Source of the DNA: a virus
DNA: 64,000 nucleotides
Virus record (IMG/VR): IMGVR_UViG_3300021085_000019
Span: 19,653-83,652 of that record
Reading direction: 5' to 3' (one strand)
Below are positions 1-64,000 of this stretch, one piece after another. Position numbers and translations under genes: made by a program. Position 1 is the first letter of the stretch. Every line of letters begins with the position of its first letter. The notes beneath the pieces are model-generated. The model did not search any database, was not told where the DNA came from, and saw nothing but the letters and a program-made list of their open reading frames with translations.

Positions 1-1
1 G

Positions 2-1546
2 GGAATAACTCCCGGTACAGGATTAGATGTAAGTAATACACCGATTACAACTAGCGGTAATATAAGTATCTCTTTAGACTTATCAGACCTTACTGATATG
101 ACTGCAACGGTTAATAGAGATCAAGACGAACTTATATTGCTTGATAATGGAGCCGAACGTAGAAAGCTGACTAAGGAAATTGGACTGTCAGTCTTTAACA
201 ATGACCTTGGAAACTATGGAGGTTTCTCTACAACCGATACATTCTTAAGTGATGTAACAGCTATCACTGATAATACAACCGATATTAAATTGGTTCACAC
301 AATGTCTAACGCCGCTACCCACGATATTGTTATAGAAGCTGGATCTGGTATTACACTAACAGATAATGCTAATAATGATTATGCGTTTGAAATCTCTGTT
401 AATGAATCTGATCTTGACTTTGATAACTATGCGCATTGGAGATTTAAGGAAGGTAATGGTACTGAGACTGGTATTATTACTTCAGAAGATACTTTACACT
501 TCGCTCAAGACGGTATTACTACTGTTGAAAAGACCGCTGATGATCAATTGACGATTAGTACTCCAGGCACAGATTTATCTAATACTACTACCACTACTAA
601 AGTCACTGTTGCATCGAGTACTGGTAATAATACTGATATATTAGAAGCCACGGGTTCAAGAGCTGGTGTAATGACAGTTGCGCATCATGATAAACTTGAT
701 GCTATTGCACCAAGTGCTGAAGTTAACCAAAATGCATTTAGTAATCTCATGGCGAATACATATGATTCTAGTACTCAGACTGGAATAAATGTTGCAGTAC
801 TTTCTGCAGATAGTAAAACAGATACATTTACTATTGAAACTGGTCATGGATTTACAACTACAGCAACTTCTTCTTCTGATTCAATGACAATCAATAGAAA
901 TAATGATTGGAGAACAAAATACGATAACGATAATGCTTACGTAGGTAATAAGAGTAAAGAATACATATACTTTGATCCAGCTGGAGAAGTTAAGTTATAC
1001 TCTCATGGCGTAGAAAATGTAAGATTTTATAACCCTAGCGGGACCGTAAATAGTGTCATGTATTTCCCGCATTCAATGGGCCCAGCTATGGGTATTAAAA
1101 GTAGTGAGGGTACTGGAAGTAATAAGTTAGAGATATTTGCTGAAAACACTGGTAACCTAGATGCGAAATTTATATTTACTCATGCTGGAGCGTTACATGT
1201 ACATGATGATATTACAGCTTTCTCATCATCAACTGCCTCTGATGTTAAACTCAAAGAAAATATTGAAAGAGTTGAAGGTGCATTAGATAAAGTATCACAA
1301 TTAGATGGCGTAACATTTACTTGGAAGAGAGACGGAAAAGAATCTGCTGGTGTTATTGCACAAAATGTAGAAGAGGTATTACCATCTGCAGTAAAAGAAG
1401 TTGAGACAGTAGATGGTGAAGAAATTAATAAGCATGTTGATTATACACAATTATCGGCATTGTTCATCGAAGCAATTAAAGAATTAAAAGAAGAAAATAA
1501 ATTACTTAGAGCTGAGATTGAAAGCTTAAAAGATATAAATAGTTAA
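2..1546 (+). CDS. Tail fibre/adhesin with C-terminal S74 chaperone domain (5' partial)
   Basis: The reading frame is open from the first bases of the window, so the gene begins upstream and only the last 515 residues are seen. The body is a low-complexity Thr/Ser/Asn/Asp-rich beta repeat, as in phage fibres. The last ~115 residues are a peptidase_S74 (endosialidase-type intramolecular chaperone) domain. It starts at DITAFSSSTASD, has the Ser and Lys of the SDxKLKEN motif that carry out self-cleavage, and ends in a heptad-like helix (IEAIKELKEENKLLRAEIE). In this family the chaperone trimerises the fibre and then cuts itself off. The segment before S74 (HSMGP...FTHAGALH) closely matches the end of the fibre at 24875-29407. 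A late box (1534-1541) lies inside the last codons. The domain call is firm; the receptor target is unknown. Confidence 0.88.
   Translation, partial: GITPGTGLDVSNTPITTSGNISISLDLSDLTDMTATVNRDQDELILLDNGAERRKLTKEIGLSVFNNDLGNYGGFSTTDTFLSDVTAITDNTTDIKLVHTMSNAATHDIVIEAGSGITLTDNANNDYAFEISVNESDLDFDNYAHWRFKEGNGTETGIITSEDTLHFAQDGITTVEKTADDQLTISTPGTDLSNTTTTTKVTVASSTGNNTDILEATGSRAGVMTVAHHDKLDAIAPSAEVNQNAFSNLMANTYDSSTQTGINVAVLSADSKTDTFTIETGHGFTTTATSSSDSMTINRNNDWRTKYDNDNAYVGNKSKEYIYFDPAGEVKLYSHGVENVRFYNPSGTVNSVMYFPHSMGPAMGIKSSEGTGSNKLEIFAENTGNLDAKFIFTHAGALHVHDDITAFSSSTASDVKLKENIERVEGALDKVSQLDGVTFTWKRDGKESAGVIAQNVEEVLPSAVKEVETVDGEEINKHVDYTQLSALFIEAIKELKEENKLLRAEIESLKDINS
1534..1541 (+). promoter_or_regulatory. 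Late promoter box TATAAATA
   Basis: Exact match to the T4 late promoter box, in the last codons of the upstream fibre gene and 17 bp before the ATG at 1559. It is suitably placed for the small virion genes that follow, but AT-rich coding DNA also yields this octamer by chance. Confidence 0.45.
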
Positions 1547-1558
1547 AGGAATTGAGGA

Positions 1559-1909
1559 ATGGCGATATATTCTAACTTAACAGTAGATCAAGGTTCAACA
1601 TTTTCAGTCGAGATTGACGTAACAGACTCGGCTGGAGATCCATTAAACCTTACTGGTTATCAAGTTGCAGGGCAGATAAGAAAAACTTATAGCTCTAATA
1701 CATTTACCAATTTTGCTGCATCTGTTTACAACAATATAGGTGGAGTAGTAAAAATAGAATTAAGCGCTGCTACTACGAACGCGATGAAAGCTGGAAGATA
1801 TGTCTACGATGTAGAAATATCAAGAACTATTAATAGTGTTGATGAAGTTACTCGTATAGTAGAAGGGCAGTTAGAAGTTAAACCAGGAGTTACTAAGGTA
1901 ATAGAATGA
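1559..1909 (+). CDS. Small virion structural protein, BppU-like beta domain
   Basis: Protein of 116 residues. It opens with DQGSTFSVEIDVTDSAGDPLNLTGYQV and ends with DEVTRIVEGQLEVKPGVTKV. This is the pattern of the small immunoglobulin-like baseplate/fibre N-terminal domains (BppU-like) seen in many phages, in which a polar strand '...Y.V.G.IRK' is followed by '...G.Y.YDVE...' and a closing 'V.EG...V.P.VT'. It has a good ribosome binding site (AGGAATTGAGG) and overlaps the next gene by 4 nt, so the two are probably translated together. It lies between two fibre genes, so a connector or baseplate-attached role is likely. The family assignment is by pattern only. Confidence 0.6.
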   Translation: MAIYSNLTVDQGSTFSVEIDVTDSAGDPLNLTGYQVAGQIRKTYSSNTFTNFAASVYNNIGGVVKIELSAATTNAMKAGRYVYDVEISRTINSVDEVTRIVEGQLEVKPGVTKVIE

Positions 1910-2151
1910 CTATAAAGGCTAAGATAAGGCAGACCGGAAAGTTAATAGGTAAGGCACAGACACAGAATGAAATTGTAGCTACTTCAATGAAAATCCAAGC
2001 TGGTGAATTAAGGCTTGGAGATTTGGCCGATGTTGACGCATCTCAACAAGCAGATGGAACTATGATGATTTACGATGCTGCATCAGGCACATATAAAATT
2101 ACAACTCAGATTGAAAATGAGAATCTGAATATAATAGGAGGCACGTACTAG
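1906..2151 (+). CDS. Small hypothetical protein in fibre operon
   Basis: Protein of 81 residues with a basic N-terminus (MTIKAKIRQTGKLIGKAQTQ) followed by a polar segment with LGDLADVDASQQADGTMMIYDAASGTYKI. The 'L.DL.DVD.S...DG..L.Y......Y' signature recurs at the start of beta-rich phage fibre repeats, so this may be a short fibre connector. It overlaps both the upstream gene (ATGA) and the downstream GTG start (TAGTG), which indicates translational coupling across three structural genes. No enzymatic motif is visible. Confidence 0.6.
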   Translation: MTIKAKIRQTGKLIGKAQTQNEIVATSMKIQAGELRLGDLADVDASQQADGTMMIYDAASGTYKITTQIENENLNIIGGTY

Positions 2152-3824
2152 TGGCTAATTTGACAAGAATAAAAATCTTAACTACGGGGTCAACCACTAC
2201 CGCTCCTAGTAATCTAAAAACTGGTGAGTTAGCGTACTCCTACGTAGCTGGAACACAGGCAAATAATGGTGACAGATTATATATCGGAACAGGAGCTGAA
2301 AGCGGAAATCCTGCAGTTGCATCAACAGTTGATATTATTGGCGGTAAGTATTTTACTAGCTTATTAGCTCATGAGCACGGAGTACTAACTAATAATAGTG
2401 CAGTGATTGTTGGACCAACTGGAAAGGTTGATCAATTTAATGTAGACAATTTAAAATTAGATGGAAATTCTATTACTTCTACCAACACTGATGGTAATAT
2501 AGTAATTAATCCAAATAATAATGGTAAAACCGTATTGCATAATACGTTTATTGGTGGGACAAGTGTAAGTTTAGAAGAATTTATTTATGATACAGTTGGA
2601 GGAGCAGTAACTGCAGGGACAGGAATTACTGTTACTAACGACGATGCTGGTAACTCATCAACAGTTTCTATTACAAACACTGGAGTATCTGCAGGAACAT
2701 ATGGTTCGGCTTCTAAAATTCCAGTACCTGTCGTAAATGCTCAAGGTCAAATCACATCTATTACTGATGTTCATCTTCCAGACTTAGCATTTTCTGGTGA
2801 TTCTGGCACAGGAGCAATTGATCTTAATACTGAAACGTTGACATTTTCTGGCGATACCGGAATTACTACAACAGTAAGTGCAAACGATGTTAATATTGAT
2901 TTAGACGATACTACTGTTAGTGCGGGTCAGTACGGTTCAGCAACTCAGATTGCACAGTTTACAGTCGACGTTCAAGGTAGGTTAACACAAGCTGCCAATA
3001 TTAATATTGCTACAACTCTTAATATCGCCGCGGATAGCGGGACAGATGATGGAGTTGCTCTATTAACTGATACGCTTACTATTGCTGGTACAACTAACGA
3101 AATTGAAACATCTGTTACAGGCGATACAATTACAGTCGGACTACCTAACAACGTAGAAATTGGCAACAATCTTGTTGTTGGTGGCAACTTAACAGTTGAA
3201 GGTACAACTACTACTGTCGAATCTACTATTATTGCGCTATCTGATCCTGTTATTGCTCTTGCAGACGATACTACATCAGTCACTTCAGACGGATTTGATC
3301 GTGGTGCTAGATTTAAGTGGGGTAATGGAACAGCCGTTAAAACTGGTTTCTTTGGTTTTGACATTCAAACAGAAAGATTTGTATTTACTAAAGACGAAAC
3401 AGTTACGTCCGATGATTTCTCATCGCCTTGGGGTGACGCTGAATTTGGAAATGTTTATGGTACTGGTGCTGACTTTGGTAATGTACAAGTTGGATTAGGC
3501 GACAATCAGACAATTACTACTGCATCTGGAAAACTAGTTCTAGACGCGTCAACCAATGAAGTTGAAGTAAATGCTTTCCTAGATGTTAATGGTAATGCTG
3601 ACGTAAGTGGTACTTTAAATTCTACAACCCTCACTCTTACAAATGACCTCGCTGTTACTCATGGTGGTACTGGATTAAGTTCTTTCACCGGCAAAGCGGT
3701 GTTTATTTCTAACAATGCTGGAACTGCAGTCTCATTCCTAACTGGAACCGAAGGTAACATTATACAATTTAACAATCAAGGTGAACCTATTTCATCAAAT
3801 ATAATTGACGGCGGAGAATATTAA
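2151..3824 (+). CDS. Tail fibre protein (557 aa)
   Basis: It starts with GTG nine bases after AGGAGG, and the start overlaps the previous stop. The N-terminus (MANLTRIKILTTGS...LKTGELAYSY...DRLYIG) contains the GELA motif shared with the giant fibre that follows and typical of T4-like marine fibre N-termini that dock on the virion. The rest is Ser/Thr/Asn/Gly beta repeat. Residues ~340-420 (GGNLTVEGTTTTVES... to ...RFVFTKDE) are one of four copies in this window of a recurrent fibre module. The C-terminus (THGGTGLSSFTGKAVFISNN) is a common phage fibre ending. There is no S74 domain. It is a structural adhesin with unknown receptor. Confidence 0.8.
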   Translation: MANLTRIKILTTGSTTTAPSNLKTGELAYSYVAGTQANNGDRLYIGTGAESGNPAVASTVDIIGGKYFTSLLAHEHGVLTNNSAVIVGPTGKVDQFNVDNLKLDGNSITSTNTDGNIVINPNNNGKTVLHNTFIGGTSVSLEEFIYDTVGGAVTAGTGITVTNDDAGNSSTVSITNTGVSAGTYGSASKIPVPVVNAQGQITSITDVHLPDLAFSGDSGTGAIDLNTETLTFSGDTGITTTVSANDVNIDLDDTTVSAGQYGSATQIAQFTVDVQGRLTQAANINIATTLNIAADSGTDDGVALLTDTLTIAGTTNEIETSVTGDTITVGLPNNVEIGNNLVVGGNLTVEGTTTTVESTIIALSDPVIALADDTTSVTSDGFDRGARFKWGNGTAVKTGFFGFDIQTERFVFTKDETVTSDDFSSPWGDAEFGNVYGTGADFGNVQVGLGDNQTITTASGKLVLDASTNEVEVNAFLDVNGNADVSGTLNSTTLTLTNDLAVTHGGTGLSSFTGKAVFISNNAGTAVSFLTGTEGNIIQFNNQGEPISSNIIDGGEY

Positions 3825-3841
3825 TTCAAGGTTTCTTCTAG

Positions 3842-3849
3842 TATAAATA
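3842..3849 (+). promoter_or_regulatory. Late promoter box TATAAATA
   Basis: Exact T4-type late box in the 97-bp gap between two fibre genes, 72 bp upstream of the TTG start at 3922. The gap holds nothing else that could drive the 7.8-kb gene. Confidence 0.7.
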
Positions 3850-3921
3850 GAATAAAGGTTTATATAAACCATTAGAATTTTATACAGCTCTATATAGAGA
3901 TTGACATAGGAGAAGCCTAAA

Positions 3922-6900
3922 TTGGCCAGAAAGACAGACATTAGACTAAGGCGTTCTAATACAGAAAACGCTATACCAACTCACACCAATTTGAATGATG
4001 GCGAACTCGCCATGAACACCTATGACGGTGCTCTTTATTTCAAAAAATCTGATAACACGATAATTACTGCACACGATAATACTATTTTACATCTTAATAG
4101 TAATACAAGTCGTGTCGGTATTGGAACAACATCTCCGGCCGGTAATCTTCATGTCAAATCTGTAGGTGATGTCGGCGATGCTTTACTTATCGTTGAAGCA
4201 GATGCAGATAATAATGTTGAAGGCGATAATCCAAAAATTGAATTAAGACAGGATTCTGGTTTTGTTACAGGCGCTATGTATTTAGAAGGTAATGCCGCCT
4301 CACAAGCAACTAACTCATTACAAAACGGTTTTTTACTAGACGCAAAAGGAGCCTCAAGCGATGGAGGCACAATACAATTTGCTACTGGTGGATTAGCCGC
4401 TAATCAAAGTGGCGGACCGACCAATAGTGCTGTGAGAATGACAATTCTACGGGACGGAAACATAGCCATTGGTCAAATCACATCTAGCCATAAACTTACA
4501 GTAGCAGGAAATACTTTCTTATCAGGCGATAACAGACATGTATATTTTGGTGGTAATAATACTTTTATTGGAGAAAATTCTAGTTCTAGTAAACTAGAAT
4601 TAAGAGGCGGCGGGTCTAGCTCATCAGAAACAGTTTATGTCAATAGTAATGGAGCAGTCGGTATTGGGATAATTGCACCTACTGAAAAGCTTCATGTTGT
4701 TGGTAATGCAATTTTTCATTCTGGTGCGGCATACGGCGATTTAGTCGTTGGGCGTGGCTCCAACCAAGAAATTAAATTATACGTTAGTGACGCAAATACA
4801 CAAATTATTGGATATCAGGATAGTGACAGTGATGGAAATCATTCTTTCGATATAATCAGAGAATTTGATGGTGCTGGTGAAAATGATTTTACTATTAGAA
4901 AGGGGTCAGGATCAGTACAATTTGATATTAATAAAGATGGTAATATTACATTTAATAATGCATTTACTTTTCCAAATGCAGATGGACAAGCTGATCAGAT
5001 ATTAAAAACAAATGGAAGTGGTACCTTAACTTGGGCAAATGATTCTGGTGGTGGATCTTCAGTTAGTCTATCCGATAGTGATAACGACACTCTTATTCAA
5101 GTAGAAGAAAGCAATGACGAAGATATAATTAGATTTGATGTTGCGGGTTCTGAAGTTGCTCAAATGACTGACGACGGCCTTATATTGAATGATGGATATA
5201 ATTTTGAAGGCGATGTTATTGGAGCTATTAAATTTAAGGCACAAGCTGGTGAAGCTTTAACAAAGGGTGATGTAGTTTATATATCTGGTATATCAGGTAA
5301 TACAACAGTAGTATCAAAGGCAGATGCAAATGACGCTGCTAAAATGCCGGCGTTTGGATTAGCTGCAAGTACAGTAAGTTTAAATGCTGCGGTACAAATT
5401 GTCACATTTGGTACTTTACAAGGAATAGACACATCATCATATTCAGAAGGTGATGAACTATACGTTAATGTATTAGCCGGCACACTCACAGATAGCGCTC
5501 CTACAGGTTCTAGCTCTGCGTTACAAAAAATAGCAAAGGTCACTCGATCAGATGCAAGTGCTGGTTCAGTAAAAGTTTCAGGAGCTGGAAGAACAAACGC
5601 TACTCCTAATCTTGATGAAGGTAAGATATTTGTAGGTAATGCTTCTAATAAGTCTGTTCAAGGCGATGATACACTTCATGTTGATATGGCTAATAGCCGT
5701 GTTGGTATTAATAAAGCTTCTCCCGACCGTTCACTGCATATTGATGGAACTGTTAGAATCGACGGGGGAACAGGAGTAGTTTCGACTGGTGTTTTAGAAG
5801 TAATGCAAAATGGCGATACTGCCAATAACGCAATCGCTCTAACAAGCAGTAATGCCGTTTCAACTAGGATATGGAAAAATGGTAGTGGAACATTTTTTAT
5901 TGGATCGTCTAGTGCTAATAACGCTTTTCAACAATTAGTAAATGGCAATACTACTATCAATGCTCAAGAGTTTACTATAGCACATGCCAACCCAACTCTT
6001 ATATTAAAAGACACAACTGACGACGATGATCATAATATATTATTTAAAGACAGCTCCGATAATACTATTGCTAAAATAAGTACAGCTTTACCAGTAATGG
6101 ATGATTTAAATATTGGTACTGTTACTGCTAGGGAATTTAATCTATTCACAAATAACACCACCGCGATGTCAATCGACACATCTCAAAACTCAGTATTTGC
6201 AGGTGATGTTTCTATTTTAACCGGCACAAGCGCTAAGCAAGCTAGTGATATGTTATATATTGGCGGATCCGGTTTAGGTAGCACTGATGCAGCAATTTAT
6301 CTAGGAAATGCCGGTGACGGAACTGGATATGGATGGAGATTTTTCTATAAAGGTTCTGGTGATGGTAATGAAAATAGATTAATTATTAGATCTGAAAATT
6401 CCGGATCGCCAGTCGATGCATTGTCGTTTACCCAAAATGGCCAGGCATTATTCGGCGATAGCATTGTAATGGGTAATAGTGAGAAGATATACTTCTTATC
6501 AAATGGTGACGCGAATACTGGATCATCGTATTGGTATAGAGCTGGTGGTAATGCTACTAGATTGCTTTATAGAGATAATGTTTTAGTGTTTGATGCATAT
6601 CAAGATCATTCTGCTGAATTTAGAAACTCTAACGATGATATTATATTTAAAGTCACTCCAAATGCAACTGCTACTAATAGTGCAACAATAGTTAGTAATG
6701 GTAACTTTTCTATCGCTAATGGAGCATTAAATATTGGAGGATCTGAGCTTTCTGACAATAATAGAAATGTAACAACTAATAATTTAACTGTTGGTGGTAA
6801 TTTAACAGTTAATGGTTCTGTGACAACATTAAACACTGCCACGCTTACCGTTGATGATTTAAATATTACAATCGCTGATGGAGCCGCTAATGCAGCTGCC

Positions 6901-9900
6901 GCAAATGGTGCTGGAATTACGGTTGATGGTGCAAATGCTACAATTACATATACATCAGCCCAAGATGAATGGAACTTTAATAAAAATGTAGTAATCGGCG
7001 GAAAGGACACAACTGCTTCTTTCCCACTTATGATAAGATCTGATTCTGCGCATAAGGGACTTCATATAGAAGAAAATGCTGGCGCCGAAAGTTGGCAGAT
7101 GGGCGTTAGTGTTACTGGCGATTTACACTTTTATAATTCTGGTTCTAATACTGCTTCTGTTACTTTTGAAGATAGTGGTGATGTTGGTATTGGGGTATCA
7201 GCACCAGGCCAAAAATTAGATGTTGCAGGTAATGTTCGAGTTACAAATAACGCAGCATTTATGGGAACAAATGTCGCTGGAAGTTCTAGGTCGCTTGTGC
7301 ATTTGGGCAATGATAATATTCTAAGAATAAAGGGTAACGATTCAGAAGGTTCTGCTAATGTAATGTCTATGATTGCTGGCGGTAGTGTTGGTATTGGAAC
7401 TACTGCGCCAATCGCTAAGCTTGATGTGAACGGAAGTATTAATGTAAAACAAGCTACTTCTATTGCATTAGCTCAAGACACTTCTAGTACTGTTGCTATT
7501 CTAATTCCTAGAGGTTTAAAAATTGCAAGTAATACCACAGGAGATTATATTAGAAATATAATTGAACACGGTGGTACGACCGGTAATGGTCCTATTAATA
7601 TTGGCCAACAAGGAACGGCCATTATTACTGATATTAATTTATATCCTGGAAGTTCAGGAAAAATGCAGGTTTTCTCTGATGGAACTTCAACAGCTAAAGT
7701 TGTAATTGATTCCGCAGGTAAAATGAGCATAGGAAATAATAATCCAGAATATAATCTTGATATTCGTGGCGATAGCCCAGTTTTAAGAATTGCCGATGAC
7801 AATTTAAATAACGTAGAAGATGCTGCAGCAATTTGGTTTGGTGAAAATGATACAAGTGAATCCAGAGGGGCTGGTATAACATATGACGGAGCTAATAACG
7901 CTTTACATTTTAGAACGAGTAATAACGGTGCAACTTTAACAGATCCATTTGATTCAGAAAAACGTATGACAATACTTGAAACAAATGGTAATGTCGGAAT
8001 AAACATAACAGACCCAGATGAAAAATTAGAAGTCAACGGATCTATTAAAGTAGACTACAGTAGCACAAATGCTAATATGTTTAAGCAAGGAAACGCTTTT
8101 GGTGGTGGGTCTATTACTCCTTTTAATAACAGTGGACATTTTGTTTTTAATGTAGAATATACAGCTGGAGATTCTGATTACATCTGGAGAGTAAACGATA
8201 CAACTGAGCTGATGAGACTTGAAGAACAAGGACAGCTTGGTATCGGAACGAATAACCCAACTGAAAGACTGCACGTATCTAATATAACCGGTGGTGAAAC
8301 TAAAATACGAATCGATTCACTAGACAATGCTAGAAACAATTATATTGGTATTACTGGACATGATAACTTAGTATTGTCTGCAGATGCTGGTCAAGAGGGC
8401 GCGGACAGTTCTATTAGATTTAATGTTGATAATGCAGAAGTTGGTAGATTTACGCACCATGGCAGATTTGGAGTTGGAGGAATTATTCCAGCTACTACTT
8501 TAGAAATTTCTGATAGTGCGCCTAAACTAAGAATTACAGATACTAGAAATATTTCATGGACCGTAGGTGATACTATGGCGTCAATTGAATTTGATAGTGA
8601 CGATTCATCAGGTGGAGCAGGGACCTCAGCTGAGCCTAGAGCGGCAATTACAATGTATGCGGCCAGCACTTTTGGTTCATCAACAGGCCTAGCCTTCTAT
8701 ACTAAGTCTGATACTACTGACTATCCAACTAGGCAAATGGTTATTACTAACGACGGCAAGGTTGCTATCGGTACTTTAACAGCAAATGCTAAGCTTCATG
8801 TATCAGATGCGTCTGCACCAACATTTAGACTTTCAAGAACTGGCACAGGTCAAATTTGGCAACAGTCTATTGATTCAAGCGGTAGATTTCTTTTACAAGA
8901 AGGAGCAAGTGAAGGCGGTACAAAATATACTAGATTCGCAATAGATGATGATGGAAACGTAGGTATCGGCACAGGTGATCCAGGAAGGAAATTGCACGTT
9001 GAAGGGGACAACAATACTGCTATAACTGTTGTATCACCAAATACAAACTATGCTCAATTAGCTTTAGGTGATACAGATGATGATAATTATGCTCAACTAA
9101 TATTAGATAATGCTACTAATAAACTACAACTTCAAAATGGCGGCGGAGGAGTTGTAGGCGAAAGAGGAATTACATTAGATAGTTCAGAAAAAGTCGGTAT
9201 TGGAACGTCTTCTCCAAGAGAAGAGCTGGAAGTTAATGGTACTATATTCGCAACTCCGGCCAGCTATGCATCAAATCAGAATACGTATGTCTTAAAAGTA
9301 GGAGCTACTAATAATACTGCCTGGGATGGAATGGGCTTTAAGTTGAAGTCTTTATCTGGTGGATCGCCGTATCTAAGTGTTATGGGAAGTCCTTCTGTTG
9401 AAACAATGGTCTGGAAAAGCCAGCATGTAGGCATGGGAATTGCTGATCCATCTGTAAGCGGATCTAGAACTACTTTACACATTGATAATGTAAGTAACGG
9501 CTCAGCAATTAGACTATCACAAAATGACTCAGGGGCGTTATTTAGATATGATACGACTGCTGGCTTAAAAATAGGAACCATTTCTACTGAAAATTTAACA
9601 CTTGAAACTGACGATGTCGCTAGGTTGGTAATTGCTGCAGATACCGGTAATGTTCTTATTGGCACTAATACAGTACAGCCTGAAAAGCTTTATGTAAATG
9701 GTGCTACAAGAATTGTCGGCCAAGGCAATACGCAACCTGCGTTTGAAGTATTTACTAGTCAAGATAATGACGCCACTGATGATTACAATGCTATGGTTAT
9801 TGATTATAATGTTACCGGTAGCCAAACGATTGTTTCTGATGATACACTTCATAAAGCTTTATTCATTGATGTAGATTCTACTGCAACCGGAGGCACCACA

Positions 9901-11730
9901 GCAGACGAGCATAGACTTTATGGAATGCATATTGATATAGATTTTAGTGGCGATAGCGATATAGTTTACGGTTCTTTAGTTCAAGCCGAATCTAATACGA
10001 CTGCTGGCCAGGTGACTAGTTTATATGGTGTTTACGGCCAGGCCGTAAACGATACTTCAGGCACTGGTAAAGTACTAAACTCATATGGCGGATATTTTAA
10101 TGCACAGTTTCAGCATAGCTCTACAAATACAACTAGAGATCAAAATATAATAGGTGCTTACGCACGTGCCGCAGTCGTAGCTTCAGCTGATGGCGGTGGA
10201 ATGAATGATGTTACTGGCTTATTTGCTGAAGTTGAAATTGATGATATAGGCCAGGCCGGAGTAATGGATAATATATATGTTGTAAGAGCATATTATGACA
10301 ATGATGATACAGCTAATAATTATCTGGATATGGGATCCACATATCTATTTCATGGAACATACGCTGGCGGAATTCCTGCTAATGCAAATAGTGCTTATGG
10401 TATGTACATTAGCACTAATGTTAATAACTACTTATTGGGCTCTTTAGGAATTGGTATTCAAACAACCGGTCAGAGCTGGCCCTACAAATTAGACGTCCAA
10501 GGAGAAGCTAATAAAGCTGCAACTAGAATAAGAAATAATACTGTTACTAGCTCTGATTGGTGGTCAAATTCACAAGCTGCATTACTTATAGGAAATGTTG
10601 ATACAAGCCAATCAGCTATACTAAAGTTTGATCGTGCATCAAGCAGAATCGTATATGGTTCCAGCAGCACTGATGATAGATTAGTTTTCTCGTCACGTCA
10701 TTCAACTTCAGCTAGTTCTGATCAAGTAGTATTTGACAATAACGGAAACGTAGGTTTAGGAACTACAGCTCCGGGTCAACAGCTTCATATTAAGAAAACT
10801 GTAACTGCTACAACAACTGCAGGTTTGGCTGGTATTAGATTGCAAAATGATGATACAAATACTAATTCTAAAACTGGTATTGTATTTCAAAAAGCTAGGC
10901 CAACATCTGGAACTTCTACTTCATACTTGTATCAAGACTCATATAATGTGACTATGGACTGCGATGAAGCATTCACTGTTAAGACTAACGGTAGTAATTC
11001 ATTACACATAGCCGGAACAGGCCTCATCGGGATTAACAATCCTGGTCCAGATTATAGACTGGATATTGGAAATCAATCGTCTCCATCTACTACTAACACT
11101 ATAAGAATTGGACAGCAGAATAGTGGAACAGCAATTCGTATTGGTGCAGGTGGCGGCTCTTCAGATGTAGTACTACTCAGAGTTGATGGTGATAGTACTG
11201 ATAATAAACATGATGGTACAACAGATGCTGGAGCATATGGATTTTCGCTAAAGTATATGGGCTCTAGATCAGGAAATGAAAATGCACTTGCGATCATGTC
11301 TGATAATGGCGGTAATGTTACTCAGGTAGAAGCATTGACGGTATTACAGGCCGGTGAAGTTGGAATATTTAATGCATCACCTAAAGCTAGATTCCAAGTA
11401 GAAGAATACGGAATTGATACAACAGAAACATCGTCTTCGGCTACTACTGAAATTGCTATACACACTTTCCCAATTGCTGACTTTAGAAGCGCCAGGTTTA
11501 CAGTTCAAGTTACTAATTCAACTGATAATACATATCACACAACTGAGTTATTGGCTTTACATGATGGAACAACTGCAAATATTACGGAGTTTGGAACAGT
11601 ATTTACCGGATCAGCCATTGAAGCTCAGTTTGACGCGGACGTAAATTCTGGAAACTTTAGACTATTAGCAACTCCTTCTTCTACAGATAGCATGGAATTT
11701 AAAGTTGTATGTCATAGTTTGACAGTTTAA
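3922..11730 (+). CDS. Giant tail fibre with about 18 VGIGT-type repeats (2602 aa)
   Basis: One uninterrupted 7.8-kb gene. It starts at TTG nine bases after AGGAGA; no upstream ATG is possible and the first residues fit a fibre N-terminus (RLRRSNTENAIPTHTNLNDGELAMNTYDGALYFK). The protein carries about 18 copies of a repeat of the form VGIGTxxPxxKLHVxG, each followed by a 60-180-residue Gly/Asn/Asp-rich beta segment, from ~residue 66 (VGIGTTSPAGNLHVKS) to ~2490 (VGIFNASPKARFQVEE). Such repeats form long trimeric beta-structured shafts. A module near residues 955-1030 recurs in three other fibres here. The C-terminus (ARFTVQVTNSTDNTYHTTELLALHDG...SMEFKVVCHSLTV) is a compact beta domain without an S74 chaperone and probably forms the tip. 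Confidence 0.87.
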   Translation: MARKTDIRLRRSNTENAIPTHTNLNDGELAMNTYDGALYFKKSDNTIITAHDNTILHLNSNTSRVGIGTTSPAGNLHVKSVGDVGDALLIVEADADNNVEGDNPKIELRQDSGFVTGAMYLEGNAASQATNSLQNGFLLDAKGASSDGGTIQFATGGLAANQSGGPTNSAVRMTILRDGNIAIGQITSSHKLTVAGNTFLSGDNRHVYFGGNNTFIGENSSSSKLELRGGGSSSSETVYVNSNGAVGIGIIAPTEKLHVVGNAIFHSGAAYGDLVVGRGSNQEIKLYVSDANTQIIGYQDSDSDGNHSFDIIREFDGAGENDFTIRKGSGSVQFDINKDGNITFNNAFTFPNADGQADQILKTNGSGTLTWANDSGGGSSVSLSDSDNDTLIQVEESNDEDIIRFDVAGSEVAQMTDDGLILNDGYNFEGDVIGAIKFKAQAGEALTKGDVVYISGISGNTTVVSKADANDAAKMPAFGLAASTVSLNAAVQIVTFGTLQGIDTSSYSEGDELYVNVLAGTLTDSAPTGSSSALQKIAKVTRSDASAGSVKVSGAGRTNATPNLDEGKIFVGNASNKSVQGDDTLHVDMANSRVGINKASPDRSLHIDGTVRIDGGTGVVSTGVLEVMQNGDTANNAIALTSSNAVSTRIWKNGSGTFFIGSSSANNAFQQLVNGNTTINAQEFTIAHANPTLILKDTTDDDDHNILFKDSSDNTIAKISTALPVMDDLNIGTVTAREFNLFTNNTTAMSIDTSQNSVFAGDVSILTGTSAKQASDMLYIGGSGLGSTDAAIYLGNAGDGTGYGWRFFYKGSGDGNENRLIIRSENSGSPVDALSFTQNGQALFGDSIVMGNSEKIYFLSNGDANTGSSYWYRAGGNATRLLYRDNVLVFDAYQDHSAEFRNSNDDIIFKVTPNATATNSATIVSNGNFSIANGALNIGGSELSDNNRNVTTNNLTVGGNLTVNGSVTTLNTATLTVDDLNITIADGAANAAAANGAGITVDGANATITYTSAQDEWNFNKNVVIGGKDTTASFPLMIRSDSAHKGLHIEENAGAESWQMGVSVTGDLHFYNSGSNTASVTFEDSGDVGIGVSAPGQKLDVAGNVRVTNNAAFMGTNVAGSSRSLVHLGNDNILRIKGNDSEGSANVMSMIAGGSVGIGTTAPIAKLDVNGSINVKQATSIALAQDTSSTVAILIPRGLKIASNTTGDYIRNIIEHGGTTGNGPINIGQQGTAIITDINLYPGSSGKMQVFSDGTSTAKVVIDSAGKMSIGNNNPEYNLDIRGDSPVLRIADDNLNNVEDAAAIWFGENDTSESRGAGITYDGANNALHFRTSNNGATLTDPFDSEKRMTILETNGNVGINITDPDEKLEVNGSIKVDYSSTNANMFKQGNAFGGGSITPFNNSGHFVFNVEYTAGDSDYIWRVNDTTELMRLEEQGQLGIGTNNPTERLHVSNITGGETKIRIDSLDNARNNYIGITGHDNLVLSADAGQEGADSSIRFNVDNAEVGRFTHHGRFGVGGIIPATTLEISDSAPKLRITDTRNISWTVGDTMASIEFDSDDSSGGAGTSAEPRAAITMYAASTFGSSTGLAFYTKSDTTDYPTRQMVITNDGKVAIGTLTANAKLHVSDASAPTFRLSRTGTGQIWQQSIDSSGRFLLQEGASEGGTKYTRFAIDDDGNVGIGTGDPGRKLHVEGDNNTAITVVSPNTNYAQLALGDTDDDNYAQLILDNATNKLQLQNGGGGVVGERGITLDSSEKVGIGTSSPREELEVNGTIFATPASYASNQNTYVLKVGATNNTAWDGMGFKLKSLSGGSPYLSVMGSPSVETMVWKSQHVGMGIADPSVSGSRTTLHIDNVSNGSAIRLSQNDSGALFRYDTTAGLKIGTISTENLTLETDDVARLVIAADTGNVLIGTNTVQPEKLYVNGATRIVGQGNTQPAFEVFTSQDNDATDDYNAMVIDYNVTGSQTIVSDDTLHKALFIDVDSTATGGTTADEHRLYGMHIDIDFSGDSDIVYGSLVQAESNTTAGQVTSLYGVYGQAVNDTSGTGKVLNSYGGYFNAQFQHSSTNTTRDQNIIGAYARAAVVASADGGGMNDVTGLFAEVEIDDIGQAGVMDNIYVVRAYYDNDDTANNYLDMGSTYLFHGTYAGGIPANANSAYGMYISTNVNNYLLGSLGIGIQTTGQSWPYKLDVQGEANKAATRIRNNTVTSSDWWSNSQAALLIGNVDTSQSAILKFDRASSRIVYGSSSTDDRLVFSSRHSTSASSDQVVFDNNGNVGLGTTAPGQQLHIKKTVTATTTAGLAGIRLQNDDTNTNSKTGIVFQKARPTSGTSTSYLYQDSYNVTMDCDEAFTVKTNGSNSLHIAGTGLIGINNPGPDYRLDIGNQSSPSTTNTIRIGQQNSGTAIRIGAGGGSSDVVLLRVDGDSTDNKHDGTTDAGAYGFSLKYMGSRSGNENALAIMSDNGGNVTQVEALTVLQAGEVGIFNASPKARFQVEEYGIDTTETSSSATTEIAIHTFPIADFRSARFTVQVTNSTDNTYHTTELLALHDGTTANITEFGTVFTGSAIEAQFDADVNSGNFRLLATPSSTDSMEFKVVCHSLTV

Positions 11731-11734
11731 TATG

Positions 11735-11742
11735 TATAAATA
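11735..11742 (+). promoter_or_regulatory. Late promoter box TATAAATA
   Basis: Exact T4-type late box just after the stop codon of the 2602-residue fibre and 39 bp before the ATG of the next fibre at 11782. Confidence 0.75.
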
Positions 11743-11781
11743 GTATTATAATTTAACCGTGGACAGTGAAACGGAGTACAC

Positions 11782-14700
11782 ATGGCAACAGATCATAACT
11801 TTAAGGTCAAAAACGGCCTTGCCGTAGAAGGCGCAGATTTAAAAATAACCGGGGACGGAAACGATACTCGAATAGAATCAGGTGGAGAAATCAGATTTCG
11901 ACCTGAAGGTTCTTCATCGAATAAAGTCAGAATTACGTTAAACGAACTTGAAGTCTCAGGTTCCATTGACGCATCTGCAGATCTAAAAACAAATAACACA
12001 ACTCGTATTAATTCTTCCGGAGGCTTTACTCTAGGCAGTGGATCCATGACTGGTCCGGTTACAATTTCACCTCCAAGTGGACAAAATACCGTATTAAATC
12101 TAAACGGAGCATTAGATACGTTCTTAGAAAAGGACACTGGTAGCCACTTTTATATTGCTAATAATGTTGAAGATAAAGACATAAAATTTAGAATTAATAA
12201 CGGTGGAACTCAAAAAATTCCATTAACAATACACGGACAATCTGGCACAGTAGATTTAACTGGCGATTTAGATGTGTCTGGAGATCTCGCAGTTTCCGGC
12301 GATTTAAATATTACAGGTGATATCAATTCAGTTAGCACTACTGATTTGGATATTACAGATAAGACTATTACATTATCAAAGGGATCAACTAGTTCTTCAA
12401 CCTCTGATGGCGCAGGTATTATTATTGAAGGTCCGTCACCTGCACCTGAACTAAAATACCAACATTCGAATGCCAGATGGACGTTAAATAAAGAAGTATT
12501 TACTCCGTCAGGATTTATGATTGGTACAACATCTACTGATGTTGGATTGATGAGAAATAGTTCAGGCGTATTTGATTTCCAAGCTCAATCAGGTCGTGAA
12601 ATTTCATTTAGTAATGCTACTAATGGTGAACATGTAAGAATTGATGCTGACGGCAAAGTTGGTATCGGAACAGATAACCCAGGTGTTAATTTACAAATTA
12701 ATGATAGTACTACTACTCAAACTAATTCCGAATTTAGAATTTACGGATATGATACGGGAACTAGTGATGCAAAATATGGTAGAATTTTTATTGATAGTGG
12801 CGGTAATTTAAATGTTGCGGCTCAGGATAGTTATTTAATATTGACCTCAGGAAATTATATCCAAGCAAATGATACGCTCTACGCATTAGAATCTATATTA
12901 ATGCGCAACAACAAAAAGATTCAGATGGCTGGTAGTGATGGTGGCTTTAATGGAGTAATGAATGTTAGCACAAGTGACGTCGTTCAAGTTGGAGGTGTTA
13001 GTGGTTGGGGTGGTACAATTGGCCAGCTAGCTCTTTATAGTAATGATGGCGAAGCTGTTCGTATAGATGAAAATCAATGGGTCGGAATAGGAACTAATGA
13101 TCCATCTAGAAAGCTTCATGTTTATCAGAACAATGGAACTAATGTAGTTGCAGCATTTGAGTCAAACGACGCGCAAGTGTGGATTGATTTACGTGACTCT
13201 AATAGCACTAGTTATGGCGGAAGTGCTTATGGATGTTTACTGGGTCATGATCCTGTTAACGATCATTTGTTTATAGTTGCTGACGGCAACGTAACTAAAC
13301 ATTTTGTAGTAGATAATACAGGAAATGTTGGTATAGGAACTAGCGACCCTAAAACAGATTTGCACGTATTAGGAGCTTCGGGAAATGCTCAAGCTACAAC
13401 TGTCCGATTAGGCGGCGATGGCGCAAATGGAAATCATACTCCTAAGCTAGAATTTACAGAAGGTACAACCGGCACAAGCATGAATTTTGGATTTTCGCTT
13501 TTAGCCGATGGCAATAGCAGTAATAATTTCCTTATAAGGAATCATAATAGTAGCACTGGCGGAGCTGTTGCAATTTGTGTTGACCGTGCAACAGGATTTG
13601 TTGGAATAGGAAATAATTCGGGATCACCTAAGTCCAGGCTTGATATTAACTCAAGTGGAGATAATTTTGTATATTTAAATTATACAAGAAGTACTGGTGG
13701 AACAAATGAAAAGTATTGGAGATCTGGAATTGAAACAAATCACAGGTTTGCAATTGGTAAAGTTAACGACGCATATAATAGCTTATCCGAGTATCTAACA
13801 ATACTTAGTGGTGGTAATGTTGGTATTGGCATTAATAATCCATCTGAAAAATTAGAAGTCAATGGAAATATAAAGGCTGATACATTAAAAATCGATAATA
13901 TAGTATTTGAAGATGAAGATGGATCTCCTACTGATAGTATTACCGCATCTACGGAATGGGATGGAACAAATTCAACACTTTCATTCGAAGGTTCGGCTGG
14001 ACAATTATTTGCCATTAGTAATAACTTAACTGGAACTATATTCTCTGTAAATGACATTTCAGGTATTCCAAGTATTGAAGTTGAAGATGACGGAGAAATT
14101 CGTTTTGCTGAGTTTGGTGGATATGTAAAAATCGGACATGACTCATCAGTTCCCGGCCAAGAAGCGCCTCTCATCGTAACTAAAACACAGGGAACTTTAC
14201 CACCGGCTCCAGACACTCCAAGTAAAAACGTTGCAGTGTTTCAAAATAATTCAACTGCCGGAGAATATTCAATTATTTCGATTATTGGTGGTAATACCGG
14301 TAGATCATCTATTCATTTAGGTGATACTGATGACGATAATGCTGGAGCTATATACTATACACATAACGATAACAAATTACATTTTAGAACTAATAGTTCC
14401 GGTGATGATGTTCAAATAGAAAGTGATGGCACGTTAAATATTTCAACCGGTGATTTACGTTTAGGCGTTGGTAAAAAGTTTTATATGGGCGGTAGTAATC
14501 ATACATATATCAGCGAAGACATCGATGACAGATTACGATTCTTCACTGGTGGCCAAGAGTTTATGAGATTCACTGAGGCTGGAACAGACACAGTAAACTT
14601 CTACACGCCAGTTTCTTCATCAGGTACTATTACCGCTCCGGCTCTAAACGGTACGGATAGTACAAATAATGTCGGGTTTAATATTGCAACAGACAGCACT

Positions 14701-17700
14701 AGTAACGGTAGAGCATTTATAATTTTAGATAGTGATTCAACCGATGGCGTTGGAGTTGGAAGTGATTATACGTATATTGGTTCAGATTATGCTTCCTTTA
14801 GAGGCTGGGTAAGTGCCGGACAAAATGGTGCTTCAGGCGGCGTAAGGGTTTCTGACGGAAGTGGCACAGCTCCTACATTGTCATTTGCTGATAGAACTGA
14901 CACTGGTTTATGGGCTCAAGATTATAGTACCGGCGAAGACAGAGTAATGATAAGTACTGGAGGTTCTATTAGAGCTGAGGTTCAAAGTGCGGGTGTTTAT
15001 TCATATGCAAATGTATATGCTGTTAATGAGTTTAGAAATATTACTAATACCTGGAAAGCAACTACGTCTCAAGTTTCCCAAGATTTTCAGTTTATAGGTA
15101 ACACAAGCAATACTCCTGTGACAATAATGCATTTAGATACCGGCAACGCAAACGTTGGTATTGGCACGACTAGTACAGATTCTACGTATAAACTTCAAAT
15201 TGCTGGAGCTCAGCGTACTACAGTTACTGGTTCTAACACGGTGGCCGGTTGGTTTGAAAATACAGACGATCATGATTATAATATTAGAATTGTACCAAAG
15301 CTTTCATCGGGAGGTTATAATCCAATAACTTCTACTGGAGACTCTGGAATAATTTTCTCAACCGATAACGACCATACTAATGCTGTTGATAATAATGGAT
15401 TAATTATTGCGCCACATAGTGATGAAAAAGGTGGGTTGTATATTGCGGAAAGCGGTAACGTTGGTATTAATGTAAGAAATACTGGGTCTCAGGCTTTATG
15501 GGTAGAAATTCCAACTGCGCAGCAAAGTGATACAAATCTAGTAGCATATTTTAAATCTCACAATAATAAAGCGTGTATTCAAATTACAGATAATGATACA
15601 ACTGCAGTTGTATCAGCTGAAGGCACTAGGATGTCTTTAGGTGGTCAACAAGGTGTTCATGCAAATAACGTAAATATTAACACTTCAAATGCAAATACAG
15701 GAATAGGTATTATTACTGGTAGTGATGGTGATTTAAGCTTAAATGTGCCGCGGCTTCATGTAAAAGCTGATACTCAGCAGGGTGTTAATGCGTTAGTCGC
15801 TAGATTTGAAGCTGGTAATGATAATGATAATACCGGCGCAGCAATTCTCATCAACCATTCAAATGATAGAGGATTGTTAATTGAAGGCGGTAGATCTAAC
15901 TCGGATAGAGCAATAGCACATTTGGGTCTTGTCACTTCAGGTGGTGATCACAATCGCGTTTTGACAATTAGACAAGACGGAAGTAATTACTGGGCAGGTA
16001 TTGGCACAGAAGTTCCTGAAGCGCTTTTACACGTAAAGGCTGCTAGTGGAACTACAGCAACTATAAGAATCGAAGGCGGCAGCAACACTGTTTCTGCAAG
16101 CGGCGAAATAAATTCTCAACTTGACTTTGGTTCAAATGATGGTTCTGTAAACAGCGCTGGCCAAGTTGGAGGTAGAATAGCAAGTGTTACCGAAAATACA
16201 AACGGCGCTTACACTGGAATGGCGTTTTATACCTTCACACAAAGCGGGTCTCCTGATTTAGCTGAGAAAATGCGAATCAGGTACGATGGTAGTGTTGGAA
16301 TTGGAGAGGCCTCTCCAACAACTGGAAAGCTTGTAGTAAATGGTAATACTAATCAGTATACACTTAGACTAAATGGTGGAACTTCATCCGGAACTAGCTA
16401 TGGTGCTAGGATACGTGCCGGAACTAATACTTCTGATTATGGATTAATAGTTGAAAATACAAGCGCGGGCCCGCAGTTTGCTGTTAGAGGTGATGGCCAT
16501 GTAGGTATTGGAACTAATGACCCTATCGATCAATTTCATTTAAAAAGTTCCAGTGGTGATGCAAGGATGGTTCTTGAATCTCCAGTAGATTCCGATTGTG
16601 AAATTAAACTTTCAGAGAATGGAACGGTAAAATTCACTGTTGGATTTAATGCAGCAGATGATACATTTAGAATAGGAACTACTAACGTAGACACAAACCC
16701 AAGGATGGCTATCACTTCGGCCGGTAAAGTTGGATTTGGTAGAGAAAATCCGCATAATAAATTTCATGTAATTGGCGATGGACGTTTTGAAGGAAACCTA
16801 ATGACGGGAAGTGCCTCGTATACTAACGTTCCCGCTAAGGCAATTCATATTAAAGATAGTGGCGATAACGCATGTCTAAGAATAGAAGACTCTACTGGCA
16901 GTAATAAAGTTTATGATTTTAGAGTAAATACTGGAGCTGGTTTAAAAATTATTGACCAAGGGACAGTAGGAACGGGGAATAACGTAAGATTTAGAATTGA
17001 AGACGATGGTAAGGTTGGTATTGGCAACTTCCCAACAACTAATAACAATTCTAATAATCATGATTCAATTGCTCCTGCGGCAAGGCTTCACGTATATGAT
17101 ACTGGTGGCGGTGGAACAGAAAAGCCATTAATGATATTAGAAAATTATATCGGCGATCATGGTACTACACCTTCTAAAGTAAGTATTGATATAAGAAACC
17201 AAGACAGTAATAATAATCCTAACAGAGTATCATTAAAAAATGTCACCGTCAATTCTACGACTTATGGAGTAAACGATGAAGCTGCTGCTCACTTTGTTAT
17301 TGGACTAAGTAAAGGTGGAAATGTTATAGAAAGAGCAATGTTCCATGCTGACGGTCATATGTCTATTGGTACTTCAATGTTTAATCCGTATACTCACGTG
17401 AACACCGGATCTTACTTTAAACCAAAAACAAATGTAACTAGTAATAGAACTTTATCAATCGGGGGTGGTGATGCAGGCGCTGATATTAGTTTAGTTTCTA
17501 GTACTACATCTGATGATGGACACGTTGGTGGATTATTTTTTACTTCTACTGCTGGTGCAACTGATGCGCATAAACAATTAGCCGGTATAGATTGTGTATA
17601 TGATAAACATGCAACTAGTGACGCGGTAAGTGGTGGTCATTTAAGATTCTTTACTAAACCTACTGGATCTGGTATTAATAGTCCAAGAATGTGGATACAC

Positions 17701-18360
17701 CAAAATGGTAATATCTACATGAAAAATCAGAGTGGTTCAGATGTGGTAGCATTTGATGCACAAAACTCTAGATTTAACTGTGATTGGTTTGGTGGTTATC
17801 AATATGCAGCCAATTCGTTCCTAGATTTTGATAATGACTCACCTGGTAGTAGTGGATCTAATGGTGTTCATTTGGCGTCAGTTGCTGGTATGGACTTTAC
17901 TATTGACTCAAATAACAATGGGACAGCTGATGAATTTACCTGGCGCGTCAACTCGCCTACAGCGTCAACCGGCACTGAGTTGATGAGCTTAGACAGCGAC
18001 GGTGATTTAACAGTTACTGGAGCTCTTGCCGCAACAACAAAATCATTTGATATTGAGCATCCAACAAAAGAGGGTAAGAGATTACATCATGGTGTTCTTG
18101 AAGGACCCGAGCATGCAGTATATATTAGAGGAAAAACAAAAGAATCAATCATTCAATTGCCTGAATATTGGAATGGGCTAGTTCATGAAGATACTATAAC
18201 TGTTCAGCTTACAGCAATTGGCCGGTCAGAATATCTTTATGTCGACGGCATTAAAGATAACACTGTAAGTATTTCTAATGACACTGAATATTTTTACTTT
18301 ATACAAGCCGAGCGTAAAGATGTCGAAAGGTTTGAGGTAGAATATGACGACGTCGACTAA
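11782..18360 (+). CDS. Giant tail fibre with VGIGT-type repeats and non-S74 C-terminal domain (2192 aa)
   Basis: Starts at ATG after AACGGAG. The N-terminus (MATDHNFKVKNGLAVEGADLKITGDG) differs from that of the previous fibre. About 13 VGIGTxxPxxKLHV-type repeats are spread through it (for example VGIGTDNPGVNLQIND, VGIGTNDPSRKLHVYQ, VGFGRENPHNKFHVIG). Residues ~170-240 hold the shared LNITGDIN...TDLDITDKTIT module. The last ~100 residues form a separate domain, with DIEHPTKEGKRLHHGVLEGPE, AVYIRGK, LPEYWNGLV and ITVQLTAIG. This ending is known from many phage fibres, and I infer that it replaces S74 as folding or tip domain. The 3' end overlaps the next gene by 17 nt, so this fibre and the lectin-fold cluster that follows are co-translated. 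Confidence 0.87.
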   Translation: MATDHNFKVKNGLAVEGADLKITGDGNDTRIESGGEIRFRPEGSSSNKVRITLNELEVSGSIDASADLKTNNTTRINSSGGFTLGSGSMTGPVTISPPSGQNTVLNLNGALDTFLEKDTGSHFYIANNVEDKDIKFRINNGGTQKIPLTIHGQSGTVDLTGDLDVSGDLAVSGDLNITGDINSVSTTDLDITDKTITLSKGSTSSSTSDGAGIIIEGPSPAPELKYQHSNARWTLNKEVFTPSGFMIGTTSTDVGLMRNSSGVFDFQAQSGREISFSNATNGEHVRIDADGKVGIGTDNPGVNLQINDSTTTQTNSEFRIYGYDTGTSDAKYGRIFIDSGGNLNVAAQDSYLILTSGNYIQANDTLYALESILMRNNKKIQMAGSDGGFNGVMNVSTSDVVQVGGVSGWGGTIGQLALYSNDGEAVRIDENQWVGIGTNDPSRKLHVYQNNGTNVVAAFESNDAQVWIDLRDSNSTSYGGSAYGCLLGHDPVNDHLFIVADGNVTKHFVVDNTGNVGIGTSDPKTDLHVLGASGNAQATTVRLGGDGANGNHTPKLEFTEGTTGTSMNFGFSLLADGNSSNNFLIRNHNSSTGGAVAICVDRATGFVGIGNNSGSPKSRLDINSSGDNFVYLNYTRSTGGTNEKYWRSGIETNHRFAIGKVNDAYNSLSEYLTILSGGNVGIGINNPSEKLEVNGNIKADTLKIDNIVFEDEDGSPTDSITASTEWDGTNSTLSFEGSAGQLFAISNNLTGTIFSVNDISGIPSIEVEDDGEIRFAEFGGYVKIGHDSSVPGQEAPLIVTKTQGTLPPAPDTPSKNVAVFQNNSTAGEYSIISIIGGNTGRSSIHLGDTDDDNAGAIYYTHNDNKLHFRTNSSGDDVQIESDGTLNISTGDLRLGVGKKFYMGGSNHTYISEDIDDRLRFFTGGQEFMRFTEAGTDTVNFYTPVSSSGTITAPALNGTDSTNNVGFNIATDSTSNGRAFIILDSDSTDGVGVGSDYTYIGSDYASFRGWVSAGQNGASGGVRVSDGSGTAPTLSFADRTDTGLWAQDYSTGEDRVMISTGGSIRAEVQSAGVYSYANVYAVNEFRNITNTWKATTSQVSQDFQFIGNTSNTPVTIMHLDTGNANVGIGTTSTDSTYKLQIAGAQRTTVTGSNTVAGWFENTDDHDYNIRIVPKLSSGGYNPITSTGDSGIIFSTDNDHTNAVDNNGLIIAPHSDEKGGLYIAESGNVGINVRNTGSQALWVEIPTAQQSDTNLVAYFKSHNNKACIQITDNDTTAVVSAEGTRMSLGGQQGVHANNVNINTSNANTGIGIITGSDGDLSLNVPRLHVKADTQQGVNALVARFEAGNDNDNTGAAILINHSNDRGLLIEGGRSNSDRAIAHLGLVTSGGDHNRVLTIRQDGSNYWAGIGTEVPEALLHVKAASGTTATIRIEGGSNTVSASGEINSQLDFGSNDGSVNSAGQVGGRIASVTENTNGAYTGMAFYTFTQSGSPDLAEKMRIRYDGSVGIGEASPTTGKLVVNGNTNQYTLRLNGGTSSGTSYGARIRAGTNTSDYGLIVENTSAGPQFAVRGDGHVGIGTNDPIDQFHLKSSSGDARMVLESPVDSDCEIKLSENGTVKFTVGFNAADDTFRIGTTNVDTNPRMAITSAGKVGFGRENPHNKFHVIGDGRFEGNLMTGSASYTNVPAKAIHIKDSGDNACLRIEDSTGSNKVYDFRVNTGAGLKIIDQGTVGTGNNVRFRIEDDGKVGIGNFPTTNNNSNNHDSIAPAARLHVYDTGGGGTEKPLMILENYIGDHGTTPSKVSIDIRNQDSNNNPNRVSLKNVTVNSTTYGVNDEAAAHFVIGLSKGGNVIERAMFHADGHMSIGTSMFNPYTHVNTGSYFKPKTNVTSNRTLSIGGGDAGADISLVSSTTSDDGHVGGLFFTSTAGATDAHKQLAGIDCVYDKHATSDAVSGGHLRFFTKPTGSGINSPRMWIHQNGNIYMKNQSGSDVVAFDAQNSRFNCDWFGGYQYAANSFLDFDNDSPGSSGSNGVHLASVAGMDFTIDSNNNGTADEFTWRVNSPTASTGTELMSLDSDGDLTVTGALAATTKSFDIEHPTKEGKRLHHGVLEGPEHAVYIRGKTKESIIQLPEYWNGLVHEDTITVQLTAIGRSEYLYVDGIKDNTVSISNDTEYFYFIQAERKDVERFEVEYDDVD

Positions 18361-19621
18361 TCAAAAAATAGTTACCAGGGGATTAAAATACGCCTGGGAT
18401 ATGAATAATAAAAAGTCGTGGAAAGGTAAACCGACTACTAACTTATTAAGTAATCCTGATTTTAGTAATGGAACTACTGGCTGGACTCTAACTTCAAGGT
18501 CGTCATCGACACACAACGATACTATGGAAATTAGATACGAGCCTAATGGTACACCGTATCTTAACATGCATTTGGAAAGAACTTCCGGCAGCGGGAATAG
18601 TTGGTCTCACTTAAGACAAGGCTCTGTATTCTCCTCGACTGGAAATTATGCAACTTCAGGACAATTTAGAGTTAATGCGTATTCGGTATCTAGTGGGAGC
18701 ACATTGTCACAGTTTAGAGGGTCCGCCTTTTATAATGATTGGTGGTCAGCAAATAGACCTATTAGAAATATATCTGCAAGTGATATAGGTCAGGGATGGT
18801 TGGATTTAGAATTAAATAGAGATTACGTGTCCTCATATACTGATAGTAACGGAACAGTTTATAATTTAGATGGGTGTTTTGAATTTTATACTGGAAGTAT
18901 GCCAGCCGTTGGAGATCTTATTGATATCGATATAAGATTAATTCAAATAGAGTCAGGCACTTTTGCCACGCCTTTTGTGAATGGCACTAGAACGAATACG
19001 AACTCATTACGCGATATGACTTCTAGTAATACTCTTACACTAAGCGCGCTTACATATAATTCTGACGGGACTTTTGAGTTTGATCAAAGCGCTTCAAATA
19101 GAATTACATCTGATAAACTTATGAGAACTCTTATGGATAGTGTAGACACTTATACGTATTCATGTGTTATAAAAAGAACAGCGTCTATGCCTGACGGTCA
19201 CGGGATTGCTTTAGGACTTCAAGGATATAACTGTGGTATTCTTTTAAAGAACGATGGTATTATTGCAAGTAATTGGTATAATAATGGGTCGGGGTATTCT
19301 GTTAAACAAAGCGGAACTGCAACTTTAGCAAATAACACTTGGGCCCATGCGACTATGACTTGGAATTGTAGAGAAAACATGAAGCTGTATATTAATGGCG
19401 AACTAACACATACTGTATCGGTTTCTGCTCAAACTGGTAGTAGCAATAATGAATGGTATGGAGTAACGTCTGCACACAGTAATCCAATAATGGCTGGCGG
19501 TGGTTCGAGTCATTGGGAAACAAATTCTGTAATAAAAGAAGCTCAGGTGTATGATAGAGAGTTAAGTGCAGAAGAAGTAAAACAAAATTTTATTGCGGTG
19601 AGAGGTAAATACGGTCTATGA
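18344..19621 (+). CDS. LamG/concanavalin-like lectin-fold virion protein, copy 1
   Basis: Protein of 425 residues. An N-terminal module with YAWDMNNKKSWKGKPTTNLL and a carbohydrate-binding-like beta sandwich is followed, from ~residue 215, by a LamG/concanavalin A-like domain. That domain shows the usual landmarks: TYSCVIKRT, NNTWAHATMTWNCRENMKLYINGEL, and the closing VYDRELSAEEVKQNFIAVRGKYG. LamG folds bind glycans. It is the first of three tandem paralogues; the start lies inside the end of the giant fibre gene and the stop overlaps the next start (ATGA). The lectin cluster probably decorates fibre tips or the baseplate. The glycan ligand cannot be predicted. Confidence 0.8.
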   Translation: MTTSTNQKIVTRGLKYAWDMNNKKSWKGKPTTNLLSNPDFSNGTTGWTLTSRSSSTHNDTMEIRYEPNGTPYLNMHLERTSGSGNSWSHLRQGSVFSSTGNYATSGQFRVNAYSVSSGSTLSQFRGSAFYNDWWSANRPIRNISASDIGQGWLDLELNRDYVSSYTDSNGTVYNLDGCFEFYTGSMPAVGDLIDIDIRLIQIESGTFATPFVNGTRTNTNSLRDMTSSNTLTLSALTYNSDGTFEFDQSASNRITSDKLMRTLMDSVDTYTYSCVIKRTASMPDGHGIALGLQGYNCGILLKNDGIIASNWYNNGSGYSVKQSGTATLANNTWAHATMTWNCRENMKLYINGELTHTVSVSAQTGSSNNEWYGVTSAHSNPIMAGGGSSHWETNSVIKEAQVYDRELSAEEVKQNFIAVRGKYGL

Positions 19622-20754
19622 TTTCTCATAACAGCAAAATTACTCTTGATGGTTTAGAACTATATTGTGACGCAACAAATCCTAAAAGTTTTGAAGGTGA
19701 GGCTACTACAAATCTATCAAATACTTCGGCCGGAGTAAAGGATTGGACTATCGGCAATCTTGTGGCAAGTGTTTCTTTATCTACGGTTACAACTAATAGC
19801 GTATATAGGATTACTAGTGGGTCTACGGCTGGGGCTTTTAGATTTTATTTTAATGTTAGTAATTTAACGGACGGTGAAACGTATACTATGAGTTTTAGAA
19901 ATAAAATTATCAGTTCAACTGGTGGAGTAACTCCTAATTTTACTCCTACAGATTGGAACGATCAATCTATAACAAAGACACAAACGTTAAATAACGATCA
20001 TTGGTATCATACCGCAACTGGTTCAAGAAGTACATATACAAATACGTATAGATTTATGGATTTTTATATTACTGCAAATACAGTAGTTGAGATATACGAC
20101 GTTCAATTAGAAGAAAAAGATCATGCTACGCCGTACGTGGCGTATCAGAGAAATACATGGAAGGACTTGACTAAAAACGGTTATGATTTAAATTTTGTCA
20201 GTGGAACTCCGGAGTATTCATCTACTAATAACGCGGTGTCCTTTAGAAGCGCTGATACAGAATATAGTACGGCAACTATTGACAAAGGAATACTAAAAGC
20301 TACTAACGAACTTGGAGAGTGGTCGTTAGAATGTCTATTTAAACAAATAAGTGATTCTAATGCCAATGAAGCCGTAATTATAGGAAGAAGCGGACATCAC
20401 GGCGGAATATTAGTTCAGACAAATCATATACGCCATCAAATAAGAACTGTTGATGGTAGTACAGGACAGTTATCTGAATCGGCTGGAAACATGACAAATG
20501 GAAATTGGTATCATAGCGTTATGACATATGAAAATGGTTTAGTAAATTCGTATTTAAATGGCGTATTAGTTTCTTCCGATCAGTTCGACAAAAATACTTA
20601 TAATATACGCGCGTACGATAACACCTTATATGTTGGAGGTATTAGTGGTAGATATCCTAATATTGATTTATCGCTAGTTAGGGCTTACTCTAAAGCTTTA
20701 AATAGCTCTGAAGTTCTTACTAATTATCACGCGACAAAGGGAAGAATGATATGA
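19618..20754 (+). CDS. LamG/concanavalin-like lectin-fold virion protein, copy 2
   Basis: Protein of 378 residues with the same two-part plan as its neighbours. The N-terminal module contains LDGLELYCDATNPKSFEGE and TTNL, then a jelly-roll segment ending VEIYDVQLEEKDHATPYV. From ~residue 185 a LamG-like domain follows, with EWSLECLFKQ, NGNWYHSVMTYENGLVNSYL and the closing LSLVRAYSKALNSSEVLTNYHATKGR. Its start overlaps the upstream stop by 4 nt and its stop overlaps the downstream start by 4 nt, so the three proteins should be made in fixed ratio. Sequence identity to the neighbours is low outside the landmark motifs, which indicates rapid divergence. It is a structural glycan-binding candidate. 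Confidence 0.78.
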   Translation: MISHNSKITLDGLELYCDATNPKSFEGEATTNLSNTSAGVKDWTIGNLVASVSLSTVTTNSVYRITSGSTAGAFRFYFNVSNLTDGETYTMSFRNKIISSTGGVTPNFTPTDWNDQSITKTQTLNNDHWYHTATGSRSTYTNTYRFMDFYITANTVVEIYDVQLEEKDHATPYVAYQRNTWKDLTKNGYDLNFVSGTPEYSSTNNAVSFRSADTEYSTATIDKGILKATNELGEWSLECLFKQISDSNANEAVIIGRSGHHGGILVQTNHIRHQIRTVDGSTGQLSESAGNMTNGNWYHSVMTYENGLVNSYLNGVLVSSDQFDKNTYNIRAYDNTLYVGGISGRYPNIDLSLVRAYSKALNSSEVLTNYHATKGRMI

Positions 20755-22088
20755 GTTTATTAGTTGCCATTGATGCCTATAATCCGTCTAGCTGGAAGGG
20801 TAGACCTACTAACAATTATTTAGCTACTTCTACTTGGGGCCAGGCCAATAGTGTTGGAAGATCTGACAAAAAGCCTTTTGCCAGTAATAGCCACTCTGCT
20901 AGTGGTCAGTTGGCTTCTGATGCAAACTGGTATGTTGGTCCAATTATAAACATTCCAGAATTGCCTGTTGAAGATTGTAATATATTTTATGTGGAAGATA
21001 GTAATCCAGACAATTATTCTAGATGGAGCCCCCACGCTGGGTTTGACATTGACGAATTAGATACACTAGATGTTACTCACGTTTTAAGTTGTTATGTTTA
21101 TATACCTCCAGGAACAACGGTAGGTAATAGCACATTTTCTACGGTCACGCAAAATAGCACAGGTGCGGATTGGCATACACAAAATTCAACCGCTTCTTCG
21201 GCAGTATATAATAGCCAATATAATTATTGGAATTTTACCGCAGATATAAATCAAACTGAGGTACTGGCAAACACTAGCACTCGTGGTTCATGGCAACGAA
21301 TACACGTTCCTTTTGTTCCTAAAAGCACTATTAGAGATCAGGAAAGTGATAGTCCTAGGATAGATAAACTAGGCGGATATTTAAGGCCTAATTTAGTAGG
21401 ACAGTCTAACTATAATTATCTGTACATTGCAGCCAGTCAGCTAGAAGAAGGTAGCTTGCCTAGTCCGTACATTAGAGGCGAAAGATCTAATACAGAATCT
21501 ATATTAGATTTGTCTTCTTATAAGCGAACGGTTACTGCTACATCATTAACATATGGATCCAATGGCAAATGGGAATTCACGAATACGTCAAACGATAAAA
21601 TAACAATAGATAATAACAACGATCTACATCCAGATGGAGACTTTTCAGTTGAGTGGTGGTTTTATTGCGATTCTTCTCAAAATAATCCATATCCAAGAGT
21701 TTTTGATAAAACCAATCCGTTATGCCATATAGGACAGACGTTTCCTACTTATGTAGCATTTAATAAAACAATTGCCGGAAGCACGTTAAGACAAACAACT
21801 GCTTCAAGTCCTATTAATCACAGCACTTGGTACCATATAGCATTTACATATAATGGTAGATACGCAAAAATATATATTGATGGAGTATTAGTCGTAGATA
21901 AAGACTGGACCACTGTAGAATATTTAAGCTCAGGTGGAATTGGGACTGATATGACTATTGGTGGAAACAGCGGAACAAGCAGAAGTTTTAATGGTAAGAT
22001 AGAGATGTTTAAATTCTATAAGGATGAGATATTATCAGCCGCTGAAGTAAAACAAAGTTATTTAAGAGGAAGAGGGAGATACCTATAA
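20751..22088 (+). CDS. LamG/concanavalin-like lectin-fold virion protein, copy 3
   Basis: Protein of 445 residues, the third tandem copy. The N-terminal signature LLVAIDAYNPSSWKGRPTNNYL parallels the other two. A central jelly-roll-like segment ends YNYLYIAASQLEEGSLPSPYI. The C-terminal LamG-like domain starts near residue 275, with NDLHPDGDFSVEWWFYCDSS, INHSTWYHIAFTYNGRYAKI and YIDGVLVVDKDW, and closes with LSAAEVKQSYLRGRGRY. This copy is the closest match to the standard LamG pattern (SVEWWF..., W.HIA.TY.G..A.IYIDG). It ends just before a late box, so it closes the fibre-lectin transcription unit. Confidence 0.8.
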   Translation: MSLLVAIDAYNPSSWKGRPTNNYLATSTWGQANSVGRSDKKPFASNSHSASGQLASDANWYVGPIINIPELPVEDCNIFYVEDSNPDNYSRWSPHAGFDIDELDTLDVTHVLSCYVYIPPGTTVGNSTFSTVTQNSTGADWHTQNSTASSAVYNSQYNYWNFTADINQTEVLANTSTRGSWQRIHVPFVPKSTIRDQESDSPRIDKLGGYLRPNLVGQSNYNYLYIAASQLEEGSLPSPYIRGERSNTESILDLSSYKRTVTATSLTYGSNGKWEFTNTSNDKITIDNNNDLHPDGDFSVEWWFYCDSSQNNPYPRVFDKTNPLCHIGQTFPTYVAFNKTIAGSTLRQTTASSPINHSTWYHIAFTYNGRYAKIYIDGVLVVDKDWTTVEYLSSGGIGTDMTIGGNSGTSRSFNGKIEMFKFYKDEILSAAEVKQSYLRGRGRYL

Positions 22089-22090
22089 GG

Positions 22091-22098
22091 TATAAATA
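22091..22098 (+). promoter_or_regulatory. Late promoter box TATAAATA placed 5 bp before an ATG
   Basis: Exact late box directly after the third lectin gene. The ATG at 22104 is five bases after the box, where T4 late transcripts start, so the mRNA would begin at the start codon. The box also serves the G8/beta-helix gene at 22288. Confidence 0.7.
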
Positions 22099-22103
22099 GA
22101 AGC

Positions 22104-22298
22104 ATGCAAGCTAATTTTAAGTATAATAAATCAACTGGAGAACTTACAATCGTAGATAAAGATGGTGAGGAAATGTCAGTACACGCAGAAATTACATCTG
22201 ATACACCGACTAGAGTATTGTTTTATGTGCAATGCGACGTCGAAGATGATTTTAGTTTATATCCATATTTAGAACCAGGAGTTGACGATGGCGACTAG
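22104..22298 (+). CDS. Small hypothetical protein (64 aa), probably leaderless mRNA
   Basis: Acidic protein of 64 residues beginning MQANFKYNKSTGELTIVDKDGEEMSVHAEI and ending DDFSLYPYLEPGVDDGD. The opening looks like a short beta meander. No close Shine-Dalgarno sequence precedes the ATG; a late box ends five bases before it. The 3' end carries the ribosome binding site (AGGAG) and the start of the next gene, which it overlaps by 11 nt. It probably travels with the G8/beta-helix protein as a virion component or assembly helper. No family was recognised. Confidence 0.6.
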   Translation: MQANFKYNKSTGELTIVDKDGEEMSVHAEITSDTPTRVLFYVQCDVEDDFSLYPYLEPGVDDGD

Positions 22299-24840
22299 AA
22301 CATCATCCCAGTCAGGAAATTTTAATTCTACCTCAACTTGGGGAGGCTCTGCAGTTCCCGTAGATGGAGATCAATTTGTGGTTTCTGCCGGTCATATAGT
22401 AACCGTTAGCGATGATCGCAGAACTACTAACGGTTATCATGATTCTACGTGTTATGGAAAGCTTCATATTACTGGTTCTGGCAAAATACGAATGAACGGC
22501 AATTTTACAGTTGATCACGTAAATGGTACCGGCGGAACAAATGCTAATGATATAAATTATTATTTTATAGAAAACAACGCAAATACCGGGCCGTATTTTT
22601 TAATGGACAACGGTGCTATTTTTGAAATAAAAGGTAACGATGCAGACCAACATTCGATTAGAATGAAAGGTCGATACGTAATGACATTTGAAGTTAATGG
22701 TAATAATCCTAATCAAGAAACTACGTTAAATGGCGCAAAGACTATAGGATCTACGGCGCTGACGTTTACTTCAGCATCTGGCTTTGCCGCAGGTGATTGG
22801 ATTCAAGTTTATAGAACTCTTGAAAATACAAATCAATACTGGAATCACGGAAAAATGGATGAAGGGTTTATTGTGCATGATGTGAGCGGTAACGCCGTTT
22901 ATTTTAGACAATTTGTTTCTCCTACTGCGGTTATTGAAAAAGTTAATGGAACTAAGGTACGAGTCGATGATGCATCGGCGTTTAGAGTTGGACAAAAGGT
23001 TATTTTTGGAACTGGATCAAACAGAAATATTAAGACTATTACAGATATAGGGCTTGGCGGTAATCGTATAACATTTAATAACGCTGTTGCTGGTAGTGTA
23101 GTAGGAGAAACTATGTACCAAACTGGAACAGAAAAATATCATTATGATGATGATGCTGTTCAAAAAGTTGCAACACCGTTAACTGCAGACTCTAATGCAG
23201 GAACTAATCAGATTACAGTAGCTTCTACTGCCGGTATGGCAGTAGGCAAAAGAATATTAATTGACGCAAACAATCCTTCAGATACTAACTGGGATTATGA
23301 AGCTAGATATACTATTTCTGCGATAAGTGGCAATACAATTACGTTAACAACAAATTTAGCAAATGACCGTAAAGCAAGAACAACTTCAAATCCTGGCGGC
23401 TGGGTGCTTATCTACGATAGAGATACACAAATTAGGGCTGCTACTATTCAAGAAGACGGCGGGGCTAGTACATCAGAGGATAGACCGTTTATTTACATCG
23501 AAGGAACTACAAGCAGCAACGCATATAAAAGACGATTTAGGTTGCGGAATTGTTTGTTTGAAGGTATAGGATCTAATAGTAAAAATAGTACTTGGTATAG
23601 AGGAGTAATGTGTCGTGGTTACTTTAGTTATGACAATGCTTCTCATGGTCAATATGCTTCTGGAATTGAAGGTAATGTGTATACGCCAAACAATAGTGGC
23701 AATAATTCTTCATTTGCTGTAAGAGATTTTCACCAAGGGTATATTAAGCGTAATGTCTATTACAACGGTCATCAAAACATGTGGAGATATTCTAGTGGTA
23801 ATAACATGCAGATTATGGGAAATTACTCAACTAGGTCTTCATATTCATCTTTTCATTTTGATGGTTTTTACGAGCCTTATACCGAATTTGCATATAACTA
23901 TGGTTCTAGGTCAGACGATTATGGTGTATTAGTACATCATCAGCGTGCAGCATCATCTTTAATACGACATAATTACTTGTTGTTTCATGAGCAACGGCCT
24001 TGGTATGAATATTATACTGCTGGCAATGTAGTTCGCGATAGAAATTACTTTGACTTTTATAGATCTTGGCCTATTTTAGGAACTGGCGGAAATGTAAATT
24101 GGCTAAACTCTTATTTTGGAAATCAATGGGATGCTACTGGCGGAGCAACAACTCCGGTAAACGGAGTACAAATACAGGGTAATGGCAACCAGTCTCCGGA
24201 TAGATCATATAAAAACGAAATTATGACTTCAATTAATCATAATTTTAAAATAAACGATACTGCGCAATGGACATATCGAAGATGGAGAACTTGGGACAAT
24301 GATGAAAACGCATGGAAAAATTATGTAGATACTAATTCCAGCAACGAAGGTGGTTTTGCAGAATCAGTGTATGTTCCAGCTGGCGCTACAGTTTATATTG
24401 CTGGAGAATTAAAATTAAGTAGTGGATTTAGTGGGACAATGCCGTATATAGTAGGTAGGTGTGTAAACAGCTACCTACAAGGAAGATTCTACGATGGATC
24501 TGCTACAAGTGGACAGCAATCAGGAGTATCTCCAGATTCTTACTGGGGTGGCTTCTTTGAACAAAATCAATTTACAACAGCGGCCGCTTCTGGTTATGAA
24601 AGAAAGACTGTTACAATTGATCCTGTAAATTATGATTATTATATTACAGCTTATATAAGATCTACATCAACAAACCAAGGTGATGGAGATGAACATTGGT
24701 TTGAAAAACCAATTGAAATTTATATGGATAAAGGAAGCGGCGTAAAAGAACGAAAATTTATGACACATCAACAATCTAGAAGAGGATTTAACAACTCGAC
24801 CACTCGAAGAGTAAAGCGTATTGGCGGTAGATTAAAATGA
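22288..24840 (+). CDS. G8-domain and right-handed beta-helix adhesin/depolymerase candidate (850 aa)
   Basis: The start is ATG, six bases after AGGAG; a TTG six bases further upstream lies too close to that site. Residues ~1-110 resemble a G8 domain, with SGNFNSTSTWGGSAVPVDGD and then a DG...V...H.VTV strand pattern up to GKLHITGSGKIRMNG. From ~residue 135 two or three small beta domains follow that repeat the phrase 'tLt.aSgfaaGDwIqVyrt' (STALTFTSASGFAAGDWIQV; TVASTAGMAVGKRILIDA). From ~370 to 660 the sequence has beta-helix character, rich in N and with turns such as IEGNVYTPNN, IKRNVYYNGHQ, MGNYSTRSS and FAYNYGSRSDD, as in polysaccharide-active proteins. The C-terminal ~150 residues form a separate beta domain. 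Binding or cleaving host surface polysaccharide is an inference. Confidence 0.72.
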   Translation: MATRTSSQSGNFNSTSTWGGSAVPVDGDQFVVSAGHIVTVSDDRRTTNGYHDSTCYGKLHITGSGKIRMNGNFTVDHVNGTGGTNANDINYYFIENNANTGPYFLMDNGAIFEIKGNDADQHSIRMKGRYVMTFEVNGNNPNQETTLNGAKTIGSTALTFTSASGFAAGDWIQVYRTLENTNQYWNHGKMDEGFIVHDVSGNAVYFRQFVSPTAVIEKVNGTKVRVDDASAFRVGQKVIFGTGSNRNIKTITDIGLGGNRITFNNAVAGSVVGETMYQTGTEKYHYDDDAVQKVATPLTADSNAGTNQITVASTAGMAVGKRILIDANNPSDTNWDYEARYTISAISGNTITLTTNLANDRKARTTSNPGGWVLIYDRDTQIRAATIQEDGGASTSEDRPFIYIEGTTSSNAYKRRFRLRNCLFEGIGSNSKNSTWYRGVMCRGYFSYDNASHGQYASGIEGNVYTPNNSGNNSSFAVRDFHQGYIKRNVYYNGHQNMWRYSSGNNMQIMGNYSTRSSYSSFHFDGFYEPYTEFAYNYGSRSDDYGVLVHHQRAASSLIRHNYLLFHEQRPWYEYYTAGNVVRDRNYFDFYRSWPILGTGGNVNWLNSYFGNQWDATGGATTPVNGVQIQGNGNQSPDRSYKNEIMTSINHNFKINDTAQWTYRRWRTWDNDENAWKNYVDTNSSNEGGFAESVYVPAGATVYIAGELKLSSGFSGTMPYIVGRCVNSYLQGRFYDGSATSGQQSGVSPDSYWGGFFEQNQFTTAAASGYERKTVTIDPVNYDYYITAYIRSTSTNQGDGDEHWFEKPIEIYMDKGSGVKERKFMTHQQSRRGFNNSTTRRVKRIGGRLK

Positions 24841-24841
24841 G

Positions 24842-24849
24842 TATAAATA
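24842..24849 (+). promoter_or_regulatory. Late promoter box TATAAATA
   Basis: Exact late box overlapping the stop codon of the upstream gene (TGAGTATAAATA), 25 bp before the ATG at 24875, which has its own GGAGG ribosome binding site. Confidence 0.75.
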
Positions 24850-24874
24850 AGAGTATAATTGGAGGAAATGACTA

Positions 24875-27800
24875 ATGTCAGATGATTTACTGATAACCCC
24901 GGGATCGAGAAAGCAAGAGTTTAAAGATTCTTCTGGGAACGTCGACGCAAAAATTGAAACGGATTCCAGTGGCAATCTTAAGATTACTAATGCTGGTGGT
25001 GATATCGAAATTGGAGATACTTCTTCTGATGTATATATTGGTGACGGTACTAACAGCGTCGATATTGTTTTTGAACAAGATGGTAGCATTCGTGGTACAT
25101 CCGGAGTAACGCTTACATTAGGCGCAAGCGGAAGTAATGTGTCATTAGCGTCAGATCTTTCTTTAGGAGGCAATGATTTAACTAATGTAGGTGATCTTAC
25201 GATTACTGGAAATTTAAATATTACTGGCGATATCAATAGCACATCTGTTACTAACTTAGACGTTACTGATAAAACAATTACAGTTGGTATTGGCCAAAAT
25301 GAAGCTTCTTCCGGTGGTTCTGGATTAATTGTTGATGGTTCAGGCGCCCAAATGCTTTGGGACGAAACCGATAACAGGTTTGAATTTAATAAGAATGTGT
25401 ACACAACGGGACAATGGCAAGGAAACGGTTCAGGCCTAAATACTTTAAATGCTTCTAATATTTCAAGTGGCACTATTGCAGATGCTCGATTATCGTCAAA
25501 AGTATTTTTAGCAAATAATAGTGGAACTATTTCCGGAGGTAATTCGCAGGACTTTAATGATAAAACTGCTAATGGTATTCATTATATTTCAAATTGGCCT
25601 AATGGCACAGGAACAGCTAACGGGCCTGCGCACGAGGGTAATGCATATGGTTGGGGTATGCTTCGTGTAACTCAATTTATAGACAATGATAATTATGTAG
25701 TGCAAGAATATATACCACACAATGATGATGGTGCTTTTATTCGTGTAAAATGGAATGGCACATGGGGTCCCTGGAGACAAAGCTGGACAAGTAGAAGCGA
25801 TGGTGCAAGCTCAGGCCTTGATGCGGATAAGTTAGATGGCCAACAAGGTTCTTATTATGCAGCTGCCTCTAGTATTCCTTCTGTAGGCAATGGCACTCTT
25901 ACTATTTCTACGTCAGGAATTGTTTCTGGCGGAGGGACTTTTACAGCAAACCAAAGTGGTAATACTTCTATTACAATATCTGCATCAGAATCTGATACTT
26001 TGGATTCTGTAACTGATAGGGGAAACACTACACCAAACCAAATTGGTGTTGGCGGAGCATCTATACATACAACGGGCGGAACTCACGGACTTATAACAAA
26101 TTCATTCTCAATACATTCAAGTGGAAGTGACTTAATGTATATGAGACCTTCTGCATTGAGATCGGATAACGGATTTTTTCAATGGCAAACATATAATGGT
26201 AATAATGATGGTGATATTGAACTACAGCCTTATGGTGGTTCTGTAACAATATCAACTGGAAGTTCTGCAACTTCTTCAGATAGAGGTCTTAGATTTCAAA
26301 CAGGTTCAGGAAGTTACTCAGACGGCCGTTGGCAACATAGATTTAGAAAGCAAGATAAAGGTGGAGGAATACCACTTTATATTGATGTTTCAACTTCTAC
26401 CGCAAACTCATTTAGTGAACTAGCTAGATTTGGTACGTACACTGGTAACAGCTATGAGTTTGAGGTTACAGGTGATATAAACGCAACTGGTGCTGTATAT
26501 TCTAATGGTAACCAGGTACTTACATCACACCAATCTTTATCGGCGTATGCTCCAATAGCCAGCCCAACATTTACTGGCGACTTAAATATGCCAAACAAAT
26601 TAAGGCATGACGGTGATACAAATACATACATACAGTTCCATGCAGCAGACCAATTTAGAGTTGTGGCCGGTGGTAATGAGGTAACAGAATGGCGTTCAGA
26701 TAGAATGCAGATGAATGGAGTAAAGCCAATCACGTGGACCAGTTGGGATAGCTTTAGTGAAACTGCTCTAAGTGGGTTCGGATATTCAGCACTTAACGCT
26801 CCAATACATTTGCCGGCGTTCAACGTACAAACTACAAACAAATATTTACCTTTCCTACAGGGTTCTGCTCAACATGGTTCAGGTTATAGAACAAGTTATG
26901 TGTTTGGAGCCTATAAGAGGGCTGTACTTGATAACGGAACAACTCAGGCTAGCTGGGGAGATGGCCATACCGGCTTCTTTATGGCTATGGGTGAGAATGA
27001 TAGTAACCCTACTGAAGAATTTAGATTTTCTTGGGATGGAAAAATATGGCATAGCGGAAGCGGAAATGGTAGTACTTATATTGATTATGGTGATGCAAAC
27101 GTATTAAAGTTTGTCGCGAATAGCACACAAAGAATGGAAATTACTGCTGGAGGAACTACTTTTAATGATAATGTGAACATTGGAGATAATCAATTAGAAA
27201 ATATTGGTGATGCTTACTTTAATGAATATCTGTATCATACTGATGATACAGACACTTATATTAGATTTGAAGCAAACTCAATGAAATTTAGAACAGGCGG
27301 TGGCGATAGATTACAAGTTACGAATGATACGGTAACCGTAAATGCAAACCTAGACTTAAAAGCAGAAGATGGTACAGGTACAAACTCTATTCACTTACCA
27401 AGAGGCGGGCAAATTACATTCTATGGAGATGGTAGCGCTCATCATAGTATAGCATCTACAAGCAGTTCCAATAGCGTTACGGATGACATGAGAATTTCAT
27501 CTTATGGAGCTGTATACGTTGACTTAGATTCAAACAATAATAATACTTCTACTGCAAATTTTGTTATTGCAAGACATAACACTGCAGCGGCCCTATTTGA
27601 AGTGGATGGAGAGACAGGAGCAGGAAAGGGTATGCATTCATATCCAAATGCTGGAGCTGATGGTGTATCTCTTATGTCATACGCTCAGGGAACTGTACCG
27701 ATCAATCAAGGCGTTGTACAGATCAGGTCAGTTGGTAAAACTGGTTGGGCCAATGGCGACGAGATGGGTAGTATCGATTGGTATAACAGCGATGGTTCAG

Positions 27801-29407
27801 GAGTAGGCGCAAGAAATCTTGCAAGAATTGTTGCAGTAAATACCCAAGGTAATGGTTCAAGTACCACTACTTTTAATGGTGAACTTCATTTTTACACCTC
27901 AGATTACAATACTGCTCAGTTAAATGCTCCTGCAATGAAGATTACCGCGAGTAATAAAGTAGTTATTGGAGATGGTACTGATGCAGGTTCTTGTCTACAG
28001 TTAAGACCTGCTGATGATGGCGCTGCTGATGATATACAGTTCTACAATGGCTCTACACGAGTGGGAGAAATCGGAACACAAGACACTAGTTGGTTAAGAA
28101 TAAACCAAACAACAAGCAAAAACATTTACACTCCTCGTTATATTCGAGCTGATAGTGGATTGTTTGTGATGGAATCAAGTGTAAACTACGGAATTAATAA
28201 TTCTGGTAATGGAGTATTTAGGACTGCAGCTACTGTTGGAGCTACTGATATAACTGGTACGGTAACAGTTCATGACGGGTCCGGCGAATTATGTTCATTG
28301 AATGGTTGGGGATTATCAATGGCCCGCGGTGCTTCATATATTAGGCCGAGCACGGATAATGATAAAATACTTTATATTGGAGGTGCAGATGCATCTTTAG
28401 ATTGGAACTCAATATATTTTAGAAGTGGAAATGGTCTTTATATGACCGGCGTTCGTTTCATGGATAGCGGTAGAAATATAGAAAACGTACCTCTGGCAAC
28501 TATAGGTAAATTGCATGTTGGCGGTGATACAACTAATTACCCAGATGGTAACGATCCCGACATTTCTACTGATGACATGTTTGCCACAGTAAAAGTAGTT
28601 TCTCCAAAGTTTGTATGGCTTAACGATGCATCTGGCGATGATAACTATGTTATCTGTGACGATGGCAATACTGCGTATTCAGTCGACGGTAACAGCGCAG
28701 GGGCTTGGTGGAAATGGTATGGAGATAAAACCTTAAGCCACGCCGGACATGTCTTTGATTATTGGAAAGGTAAAGGTGCCGAATTAAGCCAGAATATAAA
28801 AATGAGTACTACCGGCGGTGAAATTCGCTTTTATATTGACACATACTCAATAAATGCATATGGCCAATCAGTATTTAGAGGCGGCAGTACTACTGATCAT
28901 GATAGCAGGAATGGAATAAGATTTTATCATTCGATGGGCCCTCAAATGACATTGTGGTATCATGCTTCTGGAACTGGCGTTGGTAATATGAAAATATTCT
29001 CTTCTAATAGTGGTGTTGGTGATTGTTTTCAATTTACTCCTACTGGTGCTTTTCATGCTAAGGGAGATATTACTGCGTTTTCGACCACAACCACTTCAGA
29101 TGCTAGATTAAAGGAAAACGTAAGAGATTTAGAAGGATCATTAGATAGAACACTGAAATTAAGAGGTGTAAAGTTTGATTGGATTGATGAGAGTAAGTCA
29201 AAAGACAATTTAGGATTTATTGCTCAAGAAGTAGAAGAAGTAATACCCGAGGTTGTAAAAGACATTACAAATATCGATGGGGAAGAACACAAAGTAGTAA
29301 ATTATCAAGCAGTTGTTCCAGTACTAGTAGAAGCAATAAAGGAGCAACAAAGTCTTATAAATAGATTAGAGGAAAGACTAAAAGTACTCGAAGAGGGCGA
29401 GAAATAA
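24875..29407 (+). CDS. Large tail fibre with C-terminal S74 chaperone domain (1510 aa)
   Basis: Starts at ATG after TTGGAGGAA. The N-terminus (MSDDLLITPGSRKQEFKDSSGN) leads into beta repeats. Residues ~110-180 contain the module found in three other fibres (GNLNITGDINSTSVTNLDVT). The middle repeats a pattern such as LRHDGDTNTYIQFHAADQFR and LYHTDDTDTYIRFEANSMKF, typical of fibre shafts. The last ~110 residues are a peptidase_S74 domain: DITAFSTTTTSDARLKENVR with the Ser-Lys catalytic pair, then LGFIAQEVEEVIPEVVKD, then a coiled coil (LVEAIKEQQSLINRLEERLK). The region before S74 matches the fibre at the start of the window. The protein should trimerise and then lose the chaperone by self-cleavage. 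Confidence 0.9.
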   Translation: MSDDLLITPGSRKQEFKDSSGNVDAKIETDSSGNLKITNAGGDIEIGDTSSDVYIGDGTNSVDIVFEQDGSIRGTSGVTLTLGASGSNVSLASDLSLGGNDLTNVGDLTITGNLNITGDINSTSVTNLDVTDKTITVGIGQNEASSGGSGLIVDGSGAQMLWDETDNRFEFNKNVYTTGQWQGNGSGLNTLNASNISSGTIADARLSSKVFLANNSGTISGGNSQDFNDKTANGIHYISNWPNGTGTANGPAHEGNAYGWGMLRVTQFIDNDNYVVQEYIPHNDDGAFIRVKWNGTWGPWRQSWTSRSDGASSGLDADKLDGQQGSYYAAASSIPSVGNGTLTISTSGIVSGGGTFTANQSGNTSITISASESDTLDSVTDRGNTTPNQIGVGGASIHTTGGTHGLITNSFSIHSSGSDLMYMRPSALRSDNGFFQWQTYNGNNDGDIELQPYGGSVTISTGSSATSSDRGLRFQTGSGSYSDGRWQHRFRKQDKGGGIPLYIDVSTSTANSFSELARFGTYTGNSYEFEVTGDINATGAVYSNGNQVLTSHQSLSAYAPIASPTFTGDLNMPNKLRHDGDTNTYIQFHAADQFRVVAGGNEVTEWRSDRMQMNGVKPITWTSWDSFSETALSGFGYSALNAPIHLPAFNVQTTNKYLPFLQGSAQHGSGYRTSYVFGAYKRAVLDNGTTQASWGDGHTGFFMAMGENDSNPTEEFRFSWDGKIWHSGSGNGSTYIDYGDANVLKFVANSTQRMEITAGGTTFNDNVNIGDNQLENIGDAYFNEYLYHTDDTDTYIRFEANSMKFRTGGGDRLQVTNDTVTVNANLDLKAEDGTGTNSIHLPRGGQITFYGDGSAHHSIASTSSSNSVTDDMRISSYGAVYVDLDSNNNNTSTANFVIARHNTAAALFEVDGETGAGKGMHSYPNAGADGVSLMSYAQGTVPINQGVVQIRSVGKTGWANGDEMGSIDWYNSDGSGVGARNLARIVAVNTQGNGSSTTTFNGELHFYTSDYNTAQLNAPAMKITASNKVVIGDGTDAGSCLQLRPADDGAADDIQFYNGSTRVGEIGTQDTSWLRINQTTSKNIYTPRYIRADSGLFVMESSVNYGINNSGNGVFRTAATVGATDITGTVTVHDGSGELCSLNGWGLSMARGASYIRPSTDNDKILYIGGADASLDWNSIYFRSGNGLYMTGVRFMDSGRNIENVPLATIGKLHVGGDTTNYPDGNDPDISTDDMFATVKVVSPKFVWLNDASGDDNYVICDDGNTAYSVDGNSAGAWWKWYGDKTLSHAGHVFDYWKGKGAELSQNIKMSTTGGEIRFYIDTYSINAYGQSVFRGGSTTDHDSRNGIRFYHSMGPQMTLWYHASGTGVGNMKIFSSNSGVGDCFQFTPTGAFHAKGDITAFSTTTTSDARLKENVRDLEGSLDRTLKLRGVKFDWIDESKSKDNLGFIAQEVEEVIPEVVKDITNIDGEEHKVVNYQAVVPVLVEAIKEQQSLINRLEERLKVLEEGEK
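29356..29363 (+). promoter_or_regulatory. Possible late promoter box TATAAATA
   Basis: Exact late box within the coiled-coil codons of the fibre gene, 45 bp before the 29409 gene that heads the gp13-gp17 block. No other box lies near that block, so it may be functional, but it is in coding sequence. Confidence 0.4.
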
Positions 29408-29408
29408 C

Positions 29409-29678
29409 ATGGCAATTACAAAAACAAGGAAAATTGAGAATATAAAGGTATTACCAGCTGAGGATCAATCTTTAGAGGCTGATGTATCAACTAATAGAGC
29501 TAATCCTACAGTCACGGTTGTGTATATAAATACATGGGACGATCCTAACGACGGCGACTTACCTGTAGTATCACCGTCCTCTCATGTAATATTTAGATAT
29601 CAAGACGACGGAACAAGCACTGACTATTCGACGCACGATGAGTTGGTTAGATCAATATGCTTGGCAACTTGGAGTTAA
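29409..29678 (+). CDS. Small hypothetical protein before neck genes
   Basis: Protein of 89 residues starting one base after the fibre stop codon. It begins with a basic stretch (MAITKTRKIENIKVLPAEDQ) and then has beta-type sequence with TVTVVYINTWDDPNDGDLPV and a C-terminal STHDELVRSICLATWS. No cysteine pairs, membrane segment or known motif is present. The position between the fibre genes and neck gene 13, with three bases to the next start, indicates co-expression with the head-tail connector proteins. Its function is unknown. Confidence 0.65.
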   Translation: MAITKTRKIENIKVLPAEDQSLEADVSTNRANPTVTVVYINTWDDPNDGDLPVVSPSSHVIFRYQDDGTSTDYSTHDELVRSICLATWS

Positions 29679-29681
29679 AAA

Positions 29682-30428
29682 ATGGCAAAACCAAATAGCA
29701 GAACAACATTAATAGACTATTGCTTTAGAGCCTTAGGTGCACCTGTAATTGAAATTAATGTTGACGATGATCAAGTCGATGATAGGATTGATGAAGCGTT
29801 ACAATTCTACCAACATTATCATGCAGATGCTATTGAAAAGGTGTTTCTAAAGCATCAGGTAACTGCAGATGATATCACTAATGGATACTTAACAGTTCCA
29901 GATTTAGTTACAGATGTTGTTCAAATATTCCCTCTAAGAGAAAGCGGCGGCCATAATATGTTTGATATTCAATATCAGATGCATTTAAATGATATGTACT
30001 CTCTTGGTTATATGGGATCTCTCGTAGAATATGAGATGGCACAACAATGGCTATCTATGTTGGATCTTATTATGGATTCAGACACTAAGCATCTTAGCTT
30101 TGATAGACATAAAAACCAATTACGAATTGACATGGATTGGTCTAAAGAAGTAGAAGTTGATGAGTATATAATTATTGAGTGTTATAGAATTTTAGATCCA
30201 ACCACATACACTGATGTTTATAACGATTATTTTTTAAAACGATATGCTACTGCTTTAATAAAAATGCAATGGGGAATTAACCTATCGAAGTTTGAAGGTA
30301 TGGTAATGCCTGGTGGTGTAACATTTAACGGACGTCAAATACTAGAAGATGCTAAAGAAGAAATCGAAAAATTAAATGAAGAAGTCAGACTAAATTGGGA
30401 ACAACCAGTCGACTTTTACACAGGGTAA
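29682..30428 (+). CDS. gp13: Head completion/neck protein gp13
   Basis: Protein of 248 residues. The opening SRTTLIDYCFRALGAPVIEINVDDDQVDDRIDEALQFY is the conserved start of T4 gp13, with the acidic VDDDQVDDRID loop and the following YHADAIEK helix. Later landmarks are DMYSLGYMGSLVEYEMAQQWL and a C-terminal KFEGMVMPGGVTFNGRQIL. In T4, gp13 and gp14 form the neck that seals the portal after packaging and accepts the tail. It is followed four bases later by gp14. It is shorter than T4 gp13 (309 residues), as is usual in marine T4-like phages. Confidence 0.93.
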   Translation: MAKPNSRTTLIDYCFRALGAPVIEINVDDDQVDDRIDEALQFYQHYHADAIEKVFLKHQVTADDITNGYLTVPDLVTDVVQIFPLRESGGHNMFDIQYQMHLNDMYSLGYMGSLVEYEMAQQWLSMLDLIMDSDTKHLSFDRHKNQLRIDMDWSKEVEVDEYIIIECYRILDPTTYTDVYNDYFLKRYATALIKMQWGINLSKFEGMVMPGGVTFNGRQILEDAKEEIEKLNEEVRLNWEQPVDFYTG

Positions 30429-30432
30429 TTAA

Positions 30433-31362
30433 ATGCCAAGAAATGTATATTTCTCTCAGGCTGTGGCCTCTGAGCAAACAGTTTACGAAGATCTAGTAAT
30501 AGAATCTCTCAAAATATATGGACAAGATGTTTATTATATTCCAAGGGTTTTAGTTAATAAAGATAATATCTTAGGAGAGGATCATGCTTCTAAGTTTGAT
30601 GATGCGTATCTGATTGAAGCTTATATCGAAAATCCAGATGGTTTTGACGGCCAGGGCGATTTGTATCAAAAATTTGGTATAGAAATACGTGATGAGGTTA
30701 CGTTTGTTATAGCCCGTAGACAGTGGACAAATTTAGTAGGTGTTTGGAATAACGATGTAGAAACTATTAGGCCAATGGAAGGTGATTTAATATTTTTACC
30801 GATGACTAATAAGTTTTTTGAAATAAGTTTTGTTGAGCATGAACAGCCCTTTTATCAATTATCAAATTTGCCGGTGTATAAACTTAATTGTAGCTTGTTT
30901 GAATATAACGATGAGGACTTTGATACAGGCGTTGGAGCAATAGATATTACGGAAGTTAAAAATTCATATCAGGTTCCAATGACTCTTACTGTTGAAAACA
31001 ATGAGCATTTTGAAATAGGTGAAATTGTAACTCAAGTTATTAGTACTGATCCTGCTATAACTGTATACGGAACAGTTCAAACAATAACAAAGGTTTCAAA
31101 TCTTTTATCAGAAATATCAGTTTCAAACATAGGTGTTAATGGAAGCACTGAGGCTAGAGACTTTTATGTATCCGACAGTGTCGGATTAACCGGAAGTATA
31201 CACGGATATATTGCGTATCCTACTGCGGTCGGTAATGTAGCAGACGATACTGCATTTGCTAGTGATGGACATGCGGAAAATTATGCGTTTGAAATAGAAG
31301 CCGATGGCTTTGTAGATTTTACTGAAACTAATCCCTTTGGCGATATATCGGAGACTTATTAA
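30433..31362 (+). CDS. gp14: Neck protein gp14
   Basis: Protein of 309 residues beginning MPRNVYFSQAVASEQTVYED, the characteristic gp14 start, followed by a YGQDVYYIPR segment. It then has IRDEVTFVIARRQW and a beta barrel with EGDLIFLPMTNKFFEISFVE. The extra ~50 residues relative to T4 gp14 (256) lie in a C-terminal beta-rich insert (ITEVKNSYQVPMTLTVEN onward) that contains Ser/Gly-rich strands. gp14 works with gp13 at the head-tail junction. It overlaps gp15 by one base (TAATG). Confidence 0.93.
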   Translation: MPRNVYFSQAVASEQTVYEDLVIESLKIYGQDVYYIPRVLVNKDNILGEDHASKFDDAYLIEAYIENPDGFDGQGDLYQKFGIEIRDEVTFVIARRQWTNLVGVWNNDVETIRPMEGDLIFLPMTNKFFEISFVEHEQPFYQLSNLPVYKLNCSLFEYNDEDFDTGVGAIDITEVKNSYQVPMTLTVENNEHFEIGEIVTQVISTDPAITVYGTVQTITKVSNLLSEISVSNIGVNGSTEARDFYVSDSVGLTGSIHGYIAYPTAVGNVADDTAFASDGHAENYAFEIEADGFVDFTETNPFGDISETY

Positions 31363-32108
31363 TGTTTGGAAGTCATTTTTATCACGCAACTACTAGAAAG
31401 GCAGTAGCTTTGTTTGGAACGCTATTTAATAATATCTCTGTAATTAGAAAGGATGGAAATGGCAATGTGTTAAATCAAATTAAAGTTCCTCTTGCATATG
31501 GACCTAAGCAAAAGTTTTTGGCAAGGCTAGATCAGTCTACAAACACTGATGCTTCTATGGCGATTAAACTTCCTAGAATGGCCTTTGAAATAACATCAAT
31601 GGACATTGATTCGACACAGAAGTTAGCTAAGAGAAATCAGATAGTAGAAGCGCATGCCACGGATTCGAATAAAAAGAAGACAATTAAACAAGCGGTGGCT
31701 TATAACATTAATATGTCGTTATTTGCTATGGCAAAAAATCAAGATGACGGGTTGCAAATTATGGAGCAAATACTGCCGTACTTTCAACCCGAATATACAG
31801 TAACGATTACTCCAGTTAATGGATTTACATACAAGCAAGATGTTCCTATTATATTGAATAACGTAACAGTTCAAGATGATTATGAGGGTGATTTCTTAAC
31901 TAGAAGAGCTTTAATATATCAGTTTGATTTTGTTATGAAGATGAAGTATTTCGGGCCCACTGCCGATCAAGGTGTTATAAAAGAAATTAATATTGATTTT
32001 AACGCTGATCAAGGTGGATCTAATGTTTTAGAAAATATGGATTTTACAATATCTCCAACAACTGCTGATGAGGACGATAACTATACAGTTAATGTAAGTA
32101 TAACATAG
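31362..32108 (+). CDS. gp15: Tail terminator / proximal sheath stabiliser gp15
   Basis: Protein of 248 residues beginning MFGSHFYHATTRKAVALFGTLF, the gp15 signature. This is followed by the oligomer-interface region with GPKQKFLARLDQ and LPRMAFEITSMDID, and later YTVTITPVNGFTYKQDVPI and RRALIYQFDFVMKMKYFGP. In T4, gp15 forms a hexameric ring at the top of the tail that binds the last sheath ring and the neck. It starts on the stop codon of gp14 and precedes the terminase genes, the T4 order. Confidence 0.94.
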   Translation: MFGSHFYHATTRKAVALFGTLFNNISVIRKDGNGNVLNQIKVPLAYGPKQKFLARLDQSTNTDASMAIKLPRMAFEITSMDIDSTQKLAKRNQIVEAHATDSNKKKTIKQAVAYNINMSLFAMAKNQDDGLQIMEQILPYFQPEYTVTITPVNGFTYKQDVPIILNNVTVQDDYEGDFLTRRALIYQFDFVMKMKYFGPTADQGVIKEINIDFNADQGGSNVLENMDFTISPTTADEDDNYTVNVSIT

Positions 32109-32115
32109 GTATATT

Positions 32116-32547
32116 ATGGATAAATTAGAAAAAATGCAGGCAAGCCTGAATAAGAACTTGCCTGAGAAAAAAGTCAAAACTGCTGAGCTCACAAAGACCC
32201 AAAAAGAGGTCAAAGATGATTATGAATTTTCTAGGAAAACATATAAGGATCTCATTGAAACTGGAGTAAGATCTCTTGATGTATTAGCAGAACTTGCAAG
32301 GGAATCAGAGCATCCAAGAGCATTTGAAGTTTTATCTAAGGCTATAAAGGATATCGGTGATGTGACCGATAAACTTATGGACCTGCAGAAAAGTAATCGC
32401 GATTTAAACGATGAAAATAAGGGTAAGAAAGAAGTAACTAATAACAATTTATTTGTTGGTAGTACAACAGATCTACAAAGGTTGTTTGCAAAGCACGATA
32501 AAGAAAATAAAGAAAAGAAGATTATAGATGCCACGCCCGAAGAATGA
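32116..32547 (+). CDS. gp16: Small terminase subunit gp16
   Basis: Protein of 143 residues, highly charged and helical. A Lys/Glu-rich N-terminus leads into DDYEFSRKTYKDLIETGVRSLDVL, LARESEHPRAFEVLSKAIKDIGDVTDKLMDLQKS, and a Lys/Asp tail. The central coiled coil with LARESEHPRAFEVLS is the conserved core of T4-like gp16, which forms the DNA-recognition ring of the packaging motor and regulates gp17. It overlaps the large terminase start by 20 nt. Confidence 0.9.
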   Translation: MDKLEKMQASLNKNLPEKKVKTAELTKTQKEVKDDYEFSRKTYKDLIETGVRSLDVLAELARESEHPRAFEVLSKAIKDIGDVTDKLMDLQKSNRDLNDENKGKKEVTNNNLFVGSTTDLQRLFAKHDKENKEKKIIDATPEE

Positions 32548-34126
32548 ACATGAAGGTTATCTAGGAAATCCTAATGTAAAAAAGGATGGAGTAGAAAGCC
32601 AATTTAGCGAAGAACAAATAAAGGAGTACCGTCAGTGTATGATGGATCCTGCGTATTTTGCTATTAACTATCTAAAAGTTATTTCATTGGATGATGGTCT
32701 TGTTTCTTTTGATTTATATCCATATCAAAAAAACATGTTTAAACATTTTAACGATAATAGATTTAGTATAGTTTTAGCGTGTAGGCAGTCTGGTAAATCA
32801 ATTTCAGCCGTTGCATATCTTCTATGGTATGCTTGTTTTCATCCAGAAAAAACTATTGCGATATTAGCAAACAAAGGATCTACTGCAAGGGAGATGCTTG
32901 CTCGCATAACGTTGATGTTAGAAAACTTACCATTTTTTCTACAGCCTGGATGTAAAGCATTAAATAAAGGATCAATTGAGTTTAGCAATAACTCTAAAAT
33001 AATCGCATCGGCTACTTCTGGTAGTTCTATTCGTGGCTTATCTATTAACCTATTGTTCTTAGACGAATTTGCGTTTGTAGAAAATGATGCGCAGTTTTAC
33101 ACATCGACGTACCCTGTTGTATCTTCAGGTAAGGATACTAAAGTTATCATTACTTCTACTGCTAATGGAATTGGTAATGTATTTCACAGGATATGGGAAG
33201 GTGCAACAACATATACAAATGAGTATAAAGCTTTTAGGGTTGATTGGTGGGATGTTCCTGGAAGAGATGATGAATGGAAAAGGCAGACAATTGCAAACAC
33301 TTCGGAATTGCAGTTTGACCAAGAGTTTGGAAATAACTTCCACGGAAGGGGAAACACGTTAATTGATGCAAGTGATCTACTTGCTCAGAAATCCTTGCGG
33401 CCTATGACGTGGAATGAAAATTTATACATATACGAAAAATGTAAAGAAGATCATCAGTACGTAATGACGGTTGACGTATCAAAAGGCCGTGGTCAGGATT
33501 ATAGTACCTTTACTGTAATAGATACTTCATCAAATCCGTTTAAACAGGTATGTGTGTTTAGGGACAACAATATATCTCCTATGCTGTTACCTGATATGTG
33601 TTATAAATACGCTAAACTATATAACGATGCATACATTATCGTAGAATCAAATGATCAAGGGGCTATTGTATGTAATGGGTTATATTATGATTTAGAATAT
33701 GAAAATATGTTTGTAGAATCGCAGGTTAAGGCGAATGCGATTGGTGCAACTATGACAAGAAGAGTTAAGAGAATAGGTTGTTCTACGTTTAAAGATTTGA
33801 TAGGTCAAAAAAAGCTTCATATTGTTGATGCTAATACTATTGAAGAAATGTGTACGTTTGTTGCAAGAGGTAACTCATTTGAAGCACAAGCTCCTAATCA
33901 CGACGACCTAGTAATGAATTTAGTATTGTTTTCATGGTTTACAACAACTGATATTTTTCAAGGTATAACAAATATTGATATGAAAAATTTATTATATAAA
34001 GAACAATTGCAGGCAATACATGATGATTTATTGCCGTTTGGTCTTATTAATGATGGTCGAAGTACCGTTTCTGATGGAAAGGGTGATGGAGAGGGTAATG
34101 TTTGGTTCGAAGTAGAGCACCTTTAA
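32528..34126 (+). CDS. gp17: Large terminase subunit gp17 (packaging ATPase and nuclease)
   Basis: Protein of 532 residues. The ATPase domain has a Walker A motif ACRQSGKSIS near residue 85, which is the T4-type variant, and Walker B with catalytic Glu in LLFLDEFAFV near 176. The coupling motif is TSTANGIGN. The C-terminal RNase H-like nuclease has the acidic triad in TVDVSKGRGQDYST (~315), IIVESNDQGA (~375) and HDDLVMNLVLFSW (~460). gp17 cuts concatemeric DNA and pumps it into the prohead through the portal. It is shorter than T4 gp17 (610), mainly at the ends. It is followed by a late box. Confidence 0.96.
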   Translation: MPRPKNEHEGYLGNPNVKKDGVESQFSEEQIKEYRQCMMDPAYFAINYLKVISLDDGLVSFDLYPYQKNMFKHFNDNRFSIVLACRQSGKSISAVAYLLWYACFHPEKTIAILANKGSTAREMLARITLMLENLPFFLQPGCKALNKGSIEFSNNSKIIASATSGSSIRGLSINLLFLDEFAFVENDAQFYTSTYPVVSSGKDTKVIITSTANGIGNVFHRIWEGATTYTNEYKAFRVDWWDVPGRDDEWKRQTIANTSELQFDQEFGNNFHGRGNTLIDASDLLAQKSLRPMTWNENLYIYEKCKEDHQYVMTVDVSKGRGQDYSTFTVIDTSSNPFKQVCVFRDNNISPMLLPDMCYKYAKLYNDAYIIVESNDQGAIVCNGLYYDLEYENMFVESQVKANAIGATMTRRVKRIGCSTFKDLIGQKKLHIVDANTIEEMCTFVARGNSFEAQAPNHDDLVMNLVLFSWFTTTDIFQGITNIDMKNLLYKEQLQAIHDDLLPFGLINDGRSTVSDGKGDGEGNVWFEVEHL

Positions 34127-34137
34127 AACTTTATTTA

Positions 34138-34145
34138 TATAAATA
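34138..34145 (+). promoter_or_regulatory. Late promoter box TATAAATA
   Basis: Exact late box 12 bp after the gp17 stop codon and 64 bp before the tail sheath ATG. The sheath and tube proteins are needed in large amounts, so a dedicated late promoter is expected. Confidence 0.8.
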
Positions 34146-34209
34146 ATACTGATTGAATATAACCGTATTATGAAAACTTATTAATAACTCAAATTGAGAG
34201 GACAAAAAA

Positions 34210-35892
34210 ATGGCATTTCAAGTATCACCAGGCGTCCAAGTCAAGGAAATTGACGCATCGGGCGTAATACCTGCCGTATCAACCAGTATTGGTGGATTCG
34301 CAGGCGCTTTTAATTGGGGTCCAGTAGAAGAGGTTGTTACGGTTGGTTCAGAGACAGAATTAGCTAACATCTTCGGTTCACCAGATTCCAGTACGGCAAA
34401 ATACTTTTTAACTGCAGCATCATTCTTAAAGTATGGTAATGCACTAAAAGTAGTACGAGCAGCATCAGGTCATCTAAACGCGACTGACGGATCTGCACAA
34501 CTTATTAAAAATTTAGAACACTTTGAGGAATCTTCTATTACTACCGGGCAGTTTCATGCAAGATATCCCGGAAAATTAGGTAATTCACTAAGTGTTTATA
34601 TAGCTACGAACTCAACTTCCCAGGCTGCTCTCCCGGCCCAAGTAAAAGCCGAATTCGATAGAGACCCCGGCACGTCGGAAACTGCATCTGCATCACCATA
34701 TACGATTACAGGCGATGAAATGAATATTGCAGTTGTTGATAGCTTAGGTTCATGGACAGGAGTTCCTGGTACTGTTTTAGAAACTTTTCAGTTAGTTTCT
34801 CAAGCTATCGATTCTAAAACTCCACAAGGTACATCTAACTATTACAAAGAGGTTATTAACAGAACTTCTAGGTATGTTTATGCGAATCTTGAACCTTCGA
34901 CGTTAACAGAAATAGGTGACCCAATTAGTGGATTCACAGCAAACGGTTCATATACTACCTCTGACGCCGAAATTGTAGTTGATTTAGTAAATGGAACTGA
35001 CGATAACGCACCAACTCACGGTGAGATTGGTACTGGATTTGATGCCTTAGCAGATGCTGAAACAGTTGATGTTAACTTGTTGTTTGCATATCCAGACGCC
35101 AACAGCCAAAAAAATATTGCAGATAAACTAATTTCCATATGTGAAAGTAGAAAAGATTGTATGGCTTTTATATCGCCTCCGATTGAAGCTTCTGTTGGAG
35201 TCGCTAATCCAGCTGCAACAGTAAAGGCTTGGGTTGACGATATTAACTCAACTTCTTATGCTTCTGCTGATTCAAGTGCTGTATACGTTTATGATAAATA
35301 TAACGACGTTTACAGATGGTTGGGTGCTTCTGGTCTTTGCGCAGGTCTTTGTGCGAACACAGATAACGTTGCTGATGCATGGTTCTCACCTGCAGGAACA
35401 ACAAGAGGTCAACTATTTGGTGTAACCAAACTAGCATATAATCCTAAGAAAGCTGATAGAGACATGCTTTATAAAGCAAGAGTTAACCCACTCGTTTCTT
35501 TCCCTGGACAAGGTACAATGTTATTTGGTGATAAAACACTATTAAGTAAGCCAAGTGCATTTGATAGAATTAACGTAAGGAGATTGTTTATTGTAATTGA
35601 AAAAGCAATCGCGACTGCAGCTAAAGGACAACTTTTCGAATTTAATGACGAGTTTACTAGAGCTCAATTTAGAAATCTTCTTGAGCCATTCTTAAGAGAT
35701 GTAAAAGGAAGACGTGGTGTTACAGACTTTAGAGTCGTATGTGATACTACAAACAACACAGGTCAAGTAATTGACGCTAATAGATTTGTTGCTGATATCT
35801 TTATCAAGCCTTCTAGATCTATTAACTTCATCACACTTAACTTTATTGCAACAAGAACCGGAGTCGATTTCTCAGAAGTCGCCGGCGGTTAA
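34210..35892 (+). CDS. gp18: Contractile tail sheath protein gp18
   Basis: Protein of 560 residues. The opening FQVSPGVQVKEIDASGVIPAVSTSIGGFAG and GPVEEVVTVGSE are the conserved sheath N-terminus. The centre is variable (residues ~120-290), and the conserved C-terminal core includes VNPLVSFPGQGTMLFGDKTL, INVRRLFIVIEKAI, LEPFLRDVKGRRGVTDFRVV and IFIKPSRSINFITLNF. These strands mesh between neighbouring sheath subunits. It is shorter than T4 gp18 (659) in the exposed protease-resistant domain, as in other marine relatives. The ribosome binding site is GAGAGGA. Confidence 0.96.
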   Translation: MAFQVSPGVQVKEIDASGVIPAVSTSIGGFAGAFNWGPVEEVVTVGSETELANIFGSPDSSTAKYFLTAASFLKYGNALKVVRAASGHLNATDGSAQLIKNLEHFEESSITTGQFHARYPGKLGNSLSVYIATNSTSQAALPAQVKAEFDRDPGTSETASASPYTITGDEMNIAVVDSLGSWTGVPGTVLETFQLVSQAIDSKTPQGTSNYYKEVINRTSRYVYANLEPSTLTEIGDPISGFTANGSYTTSDAEIVVDLVNGTDDNAPTHGEIGTGFDALADAETVDVNLLFAYPDANSQKNIADKLISICESRKDCMAFISPPIEASVGVANPAATVKAWVDDINSTSYASADSSAVYVYDKYNDVYRWLGASGLCAGLCANTDNVADAWFSPAGTTRGQLFGVTKLAYNPKKADRDMLYKARVNPLVSFPGQGTMLFGDKTLLSKPSAFDRINVRRLFIVIEKAIATAAKGQLFEFNDEFTRAQFRNLLEPFLRDVKGRRGVTDFRVVCDTTNNTGQVIDANRFVADIFIKPSRSINFITLNFIATRTGVDFSEVAGG

Positions 35893-35905
35893 TTAGGAGA
35901 AGAAA

Positions 35906-36433
35906 ATGGCAATTTTAGGCGTAGACGATTTTAAATCTAAGCTCGTTGGAGGTGGTGCACGTTCTAACATGTTCAAAGTAACATGTAACTTCCCATCTTA
36001 TGCTCAAGGCGATGTTGAATTATCTTCTTTCATGATTAAGGGTGCTCAGTTTCCTTCATCAGTTGTAGCTCCTGTCCCTGTATTATTTAGAGGCAGACAA
36101 CTACAATTGGCTGGAGACAGAACTTTTGAGCCAGTATCATTAACAGTGATTAATGACACAGGTTTTGAAGTAAGAAATGCATTCGAAAGATGGATGAATG
36201 GTATCAGCGAACACAATAACAATACAGGTCAAAGTAATCCTACTGATTATATGGCTGATATTATTGTTGAGCAATTAAACAAGCAAGGTGAAGTAACTAA
36301 GACTTACGATATGAGAGGTTGTTTCCCAACAAATCTTTCTACAATTGAGCTTTCATACGACAATGAAAACCAGATTGAAGAATTTACTGTTGAGTTACAG
36401 GTTCAATATTGGGAGTCAAATACTACTTCTTAA
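35906..36433 (+). CDS. gp19: Tail tube protein gp19
   Basis: Protein of 175 residues. The start MAILGVDDFKSKLVGGGARSNMF and the core VTCNFPSY, FMIKGAQFPSSVV, QLAGDRTFEPVSLTVINDTG and FERWMNGI are the tube family pattern (T4_gp19). The end has RGCFPTNLSTIELSYDNENQ. The sheath and tube genes are adjacent, as in T4. A second protein at 41460-41918 carries the same CFPTNLS motif and is a paralogue. The ribosome binding site is TTAGGAGAAG. Confidence 0.94.
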   Translation: MAILGVDDFKSKLVGGGARSNMFKVTCNFPSYAQGDVELSSFMIKGAQFPSSVVAPVPVLFRGRQLQLAGDRTFEPVSLTVINDTGFEVRNAFERWMNGISEHNNNTGQSNPTDYMADIIVEQLNKQGEVTKTYDMRGCFPTNLSTIELSYDNENQIEEFTVELQVQYWESNTTS

Positions 36434-36439
36434 AAGCGG

Positions 36440-36447
36440 TATAAATA
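36440..36447 (+). promoter_or_regulatory. Late promoter box TATAAATA
   Basis: Exact late box seven bases after the gp19 stop and 54 bp before the portal ATG. It is followed immediately by a large hairpin that would form at the 5' end of the mRNA. Confidence 0.8.
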
Positions 36448-36487
36448 ATATTAGATGAGGGGAGTTGTTCTCCCCTCTGATAATATT
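36447..36487 (+). other. Large perfect-arm hairpin in the portal-gene leader
   Basis: Outer arms AATATTA/TAATATT (7 bp), a symmetric 3x3 internal loop, and inner arms GAGGGGAG/CTCCCCTC (8 bp) around a TTGTT loop. No U-run follows, so it does not look like a standard terminator. It ends 14 bp before the portal ATG. Transcription from the late box would start inside the 5' outer arm. It could protect the 5' end, affect portal translation, or reduce readthrough from gp19. Confidence 0.75.
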
Positions 36488-36501
36488 GAGGTAAATAAAA
36501 A

Positions 36502-37992
36502 ATGGCAGAACTTTTTGGTTTTGAGATCAATAGAAAGGGTCAAAAGCTTCCAGAGCTTCCTTCTTTTGTTCCGGACACAGATGATGATGGTGTTGGCGTC
36601 ATTAACAGCGGTGGTCACTTTGGCCAGTATGTTGATATTGATGGCGATACTGCAAAAAATGAAGTAGATCTTATATACAAGTATAGAGATATCGCTTCAC
36701 ACCCAGAATGCGACGCGGCCGTAGAAGATATTGTAAATGAAGCAATTGTAGGTGATAATAAATCAGCACCTGTTGAAATTGTTATGGATGAGATGGATGC
36801 TTCAACTCAAGTTAAAAAGGCTATGAAGGATGAGTTTGAAAATATTATTTCATTGTTAAAATTTAATAGCTATTCGCACGACATTTTTAGAAAATGGTAT
36901 GTAGATGGTAGATTACCATATCATATTATTATCGATAATAATAACCCTAAAAAGGGTATATTAGAATTAAGATATATTGATCCCACTAAATTAAGAAAGA
37001 TTAAAGAGATCGAAGAAGAAAAAGATCCAAGGACTGGGGCTAATATCATTAAGAAGTCAGAAGAGTACTTCTTATTTCAAGACGGAAAGATGACCGGTGA
37101 AAACCAAGGGTTAAAGATTCACCCGGATTCAATAGCATATTGTACTTCTGGTATGTTAGATCCAAGTAGAAAAAGAATATTATCATTTTTGCATAAGGCT
37201 ATTAAGCCAGTAAATCAGCTAAGAATGATGGAAGATTCATTGGTAATCTACAGAATTAGTAGGGCGCCGGAACGAAGAATTTTTTATATTGATGTTGGTA
37301 ACCTTCCTAAAGGTAAAGCAGAAGAATATCTAAAAAATATTATGGGCCAGTATAGAAATAAATTGGTCTATGATGCTAAAACCGGTGATATAAAAGACGA
37401 CCGTAAGCATATGTCTATGTTAGAAGATTTCTTTTTACCACGTAGAGAGGGCGGAAGAGGAACAGAGATTTCAACCCTACCAGGTGGAGAAAACTTAGGT
37501 CAAATAGAAGATATTGTATATTTCCAAAAGAAACTATATAAATCATTAAACGTTCCTGCTAATAGACTAGAGCAAGAATCTGGATTTAATTTAGGTAGAA
37601 GCACCGAAATTACCAGAGACGAAGTTAAGTTTAAAAAGTTTTTAGATAGACTGAGAAAGAGATTTAGTGATTTGTTCTTACAACTGTTAAAAACACAGTT
37701 AATGCTTAAGGGCGTAATTACTAAGGAAGATTGGGTTAAATGGAAGGAAGATATATATTTTGACTTTATCGAAGATAATTATTTTAGTGAGTTAAAAGAA
37801 GCTGAAATTATTCGTGAAAGGTTTGAAATGCTTGCTCAGATGGATGAGTACGTTGGGAAGTATGTGTCTAATGAGTGGATTCGTAAGAATATCTTACGTC
37901 AAAACGATGATGAGATCGCTGAGATGAAGAAACAAATCGAAGCAGAGAAATCTTCAGGTGAAATTGAAGATGAAGATGATCTTGACATTTAA
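36502..37992 (+). CDS. gp20: Portal protein gp20
   Basis: Protein of 496 residues (T4 gp20 has 524). Landmarks are YRDIASHPECDAAVEDIVNEAIV, RKWYVDGRLPYHIIIDNNNP, RYIDPTKLRKIKEI, IYRISRAPERRIFYIDVGNL (the RIFYIDVGNLP core of the family), EDFFLPRREGGRGTEISTLP and SGFNLGRSTEITRDEVKFKKF. The dodecameric portal starts prohead assembly and is the channel for DNA. The ribosome binding site is weak (GAGGT at 11 bases), and a hairpin sits just upstream, so initiation may be limited. Confidence 0.95.
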   Translation: MAELFGFEINRKGQKLPELPSFVPDTDDDGVGVINSGGHFGQYVDIDGDTAKNEVDLIYKYRDIASHPECDAAVEDIVNEAIVGDNKSAPVEIVMDEMDASTQVKKAMKDEFENIISLLKFNSYSHDIFRKWYVDGRLPYHIIIDNNNPKKGILELRYIDPTKLRKIKEIEEEKDPRTGANIIKKSEEYFLFQDGKMTGENQGLKIHPDSIAYCTSGMLDPSRKRILSFLHKAIKPVNQLRMMEDSLVIYRISRAPERRIFYIDVGNLPKGKAEEYLKNIMGQYRNKLVYDAKTGDIKDDRKHMSMLEDFFLPRREGGRGTEISTLPGGENLGQIEDIVYFQKKLYKSLNVPANRLEQESGFNLGRSTEITRDEVKFKKFLDRLRKRFSDLFLQLLKTQLMLKGVITKEDWVKWKEDIYFDFIEDNYFSELKEAEIIRERFEMLAQMDEYVGKYVSNEWIRKNILRQNDDEIAEMKKQIEAEKSSGEIEDEDDLDI

Positions 37993-37997
37993 TTTTT

Positions 37998-38005
37998 TAT
38001 AAATA
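37998..38005 (+). promoter_or_regulatory. Late promoter box TATAAATA
   Basis: Exact late box six bases after the gp20 stop and 20 bp before the ATG of the prohead core gene at 38026, so it can drive 67-21-22-23. Confidence 0.78.
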
Positions 38006-38025
38006 TATAACGAAGGAAACAAATA

Positions 38026-38193
38026 ATGAGTATTGAAAATTTAATTGATAATGTTAAAAATGGCGATAATGTTGCTGCTAGTAAGCAGTTTAACTCTATT
38101 ATGGCCGATAAATTAACAGCTGCTCTTGATGCAAAGAAGATTGAAATTGCTTCTACATTGCAAGACAGACAAGCCTCTAAAGAAGAGGAATAA
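38026..38193 (+). CDS. gp67: Prohead core protein gp67-like (55 aa)
   Basis: Short protein of 55 residues with start ATG after CGAAGGAAAC. It reads MSIENLIDNVKNGDNVAASK, then FNSIMADKLTAALDAKKIEI, then an acidic tail ending SKEEE. This matches the plan of T4 gp67: an N-terminal helix with 'I..I...D...A...F...M..K...AL..KK..IA' followed by a Glu-rich tail. It sits between the portal and the prohead protease, the gene 67 position in T4 (20-67-68-21). gp67 is a scaffold core component that the protease cuts into internal peptides. A separate gene 68 is not seen. Confidence 0.8.
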   Translation: MSIENLIDNVKNGDNVAASKQFNSIMADKLTAALDAKKIEIASTLQDRQASKEEE

Positions 38194-38209
38194 TAACGGA
38201 AATAAGTAA

Positions 38210-38863
38210 ATGAAACTTATAGCAGAATTTAATGACAGTAACCTAGAGGTTATTGAAGAAAAGGTTAATGGCAAAAAGACTCTCGTGATCGAGGGTGTTT
38301 TTATGCAAGCCGATTCTAAAAATAGAAACGGTCGTATTTACGAAAAGAGCATTCTTGAAAATGCGGTAAGTAAATATGTAAAAGAACAAGTAAGTACTGG
38401 TAGAGCAGTTGGGGAACTAAACCACCCTGAAGGTCCTACTATTAACTTAGATAAAGTTTCACATAAGATTACGGAACTCAAATTTGACGGAAGTAATGTT
38501 ATTGGAAAAGCATCGATCTTAGAAACCCCTATGGGGCAAATTGTAAAAGGTTTGCTTGAAGGTGGAGTTAAGCTTGGTGTATCAAGTCGTGGTATGGGTA
38601 GTCTTGTGCAAAAGAATGGCGCTATGTATGTGAAAGATGACTTTATGTTGTCTACAGTAGATATCGTTCAAGACCCTTCAGCTCCAGAGGCATTTGTCAA
38701 TGGAATTATGGAAGGTGTTGATTGGGTATGGAATAATGGCGTTCTTTGTCCACAAGAAGTTGAGAAAATTGAGACTGAAATCAAGGAAGCTCGAGGTGTT
38801 AGTTCATCTGATGTCGAGATTAAAGCTTTTAAAAATTTCCTCTCTAAACTTGTAAATTCTTAA
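38210..38863 (+). CDS. gp21: Prohead core protease gp21
   Basis: Protein of 217 residues (T4 212). The catalytic histidine is in GELNHPEGPTINLDKVSH (His72) and the serine in KLGVSSRGMGSL (Ser125 or Ser126), the pattern of T4-type prohead serine proteases of the U9 family. Further conserved parts are SKNRNGRIYEKSIL and VDIVQDPSAPEAFVNGI. The enzyme cleaves scaffold and capsid proteins after (L/I)-x-E during head maturation. A matching site is present in gp23 (see findings). It sits between the core gene and gp22 as in T4. Confidence 0.95.
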   Translation: MKLIAEFNDSNLEVIEEKVNGKKTLVIEGVFMQADSKNRNGRIYEKSILENAVSKYVKEQVSTGRAVGELNHPEGPTINLDKVSHKITELKFDGSNVIGKASILETPMGQIVKGLLEGGVKLGVSSRGMGSLVQKNGAMYVKDDFMLSTVDIVQDPSAPEAFVNGIMEGVDWVWNNGVLCPQEVEKIETEIKEARGVSSSDVEIKAFKNFLSKLVNS

Positions 38864-38877
38864 TAGGAGAATAAATT

Positions 38878-39993
38878 ATGTCTAATGACGAAATTAAAAA
38901 TGATTTAGTCGAAGACGTATCAGAAACTGAAGAGCTTGATAACGAGGAGCTCGTTGAAGACGAACAAGTTCAAGACGAAGAAATCGTAGAAGCTAAAGTC
39001 AAGAAAGAAGCTGACGAAGAAGGCGATGATGATGACGAGGAAGAAGTTAAGGAAGATTCCGATGAGGAAGATGACGAAGACGAAGAGCCTGTTGTTGAAA
39101 TGCCTAAAACTAAAGCTGCAATCATGGCATCAGTAAATGATATGTTGAAGAAATCAAAAAAACTAGACGCACAAAAGATTTACGCTAGCGTTGTGAAAAC
39201 AATGGAAAGTGATCATGGTGATGACGAAGAAGAAGAGAAGCCAGTTAAGGAAGACGTTAACGTTGACCATATTGACTACTCTGAAGATTTAGAAAACCTA
39301 GTCGCTGAAGAAGCTACGTTGTCTGACGGTTTCCAAGCGAAAGCTGGAATTATCTTTGAAGCTGCTTTAAAATCTAAAGTAGGTGCAGAGATCGAAAGAC
39401 TAGAATCTGAGTACGTTTCAAACCTTGAAGAAGAGGTAACTGAAATCAAGACTGAGCTCGTAGAAAAGGTAGATTCTTACCTTAACTATGTTGTTTCAAA
39501 CTGGATGACAGAGAATGAAGTTGCGGTAACTACAGGACTTAGAACTGAAATTGCTGAAGACTTTATGACTTCTTTACAGTCAGTGTTCAAAGAACACTAT
39601 ATCGAGGTTCCAGAAGGTAAGGTTGACCTAATTGACGAATTGTCAGATCAGGTTGCTGAGCTTGAGGAATCATTAAATAAATCAACAGAAGAGAATATCG
39701 CACTAACTGAGTCTGTTTCCAATTTGGAAAGAGCTGAGATTGTGAGAAACGCTTCTTCTGGGCTAGCATTGACTGAAGCTGAAAAGCTTGCATCTTTGGT
39801 AGAAGATATTGATTTTGATTCAGCAGAATCTTTCGAAATGAAAGTGAATGTTGTTAAAGAGTCATACTTCAAATCTGAAGCTCAAGAATCAGTAGATGAA
39901 GCTCAAACCTTAGTTGGTACTGACGAAGCTCCGGCTGACCTCAGTGATGTAATGGCTAGATACACTTCAGCTATTTCAAAATTTAACAAATAG
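38878..39993 (+). CDS. gp22: Prohead scaffold protein gp22
   Basis: Protein of 371 residues. The first ~80 residues are extremely acidic (runs of D and E), unlike the shorter T4 gp22 (269). The rest is helical and coiled-coil-like, with LVAEEATLSDGFQAKAGIIF, LEEEVTEIKTELVEKVDSYL, YVVSNWMTENEVAVTTGLRT and LSDQVAELEESLNKSTEE. The EATLSDGFQAKAGIIFEAAL and NWMTENE segments are typical of gp22. It forms the assembly core and is later degraded by gp21. The acidic N-terminus may help to fill or expand the head. Confidence 0.93.
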   Translation: MSNDEIKNDLVEDVSETEELDNEELVEDEQVQDEEIVEAKVKKEADEEGDDDDEEEVKEDSDEEDDEDEEPVVEMPKTKAAIMASVNDMLKKSKKLDAQKIYASVVKTMESDHGDDEEEEKPVKEDVNVDHIDYSEDLENLVAEEATLSDGFQAKAGIIFEAALKSKVGAEIERLESEYVSNLEEEVTEIKTELVEKVDSYLNYVVSNWMTENEVAVTTGLRTEIAEDFMTSLQSVFKEHYIEVPEGKVDLIDELSDQVAELEESLNKSTEENIALTESVSNLERAEIVRNASSGLALTEAEKLASLVEDIDFDSAESFEMKVNVVKESYFKSEAQESVDEAQTLVGTDEAPADLSDVMARYTSAISKFNK

Positions 39994-40014
39994 TCTAATA
40001 GGGGAAAACAAAAA

Positions 40015-41379
40015 ATGTTTAACGCAGACAAAAACTTAATGGAAAAGTGGGCTCCGGTTCTCGAGCATGCTGATGTTCCATCAATTCAAGACGGCCATAA
40101 GGCAGCTGTTACAGCACGTCTTTTAGAGAACCAAGAAATCTCAGCAAGAGAAGAAGAAATTGCTAAGCAAGGTAACTTCCTTGGTGAAGCGGCTGCAGCT
40201 AACCACATTGGTGCTGGTAACGCTGATGCAATCAAAGGCTTTGATCCTGTATTGATCTCTCTCGTAAGAAGAGCAATGCCGAATCTTATTGCTTATGATA
40301 TTGCTGGTGTTCAGCCTATGTCAGGTCCTACTGGACTTATCTTCGCAATGAAGTCAAGATACTCAACACAAGCTGGTACTGAAGCACTATTTGACGAAGC
40401 TAATGCTTCATTCTCAGGTGACGCTTCTGTTACTCAAGAAGCTGGTCCTTCAGGTCTTGAAGCTGCTGTTGATAACGGCGACAAAGACTTAAGCACTAAC
40501 GAAACAGCTGGCGAAATCGTTTCTGACGTTGCTGGTGGTCTTTCTACTAGTGCGGCTGAGAGATTAGGCGTTGGCGAATCAGGCGACGGTGCTTTCGGTG
40601 AGATGGCTTTCTCAATCGATAAGGCTACTGTAACTGCTAAGTCAAGAGCTCTTAAAGCTGAATACACAATGGAGCTTGCTCAGGATCTTAAGGCTGTTCA
40701 CGGTCTAGATGCTGAAGGTGAGCTTGCTAACATCCTTTCTTCTGAAATCCTTGCGGAAATCAACAGAGAAGTTGTTAGAACTGTAAACAGAAAAGCTACT
40801 TTGGGTGCTGGTACATCTAACGTTGCTATCAAAGGTATCTTTAATGTAGATACTGATAGTGATGGCAGATGGTTGGCTGAAAAAGCTAAAGGTCTTATCA
40901 TGCAAATCGAAAGAGAAGCAAATGCGATCGCTAAAGCAACAAGAAGAGGAAAAGGTAACTACATTATCTGTTCTTCTGACGTAGCTTCAGTACTTGCTGC
41001 TTCTGGCATGCTTGACTATAGCCCTGCTCTTAACACTAACTTGAACGTTGATGATACTGGTAATACTTTTGCTGGTGTTCTTAACGGTAAGTTTAAAGTG
41101 TATGTTGATCCATATTCAGCAGGTGCTAACCCTGACTACGTAACAGTAGGTTATAGAGGTGCAAACCCTTATGACGCAGGTCTTTTCTACTGCCCATACG
41201 TACCATTAACAATGGTTAAAGCTCTTGGTGAGAATGATTTCCAACCAAGAATCGGCTTCAAAACTAGATACGGAATGATTGCTAACCCATTCGTTGCTGT
41301 TGACGGTACTACTGGTGCTGATAGAGCTAACCCATACTTTAGAATCTTTAGAGTAGACGGTATTATGGCTAGTGCTTAA
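40015..41379 (+). CDS. gp23: Major capsid protein gp23
   Basis: Protein of 454 residues. The N-terminal scaffold-binding part is MFNADKNLMEKWAPVLEHAD. A gp21-type cleavage site FLGE (Leu56-Gly-Glu58) corresponds to the T4 cut after FLTE65. The HK97-like core has LVRRAMPNLIAYDIAGVQPM, the T4-type hallmark, with SGPTGLIFAMKSRY, ALKAEYTMELAQDLKAVHGL and FIGFKTRYGMIANPF-type segments near the end. It is shorter than T4 gp23 (521). The gene ends in a strong terminator. No gp24 vertex paralogue follows. Confidence 0.97.
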   Translation: MFNADKNLMEKWAPVLEHADVPSIQDGHKAAVTARLLENQEISAREEEIAKQGNFLGEAAAANHIGAGNADAIKGFDPVLISLVRRAMPNLIAYDIAGVQPMSGPTGLIFAMKSRYSTQAGTEALFDEANASFSGDASVTQEAGPSGLEAAVDNGDKDLSTNETAGEIVSDVAGGLSTSAAERLGVGESGDGAFGEMAFSIDKATVTAKSRALKAEYTMELAQDLKAVHGLDAEGELANILSSEILAEINREVVRTVNRKATLGAGTSNVAIKGIFNVDTDSDGRWLAEKAKGLIMQIEREANAIAKATRRGKGNYIICSSDVASVLAASGMLDYSPALNTNLNVDDTGNTFAGVLNGKFKVYVDPYSAGANPDYVTVGYRGANPYDAGLFYCPYVPLTMVKALGENDFQPRIGFKTRYGMIANPFVAVDGTTGADRANPYFRIFRVDGIMASA

Positions 41380-41400
41380 TCTTTAATTAGATTAAACTTA

Positions 41401-41428
41401 AGGGGACTCTTCGGAGTCCCTTTTTTTT
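41401..41428 (+). terminator. Rho-independent terminator after gene 23
   Basis: Stem GGGACTC/GAGTCCC (7 bp, extendable by G-U and A-U pairs) with a UUCG tetraloop, followed directly by eight T residues. It is the strongest terminator in the window and closes the late head operon. Confidence 0.95.
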
Positions 41429-41446
41429 ATTTGACTTTTAAACTTG

Positions 41447-41454
41447 TATAAATA
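41447..41454 (+). promoter_or_regulatory. Late promoter box TATAAATA placed 5 bp before an ATG
   Basis: Exact late box between the gene 23 terminator and the ATG at 41460. Because the terminator isolates it from upstream transcription, this box is very likely the promoter of the next gene. The spacing predicts a leaderless mRNA. Confidence 0.85.
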
Positions 41455-41459
41455 AGTGT

Positions 41460-41918
41460 ATGACTACTGCAAATAAAAACTTTTTAAGTCCCACTGGGTT
41501 TCAATTTAAAATCGATTCTACTCAATATGCAAACATTGAGTATTTTTGTACATCCGTAACTCTTCCTGATCTGTCGTTAGGTGAATCAGCAGCTCCATAT
41601 AAAGGAACTAATTTATCTTTTACTGGGGATAGAATGACTTTTGGTGATTTAACCCTTAGGTTTAATGTAACTGAAGACATGGAGAATTATGTTGAAATGT
41701 TTAACTGGATGCATAACATTATTGAAAAGGGAGATTCCTTTAAATCAGATGCAACGTTATCAATTCTAAGTAGTCACAATAACGTAACGAAAGAAATTAC
41801 ATTTAGGGATTGTTTCCCTACAAATTTATCAGCAGTAGAGTTCTCTACACAGCAAACCGATATAGAATACTTACAAGCTGATGTTACATTGAAATACACT
41901 TACTTCGATATAAAGTAG
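41460..41918 (+). CDS. Tail-tube-family protein, gp19 paralogue
   Basis: Protein of 152 residues. The motif FRDCFPTNLSAVEFSTQQTD near the C-terminus parallels RGCFPTNLSTIELSYDNENQ of gp19 in this genome. The N-terminal half follows the same fold pattern (FQFKIDSTQYANIEYFCTSV, LPDLSLGESAAPYKGTNLSF, TGDRMTFGDLTLRFNVTED, MFNWMHNI). It is therefore a member of the T4_gp19 superfamily, which in T4 includes the tube protein and the tube initiator gp54. A tail tube end or initiator role is likely; another possibility is the protein that marine relatives carry here as tail completion protein gp3. No ribosome binding site precedes the ATG, and the mRNA is predicted to be leaderless. Confidence 0.75.
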   Translation: MTTANKNFLSPTGFQFKIDSTQYANIEYFCTSVTLPDLSLGESAAPYKGTNLSFTGDRMTFGDLTLRFNVTEDMENYVEMFNWMHNIIEKGDSFKSDATLSILSSHNNVTKEITFRDCFPTNLSAVEFSTQQTDIEYLQADVTLKYTYFDIK

Positions 41919-41922
41919 CATA

Positions 41923-41930
41923 TATAAATA
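41923..41930 (+). promoter_or_regulatory. Late promoter box TATAAATA
   Basis: Exact late box five bases after the stop codon of the tube-like gene, 53 bp before the uvsY ATG. It is followed by a repeat-rich leader. Confidence 0.65.
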
Positions 41931-41933
41931 TAT

Positions 41934-41965
41934 ATTGTAATGCATATTGTAATGCATATTACAAT
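41934..41965 (+). repeat. Direct and inverted ATTGTAAT repeats in the uvsY leader
   Basis: ATTGTAAT occurs at 41934-41941 and 41946-41953, joined by GCAT, and is followed by its inverse ATTACAAT at 41958-41965. Either direct copy can pair with the inverse copy, giving two alternative hairpins just downstream of the late box and 18 bp before uvsY. Confidence 0.75.
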
Positions 41966-41983
41966 GTATAAAATGGAAATATT

Positions 41984-42430
41984 ATGAATAATTTAGAACA
42001 AATACTTGAGATGTGGAAAAAAGATTCCGTCATCGATGAACTTCAATTAGATCAATCAGCACGCGATTCCGCAAAGCTTCATTCGAAGTACCTAGAACTA
42101 TACTCTGTAAACAAGCTTAGATATAAAAAGCTTGACCTGGAATTTAAAGTTTTACTTAAAGACAAGTTTATGCATTATAACGGCAAACTGAGTCAAGAAG
42201 AAATGGACTCTAAGGGTTGGGACTATGATCCATTAAATGGCCTTACTGTGTTAAAAGGTGATATGGATAAATGGTATGATGCTGATCCAGTCATTCAGGC
42301 ACATCAAGCTAAGATGCATTACACTCAAGAGCTTATAGATACATTGAAAGAAATATTAGATAATATTAAATGGCGACATCAAAACATAAAAAATATTATT
42401 GAGTGGAATAAATTTACTAGTGGAATGTAA
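41984..42430 (+). CDS. uvsY: Recombination mediator UvsY
   Basis: Protein of 148 residues (T4 137). The start MNNLEQILEMWKKDSVIDEL is the conserved UvsY N-terminus, followed by ARDSAKLHSKYLELYSVNKLRYKKLDLEFKVLLKDK, the basic helical region that binds single-stranded DNA. It ends DTLKEILDNIKWRHQNIKNIIEW, the C-terminal oligomerisation helix. UvsY loads the UvsX recombinase onto DNA coated with gp32. It is followed immediately by uvsW with a one-base overlap (TAATG). The ribosome binding site is weak. Confidence 0.93.
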   Translation: MNNLEQILEMWKKDSVIDELQLDQSARDSAKLHSKYLELYSVNKLRYKKLDLEFKVLLKDKFMHYNGKLSQEEMDSKGWDYDPLNGLTVLKGDMDKWYDADPVIQAHQAKMHYTQELIDTLKEILDNIKWRHQNIKNIIEWNKFTSGM

Positions 42431-43938
42431 TGGATCAGATAGTAGTTAAAAAGAAAAATGAAGTCTTTTTAAGTATAGACACAGAGCCGAGCATAGAAAT
42501 GGAACTATCCGAGCATTTTTGCTTTTATGTTCCTGGATATAAGTTCATGCCGGCATATCGCAATCGTATGTGGGATGGTAAGATACGGCTATATGATTTG
42601 CGTAAACAACAGCTGTATAGTGGATTGTTTAAATATTTGTCTGAATTTGCAGACGCGCGAAATTATGAGATTGTGGTAGAAGATAATTCTGCTTTTGGTA
42701 GGCCTGATAGTACTGAGCTTCACGACATTCCCAGCTTCTTAAAAGATGTAACGCTTACGGCTAACGGAGATAGTATTACACCTAGGGATTATCAATTAGA
42801 TGCGCTCTCACACGCGCTTCATAGAAAGAGTTCTTTGTTGTTAAGTCCAACTGCATCTGGAAAAAGCTTAATAATATATTTGGCCATTAGGTATTATCTT
42901 GAAATGTATGATAAGAATGTACTAATAATCGTTCCTACTACGTCACTAGTTGAACAGATGTATTCTGATTTCGGTGATTATTCAGCAAAGGATGAATGGT
43001 CGGTTGAGGATAATTGCCATAGAATATATTCTGGTAAAGAAAGATATAACCTAAAACATAGAGTGATTATTACTACATGGCAGTCAATTTATAAGATGCA
43101 GAGCAATTGGTTTAAGGATTATGGAATGGTTGTTGGTGATGAGGCACACAATTTTAAAGCTAAGTCGCTAACTGCAATATTAGAAAAATGTGTTAACGCA
43201 CAATTTCGTATGGGTACTACTGGAACATTAGATGGTACACAAACCCATCAGCTAGTATTAGAGGGGTTGTTTGGTCCTGTACATAAGGTCACAACAACTA
43301 AAAAGTTAATTGAAGAAAATTCTTTAGCACAATTAGATATCTTCGTGTTATTGTTAAAATACGGAGAAGAGTATCGCAAACTTGTGTCAAAGATGAAATA
43401 TCAAGATGAGATTGATTTTATAGTAAAGTACGAACCAAGGAATAATTTTATATCTAACCTTGCTATGGATCAGGATGGTAATACACTTATTTTATTTCAA
43501 TTTGTAGAAAAACACGGTAAGCCACTACATAATATGTTACGCGAGAAGTTTGACGCATTACCACGTAATACTAGGAGATTATTTTATGTATCAGGAGAGA
43601 CCGACGTGGATACGAGGGAAGAGATACGAGCAATTACAGAGGAGCAGGACAACGCGATTATTGTCGCGAGTATGGGCACTTTTTCTACTGGTATTAATAT
43701 TAAGCGGCTCCATAACATTGTTTTTGCTTCACCAAGTAAGTCTCAGATTAGGGTTCTTCAAAGTATCGGAAGAGGATTAAGGAAATCTGGGGATGGTATA
43801 AATACTAAAGTGTATGATATTGCTGATGATCTTCATTGGAAAAATAAGAAAAATTATACATTAGAGCACGCAGCTGAGAGAATTAAAATATACAGTCGCG
43901 AAAAATTTGACTACAAATTACACGATATAAATATATAA
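42430..43938 (+). CDS. uvsW: Superfamily 2 DNA helicase UvsW
   Basis: Protein of 502 residues. Motif I is SPTASGKSLI (~138), motif II is GDEAH (~236), motif III is TGTLDGT, and the second RecA domain ends with motif VI LQSIGRGLRKS. The N-terminal domain has YKFMPAYRNRMWDGKIRLYD, the double-stranded DNA-binding part typical of UvsW. UvsW remodels stalled forks and R-loops and helps switch from origin-dependent to recombination-dependent replication. The last codons contain a late box for the next gene. Confidence 0.94.
   Translation: MDQIVVKKKNEVFLSIDTEPSIEMELSEHFCFYVPGYKFMPAYRNRMWDGKIRLYDLRKQQLYSGLFKYLSEFADARNYEIVVEDNSAFGRPDSTELHDIPSFLKDVTLTANGDSITPRDYQLDALSHALHRKSSLLLSPTASGKSLIIYLAIRYYLEMYDKNVLIIVPTTSLVEQMYSDFGDYSAKDEWSVEDNCHRIYSGKERYNLKHRVIITTWQSIYKMQSNWFKDYGMVVGDEAHNFKAKSLTAILEKCVNAQFRMGTTGTLDGTQTHQLVLEGLFGPVHKVTTTKKLIEENSLAQLDIFVLLLKYGEEYRKLVSKMKYQDEIDFIVKYEPRNNFISNLAMDQDGNTLILFQFVEKHGKPLHNMLREKFDALPRNTRRLFYVSGETDVDTREEIRAITEEQDNAIIVASMGTFSTGINIKRLHNIVFASPSKSQIRVLQSIGRGLRKSGDGINTKVYDIADDLHWKNKKNYTLEHAAERIKIYSREKFDYKLHDINI
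43926..43933 (+). promoter_or_regulatory. Late promoter box TATAAATA placed 5 bp before an ATG
   Basis: Exact late box in the last uvsW codons (HDINI-stop). It ends five bases before the ATG at 43939, the same spacing as at 22091 and 41447. Confidence 0.6.
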
Positions 43939-44310
43939 ATGGAAGCTATAGATATAAGACACTTTAAACTAACGAATGGCGAAGATCTAATTTGCTATGT
44001 CCAGTCGACAAATGAGCATGCCTTTATTGTAGAACGGCCTGCGGCCGTACGGGTTTCACCCGCTGGTATATGGACTTTTGCCGATTGGTTTCCATTTTCA
44101 GAAAAGAAAGTATTTAAAATAATGAAGCGGTTTGTCATTAATCATACGGAAGTAGTAGACGAAACAAAAGAGTCATATATAAAGTACTCTTGTCAAGATA
44201 TGATTAAGAAAGTTCGAGAAACAGTAGAATCGTTTGAAGAATATGGTGATGAAATTAATATTGATGAAGCCTTTGAATTTGATGCGGAAGAGAACAAAAC
44301 AATACATTAG
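43939..44310 (+). CDS. Sm-like small beta-barrel protein, paralogue of 58211-58486
   Basis: Protein of 123 residues. Residues ~5-75 read FKLTNGEDLICYVQSTNEHA, then AVRVSPAGIWTFADWFPFS, then FKIMKRFVINHTEVVDE. This aligns along its length with the 91-residue protein at 58211 (LTTGDEVICNVEETENT...KQFVVMILDPVEEI). The 'G..v.c.V' strand-turn-strand opening resembles Sm/Lsm folds that bind RNA or protein. The C-terminal ~40 residues are an acidic helical tail not found in the shorter paralogue. There is no Shine-Dalgarno sequence, and a late box ends five bases upstream. Its function is unknown; the Sm-like call is an inference. Confidence 0.6.
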   Translation: MEAIDIRHFKLTNGEDLICYVQSTNEHAFIVERPAAVRVSPAGIWTFADWFPFSEKKVFKIMKRFVINHTEVVDETKESYIKYSCQDMIKKVRETVESFEEYGDEINIDEAFEFDAEENKTIH

Positions 44311-44345
44311 TATACCCCTACCTCACCGGTGGACTCTTATATTAT

Positions 44346-44362
44346 ATCACGCTTTTCGTGAT
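44346..44362 (+). other. Small hairpin in the 154-bp gap before gp55
   Basis: Arms ATCACG/CGTGAT around CTTTT. No proper U-run follows (only TTTGTACACC), so it is at most a weak terminator. The same gap also contains the gp55 promoter and a palindrome CACCGGTG at 44324-44331. Confidence 0.45.
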
Positions 44363-44414
44363 TTGTACACCTTTTTATGCAAAAAAACTAAATTAATTTA
44401 AATTGAAAAAACTG

Positions 44415-44443
44415 TTTACTTTTTGAGTAAACTGTGGTATAAT
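44415..44443 (+). promoter_or_regulatory. Sigma70-type promoter of gp55 gene with inverted repeat over the -35
   Basis: The -10 is TATAAT (44438-44443) preceded by TGG. The -35 is TTTACT (44415-44420), with a 17-bp spacer. A perfect inverted repeat GTTTACT/AGTAAAC (44414-44432) overlaps the -35 and may be an operator. It is the most divergent -35 of the seven-member promoter family. Confidence 0.8.
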
Positions 44444-44464
44444 ATACCATTATAGGAGAATTAC

Positions 44465-45040
44465 ATGACTAAAAAAATCAAACCTAAAGATAAACCGCAT
44501 TATGTGAATAACAGAGATTTTTCACAAGCAGTAATGGATTACGCTGTAAAAGCTAAAGCCGCTAAAGAAGCAGGCGAACGTACTCCTATTGTTACTGATT
44601 ATATTGCCACATGTTTCATGAAAATTTCAGAAGGCCTGTCTCACAGACCGAACTTCGTTCGGTACACTTATCGTGAAGAGATGGTAATGGATGGAGTAGA
44701 AAATTGTTTAAGAGCAATTAATAATTATAAAATTGATACTGCTACAAGAACCGGTAATCCAAACGCTTTTTCTTATTTTACACAAATATGCTACTTTGCT
44801 TTTATACGTAGAATAACTAAAGAGAAAAAGCAACAAGATATTAAGTTTAAGTTCATCGAAAAGATGGGAATTGAAGACTTTGCTGCTATGGGTATGGACG
44901 ATGCAGGTGCTCAACAAACAATGGCCTATGTAGATACGCTAAGAAGCAGAATCGATCAGATTAGAACTAAAGATGCTAAGATTAAAGAGTTCGCAAAGAT
45001 TGAAAAAGAGAAAGAAAAACTAGAACTCTTTATGGTATAA
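44465..45040 (+). CDS. gp55: Late transcription sigma factor gp55
   Basis: Protein of 191 residues (T4 185). The start KPKDKPHYVNNRDFSQAVMDY parallels T4 gp55 (KPKYNYVNNKEL). The core ISEGLSHRPNFVRYTYREEMVMDGVENCLRAINNY and NPNAFSYFTQICYFAFIRRITKEKKQQ corresponds to the sigma region 2-like part that contacts RNA polymerase and reads the late -10 box. The TATAAATA boxes listed here are its expected targets. The late co-activator gp33 is not in the window; the clamp gp45 is. It is driven by an early-type promoter, as required for a regulator made before late genes. Confidence 0.94.
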   Translation: MTKKIKPKDKPHYVNNRDFSQAVMDYAVKAKAAKEAGERTPIVTDYIATCFMKISEGLSHRPNFVRYTYREEMVMDGVENCLRAINNYKIDTATRTGNPNAFSYFTQICYFAFIRRITKEKKQQDIKFKFIEKMGIEDFAAMGMDDAGAQQTMAYVDTLRSRIDQIRTKDAKIKEFAKIEKEKEKLELFMV

Positions 45041-45043
45041 TAT

Positions 45044-46105
45044 ATGAAAATAGCAATATTAAATGACACTCATTGTGGTGTAAGAAACTCGTCTGATATT
45101 TTTTTAAAGTATCAAGAAAGATTTTATGAGGAAATATTTTTTCCATATTTGAAAGAAAATAATATAACAAACATTCTTCATTTAGGAGATTATTATGAAC
45201 ACAGAAAATTCGTTAACTTTAAAGCACTCAATGCTAATCGTAAGCATTTTCTTGAGCCTATGCGTGATGCCGGTATTACCATGGATATTATTCCCGGAAA
45301 TCATGATGTCTATTTCAAAAACACTAACGAGTTGTGCAGCCTCAAAGAATTGCTTGGTTATTTTACCAGCAATGTAAATATAATTATGAAACCAACGGTG
45401 TTGGACTATGATGGTTTAGGCGTTGCAGTTATCCCGTGGATTAATAATGCTAACTATAAAGAGTATGTCGATTTTGCTTTAAACTGTAAAGCTCCTATTC
45501 TCGGCGCGCATTTAGAATTGGCTGGTTTTGAAATGATGGCAGGAGTAACTAATCCTCACGGAATGAATGCAGACATTTTCTCTAGGTTTGAAAAAGTATT
45601 GTCCGGACATTTCCATACAAGATCAAGTCAAGGTAATGTTGATTACTTAGGTTCCCAGTTTGAGTTTACATGGGCCGATGTCGATGATCCAAAATATTTT
45701 CACGTATTAGATACTGAAACAAGAGAAGTAGAGGCTGTCCGTAATCCTATTACTATGTTTAAAAAGATTATATACGATGATAGTAATACCGATTATACTA
45801 ATTTTGATTTTACAGATTATGAGCATAAGTTTATTAAGCTTATTGTATTGAACAAAAATGATTTATACATGTTTGATAAATTTGTCGATAAGCTACAAAG
45901 CACTGAAACGTATGAACTGAAAATTGCCGAAAGTTTTGAGGAATACTTAGGTGAAAGCGTAGAAGATGAAAAAGTATCTTTAGAGGATACAACTGAATTA
46001 TTAGATTCTTATGTAGAAGCAGTCGACACTGAACTAGATAAAGATCATTTAAAAATTGAATTGAGAAAGCTTTATACAGAAGCACAAAACTTAGAGGTAG
46101 TATGA
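45044..46105 (+). CDS. gp47: Recombination nuclease subunit gp47 (Mre11-like)
   Basis: Protein of 353 residues (T4 339). All phosphoesterase motifs are present: NDTHCGVRN (residue ~7), HLGDYYEHRKFVN (~50), PGNHDVYF (~87), GAHLELAGF (~160) and SGHFHTRS (~188). With gp46 it forms the Mre11/Rad50-like complex that processes double-strand ends and starts recombination-dependent replication. It starts three bases after the gp55 stop and overlaps gp46 by 4 nt, so the two subunits are co-translated. Confidence 0.95.
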   Translation: MKIAILNDTHCGVRNSSDIFLKYQERFYEEIFFPYLKENNITNILHLGDYYEHRKFVNFKALNANRKHFLEPMRDAGITMDIIPGNHDVYFKNTNELCSLKELLGYFTSNVNIIMKPTVLDYDGLGVAVIPWINNANYKEYVDFALNCKAPILGAHLELAGFEMMAGVTNPHGMNADIFSRFEKVLSGHFHTRSSQGNVDYLGSQFEFTWADVDDPKYFHVLDTETREVEAVRNPITMFKKIIYDDSNTDYTNFDFTDYEHKFIKLIVLNKNDLYMFDKFVDKLQSTETYELKIAESFEEYLGESVEDEKVSLEDTTELLDSYVEAVDTELDKDHLKIELRKLYTEAQNLEVV

Positions 46106-47817
46106 TACATTTCAAAAGCGTAAGTTGGAAGAATTTTCTTTCGACTGGAAATGATACAATTAAAGTCCAATTAGATCGAACACCATCGACACTCATCGTA
46201 GGTTCTAACGGTGCAGGTAAGTCAACAATGCTAGATGCTCTGTCATTTGGACTATTTGGAAAGCCACACAGGGACATTAAAAAAGATCAGATGATTAATA
46301 GTATCAATAAGAAAGGTACTATTGTTGAAGTAGAGTTTGCTATTGGTAATTCGGATTTTAGAATCTTGAGAGGAATTAAACCTAACAAGTTTGAGATTTG
46401 GCAAAACGGAAATATGATTAACCAATCATCAAATGCTAGAGATTATCAAAAGTTCTTAGAACAGAACATACTTAAATTAAACCATAAATCATTTCATCAA
46501 GTTGTTGTATTAGGAAGTAGTTCTTTTATACCATTTATGCAACTACCAGCTTGGACACGTAGATCTGTTATCGAGGATTTATTAGATATTAATATTTTCT
46601 CAAAGATGAACATGTTACTAAAAGAACGTAACTCTAAGATTAAAGACGAACTTACTGAGATTAATCATTCTTTAGATCTATATAAAGCTAAGATGGATAC
46701 TCAAAGCAAGTATATTAAGGATCTACAAGCAATTAATAAAGATATGATTGCGTCAAAGCAAGGTTCAGTAGAATCCTATGAGGAAGATGTTAAGACTCTT
46801 GTTGGTGAATCTGCTGAACTAGGTAAAAACCTAGATACATTGACAGAGATTGAAAGCGATAGGCATGATGAACTATCTAAGAAAGTTTCTGACATTAAAT
46901 CTGAGGATAGAGTGTTTAAGTCAAAGATTAAAGATCTTGTAACTGAAGCTAAATTCTTCGAAGACAATCAGCATTGTCCTACGTGTGATCAAGATATAGA
47001 TGTGTCTATCAAAGAGTCTAAATTAGCTAAGATTAAAGAAGCTGCAGCAGAAATTCAAAGGGGTATGAAAGATCTTGCCGAAGAAAATGACGCATGCGCT
47101 GTACAGTTAACTGAATGCCAAGATAATATGAAAGAGTTAGTTGCTAAGCAAAGACAAATAAACTCTAATAACGATAAGATTAATTTAATTCAAAAAGAGA
47201 TTGAAAAGATCCAAAAGGAAATTACAAATTTATTACAATCGTCAGGAGATATTAAAACCGCTAAAGATGAACTTGAAACTCTTCGCGATGGTAAAGACAC
47301 AATGACCGAGAAAAAACTAGAATATGTAGAAGAGCGCACGTACAATGAAGTTATAGGCGAGATGTTGAAAGATACGGGCATAAAAACGAAGGTTATTAAG
47401 CAGTATCTTCCAGTTATGAATAGGCTTATCAATCAATACTTACAAGTGCTAGACTTCTTTGTTGCATTCCATCTAGATGAAAACTTCACAGAGACTATTA
47501 GATCGCGTCATAGAGATGCATTTAACTATGCATCATTTAGTGAAGGTGAAAAGCAAAGAATTGACCTATCACTATTGTTTACGTGGAGACAGATTGCTAA
47601 GATGAAAAATTCTGCATCTACTAATTTACTCATTCTAGACGAAACCTTTGATTCTTCATTAGATCATGATGGTATTGACAATCTAACAAAAATACTAAAT
47701 ACGTTAGAAGATGGCACTAATGTCTTTATTATATCGCATAAAGGGGACATTTTAGAGAATAAGTTTAGATCTAAGATCGAGTTTATCAAAGAAAGAAACT
47801 TCTCTAAGATTAAGTAA
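46102..47817 (+). CDS. gp46: Recombination nuclease subunit gp46 (Rad50-like ATPase)
   Basis: Protein of 571 residues (T4 560). Walker A is VGSNGAGKSTMLDALSFGLF (~34). Long coiled-coil arms flank a zinc hook CPTC (Cys292/Cys295). The ABC signature is FSEGEKQRIDLSLLF (~478) and Walker B is NLLILDETFDSSLD (~512). It dimerises through the hook and controls gp47 nuclease activity. After its stop there are 136 bp with a palindrome (TTATAAGCTTATAA at 47841-47854) and the promoter of the next gene. Confidence 0.95.
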   Translation: MIHFKSVSWKNFLSTGNDTIKVQLDRTPSTLIVGSNGAGKSTMLDALSFGLFGKPHRDIKKDQMINSINKKGTIVEVEFAIGNSDFRILRGIKPNKFEIWQNGNMINQSSNARDYQKFLEQNILKLNHKSFHQVVVLGSSSFIPFMQLPAWTRRSVIEDLLDINIFSKMNMLLKERNSKIKDELTEINHSLDLYKAKMDTQSKYIKDLQAINKDMIASKQGSVESYEEDVKTLVGESAELGKNLDTLTEIESDRHDELSKKVSDIKSEDRVFKSKIKDLVTEAKFFEDNQHCPTCDQDIDVSIKESKLAKIKEAAAEIQRGMKDLAEENDACAVQLTECQDNMKELVAKQRQINSNNDKINLIQKEIEKIQKEITNLLQSSGDIKTAKDELETLRDGKDTMTEKKLEYVEERTYNEVIGEMLKDTGIKTKVIKQYLPVMNRLINQYLQVLDFFVAFHLDENFTETIRSRHRDAFNYASFSEGEKQRIDLSLLFTWRQIAKMKNSASTNLLILDETFDSSLDHDGIDNLTKILNTLEDGTNVFIISHKGDILENKFRSKIEFIKERNFSKIK

Positions 47818-47865
47818 TTTCGAGTCCTTATTCCGAAAAGTTATAAGCTTATAATAAATACGTAT

Positions 47866-47925
47866 AAAAAATATATACTTTTTTTTAAAAAAAGTGTGTA
47901 CAAACACCTCAAAACTTAGTATAAT
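47866..47925 (+). promoter_or_regulatory. Early/middle promoter cassette, copy 1 (before HExxH/VWA gene)
   Basis: -35 TGTACA (47897-47902), 17-bp spacer, -10 TATAAT (47920-47925). Upstream is AAAAAATATATAC, followed by eight T and seven A residues. That self-complementary stretch could act as an A-tract UP element or as a U-tract terminator for gp46. It is nearly identical to the cassette at 50073-50131. Confidence 0.88.
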
Positions 47926-47953
47926 GGTACCATATTAAAGATAAGGAGTTAAT

Positions 47954-50065
47954 ATGTACGACAATTCAAGCTTACCCAAACTACTGGCGAAAGAGAATAT
48001 CTCTATTCGTCACGGCAACTATCAAACCCCTTGGTTTGACATCAAGAACCGTGTTCTCGGTCTTCCTCTCTGGAAGGATATGGGTAAAGACGTTTATGAT
48101 CTATTTGTTGGTCATGAAGTTGGTCATGCATTAGAAACTCCATATGAAGGATGGCACGACAGCCCTGAAAAACTTCAAGGCTGTCCACGTTCTTATATTA
48201 ACGTTATTGAAGATGCTAGAATCGAAAGAAAAATCAAAGCTAGATATCCTGGTTTAGTTGGTCCTTTTAGTAGAGCTTATGCTACACTATATGATGACAA
48301 CTTCTTTTCTACTGATGATCTAGATCTTACAAAACTTAGAATCATTGATAAAATTAATCTTCAAGCTAAAGTTGGTGTTCACGTTGATATCGACTTCAAC
48401 GACGAAGAACAAGTGTTTATGGATAGAGCAATGTCGACTAATGACTTTCAAGAAGTCTTAGAATTAGTTAAAGACATTGTTGAGTATGATAAGCAATTCG
48501 ATGACGAAGATGAAGAACCAAATGCTCCTGAAGATGATAATGAAGAGCAACTTGACGAGCCTCAGTTCAATGATGATAGCAACGACGGTCAAGGAGATAA
48601 CGAGTCAGAAAAAGAAGACGAAACTCCAAACTCATCAGGAGATGATGACGACGAAGAAGAAGAGTCGGAAGAAGAACAAGAAGTTTCTGCTTCTAAAGGA
48701 GCTGACGGTAAACTTTCTATTACTGACGAAGCTTTTAGAAATAACGAAAGTTCTTTACTTGACACAAACGAAAATGGACAACAAACTCTAACTTTGTCTG
48801 ACATTAATAAAGAAATAAGAAAAAGAATTGTTATTGACAACAAAACTCTACAAGAAGAAAGAGATTATAAGATCGAAAACGCTGCAGATTACGTTAAAGA
48901 CAGTATTGCTATGGCAATGGCTGAATATGGTTCATATATGAAAAGCGCAAACAGATCTGTTGCAGTCGCTGTAAAAGAGTTTGAAATGAGAAAAGCTGCG
49001 GTTCAATGGCAAAAAGCTTCAACCGCAAAGACAGGAATTATTGACGTTAATAAATTGTTTTCTTATAAAACAAATGACGATATATTCTTGCAAACGACAA
49101 GACTACACGATGCTAAGAATCACGGAATGATGATGCTTATCGATTATTCTGGATCTATGTCTGAGTCACTTCAACATGTACTAGATCAATTAATTCACTT
49201 AGTGTTATTCTGTAAGAAAGTAAATATTCCTTTTGAAGTTTATGCTTTTACTACTACGAATCAATCAATCGATTCTTGGGATTTAAGAAATCAAGGTTTA
49301 CTGTTTGATGGCGATTTAGATTTAGATAATCTCTCAATGCCATTGTTAATTTCGTCAAAGCTTAAAAAGCCAGACTTTGAAAAAGCACTTACTTCTTTAT
49401 ACTTAAGATCGAAAATTGGTGGTTGGAGTGGTAGAGACATCATCTCTAATCACGAAGATTGGGGTTCTACTCCACTAGATCAAGCTTTAATTATGTCACA
49501 TCATCTAGTTAAAGAATTTAAATCTAAGAATCAAGTAGAAAAAATGAATCTAGTTGTGTTCTCTGACGGAGAATCAAATGGAATAAGAGGTTACTCTGAC
49601 AACTCTATTGATAAAGTTCCGACTAATCATGGTTATAGTTCGATCAACATAATGGTTGACGGCAAACTAGTTAAAGCCGAAGGTAGAAAATATACAACAA
49701 AGGCATTACTTGAAAACCTAAGATCAAGATACAACATTAACTGTATCGGATTCTTTATGGCTGATAACAATAGAATGTTCAACACTAAAGTTGATGATAT
49801 CGTCGGTGTGACTTGGGCTGAAGATTCTAGGAGAGAAGCTCAAAAAGAGTATAGAAAAAATAAGTGTGTTGTTAGAACAAATGCATTAGGATACAACGAG
49901 TTTTACTTGATCAAAGGCGGAAATCAACTTGCGACTGACGACGACGAATTTGATGTGAATTCAGACCAAACTAGAGGTCAAATGGCAAGCGCGTTTAAAA
50001 AGTACTCAAAGAGTAAGAAGCAAAACAAGGTTCTTATGACCACTTTCGGTAGAGCAGTTGCATAA
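47954..50065 (+). CDS. CobT-like protein: HExxH metallopeptidase-like domain, acidic linker, VWA domain
   Basis: Protein of 703 residues. The N-terminal domain has a zinc-metallopeptidase-type HEVGHALETP (from ~residue 54) with a downstream NVIEDARIERKI (Glu of EDARIE as possible third ligand). Residues ~175-245 are a very acidic linker. From ~390 a von Willebrand A domain has a complete MIDAS: DYSGSMS (~397), STPLDQAL and VVFSDGESNG. The overall plan of acidic linker plus C-terminal VWA is that of CobT, the partner of the CobS AAA+ ATPase, and a CobS-like gene follows. Such MoxR/VWA pairs act as metal-insertion or protein-remodelling machines. The target is unknown; corrin biosynthesis is not supported because no CobN is seen. 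The ribosome binding site is AAGGAG. Confidence 0.85.
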   Translation: MYDNSSLPKLLAKENISIRHGNYQTPWFDIKNRVLGLPLWKDMGKDVYDLFVGHEVGHALETPYEGWHDSPEKLQGCPRSYINVIEDARIERKIKARYPGLVGPFSRAYATLYDDNFFSTDDLDLTKLRIIDKINLQAKVGVHVDIDFNDEEQVFMDRAMSTNDFQEVLELVKDIVEYDKQFDDEDEEPNAPEDDNEEQLDEPQFNDDSNDGQGDNESEKEDETPNSSGDDDDEEEESEEEQEVSASKGADGKLSITDEAFRNNESSLLDTNENGQQTLTLSDINKEIRKRIVIDNKTLQEERDYKIENAADYVKDSIAMAMAEYGSYMKSANRSVAVAVKEFEMRKAAVQWQKASTAKTGIIDVNKLFSYKTNDDIFLQTTRLHDAKNHGMMMLIDYSGSMSESLQHVLDQLIHLVLFCKKVNIPFEVYAFTTTNQSIDSWDLRNQGLLFDGDLDLDNLSMPLLISSKLKKPDFEKALTSLYLRSKIGGWSGRDIISNHEDWGSTPLDQALIMSHHLVKEFKSKNQVEKMNLVVFSDGESNGIRGYSDNSIDKVPTNHGYSSINIMVDGKLVKAEGRKYTTKALLENLRSRYNINCIGFFMADNNRMFNTKVDDIVGVTWAEDSRREAQKEYRKNKCVVRTNALGYNEFYLIKGGNQLATDDDEFDVNSDQTRGQMASAFKKYSKSKKQNKVLMTTFGRAVA

Positions 50066-50072
50066 TACTGCT

Positions 50073-50131
50073 AAAAAATATATACTTTTTTTCAAAAAAG
50101 TGTGTACAAAGCCGCTGAAACTTGGTATAAT
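50073..50131 (+). promoter_or_regulatory. Early/middle promoter cassette, copy 2 (before CobS-like gene)
   Basis: -35 TGTACA (50103-50108), 17-bp spacer, -10 TATAAT (50126-50131). The upstream part AAAAAATATATAC, T-run and A-run matches copy 1 at 47866-47925 except for a small change in the T/A run. Confidence 0.88.
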
Positions 50132-50166
50132 ATAACCTGAATTAATAATTGATAAGGAACTACATT

Positions 50167-51300
50167 ATGAAAGATATGAAAATCTCAACACAAAATATTT
50201 TAAAAGAACTGGCTAAGAATTATCCAGATCAAACTTCGTTCAGAAAGAACGTAATTGAAACCACGGCGAAATCCATGGGTTATACAGGAAAAGACTTTTA
50301 TCCTATGCTTACTGCAGAAAATAGAGTCAAGATCGGTACTTATGACTTAAGTGCTTTACTACAAACCGTAGAGGTAGATAATAACGTGATTGACATCGCT
50401 CCTGCAGCTAAGATGCAGTCTATTGTAAATGAAGAAAAAACCTTTGCGAAAGCGGATCCTACGTTTGTTCCTTGGGGAGCATTCCATGATCTAGTAAAAA
50501 TGATTAAATCAGAAATGTTCTATCCTGTTTACGTTTCAGGACTATCTGGTAACGGTAAAACGTTTATGGTAGAACAAGCGTGTTCAAAACTTAATAGGGA
50601 GTTCATACGTGTTCAAATTAATCCGGAAACAGATGAAGACGATTTGCTTGGAGGTTTCAGACTTATCAATGGAGAAACTGTCTTCTCTAAAGGTCCTGTT
50701 CTTAAAGCGATGGAAAACGGTGCAATCTTATTGCTCGACGAAATTGATAGAGCTACAAATAAAATTATGTGTCTACAAGGCATACTTGAAGGTAAACCTG
50801 TTCTTGTTAAAAAGACGGGTGAGACAATCTCTCCTGCGCCTGGCTTCAATGTTATAGCGACTGCTAATACAAAAGGTAAAGGTTCAGAAGACGGTAGGTT
50901 TACTGCTGCTTCGATCATTGATGAAGCTTTCTTAGAAAGGTTTACAGTTGCGATCGATCAGAAGTTTCCATCTCCTTCAATCGAAACTAAAATTCTTAAC
51001 AATCACATGTCTAAGTTCGGAACTGAAGATGCCGACTTTGTAGAAAAGCTAATTACTTGGGCTGACATTATCAGAAAGACTTTCTATGATGATGGTGTTG
51101 ACGAAGTTATTTCAACTAGAAGGCTTTGTCATATTGCTCAAACATTCTCTATCTTTAAGAATAGAGCAAAGGCGATCGATCTATGTATCGCTAGGTTTGA
51201 CGAAGACACTAAGTCAGCTTTCTTAGATCTCTACAGCAAAGTTGATGCTGGAGTCGAAACCTTAGATACAACAGAGGATAACTATGGCGAAACAGCATAA
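50167..51300 (+). CDS. cobS: MoxR/CobS-family AAA+ ATPase
   Basis: Protein of 377 residues from the ATG at 50167, which has AAGGA nine bases upstream; a TTG at 50149 would place the ribosome binding site inside the gene. Walker A is GLSGNGKTF (~124), followed by the MoxR-type QINPETDEDDLLGGFRL, KGPVLKAMENGAILLLDEID (Walker B ~189), sensor 1 VIATANTKG and FLERFTVAID with the arginine finger region. QINPETDEDDLLGG is the CobS-like segment. It acts with the VWA protein encoded just upstream. Marine T4-like phages often carry cobS, whose role in infection is unsettled. Confidence 0.88.
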   Translation: MKDMKISTQNILKELAKNYPDQTSFRKNVIETTAKSMGYTGKDFYPMLTAENRVKIGTYDLSALLQTVEVDNNVIDIAPAAKMQSIVNEEKTFAKADPTFVPWGAFHDLVKMIKSEMFYPVYVSGLSGNGKTFMVEQACSKLNREFIRVQINPETDEDDLLGGFRLINGETVFSKGPVLKAMENGAILLLDEIDRATNKIMCLQGILEGKPVLVKKTGETISPAPGFNVIATANTKGKGSEDGRFTAASIIDEAFLERFTVAIDQKFPSPSIETKILNNHMSKFGTEDADFVEKLITWADIIRKTFYDDGVDEVISTRRLCHIAQTFSIFKNRAKAIDLCIARFDEDTKSAFLDLYSKVDAGVETLDTTEDNYGETA

Positions 51301-51577
51301 ACCCGATTATAAATTTAACGAAGGAGCTCTCATCGCAGAGCTCCACGCTTATATAGATTCTACTTACGGAGCACATTACGGTCAAGGAGGACTTCAATCA
51401 TCTGAAGTAATAGTTGATAGAGGACATGGACTTGGATTTTTTCTAGGAAATGTCGACAAATATAATGCTCGGTATGGTAAGAAGGGAACTCCAGAAGATC
51501 ACAGAAAAGATCTTATGAAGGTCTTACACTACGGATTGCTTGCGCTCTATGAGCATGATCGATTAAATAAAAAATAA
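51284..51577 (+). CDS. DUF3310/SaV-like small protein
   Basis: Protein of 97 residues that overlaps the end of the CobS-like gene by 17 nt. The C-terminal part GLGFFLGNVDKYNARYGKKG and DLMKVLHYGLLALYEHDRL follows the SaV/DUF3310 pattern 'F.LGN.iKY..R.GkK....DL.Ka..YL..L', a phage family annotated as possible nucleotide kinase but without proven activity. The N-terminal part has a histidine-rich AHYGQGG segment like the 'HY...' start of that family. It is predicted to be cytoplasmic. The family call is by pattern, and the function is unproven. Confidence 0.6.
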   Translation: MAKQHKPDYKFNEGALIAELHAYIDSTYGAHYGQGGLQSSEVIVDRGHGLGFFLGNVDKYNARYGKKGTPEDHRKDLMKVLHYGLLALYEHDRLNKK

Positions 51578-51580
51578 CTA

Positions 51581-51609
51581 TGTACAAACACGTTAAAATG
51601 TGGTATAAT
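51581..51609 (+). promoter_or_regulatory. Early/middle promoter of gp45
   Basis: -35 TGTACA (51581-51586), 17-bp spacer, -10 TATAAT (51604-51609) preceded by TGG. It starts four bases after the stop codon of the DUF3310-like gene, inside an A-rich stretch. Confidence 0.88.
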
Positions 51610-51637
51610 AGAGGTAATAAATTAAAAAAGGTAAATT

Positions 51638-52303
51638 ATGAAAATATCAAGTGAAACAATTAGTATCCTAAAAAACTTTTCGGGTATTAATGCAAATCTA
51701 GTCTTTAAACCTGGAAAGGAACTAAAGACTATTTCGGAAGCAAAAACTATTATGGCAACCGCATCAATCCTAGAGGACTTTCCTGTAGAATTTGGTGTGT
51801 ATGATCTTAACGAGTTTTTGTCGTTGTATAATCTTATGGAAGATCCTACATTAGAATTTAGTGATAAGTATCTCACTATCTCAGATGGATCACAAAAGAT
51901 TAAATATTATTATTCTGAAGTCGATATCCTTACACAACCAAGTAAAGATATCAACATGCCAGAGTGTGAAGTTGTGTTAGATTTATCAATGGAAAACCTC
52001 CAGAAGATTCAAAAAGCAGCCGCTGTACTCGGACATTCAGAACTGAGTTTTATTGGTGATGGTAATAGCGTTGTCGCATCTGTATTTAATGAGAAAGATT
52101 CTACTGCAAATACATTTGATATCGACCTAGGTATTGGCACCAGTGAGACTTTTAATTATGTCTTTAGTATTTCTAATTTAAAAATGCTACAAGGCGATTA
52201 TAAAGTATCGATTTCATCTAGGCTCATTTCTAATTGGAGAAATGCTGATAATCCTTTAGATTATTTTATCGCTTTAGAGAAATCATCAAGTTTCGGTGTA
52301 TAA
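51638..52303 (+). CDS. gp45: Sliding clamp gp45
   Basis: Protein of 221 residues (T4 228). The start MKISSETISILKNFSGINANLVFKPG and the following DFPVEFGVYDLNEFLSLYNL match gp45. The C-terminus has ISNLKMLQGDYKVSISSRLIS and a last strand DYFIALEKSSSFGV. The trimeric ring holds DNA polymerase on DNA and, in T4, is also the mobile activator of late transcription through gp33 and gp55. This links the replisome to the late boxes in this window. The stop codon TAA lies within a late box. Confidence 0.93.
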   Translation: MKISSETISILKNFSGINANLVFKPGKELKTISEAKTIMATASILEDFPVEFGVYDLNEFLSLYNLMEDPTLEFSDKYLTISDGSQKIKYYYSEVDILTQPSKDINMPECEVVLDLSMENLQKIQKAAAVLGHSELSFIGDGNSVVASVFNEKDSTANTFDIDLGIGTSETFNYVFSISNLKMLQGDYKVSISSRLISNWRNADNPLDYFIALEKSSSFGV

Positions 52304-52306
52304 ATA
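52299..52306 (+). promoter_or_regulatory. Late promoter box TATAAATA
   Basis: Exact late box overlapping the gp45 stop codon. It begins a 104-bp leader with several inverted repeats before the gene at 52410. Confidence 0.75.
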
Positions 52307-52325
52307 AATATGCACAGAAAAAATT

Positions 52326-52383
52326 CTCATAATATTATGAGGATAATACGAGAAGATGCCGAATTGGTCGGGTCTCTCATAAT
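52326..52383 (+). other. Structured leader RNA: shared 20-base core element, copy 1, with alternative pairings
   Basis: Contains the core GATGCCGAATTGGTCGGGTC (52355-52374), identical to that in the Hsp20 leader. The core forms CCGA/TCGG around ATTGG, then a TG/G internal loop and GA/TC. Outside it, GAGA (52350-52353) pairs with TCTC (52375-52378). Just upstream is a perfect palindrome CTCATAAT/ATTATGAG (52326-52341). CTCATAAT occurs again at 52376-52383, so ATTATGAG can pair with either copy, as in an attenuator or riboswitch. It lies directly downstream of a late box and upstream of the gene at 52410. Confidence 0.7.
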
Positions 52384-52409
52384 TAGTCTACTTTGCAAAG
52401 GAGAAGAAA

Positions 52410-52685
52410 ATGACTGAAGAAGTAAACGCACCTGAAGGTGTACAAGAGGAGCAACAAGCTCCACAACTGTCTCTACAAGACATTGCAACTTTCGTACAGA
52501 TTATCGATATCTGTTCTAAAAGGGGTGGTTTTGAAGGTCAGGAAATGGAAGCTGTTGGCGGACTCAGAAACAGAACTGTTGCATTTCTAAATGCGGCATC
52601 TGCTGAGCAGGGCAAAGAAGCTCCAGAAGGCATGGTCCCAGCTGGCGACGATTTGCCTGAAACAGTTGAAGCTGAAGAAGCTTAA
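52410..52685 (+). CDS. Conserved-type hypothetical protein between clamp and clamp loader (91 aa)
   Basis: Acidic protein of 91 residues: an N-terminal Glu/Gln/Pro-rich tail, then a helical core LSLQDIATFVQIIDICSKRG, FEGQEMEAVGGLRNRTVAFLNAA and an acidic C-terminus. The 'L.lqDl...v.iId.as.RGaf.a.El..VG.lydrl..FL' layout resembles small proteins found in marine T4-like phages, whose function is unknown. The strong ribosome binding site AAGGAG and the structured leader driven by a late box suggest abundant, regulated late expression, unlike the replication genes around it. A terminator follows. Confidence 0.65.
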   Translation: MTEEVNAPEGVQEEQQAPQLSLQDIATFVQIIDICSKRGGFEGQEMEAVGGLRNRTVAFLNAASAEQGKEAPEGMVPAGDDLPETVEAEEA

Positions 52686-52700
52686 TTGTACTAGCTTAAT

Positions 52701-52734
52701 GTGGGGGTAGCTCCCCCACGCACTACTAATTTTT
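52701..52734 (+). terminator. Hairpin terminator after the 91-aa gene
   Basis: Stem GTGGGGG/CCCCCAC (7 bp, very GC-rich) around TAGCT, followed after 10 bases by five T residues. The spacing of the T-run is longer than ideal, but the stem is strong in an AT-rich genome. Confidence 0.7.
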
Positions 52735-52751
52735 ATTATGAAGGATATATT

Positions 52752-53009
52752 ATGGATCGCAATGAAGTTTCGCGTCTTATTGACGCACTTAAAAAAGGTA
52801 CTGTAACGGTCACCTTTCAGAAAATTGACTCTGACGAAATACGAGTCATGCCCTGCACTCTCAACCCTACTGTACTACAAGCGCACGGAATGAAATCCGT
52901 GATTGAAAGCGTTAGTCCTGAAACCGAGCACATTGCTGCATGGTCTCTAGACAAAGAAGCGTGGAGATCATTTCGCGTTAACACAGTTATTGGTTGGGAG
53001 GTATTATAA
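52752..53009 (+). CDS. WYL_2/DUF2693 Sm-like SH3 beta-barrel protein (85 aa)
   Basis: Protein of 85 residues from the ATG at 52752; an in-frame GTG further upstream falls inside the terminator stem and is not credible. The sequence TVTVTFQKIDSDEIRVMPCTLNPTVL and the ending AAWSLDKEAWRSFRVNTVIGWEVL are the pattern of the WYL_2 (formerly DUF2693) Sm-like SH3 barrel family, with the MPCTLNP and WRSFRV landmarks. The family is widespread in phages, with unknown ligand. Its stop codon overlaps the gp44 start (TAATG), so it is coupled to the clamp loader. Confidence 0.8.
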   Translation: MDRNEVSRLIDALKKGTVTVTFQKIDSDEIRVMPCTLNPTVLQAHGMKSVIESVSPETEHIAAWSLDKEAWRSFRVNTVIGWEVL

Positions 53010-53944
53010 TGTCAGAATTTCTTTGGGTTGAAAAATATCGTCCACAAAAAATTCAAGACTGCATTTTACCAAAATCAATCAAGAAAACTTTTGAAGATAT
53101 TGTTAAAGGAGGTGACCTACACAATATGCTTCTTACCGGAACAGCCGGCCTGGGTAAAACAACAGTCGCGAAAGCTTTATGTAACGAACTTGAACTAGAT
53201 TATCTTCTGATCAATGGATCCGAAGAATCTGGCATTGATACTCTGCGCAACAAGATCAAACAATTTGCATCTACAGTTTCACTTCAAGGTGGCTACAAAG
53301 TAGTTATTTTGGATGAAGCAGATTATCTTAACGCTCAATCAACGCAACCTGCATTACGTGGTTTTATTGAAGAGTTCTCAAATAACTGTCGATTTATATT
53401 GACATGTAATTTCAAGAACAGAATCATTGAACCCTTGCATTCACGTTGTACTACCATTGAGTTTAACGTTTCTAAGAAAGATTCAGTTCCACTTTGTGGA
53501 CAATTTCTCAAACGTTGTACATCAATCCTAACGGACGAAGGTATATCATTTGATGAAAAGGTAGTTGCTGAACTTATTATGAAACACATGCCTGATTGGC
53601 GTAAAGTTCTAAATGAACTTCAACGTTACAGTAGTAGCGGTACTATTGATACAGGCATTTTAGTATCTTTATCGGAAGTCTCTCTTAATGATCTTATGAT
53701 TCACTTAAAAGAGAAAAACTTTAAAGGTATGCGTCAGTGGGTAAGTAATAATATTGATTCTGAACCTGCAGCAATTTATCGTAAAATTTATGATAATATG
53801 AATGACTATATTGATCCTCAGAGTATACCACAATTGGTACTTATTCTAGCGGATTATCAATACAAGAATTCTTTTGTTGCAGATCACGAATTAAATACTG
53901 TTGCTTGTCTTACTGAGGTAATGGCGGGGGTTCGTTTCAAATGA
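53009..53944 (+). CDS. gp44: Clamp loader large subunit gp44
   Basis: Protein of 311 residues (T4 319). The ATG at 53009 has GGGAGG seven bases upstream; the alternative TTG at 52994 would overlap that site. It shows FLWVEKYRPQKIQDCILP (the RFC-family start), Walker A GTAGLGKTTVAKAL (~42), Walker B VVILDEADYL (~100), sensor 1 ILTCNFKNRI and the SRC motif HSRCTTIEF with the arginine finger. With gp62 it opens the gp45 ring and loads it at primer ends. It overlaps gp62 by 4 nt. Confidence 0.96.
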   Translation: MSEFLWVEKYRPQKIQDCILPKSIKKTFEDIVKGGDLHNMLLTGTAGLGKTTVAKALCNELELDYLLINGSEESGIDTLRNKIKQFASTVSLQGGYKVVILDEADYLNAQSTQPALRGFIEEFSNNCRFILTCNFKNRIIEPLHSRCTTIEFNVSKKDSVPLCGQFLKRCTSILTDEGISFDEKVVAELIMKHMPDWRKVLNELQRYSSSGTIDTGILVSLSEVSLNDLMIHLKEKNFKGMRQWVSNNIDSEPAAIYRKIYDNMNDYIDPQSIPQLVLILADYQYKNSFVADHELNTVACLTEVMAGVRFK

Positions 53945-54321
53945 ACCCCTTCGATTATCTAAACGCAATTAATGTAACAAAAAAGGATATAATGGTTGAT
54001 GATGTTTCTGAAAAAGCATATGCTCCATTTATGGTAAATCGTGGACTTTCTTATTTTCCTGACACTGTTCTTTTCGCTAATGAGATGAATGTAAATCATC
54101 ATATTGATCATCGTCTTCAATTTGATTTTTTTATAAATATAATTAACAAGAAGAAAAGATTTTCTAAATGGGCCAAACCCATTGACATAGAAAATTTAGA
54201 ATTAATAAAAGAATATTATGGATATAGTAATGAAAAAGCTAAATCTGTATTGTCATTATTAACTAATGATGAAATTAACGAATTGAAATTAAGGATTTAT
54301 AAAGGTGGAAAACGAAAATAA
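53941..54321 (+). CDS. gp62: Clamp loader small subunit gp62
   Basis: Protein of 126 residues (T4 187). The motif MVNRGLSYFPDTVLFANEMN and the following HRLQFDFFINIINKKKRFSKW are typical of gp62. It also has LIKEYYGYSNEKAKSVLSLL. The marine forms are shorter than T4. It is located between gp44 and RegA, as in T4, with overlaps of 4 and 17 nt. It is the non-ATPase subunit of the 4:1 gp44/gp62 loader. Confidence 0.93.
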   Translation: MNPFDYLNAINVTKKDIMVDDVSEKAYAPFMVNRGLSYFPDTVLFANEMNVNHHIDHRLQFDFFINIINKKKRFSKWAKPIDIENLELIKEYYGYSNEKAKSVLSLLTNDEINELKLRIYKGGKRK

Positions 54322-54739
54322 TATTGAAGTCCAGTGGACTCCTGCTTCTATGTTGGAGATCACGCTTAACGAACCAGACGATTTTCTAAAAATCAGAGAA
54401 ACATTAACACGTATTGGTGTAGCGTCTAGAAAAGATCAAAAGCTATATCAATCATGTCATATACTGCATAAACAGGGAAGGTACTTTATTGTACACTTTA
54501 AAGAGTTATTCCTACTAGATGGGAAACCTTCAAACCTATTACTAAACGACATTCAACGTAGAAATACAATTGCTACGTTATTGGCAGACTGGGGGCTTAT
54601 TACTTTTGTTAGCTCTGAACAAGCTAAAGATATTGCACCGTTAAGGCAGATTAAAGTTATTCCATATAAGGAAAAAACACAATGGCAACTATGTCCTAAA
54701 TATAATATAGGAAATAGTAACAATGGAGAAAAAACTTAA
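54305..54739 (+). CDS. regA: Translational repressor RegA
   Basis: Protein of 144 residues if translation starts at GTG 54305, which has AAGG ten bases upstream. From residue 16 (MLEITLNEPDDFLKIRETLTRIGVASRK) it matches the start of T4 RegA (MIEITLKKPEDFLKVKETLT), and the core KLYQSCHILHKQGRYFIVHFKELF and RRNTIATLLADWGLI is conserved. The ATG at 54350 has no good ribosome binding site, so either start is possible. RegA binds early mRNAs near their start codons and blocks ribosomes. The C-terminal tail is extended relative to T4 (122 residues). Confidence 0.93.
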   Translation: MENENNIEVQWTPASMLEITLNEPDDFLKIRETLTRIGVASRKDQKLYQSCHILHKQGRYFIVHFKELFLLDGKPSNLLLNDIQRRNTIATLLADWGLITFVSSEQAKDIAPLRQIKVIPYKEKTQWQLCPKYNIGNSNNGEKT

Positions 54740-54812
54740 AAAATATTGGAAACAATTTCATAAATTTATGAAGTGCGGCAGAATTAATAAAGTCGTTAAA
54801 AAATGTTTCTAA
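54723..54812 (+). CDS. Possible tiny basic protein (29 aa)
   Basis: ATG inside the end of regA, reading MEKKLKKYWKQFHKFMKCGR then INKVVKKCF. It is strongly basic (11 Lys/Arg in 29 residues) and has two cysteines. There is no clear ribosome binding site (only AATAGTAACA). It could be a real microprotein or only a chance frame in AT-rich DNA. Confidence 0.3.
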   Translation: MEKKLKKYWKQFHKFMKCGRINKVVKKCF

Positions 54813-54829
54813 AGTAACAGTGAAAGCTG

Positions 54830-54837
54830 TATAAATA
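54830..54837 (+). promoter_or_regulatory. Late promoter box TATAAATA of Hsp20 gene
   Basis: Exact late box 63 bp before the Hsp20 ATG and directly before the second copy of the shared leader element. Confidence 0.75.
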
Positions 54838-54838
54838 A

Positions 54839-54868
54839 ATGTGGATGCCGAATTGGTCGGGTCCACAT
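54839..54868 (+). other. Structured leader RNA: shared 20-base core element, copy 2
   Basis: The core GATGCCGAATTGGTCGGGTC (54844-54863) is identical to 52355-52374. The flanks differ from copy 1 yet still pair: ATGTG with CACAT, joined to GA/TC. Two copies with compensating outer stems point to selection on RNA structure. The predicted transcription start (about 54843) falls in the 5' arm of the stem. Confidence 0.7.
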
Positions 54869-54900
54869 ATTAACCTTGCTATATATAGGAGGAAACTAAA

Positions 54901-55353
54901 ATGGTAAGAAGTACTATGAACGTACCACGTTCACTTTTCATTGGATTTGATCCAATATTAAACGAGCTTGAAAGAATTCACTCAGCTGGAAGATCTCAAG
55001 ATAACTATCCCCCACACAACGTTGTGAAGATCGATAATGATAACTTCAATATCGAACTCGCTGTTGCAGGATTTTCGGAAGAAGACATTTCTGTAGAAGT
55101 AAAGGATGGTATTCTATTAGTTAAAGGTCAACAAAGTGATGATGATCGTGAATACGCACACAAAGGTATCTCGTCCCGCAAATTTGAGAAGTCCTTCCGA
55201 CTCTCAGAATTTGTCGTAATAGATGGGGCCGATCTCGTGAACGGCATACTTGTGGTGAATGCCAGAGTTGAAGTTCCAGAAGAGAGGCGTCCTAGGAAGA
55301 TCGAAATCGGGTCTGCTGGGGCATCAAAGAAGAAGGAATTTATCCAAGATTAA
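54901..55353 (+). CDS. hsp20: Small heat shock protein, Hsp20/IbpA type
   Basis: Protein of 150 residues. The alpha-crystallin domain runs from ~residue 38 to 128 (PPHNVVKIDNDNFNIELAVAGFSEEDISVEVKDGILLVKG, with the AGF hallmark, then FEKSFRLSEFVVIDGADLVNGILVV). The N-terminus RSLFIGFDPILNELERI is that of IbpA. Marine T4-like phages commonly encode Hsp20, which is expected to keep capsid or host proteins from aggregating. The ribosome binding site is strong (ATAGGAGGAAA) and expression is late, from a structured leader. Confidence 0.93.
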   Translation: MVRSTMNVPRSLFIGFDPILNELERIHSAGRSQDNYPPHNVVKIDNDNFNIELAVAGFSEEDISVEVKDGILLVKGQQSDDDREYAHKGISSRKFEKSFRLSEFVVIDGADLVNGILVVNARVEVPEERRPRKIEIGSAGASKKKEFIQD

Positions 55354-55411
55354 TTCCGGTGAGCAGCGAATACCCAGTGGATTGTAATAATCAATTTACT
55401 GGAGTCTAACT

Positions 55412-55531
55412 ATGGGTTACATACGTAAACACAAGGAAGGCATTAGATCTGGATTCGAATTAATGTTTATTATGGCTGGAATACTTTCTGTATCTCCACT
55501 GATAATTTACTTTCAAATGAATTCATTCTAA
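55412..55531 (+). CDS. Tiny membrane protein (39 aa)
   Basis: ATG seven bases after GGAG, reading MGYIRKHKEGIRSGFELMFI then MAGILSVSPLIIYFQMNSF. A basic N-terminus is followed by one hydrophobic stretch (~16-35), so it should insert into the inner membrane with the N-terminus inside. A good terminator follows directly, which supports a real transcript end. No family was recognised; it may be a lysis or host-takeover peptide. Confidence 0.6.
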   Translation: MGYIRKHKEGIRSGFELMFIMAGILSVSPLIIYFQMNSF

Positions 55532-55544
55532 AGTCGACCTATCC

Positions 55545-55574
55545 GAGGGAGGGTAAAATCTCCCTCAACTTTTT
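55545..55574 (+). terminator. Rho-independent terminator before DNA polymerase gene
   Basis: Stem GAGGGAG/CTCCCTC (7 bp) with an 8-base loop, followed by AAC and five T residues. It ends the Hsp20/tiny-protein unit just before the polymerase promoter. Confidence 0.88.
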
Positions 55575-55575
55575 A

Positions 55576-55604
55576 TGTACAATGTGTTTAAATTATGATA
55601 TAAT
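55576..55604 (+). promoter_or_regulatory. Early/middle promoter of DNA polymerase gene
   Basis: -35 TGTACA (55576-55581), 17-bp spacer, -10 TATAAT (55599-55604). The -35 begins two bases after the T-run of the terminator. Confidence 0.87.
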
Positions 55605-55634
55605 ATGTACATATAAATTTGATATGGCTATACT

Positions 55635-58151
55635 ATGAACATAAAATTCTATACAAACGTTTCTCGATACGGCAACTCGCTAATGTATCGTGGTTATAAA
55701 AACGGCAAAAAGATTCAAACAAAAATTAAATATCAACCTACTTATTTTGTAAGTACGGCCAAACCGTCTGCGTGGAAATCACTAGATGGTAATAACGTAT
55801 CACCAATTAAATTCGAATCTATGCGTGATGCAAAAGAATGGCTAAAGGTGAACGAGCATGTTGTTGGTAGACATATCTACGGAAACAACAAACACATTCC
55901 AGCTTTTATCAATGATGAATTTCCAGGTGAAATTAAATTTGATAGAAATCTAATTAACGTAACAACGATCGATATCGAGGTTCAATCCGACGCAGGATTT
56001 CCTGAACCAGAACACGCAGCGCATGAAGTTACTGCTATCTGTATGAAAAACAATATTGATAATACATTCTACGTATGGGGTTTAAAAGACTATGATGTAG
56101 AATCTTCGATCATGCAAGAAAACAGAGTTGTCTATAAGAAGTGCGCAACAGAATCTGAACTACTACTTGAATTTATTGCGCATTGGTCTTTACCTTCACA
56201 TTGTCCAGATGTTATTACGGGTTGGAACTCTCGATTCTTTGATATGCCATATCTGATTAATCGTATCATTAAAATACATGGCGAAGATATAGTTCGTAGA
56301 ATATCTCCATGGGGATTACTAGATCGACGTGATGTAACAACAATGCAACGTAAACAAATTGCATATGATATTCAAGGCATTGCTCAAATGGATTACCTTG
56401 ATTTATTTCGTAAGTTTGGCTATTCCTATGGTCCACAAGAATCTTATAAACTTGATCATATTGCTTCAGTTGTACTTGGTGAGAAAAAGCTAAGCTATGA
56501 AGAACACGGTAACTTGCATACGCTTTATAAGCATGATCATCAAAAGTTTATCGACTATAATATTAAAGACGTAGATCTTGTTGATCGCTTCGAGGATAAG
56601 ATGGGACTTATTACTCTAGCACTTACTATGGCGTATCGTGGTGGTGTAAACTACAGCGATGTTATGGGTACTACTGCAATATGGGATGCTATCATATTCC
56701 GAAATCTATATTCTAATAATGTAATTATTCCGTTTGGAGAAGAAAAGTTTAAAACCCCATATCCTGGTGGTTATGTGAAAGATCCACATGTTGGAATGCA
56801 CGAATGGGTTGTTTCTTTTGATCTTAATTCCCTGTATCCGTCTATTATTATGCAGTACAATATGTCACCAGAAACAATTATATCTGGTAAAGTTGCTAAC
56901 GTAAATGTAGACAATCTACTTACTGGAGAACTTAAACCGCGGCTCGAACAAGGCGAATGCGCTTCGGCTTCAGGTCAATACTTTAAAACAGATGAACAAG
57001 GTATCTTACCTAAAATCATTGACGAAATGTATAGTGAGCGTGTTGTCATTAAAAAGCAAATGATTAATTCGCAACGAGAGCTTGAAAGGATAGACAAAAA
57101 TGATAAACAAGAATTATACCGAGTACAGCGTGATATCGCTATAGCAGAAAATCAACAAATGTCTATTAAGATCCTTCTTAATTCTCTTTATGGTGCTTTG
57201 GGCAACAAGTACTTTAGATTCTTCGATCAGCGAATCGCAGAAGGAATTACGCTTACTGGACAGCTTACAATACGATGGGCTGAAAAAGCAATTAATAATT
57301 ACCTCAACTCAGTGCTTAAAACAAAGAAAGACTACGTCCTTGCTATTGATACCGACTCGGTGTATGTATGCTTAGACGATCTTGTATCTGCAGTAAATCC
57401 TAAAAACCCATTAGAATTTGTCGATACAGTTTGCAAAGAAAAGCTTGAAGACGTCCTAGAAAAATCTTATGGTGAATTGTTTGACATTATGGGTGGTATC
57501 GAAAATCGTATGGTAATGAAACGTGAAGCTATTGCTGACCGTGGTATATGGACTGCCAAAAAGCGGTATATCCTAAACGTGCTTGACAATGAAGGAGTAC
57601 GTTATGCCGAACCTAAACTTAAGATTATGGGTATCGAAGCTATTAAGTCTTCTACTCCGGCTCCTTGTCGAGAAGCTCTAAAAGAAATATTTAAAACAAT
57701 TATCGGTGGTACTGAACGTGATGTTCAAGGTAATATTGAATCATTCAGAACATATTTTAAAACATTATCACCAGATCAGATTGCATTCCCTCGAGGTATT
57801 ACAAATCTGACACAATTCAGAGATAAGCAAACTGTATACAAAAAAGGTACTCCGATTCATGCACGTGGCGGAATACTGTATAACAAAATGCTTAAAGATC
57901 TTTCATTAGATAAACAATACAACAAAATTCAGAATGGCGAGAAAATTAAATTCATATATCTCAGAACGCCAAATCATATCAAAGAGAATGTCATATCATT
58001 CCTTGACTATTTGCCGGAAGAGTTTGGATTGCATCGTTATATTGATTATGATACTCAGTTCAATAAAACCTTCCTTGATGTTATTGATCCGATACTATCA
58101 GCAGTTGGATGGAATTCAAAAGAAGTTGCAACACTCGACGAATTCTTTTAA
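55635..58151 (+). CDS. gp43: Family B DNA polymerase gp43
   Basis: Protein of 838 residues (T4 898). The 3'-5' exonuclease has Exo I TIDIEVQSD (~113), Exo II ITGWNSRFFDMPYL (~200) and Exo III YNIKDVDLV (~307). The polymerase has motif A SFDLNSLYPSIIMQYN (~394), motif B ILLNSLYGALGNKYFR (~513), motif C AIDTDSVYV (~570) and KKRYIL (~640). The C-terminal end (LDEFF) is a clamp-binding type tail like that of T4. It is driven by its own promoter after a terminator and lies downstream of RegA, which in T4 represses gene 43-region mRNAs. Confidence 0.97.
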   Translation: MNIKFYTNVSRYGNSLMYRGYKNGKKIQTKIKYQPTYFVSTAKPSAWKSLDGNNVSPIKFESMRDAKEWLKVNEHVVGRHIYGNNKHIPAFINDEFPGEIKFDRNLINVTTIDIEVQSDAGFPEPEHAAHEVTAICMKNNIDNTFYVWGLKDYDVESSIMQENRVVYKKCATESELLLEFIAHWSLPSHCPDVITGWNSRFFDMPYLINRIIKIHGEDIVRRISPWGLLDRRDVTTMQRKQIAYDIQGIAQMDYLDLFRKFGYSYGPQESYKLDHIASVVLGEKKLSYEEHGNLHTLYKHDHQKFIDYNIKDVDLVDRFEDKMGLITLALTMAYRGGVNYSDVMGTTAIWDAIIFRNLYSNNVIIPFGEEKFKTPYPGGYVKDPHVGMHEWVVSFDLNSLYPSIIMQYNMSPETIISGKVANVNVDNLLTGELKPRLEQGECASASGQYFKTDEQGILPKIIDEMYSERVVIKKQMINSQRELERIDKNDKQELYRVQRDIAIAENQQMSIKILLNSLYGALGNKYFRFFDQRIAEGITLTGQLTIRWAEKAINNYLNSVLKTKKDYVLAIDTDSVYVCLDDLVSAVNPKNPLEFVDTVCKEKLEDVLEKSYGELFDIMGGIENRMVMKREAIADRGIWTAKKRYILNVLDNEGVRYAEPKLKIMGIEAIKSSTPAPCREALKEIFKTIIGGTERDVQGNIESFRTYFKTLSPDQIAFPRGITNLTQFRDKQTVYKKGTPIHARGGILYNKMLKDLSLDKQYNKIQNGEKIKFIYLRTPNHIKENVISFLDYLPEEFGLHRYIDYDTQFNKTFLDVIDPILSAVGWNSKEVATLDEFF

Positions 58152-58159
58152 AAAAAGTA

Positions 58160-58188
58160 TGTACATTACATCTAAACTATGGTATAAT
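58160..58188 (+). promoter_or_regulatory. Early/middle promoter of the Sm-like/MazG operon
   Basis: -35 TGTACA (58160-58165), 17-bp spacer, -10 TATAAT (58183-58188) preceded by TGG. It follows the polymerase stop codon and a seven-base A-run. Confidence 0.88.
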
Positions 58189-58210
58189 ATACCACATATA
58201 GGAGAAATAA

Positions 58211-58486
58211 ATGAAAATAGTTAGACTAACAACAGGTGACGAAGTTATCTGTAATGTTGAAGAAACCGAAAACACTATTGCTATGACAGATGCGTTTTCT
58301 ATGATAGCTACCGAGCCAGGAAAAATCGGATTTATTCCGTTTATGGCTTATGCTAAAAATGAAGAATTTATTGTTGATAAGCAATTTGTAGTTATGATTT
58401 TAGATCCGGTCGAAGAAATCGTAGATCAAATTAGATCTATGACGAGCGGAATCGTTACACCACCAAAACAGGGAATTATAGTATGA
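58211..58486 (+). CDS. Sm-like small beta-barrel protein, paralogue of 43939-44310
   Basis: Protein of 91 residues: MKIVRLTTGDEVICNVEETE, then a stretch with DAFSMIATEPGKIGFIPFM, then DKQFVVMILDPVEEI. It aligns end to end with the first ~75 residues of the 123-residue protein at 43939 (LT.G...IC.V..T; A......P..I.F; F.I.K.FV). The pattern suggests an Sm/Lsm-like fold and possible RNA or protein binding. It leads a compact operon with the MazG-like and primase-like genes, overlapping the next gene by 4 nt (ATGA). The ribosome binding site is TAGGAGA. Confidence 0.68.
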   Translation: MKIVRLTTGDEVICNVEETENTIAMTDAFSMIATEPGKIGFIPFMAYAKNEEFIVDKQFVVMILDPVEEIVDQIRSMTSGIVTPPKQGIIV

Positions 58487-58893
58487 GCACCGACTGGGTA
58501 AATGACATTGAAGTCATGCAGGATAAGTTTGAAACTCTTGAATGGGTTTTTAATAATAAAGAAAACAAAGACAAGCTAAAAGCTTTTCTTAAATTCAGAA
58601 TTGATTTTCTACAAGAAGAACTTGATGAAACTAAGAAGGCATATGAAACTATGGACGGTGAAGAAATCGTTGATGGTTTAATCGATTTATGTGTTGTTGC
58701 AATTGGAACCTTAGATGCTTTTGGCGTGGATGCGTACAAAGCATGGGATGAAGTTCTTAAAGCAAATATGTCAAAAAATGTTGGCGTTAAAGAAGGCCGA
58801 CCTAATCCGTTGGGACTTCCCGATCTTATGAAACCTGAAGGTTGGACAGCTCCATCACACGAAGGTAACCATGGTATCTTTGACGATCTTTGA
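58483..58893 (+). CDS. MazG-like nucleotide pyrophosphohydrolase
   Basis: Protein of 136 residues, helical. The metal-binding pattern of the all-alpha NTP pyrophosphatases is seen in FRIDFLQEELDETKKAYET (EExxE type) and EIVDGLIDLCVVAIGTLDAFG (ExxD type), followed by KAWDEVLKANMSKNVG, a typical ending of phage members (K...N.SK). Such enzymes hydrolyse NTPs or (p)ppGpp-like nucleotides. It overlaps both neighbours (4 nt upstream, 23 nt downstream), so it is part of a coupled operon. Confidence 0.82.
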   Translation: MSTDWVNDIEVMQDKFETLEWVFNNKENKDKLKAFLKFRIDFLQEELDETKKAYETMDGEEIVDGLIDLCVVAIGTLDAFGVDAYKAWDEVLKANMSKNVGVKEGRPNPLGLPDLMKPEGWTAPSHEGNHGIFDDL

Positions 58894-59788
58894 TAGTATA
58901 TACGATAACAAGACAGTAAAACGTGTTGACTATAATTCGTTTGACGACTTTGAGAAAGTATTATACAAACTAGCAGCAAGCGATAAGTATCAGAAAAAAG
59001 CTGATGCTCCCCTAATATCACCTGCTACATATCAACCCGAAACTACTCGAGCTAATGTAAATGTAACTGGCTGGGGTGGTTTCGGCATTGTTGATGTTGA
59101 TGATTATGAAGGATCAATCGAAGATATTCATGAAAAGTATTCAGAGTACAAGTATGTCTGTTATTCTACAGCATCATCAACTAAAGAACATCCTAAATTT
59201 AGATTAGTATTTCCACTTACAGAATACGTGGAAGCAGATAAAATCAAACACTTTTGGTTTGCACTCAATAAAGAAATAGGAGACATCGCAGATGCCCAAA
59301 CAAAAGATTTATCCAGAATGTACTACGTCCCAAGTAGATACAAAGGATCTTATAATTTCATATTCTCACACGATGGAGTCACAATGGACCCCAACAAACT
59401 TATGGAACAACACAGATATGTCGTACCAAATGAATCGTTTTTCGATAAGTTACCAAGCGCGATTAAGGAAGGGCTTATACAACATCGTAAAGAAAGACTC
59501 AGTAACACTGACTTTTCATGGACAGGATATCAAGACTGCCCTTTTGTAAATAAAAAGCAAATCTCTGATTATAAGTCTATTACAGGCTCTGGTTGGTATT
59601 TACAAATGTACAAGATTATGGTTTCAACCGCAGGTAATGCAATGCAAAGAGGTTATCCGATATCAGCAAAAGAAATTGCATGGATATGTTCAGATTTAGA
59701 TAACGATACAGGCGGTTGGTATGGTAAAAGAGATATGGTAAAAGAAGCTGAACGTGCCATCGAATTTGTATTTAGGAATAATATATGA
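58871..59788 (+). CDS. Archaeo-eukaryotic-type primase-like protein
   Basis: Protein of 305 residues. Residues ~70-155 read GWGGFGIVDVDDYEG, then KYVCYSTASSTKEHPKFRLV, FPLTEYVEADKIKHFW and DAQTKDLSRMYYVPSRYKG. The order of an acidic hDhDD strand, 'STASST...P.FRLVFPL', and 'D...DLSR.YYVP' is that of primase-like (AEP/RepB-type) domains of plasmids and viruses. The C-terminal ~110 residues have KEIAWICSDLDNDTGGWYGKR, resembling a PriCT-like helical domain. No helicase domain is fused. T4-like phages use gp41/gp61 for priming, so this protein may be an accessory primase or only a nucleotide-binding relative. Confidence 0.5.
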   Translation: MVSLTIFDSIYDNKTVKRVDYNSFDDFEKVLYKLAASDKYQKKADAPLISPATYQPETTRANVNVTGWGGFGIVDVDDYEGSIEDIHEKYSEYKYVCYSTASSTKEHPKFRLVFPLTEYVEADKIKHFWFALNKEIGDIADAQTKDLSRMYYVPSRYKGSYNFIFSHDGVTMDPNKLMEQHRYVVPNESFFDKLPSAIKEGLIQHRKERLSNTDFSWTGYQDCPFVNKKQISDYKSITGSGWYLQMYKIMVSTAGNAMQRGYPISAKEIAWICSDLDNDTGGWYGKRDMVKEAERAIEFVFRNNI

Positions 59789-60306
59789 AAAAATTAGATA
59801 AGTTATTACTTGTTTTTGGCTATATAATAGTATTCACGTATTTTATACTAGCCGCTGGAAAGGCTTATGGATATGACGAAAATGAAACTATGTCTGACAG
59901 TAGATATTGTATGGCGCAAAACATTTATTTTGAATCTGCTAATCAGTCATTCGCAGGAAAATTAGCAGTAGCACATGTAGTTACAAACCGAGTAGAAGAT
60001 TTACAATTTCCAAATTCTGTTTGTGGCGTGATATATCAGTCGAAGACTAGGATTAATTGGAAAGGTAATGAGGTTCCAATTAGAAATCAATGTCAATTCA
60101 GCTGGTATTGTGACGGAAAATCTGATGAACCGGTAGATTCTGTTACGTGGATTAAGTCGCTTTATATTGCGGACTTAGTTTTGACTGGTAAATATAAAGA
60201 TATTACAGAAGGCGCTTTGTGGTATCATGCAGATTACATCTATCCGTATTGGGCAGATGAATTAGAAATAGTAACACAAATTGACAATCACATATTTTAC
60301 AAATAG
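59785..60306 (+). CDS. SleB/CwlJ-type cell wall hydrolase with N-terminal membrane anchor
   Basis: Protein of 173 residues. A hydrophobic segment (residues ~6-26, LLVFGYIIVFTYFILAAG) after a basic start may be a signal anchor or cleavable signal. The rest is a Hydrolase_2 domain: CMAQNIYFESANQSFAGKLA (catalytic Glu in YFES), VAHVVTNRVEDLQFPNSVCG, CQFSWYCDG and GALWYHADYI. The family contains lytic transglycosylases and amidases acting on peptidoglycan. As the only wall hydrolase in the window it is a candidate endolysin that can reach the periplasm by itself. It overlaps the previous gene by 4 nt. Confidence 0.85.
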   Translation: MKKLDKLLLVFGYIIVFTYFILAAGKAYGYDENETMSDSRYCMAQNIYFESANQSFAGKLAVAHVVTNRVEDLQFPNSVCGVIYQSKTRINWKGNEVPIRNQCQFSWYCDGKSDEPVDSVTWIKSLYIADLVLTGKYKDITEGALWYHADYIYPYWADELEIVTQIDNHIFYK

Positions 60307-60314
60307 GAGGAATA

Positions 60315-60734
60315 ATGTATAGGTATAAAGTGTATGTAACAAGAATAGTAGATGGAGATACGGTCGACGTAGATGTTGATTTAGGTTTCAGCACTATTCT
60401 TAAAAAGCAAAGAGTTAGAATGATGGGTATTGATACTCCAGAATCTAGGACTCGTGATTTAGAAGAAAAATTTTACGGTAAACAGAGTAAGGCTCACTTA
60501 GAATCAATCTTATCTGAAGGTGATGTGCAATTACAGTCGCACGGCAAAGGTAAGTTTGGTAGAATTTTAGGAGAACTATTTGTTGGAGATAGTTCATACA
60601 GTATTAATCAACAAATGATTGACGAACACCATGCTGTTCCATATTTCGGTCAATCAAAAGATGATACTGAAAAAGGACATTTGTGGAATAGAGCAGCATT
60701 AAACGAGCAAGGTATCGTTTATGAAGGTTCATAA
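60315..60734 (+). CDS. Thermonuclease (SNase-like)
   Basis: Protein of 139 residues. The staphylococcal nuclease fold is recognised by VTRIVDGDTVDVDVDLGF, RVRMMGIDTPESRT (Arg35, Asp40, Thr41 and Glu43) and HGKGKFGRILGELFV (Arg83). These correspond to the catalytic Arg/Glu/Arg and calcium ligands of SNase. No signal peptide is seen, so it should act inside the cell, for example in degrading host DNA. The ribosome binding site is TAGGAGGAA, and it overlaps the next gene by 14 nt. Confidence 0.9.
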   Translation: MYRYKVYVTRIVDGDTVDVDVDLGFSTILKKQRVRMMGIDTPESRTRDLEEKFYGKQSKAHLESILSEGDVQLQSHGKGKFGRILGELFVGDSSYSINQQMIDEHHAVPYFGQSKDDTEKGHLWNRAALNEQGIVYEGS

Positions 60735-61218
60735 GTCAGACATAATTACTGAATTCAATGGAATATATTCTGGAATTCCTACTTCAGAATTCATTGCTAA
60801 AAGAGATAAACACGTCGCTAAGACTCGTGATAATAGCGAGCTAAATAAATATCGCAGATGGGATTCAGAATTTCCAGAAAATGATATCATAAATCATCGC
60901 GATGATCTTACACTATATGAAGGTATTGCGTATGATAATGTACATGAAAAATACGGCAATATTGATTTTAAAATGTTTGCTAAGATCGGAGTTAAAATCA
61001 ATTACTATCCGCAAGAACAAGTACTACTAGGTAATATAGATCACTTTCTTATTTGGAAATGGGTAGAACAATGGTCAAATCCATTAAGAGAAGGCGAAGA
61101 ATATTCTTACGAAATACTTGGAATGATTGATGCTCATAAAGCGGTTAACGCGTTACGCGTCGGCAAATCGTTTCCAGGTAAAGATCCAGATTACAGGTTT
61201 AATTTCCCATTAAATTAA
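60721..61218 (+). CDS. Hypothetical protein (165 aa)
   Basis: Protein of 165 residues that starts inside the end of the thermonuclease gene. It is polar and rich in aromatic residues, with NKYRRWDSEFPENDIINHRD, KINYYPQEQVLLGNIDHFLIW and LGMIDAHKAVNALRVGKSF. No membrane segment, cysteine cluster or catalytic signature could be assigned. It is the last gene before the promoter of the nucleotide-metabolism cluster. Function is unknown. Confidence 0.7.
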   Translation: MKVHKSDIITEFNGIYSGIPTSEFIAKRDKHVAKTRDNSELNKYRRWDSEFPENDIINHRDDLTLYEGIAYDNVHEKYGNIDFKMFAKIGVKINYYPQEQVLLGNIDHFLIWKWVEQWSNPLREGEEYSYEILGMIDAHKAVNALRVGKSFPGKDPDYRFNFPLN

Positions 61219-61230
61219 TGAAAAAAACTG

Positions 61231-61259
61231 TGTACAAACGCCTCACACTGTGTTATAAT
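61231..61259 (+). promoter_or_regulatory. Early/middle promoter of nucleotide-metabolism cluster
   Basis: -35 TGTACA (61231-61236), 17-bp spacer, -10 TATAAT (61254-61259), preceded by a seven-base A-run. It drives DUF5664, the thymidylate-synthase-fold enzyme and dCMP deaminase. Confidence 0.88.
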
Positions 61260-61288
61260 AACCATATTAAAATTGAAAAGGCATTACT

Positions 61289-61594
61289 ATGAAATTTGAT
61301 GAAGGCAAAGCTCCATTAGCTTTAATTCCACCAGAAGCATTATTAGAAATCGCAGAAGTATTCGGCTTCGGCGCAGAAAAGTATGGCGTAAACAACTGGC
61401 GTGATGATGGTGATTCAACCAGTAAGCTACGAACTTATTCTTCAATACAACGACATCTTAACGCATGGCATGCAGGCGAAGATCTAGATCCAGAATCTGG
61501 TAAAACACATTTATCCCATGCCGCAACACAACTAATGATTCTGATGATGCACTGTATGGAGCATCCGGAACTTGACGATAGGTACAAAAAATGA
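61289..61594 (+). CDS. DUF5664 family protein (possible dATP/dGTP diphosphohydrolase)
   Basis: Protein of 101 residues. It reads MKFDEGKAPLALIPPEALLE, FGFGAEKYGVNNWRDDGDS, SSIQRHLNAWHAGEDLDPES and THLSHAATQLMILMMHC. This is the DUF5664 pattern 'K.D.GK.pl.liP..al...a.v..fGa.KYg..NWr...s.....Ra..RHl.aw..GEd.DpESG..HlaHa..N'. Members related to MazZ hydrolyse purine dNTPs. The charged metal-binding set (E, H, E, D, H) is visible. It heads an operon for deoxynucleotide pool control, overlapping the next gene by 4 nt. Confidence 0.75.
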   Translation: MKFDEGKAPLALIPPEALLEIAEVFGFGAEKYGVNNWRDDGDSTSKLRTYSSIQRHLNAWHAGEDLDPESGKTHLSHAATQLMILMMHCMEHPELDDRYKK

Positions 61595-62268
61595 TTTATA
61601 TAAACGCAATTAGAGAACACTTCAAACAGGAACTAGCAAATGAAAATTTTGTTATAGATCGTAATGGCGGTAAGACTATCGAATTGTTAGGTGCATCATT
61701 CCATGCATCGGAGCCTGCAATATTTGGTAAACCAAATGAAGAATATATTAAAGCGGAAATTGAATGGTATGAGTCACAGTCGACAAACATTAACGACATC
61801 TACAGGACAAAAAGTAGTCACGTTGGTTTAAGAAAGGCAACACCTGCCGCATGGGTAATGACCGCAAATGATCATGGTGAAATTAATTCAAACTATGGTC
61901 ATCTTATTTTCAGTGACAAGTATCACAATCAATTTGATCAAGTTGTAAATGAGTTACGTAAAAATAAAGATTCTCGTAGAGCATCAATGGTATATCAACG
62001 CCCATCAATTTGGCTTGAATACAATGATCAAGGTAAAAACGATTTTATTTGCACTAATTCAGTTACGTATTATATTCGCGATGATGTTTTACACTGTGTA
62101 GTTCAAATGCGTTCTAACGATGTTATATTTGGATACCGTAATGATTATGCATGGCAAGAGTACGTGTTATGCGAACTAGCAGACGAACTTGGTGTTGATG
62201 ATGGTGAAATATATTGGCAAGTGCAGAACCTTCATGTTTATGAACGTCATTTTGATTTGGTGAAGTAA
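61591..62268 (+). CDS. Thymidylate-synthase-fold enzyme, predicted dCMP hydroxymethylase (or methylase)
   Basis: Protein of 225 residues. It aligns with E. coli thymidylate synthase and T4 gp42: SRRASM (Arg pair ~129-130), catalytic Cys154 in DFICTNSVTYYIRDDVLHC, VQMRSNDVIFGYRNDYAW, and NLHVYERH (His215/Tyr217). Counting from the catalytic Cys to the base-recognition position gives 31 residues, as in both relatives. At that place thymidylate synthase has Asn177 and dCMP hydroxymethylase has Asp179; here it is Asp185. By the known rule this predicts dCMP rather than dUMP as substrate, with a C5-hydroxymethyl or methyl product. It is coupled to dCMP deaminase by one base (TAATG). Confidence 0.82.
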   Translation: MIYINAIREHFKQELANENFVIDRNGGKTIELLGASFHASEPAIFGKPNEEYIKAEIEWYESQSTNINDIYRTKSSHVGLRKATPAAWVMTANDHGEINSNYGHLIFSDKYHNQFDQVVNELRKNKDSRRASMVYQRPSIWLEYNDQGKNDFICTNSVTYYIRDDVLHCVVQMRSNDVIFGYRNDYAWQEYVLCELADELGVDDGEIYWQVQNLHVYERHFDLVK

Positions 62269-62729
62269 TGAGCTGGGATAGTGCAAAAACTTATAAATGG
62301 GATAAACGCTATTTAGCTTTAGCAGAACATATCTCGACCTGGTCAAAAGATCCATCAAAGAAGATTGGTGCTGTGGCCGTTGGTGAAAAGGGACAAGTAT
62401 TGGCTCAAGGTTATAATGGATTCCCTCGAGGAATCGATGATCAAGAATCAATGTACGAAAATAAAGTTATTAAATATCAGCATGTTGTTCATGCAGAGAT
62501 GAATTGTATATATAATGCTACATACAATGGAACGTCACTTGATGGAGCTACAATGTATATACACGGATTACCGGTTTGTTCAGAATGTGCAAAGGGCATT
62601 ATTCAAGTCGGTATTAAAAGGGTAGTGACTGAGGAGATACAAACATCTACGCCAGAACGTTGGGTAGAGTCGACTCAGTTAACTAAAAAAATGTTTGATG
62701 AAGCCGGAGTTATTTACGACTTTATCTAA
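62268..62729 (+). CDS. Deoxycytidylate (dCMP) deaminase
   Basis: Protein of 153 residues. The zinc site is complete: HAEMN (His75 and catalytic Glu77) and LPVCSECAKG (Cys104, Cys107). Further landmarks are DPSKKIGAVAV, AQGYNGFPRGIDD and GATMYIHGLPVC. It makes dUMP from dCMP for thymidine synthesis. It starts on the stop codon of the thymidylate-synthase-fold gene, so the two enzymes compete for, or share, dCMP. The allosteric region of larger family members is present in part (residues 48-65). A tRNA gene follows. Confidence 0.93.
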   Translation: MSWDSAKTYKWDKRYLALAEHISTWSKDPSKKIGAVAVGEKGQVLAQGYNGFPRGIDDQESMYENKVIKYQHVVHAEMNCIYNATYNGTSLDGATMYIHGLPVCSECAKGIIQVGIKRVVTEEIQTSTPERWVESTQLTKKMFDEAGVIYDFI

Positions 62730-62737
62730 AGCGTTAT

Positions 62738-62814
62738 GCGCTTGTAGCTCAGCTGGATAGAGCATCGGCCTTCTAAGCCGAGGGTCTCAGGTTCGAATCC
62801 TGACAGGCGCGCCA
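62738..62814 (+). tRNA. tRNA-Arg (anticodon UCU), CCA encoded
   Basis: Full cloverleaf: acceptor GCGCTTG with CAGGCGC, D stem GCTC/GAGC, anticodon stem TCGGC/GCCGA with loop CTTCTAA (anticodon TCT), T stem TCAGG/CCTGA with TTCGAAT loop, discriminator G and an encoded CCA. It reads AGA, an arginine codon used often throughout this window, and so supports translation of this AT-rich genome. Confidence 0.97.
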
Positions 62815-62833
62815 AAAAAAAGAGGAAAAGCAA

Positions 62834-63067
62834 ATGCTTTATATAGATTACAAATTTGAAATGACCGATGCGGGTTTAACTTTTATCGATACTGACTCAA
62901 TATTAGAGCCTGACTGTCTATTAAAAATAGATACGACTCCATTCAAAGTTGGAGATTGTTTTGTATTAACACAAACTGTAAATGGAAATCTGTTTTTTCG
63001 TAAAACAAAGCAAAGATTTAATCATTTATTCACGCCTATGCAATTAGAGCTAAATTTCGAGAAATAA
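62834..63067 (+). CDS. Hypothetical protein (77 aa)
   Basis: Protein of 77 residues with a good ribosome binding site (AAGAGGAAAAG). It is beta-rich, with MLYIDYKFEMTDAGLTFIDT, LKIDTTPFKVGDCFVLTQTV and LFFRKTKQRFNHLFTPMQLE. No domain was recognised. It starts 19 bases after the tRNA and two bases before the next gene. Small size and location suggest an accessory early or middle function. Confidence 0.65.
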   Translation: MLYIDYKFEMTDAGLTFIDTDSILEPDCLLKIDTTPFKVGDCFVLTQTVNGNLFFRKTKQRFNHLFTPMQLELNFEK

Positions 63068-63069
63068 CG

Positions 63070-63300
63070 ATGGCAACAAAAAATGATATAACTGGAGATT
63101 CTATTAAATCCAAAGGTCTATCTAAAAAAGGTAAAGATAACTGGGATAAGATTTTTGGTAAGAAAGATATAAAGGTACGTAAGACCACGCCTGATCATGG
63201 TAATACACAAGTCCATAAAGACAAAAGTAAATATGATCGCAAGTCTTATAAAGATGAAATTAGATCTCAGCAAGATCTTAACTGGGATGGTAATGACTAA
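63070..63300 (+). CDS. Basic hypothetical protein (76 aa)
   Basis: Protein of 76 residues, very rich in Lys and Asp (KSKGLSKKGKDNWDKIFGKK, HKDKSKYDRKSYKDEIRSQQ), with no hydrophobic core, so it is probably disordered. It may bind nucleic acid. The sequence is Lys-rich with few aromatic residues. It overlaps the next gene by 8 nt. Function is unknown. Confidence 0.6.
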   Translation: MATKNDITGDSIKSKGLSKKGKDNWDKIFGKKDIKVRKTTPDHGNTQVHKDKSKYDRKSYKDEIRSQQDLNWDGND

Positions 63301-63589
63301 AATGGTAGACTTTGATCCTAAAGAATTAAAGAATAGTAAAAGGATATTTAAAAGTGCAACTCCTAAATATACATTAGATTGGTATATTAAATGGATAGCT
63401 TCTGTATTTGTTTTATCTGCTATGTCCATGAGGGGAATTGAAGGATACCAGACTTATGATGTAGTTCTATCAATTATAGGCATTTTGCTGTGGTTAATAG
63501 TGTCTATTTTATGGAAAGATCGTGCACTCATACTTCTCAATGGTGTAGGATTATTATTTTTAGTGAGGAATTTGTTTACGATACTATGA
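63293..63589 (+). CDS. Small multi-pass membrane protein (98 aa)
   Basis: Protein of 98 residues if it starts at ATG 63293; another ATG nine bases later is also possible. A polar, basic N-terminus (~30 residues) precedes three hydrophobic segments: WIASVFVLSAMSM, VVLSIIGILLWLIVSILW and ALILLNGVGLLFLVRNLF. It should span the inner membrane about three times. A role in lysis or in membrane take-over is possible but not shown. It overlaps the last gene of the window by 4 nt. Confidence 0.65.
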   Translation: MTKMVDFDPKELKNSKRIFKSATPKYTLDWYIKWIASVFVLSAMSMRGIEGYQTYDVVLSIIGILLWLIVSILWKDRALILLNGVGLLFLVRNLFTIL

Positions 63590-64000
63590 TAAAAACTGAA
63601 TATTATTATGACTTTTTAAAGTACTTTAAACTTGCAAAAGATCAACAGATTAAGTGTAATGTGCCAAACTTTATGCCACACCGTGAAAGCAATATGAATG
63701 ACGATCTAATGGAAAACGTAGAACTATATGATGTAGTTGAACGTAAGTACGCAGGATTCTCTCAGATCATAAATGATATTTTTTACGGATGGACTGATAA
63801 ACATCCATATTGGGATAGAATGCAAGCAGGAGAAGCAACTGCTCAAAGGGAGTTGATCGCAAAAAACTGGACTGGTAAGACTCATTCTCTTGAGACTTGG
63901 TTATATCTTTTTATTCTACATAGAGTTACAGGTTCTGCTATCAATTACGGAACTAAACCATCTGGATATCATAACACATTACTGTTTAAACTTCATCTAG
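63586..64000 (+). CDS. Conserved phage protein, possible DNA-base hypermodification enzyme (3' partial)
   Basis: Open to the window end; 138 residues are seen. Landmarks are YAGFSQIINDIFYGWTDKHP, RELIAKNWTGKTHSLETWLY and LFILHRVTGSAINYGTKPSG followed by YHNT. I associate the HR.TGS.INYG...SGY.NT pattern with a family described as alpha-glutamyl/putrescinyl-thymine pyrophosphorylase-like (linked to base hypermodification), but I cannot verify this without a search. It lies downstream of the predicted pyrimidine-modifying genes, which fits. Only the N-terminal part is available. Confidence 0.5.
   Translation, partial: MIKTEYYYDFLKYFKLAKDQQIKCNVPNFMPHRESNMNDDLMENVELYDVVERKYAGFSQIINDIFYGWTDKHPYWDRMQAGEATAQRELIAKNWTGKTHSLETWLYLFILHRVTGSAINYGTKPSGYHNTLLFKLHL

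Follow-up and report, generated by a model that had tools for sequence, protein, structure and literature searches.

Two adjacent genes of the window (the whole 64,000-nt stretch of DNA analysed, to which all coordinates refer) encode a VWA protein with an HExxH motif and an AAA+ ATPase. With slightly better than even confidence, sequence comparison and structure modelling suggest that they belong to a branch of the CobS/CobT (MoxR-VWA) superfamily that is found on mobile elements and has a working-looking metalloprotease, forming an AAA+/VWA remodelling machine that would act early, perhaps on DNA-associated proteins. Because the zinc-protease site is intact here and lost from the true B12 proteins, its probable function is the remodelling or cleavage of proteins and not synthesis of the vitamin; under this reading, it is not dedicated to inserting cobalt into corrin. 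Ocean surveys list the pair as an auxiliary metabolic gene for B12, and if the protease machine is true, an ecological inference in wide use is wrong.

Genomic organization and distribution of the pair

The features of the locus were as follows.

44465..47817, + strand: upstream genes gp55 (late sigma), gp47 and gp46 (SbcD/SbcC-like), from profile matches
47896..47925, + strand: sigma70-like promoter of the VWA gene, GTGTACA-N17-TATAAT
47954..50065, + strand: VWA/MIDAS protein with N-terminal gluzincin-like domain, 703 aa; phrog_459 'peptidase', CobT-related
47954..48502, + strand: N-terminal zincin-like domain, residues 1-183 (AlphaFold2 model; PDB look-alikes are zincins)
48113..48127, + strand: HEVGH, putative zinc-binding/catalytic motif, residues 54-58 (sequence conservation)
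48200..48226, + strand: NVIEDARIE motif, residues 83-91, with E86 as presumed third zinc ligand
48506..48703, + strand: acidic, predicted-disordered linker, residues ~185-250 (sequence; pLDDT)
49142..49567, + strand: MIDAS residues D397-x-S399-x-S401, T506 and D538 of the VWA domain
50102..50131, + strand: sigma70-like promoter of the AAA+ gene, a near-copy of that of the VWA gene
50149..51300, + strand: CobS/NorQ/MoxR-class AAA+ ATPase gene (Walker A 50539-50562; Walker B near 50737-50742)
51284..51577, + strand: DUF3310 protein (phrog_480), usual 3' neighbour of the AAA+ gene
51638..54321, + strand: downstream genes gp45 (clamp) and gp44/gp62 (clamp loader), from profile matches

The ATPase likely starts at ATG 50167, which has a TAAGGAA ribosome site 5' of it, instead of TTG 50149. 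The HEVGH motif, acidic linker and complete MIDAS that the original prediction had described in the VWA protein were all present, and pLDDT was below 50 across most of linker residues 193-250. The CobS/MoxR class assigned to the following ATPase was supported by Pfam AAA_5 (E 4.3e-22) and CbbQ_C (E 4.3e-5), and the DUF3310-like protein after it by a Pfam DUF3310 match that exceeds the Pfam cut-off (E 6.1e-8).

The description of the pair as an undefined phage machine did not hold, as it is neither undefined nor unusual. T4-like cyanophages are known to have it among their core genes, under the annotations 'peptidase' (phrog_459; T4-GC 146) and 'CobS' (phrog_249; T4-GC 150), and 463 of 50,697 phage records contained it. 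Some pelagiphages also carry it. The VWA protein matched phrog_459 at E 8e-180 over residues 5-703 and the AAA+ protein matched phrog_249 at E 9e-112 over residues 17-374, values that exclude a chance resemblance. Families, gene order and the site between gp46 and gp45 are shared with the cyanophage pair, of which the window holds a diverged member, its VWA protein being less than 60% identical to that of any isolate. The VWA ORF was present in 82 loci, and in all 68 loci with both genes the AAA gene lay directly downstream. Among testable loci, gp46 was located upstream of the pair in 107/118, gp45 downstream in 66/74 and the DUF3310 gene downstream in 83/112. The pair is thus placed in the replication-recombination module, between gp46/47 and gp45; this neighbourhood is no proof of function. 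A search of the PADLOC defence library revealed no credible match.

N-terminal domain and putative zinc site

The N-terminal domain was folded separately, since the full-length fold search was swamped by VWA domains. The AlphaFold2 model (pLDDT 89.2, pTM 0.85) consisted of three strands, a helix bearing HExxH (residues 44-61) and a helix bearing E86 (residues 79-97). Zincins occupied all top 16 VIA rows among the PDB look-alikes, the matches being individually weak (best VIA Z 6.3, rmsd 3.4, 93 aligned; best Foldseek E 0.13). The model agrees with the apparent protease of the original prediction, with HExxH inside a helix and zincins as the best-ranked matches. The structure library ended in April 2026, and the absence of CobT from the match list is uninformative. 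When two family alignments were searched against PDB sequences, the first returned nothing relevant and the second no match.

HExxH was present in 152/152 unique related ORFs, which had been collected with search patterns that did not themselves contain HExxH. Residues H54, E55, H58, N83, E86, D87, R89 and I90 were invariant among 79 N-termini (77 phage-type and 2 plasmid-type). In an aligned panel of ORFs taken stop to stop, H-E-x-x-H was found in all 25 mobile-element rows (phage, virus, plasmid and ICE), compared to 0/58 chromosomal CobT-like rows. E86 was kept in 55 of these 58 rows lacking the motif and CobT also retains R89; the role of E86 may therefore be structural and not that of a zinc ligand. 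The combination of an invariant HExxH and a downstream Glu, the sequence hallmark of the gluzincin type, occurs throughout the phage family, and the domain is predicted to be a gluzincin-like zincin.

VWA half, ATPase and a possible NorQD-type activator

The MIDAS residues D397, S399, S401, T506 and D538 were invariant in 77 sequences. The solved structures nearest to the VWA half were NorD (Z 16.5, rmsd 5.1, 263 aligned) and midasin (Z 15.5, rmsd 3.3, 214 aligned), and the AAA_5/CbbQ_C, NorQ and NorD matches together identify a MoxR-clade AAA+ protein beside a MIDAS VWA protein, the arrangement of MoxR-VWA chaperone pairs such as NorQD and RavA-ViaA. The known client of NorQD is nitric oxide reductase, and those of midasin/Rea1 are pre-60S factors. 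Their ATPases are close to that of the phage; however, both systems are without a metallopeptidase domain.

The alternative that survives best, itself unlikely, is an activator resembling NorQD or CbbQO, in which the ring would open a metalloenzyme so that a cofactor or metal can be inserted and the zinc site would be structural or regulatory, with no cleavage. It is in agreement with the closeness of the VWA half to NorD and with an ATPase that carries CbbQ_C and matches NorQ at E 2e-18. Nevertheless, the catalytic-type E55 is as invariant as both histidines, which a purely structural zinc site does not need and which therefore disfavours such a site.

Relation to CobT and cobaltochelatase

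An N-terminal HMM built from the plasmid and SSU5 relatives matched 77/77 phage N-termini at E<1e-3, the phage N-terminal HMM matched SSU5 at 1.2e-11, and the SSU5 protein was itself a Pfam CobT member (E 2e-37). Direct comparison was weaker: the phage domain matched canonical CobT only weakly by HMM, hhalign of the two N-terminal domains was not significant, and a Pfam search of the phage VWA protein gave no CobT match. Judged from these profiles, the phage N-terminal domain is homologous to the CobT N-terminus transitively, through the plasmid/SSU5 relatives. All phage, virus, plasmid and ICE relatives examined retain the putative zinc site, which has been lost from the chromosomal CobT proteins of the comparison. 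Printed annotations are opposed, one being 'peptidase' and the other 'CobT mistakenly annotated as a peptidase', which would hijack host CobN; a zincin-like N-terminal domain that is also CobT-homologous reconciles both and merges them into one testable family. Searches of the open-access literature, partly aimed elsewhere, found no paper describing the N-terminus of CobT as a degenerate peptidase.

CobST (TIGR01650, TIGR01651; PDB 9uka) resembles the phage pair in combining AAA+ with VWA, in the acidic linker and in the homologous N-terminal domain, but chromosomal CobT is without the zinc motif (58/58 rows) and the ATPase belongs to another clade. The phage ATPase scored 65.7 bits against TIGR01650 (CobS), where the cut-off is 558.55, and the VWA protein had no match to TIGR01651 (CobT) at 0.01. 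The ATPase was about equally near to NorQ and CobS (E 6e-19 for the latter). In a 43-row tree, in which CobS was represented by gamma CobS rows only, phage ATPases (support 100/99) formed a clade separate from chromosomal CobS (100/100), and by this analysis the phage ATPase is not nested inside it.

These results bear on a second alternative, considered rather unlikely, that the pair takes the place of host CobST or ChlID, hijacks host CobN and raises cobalamin, for example for a B12-dependent ribonucleotide reductase. This was published for archaeal tailed viruses, cyanophages included, in PMC8651126. The relationship of the VWA protein to CobT and the presence of CobN over the cut-off in 24/31 genomes of one cyanobacterial family are in its favour. 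No CobN was present in the 83,652-b record (perhaps a fragment), as the original prediction had noted for the locus; this is weak evidence against a cobalamin role, because CobN is present in those cyanobacterial genomes. Further objections are the zinc site, invariant in the mobile-element branch and absent from chromosomal CobT, scores of both proteins far under the chelatase equivalog cut-offs, and an ATPase no nearer to CobS than to NorQ. Moreover, relatives were present in 1128 plasmid records, often enterobacterial ones, and a CobN/Mg-chelatase match was missing in 25/33 genomes, most with diverged CobT-like or mobile-type genes. The pair is also carried by HTVC008M, which infects Pelagibacter, a host not known to synthesise B12. 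The predicted N-terminal fold and the equivalog scores thus favour the remodelling machine with an apparent protease, as originally suggested, over a dedicated cobaltochelatase.

Promoters and expected timing

The sigma70-like promoter type of the VWA and AAA+ genes is common to gp55, gp45 and gp43, whereas structural genes carry late promoters; the 'early' pattern was drawn up only after the repeats had been seen. Among relatives, TATAAATA was found upstream of only 6/135 VWA genes and 0/104 AAA genes, in agreement with non-late promoters, while late-type sites (TATAAATA or CTAAATA) were somewhat enriched 5' of the VWA genes (17/165 vs 4.65% background). Across the window, TATAAATA was mildly above chance (19 vs 11.2 expected) and CTAAATA was not enriched. 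Since uvsY (41984) likewise has late-type sites in front of it, the division of promoters goes by position and is imperfect by function. The pair is predicted to be under host-type (early/middle) promoters and not late ones.

A virion-assembly chaperone-protease, which would build head or tail by means of the ATPase and VWA protein and trim structural proteins with the peptidase, is improbable: a MoxR/vWA/metallopeptidase pair of similar architecture was proposed for this in jumbo phages in PMC7824862, but the window's genes have sigma70-like promoters, their relatives rarely have TATAAATA, the pair lies within the replication module and not among structural genes, conjugative plasmids with relatives make no virion, and the published pair is of another family. 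That pair (Atu_ph07 ASV44728.2/ASV44729.1) is similar to the window's in principle of architecture; it has DUF2201_N and DUF2201 (PF13203 and PF09967) and HQxxH instead of HExxH. Membership of the window's pair in this family had been expected and was ruled out, as its VWA protein had no PF13203/PF09967 match at E 1 and BLAST found no similarity between the two VWA proteins.

Proposed mechanism and mobile-element relatives

In the favoured remodelling machine, the AAA+ ATPase would form a ring, the MIDAS face would bind a client, ATP-driven movement transmitted via the linker would pull or open it, and the zincin would clip it. The client, the weakest step of this scheme, would most likely be a protein of replication/recombination complexes or a host DNA-associated protein. 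The self- or host-directed cleavage of the original prediction is putative. The readings can be separated by a prediction: phages and plasmids should depend on the zinc site, and CobT should not.

A bolder extension, offered as a long shot, is that CobT is a dead metalloprotease. An ancestral AAA+/VWA/gluzincin complex would strip or clip DNA-bound proteins (end-bound, crosslinked or replisome-blocking) for the adjoining end-processing recombination (gp46/47; plasmid Red-like exo/bet), as a mobile-element counterpart of Cdc48-Wss1/SPRTN, and cobalt chelation would have arisen later, when the machine was domesticated on chromosomes and lost the zinc site. The elements still carrying this putative ancestral machine would be phages, archaeal viruses and conjugative elements.

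The findings point to an uncharacterised module common to phages and multidrug-resistance plasmids. IncC and other MOBH plasmids and ICEs carry AAA - DUF3150 - VWA by ssb/bet/exo. As in the phage, the VWA protein has HExxH, ED.RIE, an acidic linker and MIDAS, the ATPase is of MoxR type and the neighbours are recombination genes; in contrast, the module has the extra DUF3150 and another gene order, while the phage has DUF3310. Plasmid Rts1 has its VWA gene interrupted by IS2 and still transfers (PMC10838148), which counts against the proposed machine; owing to the interruption, its deletion data are uninformative beyond dispensability. The SSU5 relative adjoins DNA ligase and Pol III alpha genes.

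Genomic organization of the locus

The VWA protein and the adjacent CobS/NorQ/MoxR-class ATPase are best read as a remodelling machine of the AAA+/VWA type that carries a conserved metalloprotease site. This reading builds on homology and conservation, on the predicted fold and promoters, and on gene linkage. The ATPase would assemble into a ring, the machine would bind a client, and the metalloprotease site would cleave it, the nature of this client being likewise presumptive. Gene calls and Pfam and PHROG profile matches revealed a T4-like replication module in the window, which covers part of a source virus record of 83,652 bases.

Genes of the replication module in the window (start, or start and end)
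44465, gp55
45044, gp47
46102, gp46
47954-50065, VWA protein gene
50149-51300, AAA+ protein gene, probable start ATG at 50167
51284-51577, DUF3310 gene
51638, gp45
52994, gp44
53941, gp62
54901-55353, Hsp20 gene
55635, DNA polymerase gene (gp43), named from its own sequence

The original prediction of a HEVGH- and MIDAS-containing VWA protein followed by AAA+ and DUF3310 proteins was right in all details checked; its interpretation was partly supported overall, the part that stood being a machine that remodels proteins and bears a conserved metalloprotease site. The VWA protein belonged to phrog_459 "peptidase" (E 8e-180) and matched 463 of 50,697 phage records (365 Synechococcus, 61 "Cyanophage", 24 Prochlorococcus, 7 "Marine", 3 Pelagibacter, and 3 others), while the ATPase belonged to phrog_249 "porphyrin biosynthesis" (E 9e-112) and matched 652 phage records, including 365 Synechococcus, 61 "Cyanophage", and 24 Prochlorococcus. 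The pair occupied an equivalent place in Pelagibacter phage HTVC008M and Prochlorococcus phage P-SSM4.

Conservation and predicted fold of the zinc site

Two viral scans, one genome scan, and named records yielded full ORFs at 171 loci, of which 152 were unique. All 152 contained HExxH near residue 54, a motif absent from every search pattern used, and all 152 contained N-x-x-E-D-x-R-I-[ED], a count that is partly biased since this motif was one pattern in two of the scans. Among 77 diverse sequences, H54, E55, H58, N83, E86, D87, R89, and I90 were invariant, as were MIDAS residues D397, S399, S401, T506, and D538; when two plasmid-type proteins were added, the same eight residues and G100 were the only invariant N-domain columns. 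Judged from these alignments, the zinc-site motif is real and strongly constrained.

The predicted model of residues 1–188 (pLDDT 89.2, pTM 0.85) consisted of a three-stranded sheet, the HExxH helix (44–61), and a helix carrying E86 (79–97). No Foldseek match to this model reached E 0.001; the first of the weaker ones were plasmid antirestriction ArdC and selecase. On VIA re-alignment the first 16 rows were all zincins, each alone within the chance range: abylysin (Z 6.3, rmsd 3.4, 93 aligned) and ArdC (Z 6.0, rmsd 4.0, 122 aligned), both weak, together with selecase, BlaR1, jannalysin, IrrE/PprI, and a putative Zn-dependent peptidase. The zincin reading derives from the consistency of the list rather than any single match; in the structural check proposed originally, the HExxH helix and zincin-only top rows would agree with a zinc site, with single matches at chance level. 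In the full-length model (pLDDT 83.1), the C-terminal half aligned with NorD (Z 16.5, rmsd 5.1, 263 aligned) and the midasin MIDAS (Z 15.5, rmsd 3.3, 214 aligned).

Relationship to CobT

Of 72,556 plasmid records, 1128 contained relatives, and 930 of those 1128 were typed conjugative. Methylophilus and Zhongshania proteins found in the genome scan had the same layout; both genes adjoin a DUF3150-like ORF, and the Zhongshania gene also adjoins that of a CobS-like ATPase. The Salmonella phage SSU5 protein combined Pfam CobT (2e-37) and CobT_C (2.5e-112) with HEVAH. HMMs were built from N-terminal pieces alone, so that acidic linkers could not score. The HMM of seven plasmid-type proteins and SSU5 recovered every one of the 77 phage N-termini (E<1e-3), and the phage HMM matched SSU5 at 1.2e-11; CobT rows scored weakly, above reversed decoys (best CobT-like 1.9e-7 versus best decoy 0.67). 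Whole-record profile searches detected the zinc regions of SSU5 (5.9e-6) and IncC (2.5e-5), with no match in Atu_ph07.

In an alignment of N-termini read stop to stop, H-E-x-x-H was present in 25 of 25 rows from phages (12/12, from the 77 available), mobile elements (9/9; seven plasmid/ICE-type, SSU5, and archaeal virus HVTV-1), and mobile-type gammaproteobacteria (4/4), versus 0 of 58 chromosomal CobT-like rows (31 alpha, 15 gamma, and 12 diverged alpha), these being the rows fetched, a subset of the 107 alpha and 19 gamma genomes with a Pfam CobT match. The position was mostly D-[AS]-x-A-L in the chromosomal rows, and E86 was kept in 55 of 58. On this split, chromosomal CobT resembles a zincin whose histidines have been lost; the names "peptidase" and "CobT" would then each be partly right. 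The VWA protein of an Azospirillum plasmid (L183:8926-11067) carries HEAGGH, one residue more than HExxH.

The ATPase and the cobalamin question

The cobS gene is part of the cyanophage core (PMC3037559), and ocean surveys take it as a marker gene of B12 synthesis (PMC9983427). The ATPase scored 65.7 bits against TIGR01650 CobS, with a cut-off of 558.55, and among solved structures it matched midasin (1.8e-44), CobS (6e-19), NorQ (2e-18), and CbbQ (3e-16). In a 43-row tree one branch (100/99) set the phage ATPases apart and a second (100/100) did so for 14 gamma CobS proteins; plasmid ATPases clustered weakly (88/30), and HVTV-1, SSU5, and some others had long branches of unsure placement. The tree offers no support for phage "cobS" having come recently from a host. 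HVTV-1 also has a gene for a SprT-like protein (L267:1776-2492), a second putative zinc protease, about 2 kb from its AAA gene.

CobN exceeded the cut-off in 24 of 31 cyanobacterial genomes, so a phage CobST that hijacks host CobN is possible for cyanophages. Allowing that several genomes may be incomplete, a CobN/Mg-chelatase match was found in 20 of the 31 genomes that encode canonical alpha CobT and in 8 of 33 others (gamma CobT-positive, two mobile-type, and diverged alpha). CobN was not seen in 11 of 12 small, possibly incomplete alphaproteobacterial genomes whose CobT-like gene is diverged (L218-L229); hence even chromosomal CobST may serve a purpose other than cobalamin there.

Neighbouring genes in phages and plasmids

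Among loci with enough flank, gp46 (107/118) and gp47 (81/89) were found upstream of the VWA gene, and the DUF3310 gene (83/112) and gp45 (66/74) downstream. In four of the five plasmid regions read initially (L180, L182, L183, L184), ssb and recombinase/exonuclease genes lay about 9 kb or less from the VWA gene; the fifth (L181) had the ATPase and DUF3150 only. Plasmid Rts1 carries exo, then a module of MoxR, DUF3150, and a VWA gene interrupted by IS2 (L230:1388-7192). In SSU5 the pair is flanked by the genes for DNA ligase and for Pol III alpha. An association with DNA replication and recombination thus recurs across unrelated mobile elements, which is suggestive only.

A jumbo-phage report describes a MoxR/vWA pair that includes an N-terminal metallopeptidase, for which virion assembly was the proposed role (PMC7824862). 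That pair (Atu_ph07 ASV44728.2/ASV44729.1) was rejected as the same family, being DUF2201_N and DUF2201 by Pfam; it has HQxxH instead of HExxH, and BLAST revealed no similarity to the window's VWA protein.

Predicted promoters and timing

Seven window genes had [AG]TGTACA (GTTTACT in one) - N17 - TATAAT 47–60 bases upstream.

Predicted TGTACA-type promoters in the window (all co-directional)
44414, gp55
47896, VWA gene
50102, ATPase gene
51580, gp45
55575, gp43
58159, gene at 58211
61230, gene at 61289

These promoters have a palindromic -35 region, lie within the replication half of the window, and may represent a phage-specific early/middle class. The late-type TATAAATA occurred within 160 bases upstream of twelve window genes, including the tail tube gene, Hsp20, and also uvsY, and no window gene had both types. 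Upstream of relatives, TATAAT was present for 92/135 VWA and 78/104 ATPase genes (background 12.1%), the extended promoter site for 29/135 and 21/104 (1.5%), and TATAAATA for 6/135 and 0/104 (2.4%). When CTAAATA was included, late-type sites preceded 17 of 165 VWA genes versus a 4.65% background, a mild enrichment that cannot be dismissed. A copy of TATAAATA at 54830 precedes the Hsp20 gene, most of whose replication-cluster neighbours have none, which is consistent with a capsid-assembly role of Hsp20.

The promoter copies of the VWA and ATPase genes were near-duplicates of one another, their pattern occurring four times with up to three mismatches versus 0.01 expected. Near-identical blocks of about 70 bases (47857-47925 and 50064-50131) lie ahead of the two genes and include an A/T palindrome immediately before the promoter; they may represent an UP element or a regulator site that both genes share.

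Follow-up and report, generated by a model that had tools for sequence, protein, structure and literature searches.

A T4 gp42-type dCMP hydroxymethylase gene beside an exchangeable cassette locus points to 5-hydroxymethylcytosine-derived DNA in uncultured, probably marine T4-like phages

Near the right end of a 64,000-nucleotide stretch of viral DNA (the window; bases 19653-83652 of the 83,652-base record IMGVR_UViG_3300021085_000019) lies a gene for a protein of thymidylate synthase fold, which raises the question of whether the enzyme acts on dUMP or on dCMP and, if on dCMP, whether the phage carries modified cytosine in its DNA. A sequence-only reading of the window had argued for dCMP, on the basis of an aspartate at the position of the thymidylate synthase asparagine, and had proposed either 5-hydroxymethyl-dCMP or 5-methyl-dCMP as the product and modified virion DNA with an anti-restriction role. 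The genes on which the present analysis draws are the following.

52994..54739, +: gp44, gp62-like gene and regA, in T4-like replication order
55635..58151, +: gp43 DNA polymerase, the upstream anchor of the locus
58483..58893, +: MazG/PRA-PH-type nucleotide pyrophosphohydrolase, a second candidate dCTP-pool enzyme (domain matches)
61289..61594, +: PF18909 dATP/dGTP diphosphohydrolase-type protein, a candidate dCTP-pool enzyme (4-base overlap with the gp42 start)
61591..62268, +: gp42-type putative dCMP hydroxymethylase with Cys154 as nucleophile, Asp151, Asp185 and Glu56 (Pfam, PDB and phage-collection searches, alignment)
62268..62729, +: dCMP deaminase, PF00383/PF14437 (domain matches; 1-base overlap with the gp42 stop, TAATG)
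62738..62814, +: tRNA-Arg (TCT), between deaminase and cassette
63197..63589, +: small conserved membrane-like reading frame (cluster 7), between deaminase and cassette in relatives
63586..64000, +: first cassette gene, N-terminal 138 aa, cut by the contig end (cluster 39, AADT-like; 98% identical to L005:12248-13420)

The DNA polymerase is closest to those of Kyanoviridae (C48C1, 51%; cyanophages, 46-47%), matches to the major-capsid region come from cyanophages and Methylophilales phages, the gp44 and regA clusters match T4, and the gp62-like cluster matches the clamp-loader gene of C48C1. For comparison, 80 related viral loci were taken from the 477 places found in one scan to encode a relative, and their genes were clustered (L numbers below denote loci); the related contigs are probably marine. 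Their gene order is gp43, further genes, an NTP-pyrophosphatase-type gene, gp42, dCMP deaminase, a variable cassette, uvsX, gp41 and, in part, ThyX, within which gp43, a MazG-type pyrophosphohydrolase, gp42, the deaminase, uvsX and gp41 form a constant frame. This arrangement agrees with T4 and other T4-like phages and supports the gp42 assignment. In cyanophage S-ShM2, taken as a control, uvsX comes immediately after gp43 and there is no gp42 at the locus, and a search for gp42 returned no match in HTVC008M or C48C1, which agrees with the sequence-only view that modified cytosine is not what one would expect by default in marine T4-like phages.

No stop interrupts the open reading frame at 61591-62268 (+), whose product is 225 aa long. 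Cys154 and Asp185 occur where they had been claimed, 31 residues apart, and when the protein is aligned to T4 gp42 and to ThyA of E. coli they pair with Cys148/Asp179 and Cys146/Asn177, respectively. The likeness is not confined to the aspartate: the whole protein shares 51.2% identity with T4 gp42 vs. 22.2% with ThyA, and 53% with gp42 of Acinetobacter phage AB1I1M-1. T4 dCMP hydroxymethylase is the best PDB match (phmmer, E = 5e-63), a likeness well outside chance, with thymidylate synthases next at 1e-11 or worse. Among 50,697 phage records the best matches were gp42 proteins of T4-like phages and, because none exceeded about 51-53%, the clade has no close isolate in that collection. In a phylogeny the proteins join Straboviridae gp42, apart from ThyA; the basal branching is uncertain, and a distant protein from Microbacterium is placed within the gp42 group. 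Compared with relatives of 82-84% identity, dN is about 0.1 while dS is >1 or saturated, and the gene is therefore under purifying selection. The case for a gp42-type enzyme is thus stronger than the sequence-only reading, which had considered neither the protein as a whole nor its neighbourhood, had made it.

Database names tell a different story. Pfam (PF00303, E 7e-18, with catalytic Cys154 and Glu56 in place), PHROGs and many GenBank entries name such proteins thymidylate synthase, and the adjoining dCMP deaminase would make dUMP for an ordinary enzyme of this kind, converting dUMP to dTMP. The ThyA signature of Asn177, His147 and a Leu three residues before the Cys is nevertheless missing, with Asp185, Thr155 (the equivalent of T4 Thr149) and Asp151 in their place, and Asp185 is kept in 81/81 homologues. 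Substitution of the corresponding residue in T4 (D179N) lowers kcat up to about 3600-fold (PMC6400193), and relatives possess a separate ThyX (8 of 12 long records). Given these residues and the 51% vs. 22% identity, we reject ordinary thymidylate synthase as hardly credible. Judged by its sequence, the protein is of T4 gp42 type, a new member of a known family, and its orthology to T4 gp42, together with Asp185, speaks for the proposed preference for dCMP rather than dUMP.

Which product such an enzyme would release can be read against the T4 mechanism, in which Cys148 serves as nucleophile, base recognition and N3 protonation fall to Asp179 and cofactor activation to Glu60, and Asp145, with Ser94, activates the water that leads to a hydroxymethyl rather than a methyl product; where T4 has Asp145, thymidylate synthases carry Leu, and D145N abolishes product (PMC6400193). 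In the window and 81/81 homologues the residues invariant in T4 numbering are Glu60, Ser94, Tyr96, Arg123, Arg124, Asp145, Cys148, Thr149, Arg168, Ser169, Asp171, Asn178, Asp179, His216 and Tyr218. Asp151 (T4 Asp145), Ser100 (Ser94) and Tyr102 (Tyr96) of the window's protein are among the positions kept throughout. By analogy with the solved T4 mechanism, Cys154 would attack C6 of dCMP with CH2-THF as cofactor, Asp185 would recognise and protonate cytosine N3, and Asp151 would activate a water molecule, so that the exocyclic methylene becomes hydroxymethyl and 5-hydroxymethyl-dCMP is formed. A dCMP methylase, yielding 5-methyl-dCMP and DNA with 5mC, deserves consideration, keeping in mind that the Asn-to-Asp change alone confers dCMP methylation on a thymidylate synthase (PMC8670742). 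Set against it are the hydroxymethylase signature of Asp151, Ser100 and Tyr102, the effect of D145N in T4, and the T4-AGT and TAGT family neighbours in relatives, which would need a hydroxyl that 5mC lacks. We consider this reading very improbable and reject it on Asp151 and the neighbouring genes. Of the two products put forward in the sequence-only reading, 5-hydroxymethyl-dCMP is thus strongly favoured, Asp151, Ser100, Tyr102 and Thr155 all being present and the hydroxymethylase residue equivalents invariant in the 81 homologues, and 5-methyl-dCMP is not.

The immediate neighbours of the gene would supply its substrate and compete for it. dCMP deaminase lies just downstream of gp42 in 78 of 81 loci. 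The slot directly before gp42 holds a PF18909 gene in 38 loci and a DUF1599/Nmad1-type gene in 35, never both and in 8 neither, so that one of the two adjoins gp42 in 73/81. One member of the DUF1599-type family matches DUF1599, 'nucleotide modification associated domain 1', and another has no Pfam match; profile comparison of PF18909 with the DUF1599-type cluster or with gp56 found nothing. By analogy with gp56 in T4, the PF18909 and DUF1599-type genes may shape the dCTP/dCMP pool, the NTP pyrophosphatase-type neighbours probably removing dCTP and supplying dCMP. Going by family matches, the deaminase would divert part of the dCMP to dUMP, and the separate ThyX of relatives could make dTMP. 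5-Hydroxymethyl-dCMP would then be phosphorylated by some kinase and polymerised into phage DNA. The sequence-only reading had looked to the dCTPase gp56 and the hydroxymethyl-dCMP kinase gp1 as a check; phrog_139 gave no credible gp1 match in 12 records, all possibly incomplete, and the gp56-family search with phrog_173 was silent everywhere, controls included. A 228-aa AAA_33/zeta-like P-loop protein occurs in all four long relatives examined (e.g. L104:12740-13423) and was considered as the missing kinase. It was set aside as not specific, since HTVC008M, without a gp42 match, has such a protein too (L120:6584-7198). Separately, PHROG 2252 labels the PF18909 family (61289-61594) 'endolysin; inhibits RNA polymerase', a name that looks wrong.

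Between gp42 and uvsX, T4 carries β-glucosyltransferase and a homing endonuclease, and Klebsiella phage Roth77 has a glycosyltransferase between gp42 and its recombinase gene. This gap is complete in 46 of the relatives' loci (4.2-8.0 kb between the starts of gp42 and uvsX), and every one of the 46 holds a candidate DNA-modification gene: the TAGT family (PF20691; phrog_842, hmC α-glucosyltransferase) in 13, the amino acid:DNA-transferase (AADT)-like cluster 39 in 12, HMUDK-helical (PF18723, cluster 35) in 8, GTB45 in 7, the T4 α-glucosyltransferase (AGT) family, PF11440, in 4 and GT105 in 2, with weak GT support for both GTB45 and GT105. Genes for UDP-galactopyranose mutase and inositol-phosphate-synthase-like proteins accompany them, and galE-like and UGDH-like genes were read from the sequences and from C48C1 matches. 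In one cassette a serine hydroxymethyltransferase gene (L057:8657-9799; PF00464, E 2e-150), which could supply CH2-THF or glycine, stands between a PLP enzyme and the AADT-like gene. Because phages whose gp42 proteins are 92-96% identical have different cassettes, these sets of genes appear to be exchanged quickly. As a side observation, HMUDK-helical cassettes start with a myo-inositol-1-phosphate-synthase-like gene (PF01658; L040:9655-10932 and 25 relatives, cluster 23), for which a part in inositol-linked base modification is possible.

In T4, the characterised enzymes of the AGT and α-glucosyltransferase families use hmC in DNA as their substrate. Genes of such families (TAGT, AGT), candidates for an hmC-DNA glucosyltransferase, are found in relatives; the window, which ends in another type of cassette, shows none. 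Its own truncated gene belongs to cluster 39, and in the close relatives L005, L007, L009, L010 and L011 cluster 39 is followed by a PLP-dependent enzyme, cluster 21 and uvsX in turn, which suggests that the cassette of the window's phage is probably of the AADT-like/PLP-enzyme/SGNH-like type. A predicted structure for cluster 39 (pLDDT 67) matches at 62% identity a viral 'amino acid:DNA transferase domain-containing' protein in BFVD and shows weak fold matches to PhiW-14 and aGPT-PPlase proteins. The cluster gave no credible Pfam match in 11/11 members, no PDB fold match and nothing in profile comparison with cluster 35, and searching the PDB with profiles of clusters 39, 18 and 16 yielded nothing useful. 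Cluster 21 resembles SGNH hydrolases in its predicted structure; a β-glucosyltransferase-like identity for it, suggested by a weak PF09198 match, was rejected on a weak profile comparison and on the match of the predicted structure to SGNH/GDSL hydrolases.

On these predicted structures, amino-acid-decorated cytosine is possible in the window's phage. To our knowledge, amino-acid-derived hypermodification has so far been seen only on 5hmU-derived thymines. Tentatively, and with more doubt than confidence, we propose that in the window's lineage the AADT-like protein, PLP enzyme and SGNH-like protein may turn 5hmC in DNA into an amino-acid-derived 5-substituted cytosine, a new hypermodification, and that, more broadly, gp42-bearing marine T4-like phages may swap whole decoration cassettes (glucosyl, other sugar, inositol-linked or amino-acid-linked) at one locus, even at 92-96% gp42 identity.

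Independent support for modified cytosine comes from MetaGPA, in which modified-cytosine DNA was enriched from sewage and coastal samples (one of three samples being coastal); the strongest association there was with the thymidylate synthase domain, Asp replaced Asn177 on modified contigs, and PF01503, PF00383 and PF14437 were partner domains (PMC8670742). The window holds all four, PF00303, PF01503, PF00383 and PF14437, and this match to the domain set is, chemistry aside, the strongest ground for expecting modified cytosine here. Together with the modification-type genes that adjoin gp42 in relatives, T4 hmC-glucosyltransferase families included, it lends indirect support to the sequence-only proposal of modified cytosine in the virion. 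Since the phage has a genuine relative of the T4 enzyme, and its own relatives keep next to that gene exchangeable sets of genes apparently capable of decorating 5hmC further, chemically disguised DNA is very probable in these phages. Cumulatively, we put at roughly 85% the probability that a T4 gp42-type dCMP hydroxymethylase, pool enzymes and an exchangeable cassette whose products alter hmC on DNA together give 5hmC-derived, hypermodified phage DNA resistant to host nucleases; both hmC in virion DNA and the anti-restriction role are what we infer from these genes.

Alternatively, hm-dCMP may be made while cytosine is replaced only in part, or may serve mainly in pool control, with the cassette devoted partly to surface sugars. 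The results for gp1 (12 partial records) and gp56 (controls silent too) are compatible with this, as are the galE/epimerase and UGDH genes that C48C1 carries in the same gap with no gp42 match, because of which sugar genes alone prove nothing. C5-cytosine-methyltransferase homologues co-occur as well. The AGT and α-glucosyltransferase family genes that adjoin gp42, with T4 members acting on hmC in DNA, speak against it, as do the MetaGPA contigs, which had the same domain set and were cytosine-modified (PMC8670742). We regard partial replacement or pool control as unlikely and retain the reading of hypermodified, 5hmC-derived DNA.

Among known systems the closest is T4 itself, whose gp42 (PDB 1b49, 1b5d, 1b5e, 6a9b, 6a9a, 6l18) shares ~51% identity and all catalytic and specificity residues with the window's protein and also lies between gp43 and uvsX (43-imm-42-bgt-uvsX-40-41). 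In contrast to T4, Ile81/Val85 are replaced by Ala/Thr and Arg59 by Ala, a dCMP deaminase and an NTP-PPase-type gene overlap the gp42-type gene, no b-gt was found in the relatives' loci, and the gp1 and gp56 searches found no relative within the scope given above. AB1I1M-1 (42 - glucosyl transferase - b-gt - gp40 - 41), whose gp42 ranks with the nearest homologues found among the phage records (51-53%), likewise has glycosyltransferases after gp42, one in the same family as cluster 36; unlike the window, its stretch lacks a deaminase and an AADT-like gene. Two clusters are reminiscent of the thymine hypermodification enzymes (HMUDK, aGPT-PPlase, AADT; e.g. PhiW-14): cluster 35 matches the HMUDK helical Pfam domain, and cluster 39 is similar to a protein bearing the AADT name and, at a weak level, to PhiW-14 and aGPT-PPlase proteins. 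The known HMUDK/aGPT-PPlase/AADT systems act on 5hmU, whereas the partner here would be a dCMP, not a dUMP, hydroxymethylase. MetaGPA contigs combine a TS-fold protein bearing Asp177 with PRA-PH and dCMP deaminase domains and include a coastal sample, but the partner studied there was a 5hmC carbamoyltransferase, in place of the glycosyltransferase-, HMUDK-helical- or AADT-like cassettes seen here (PMC8670742). The general principle had already been published with MetaGPA; what appears new is a locus with exchangeable cassettes and, possibly, AADT-like chemistry acting on cytosine.

If our reading is correct, a widespread group of uncultured, probably marine T4-like phages (477 places encode relatives in one scan) has 5hmC-derived DNA, while the marine T4-like isolates checked (HTVC008M, C48C1 and, at the locus, S-ShM2) show no such gene. 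Genes that decorate cytosine would then be generally exchanged at the position of the T4 β-glucosyltransferase, which would provide a delimited set of candidate enzymes for novel base chemistries and help to explain why enzyme-based sequencing may under-sample such DNA. Our findings also suggest that 'thymidylate synthase' labels on such genes would hide a DNA-modification trait; pelagimyophage group C, described as having 'two different thymidylate synthases' (PMC7029224), possibly provides one such case.

Several further observations concern the wider locus. The C5-cytosine-methyltransferase homologues (PF00145, cluster 15) lie near uvsX in the gp42 cassettes of 39/81 loci (e.g. L037:16092-17297, motif CPCAGLS), an odd finding beside gp42 and hard to reconcile with complete C5 substitution. 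The CmoX 5-carboxymethylcytosine system of Synechococcus phage S-B43 is likewise a C5-MTase-fold enzyme in a marine phage (PMC12783734); unlike CmoX, the member examined here has CPC rather than the SPPC motif, and an identity as CmoX was rejected. An Hsp20-like gene (54901-55353) lies between regA and gp43; C48C1 has one at the same spot, and cyanophage S-ShM2 one close to that spot. Finally, the region 3922-18360 contains a pair of very long reading frames, of 2602 and 2192 aa, which probably encode structural or tail-fibre proteins.
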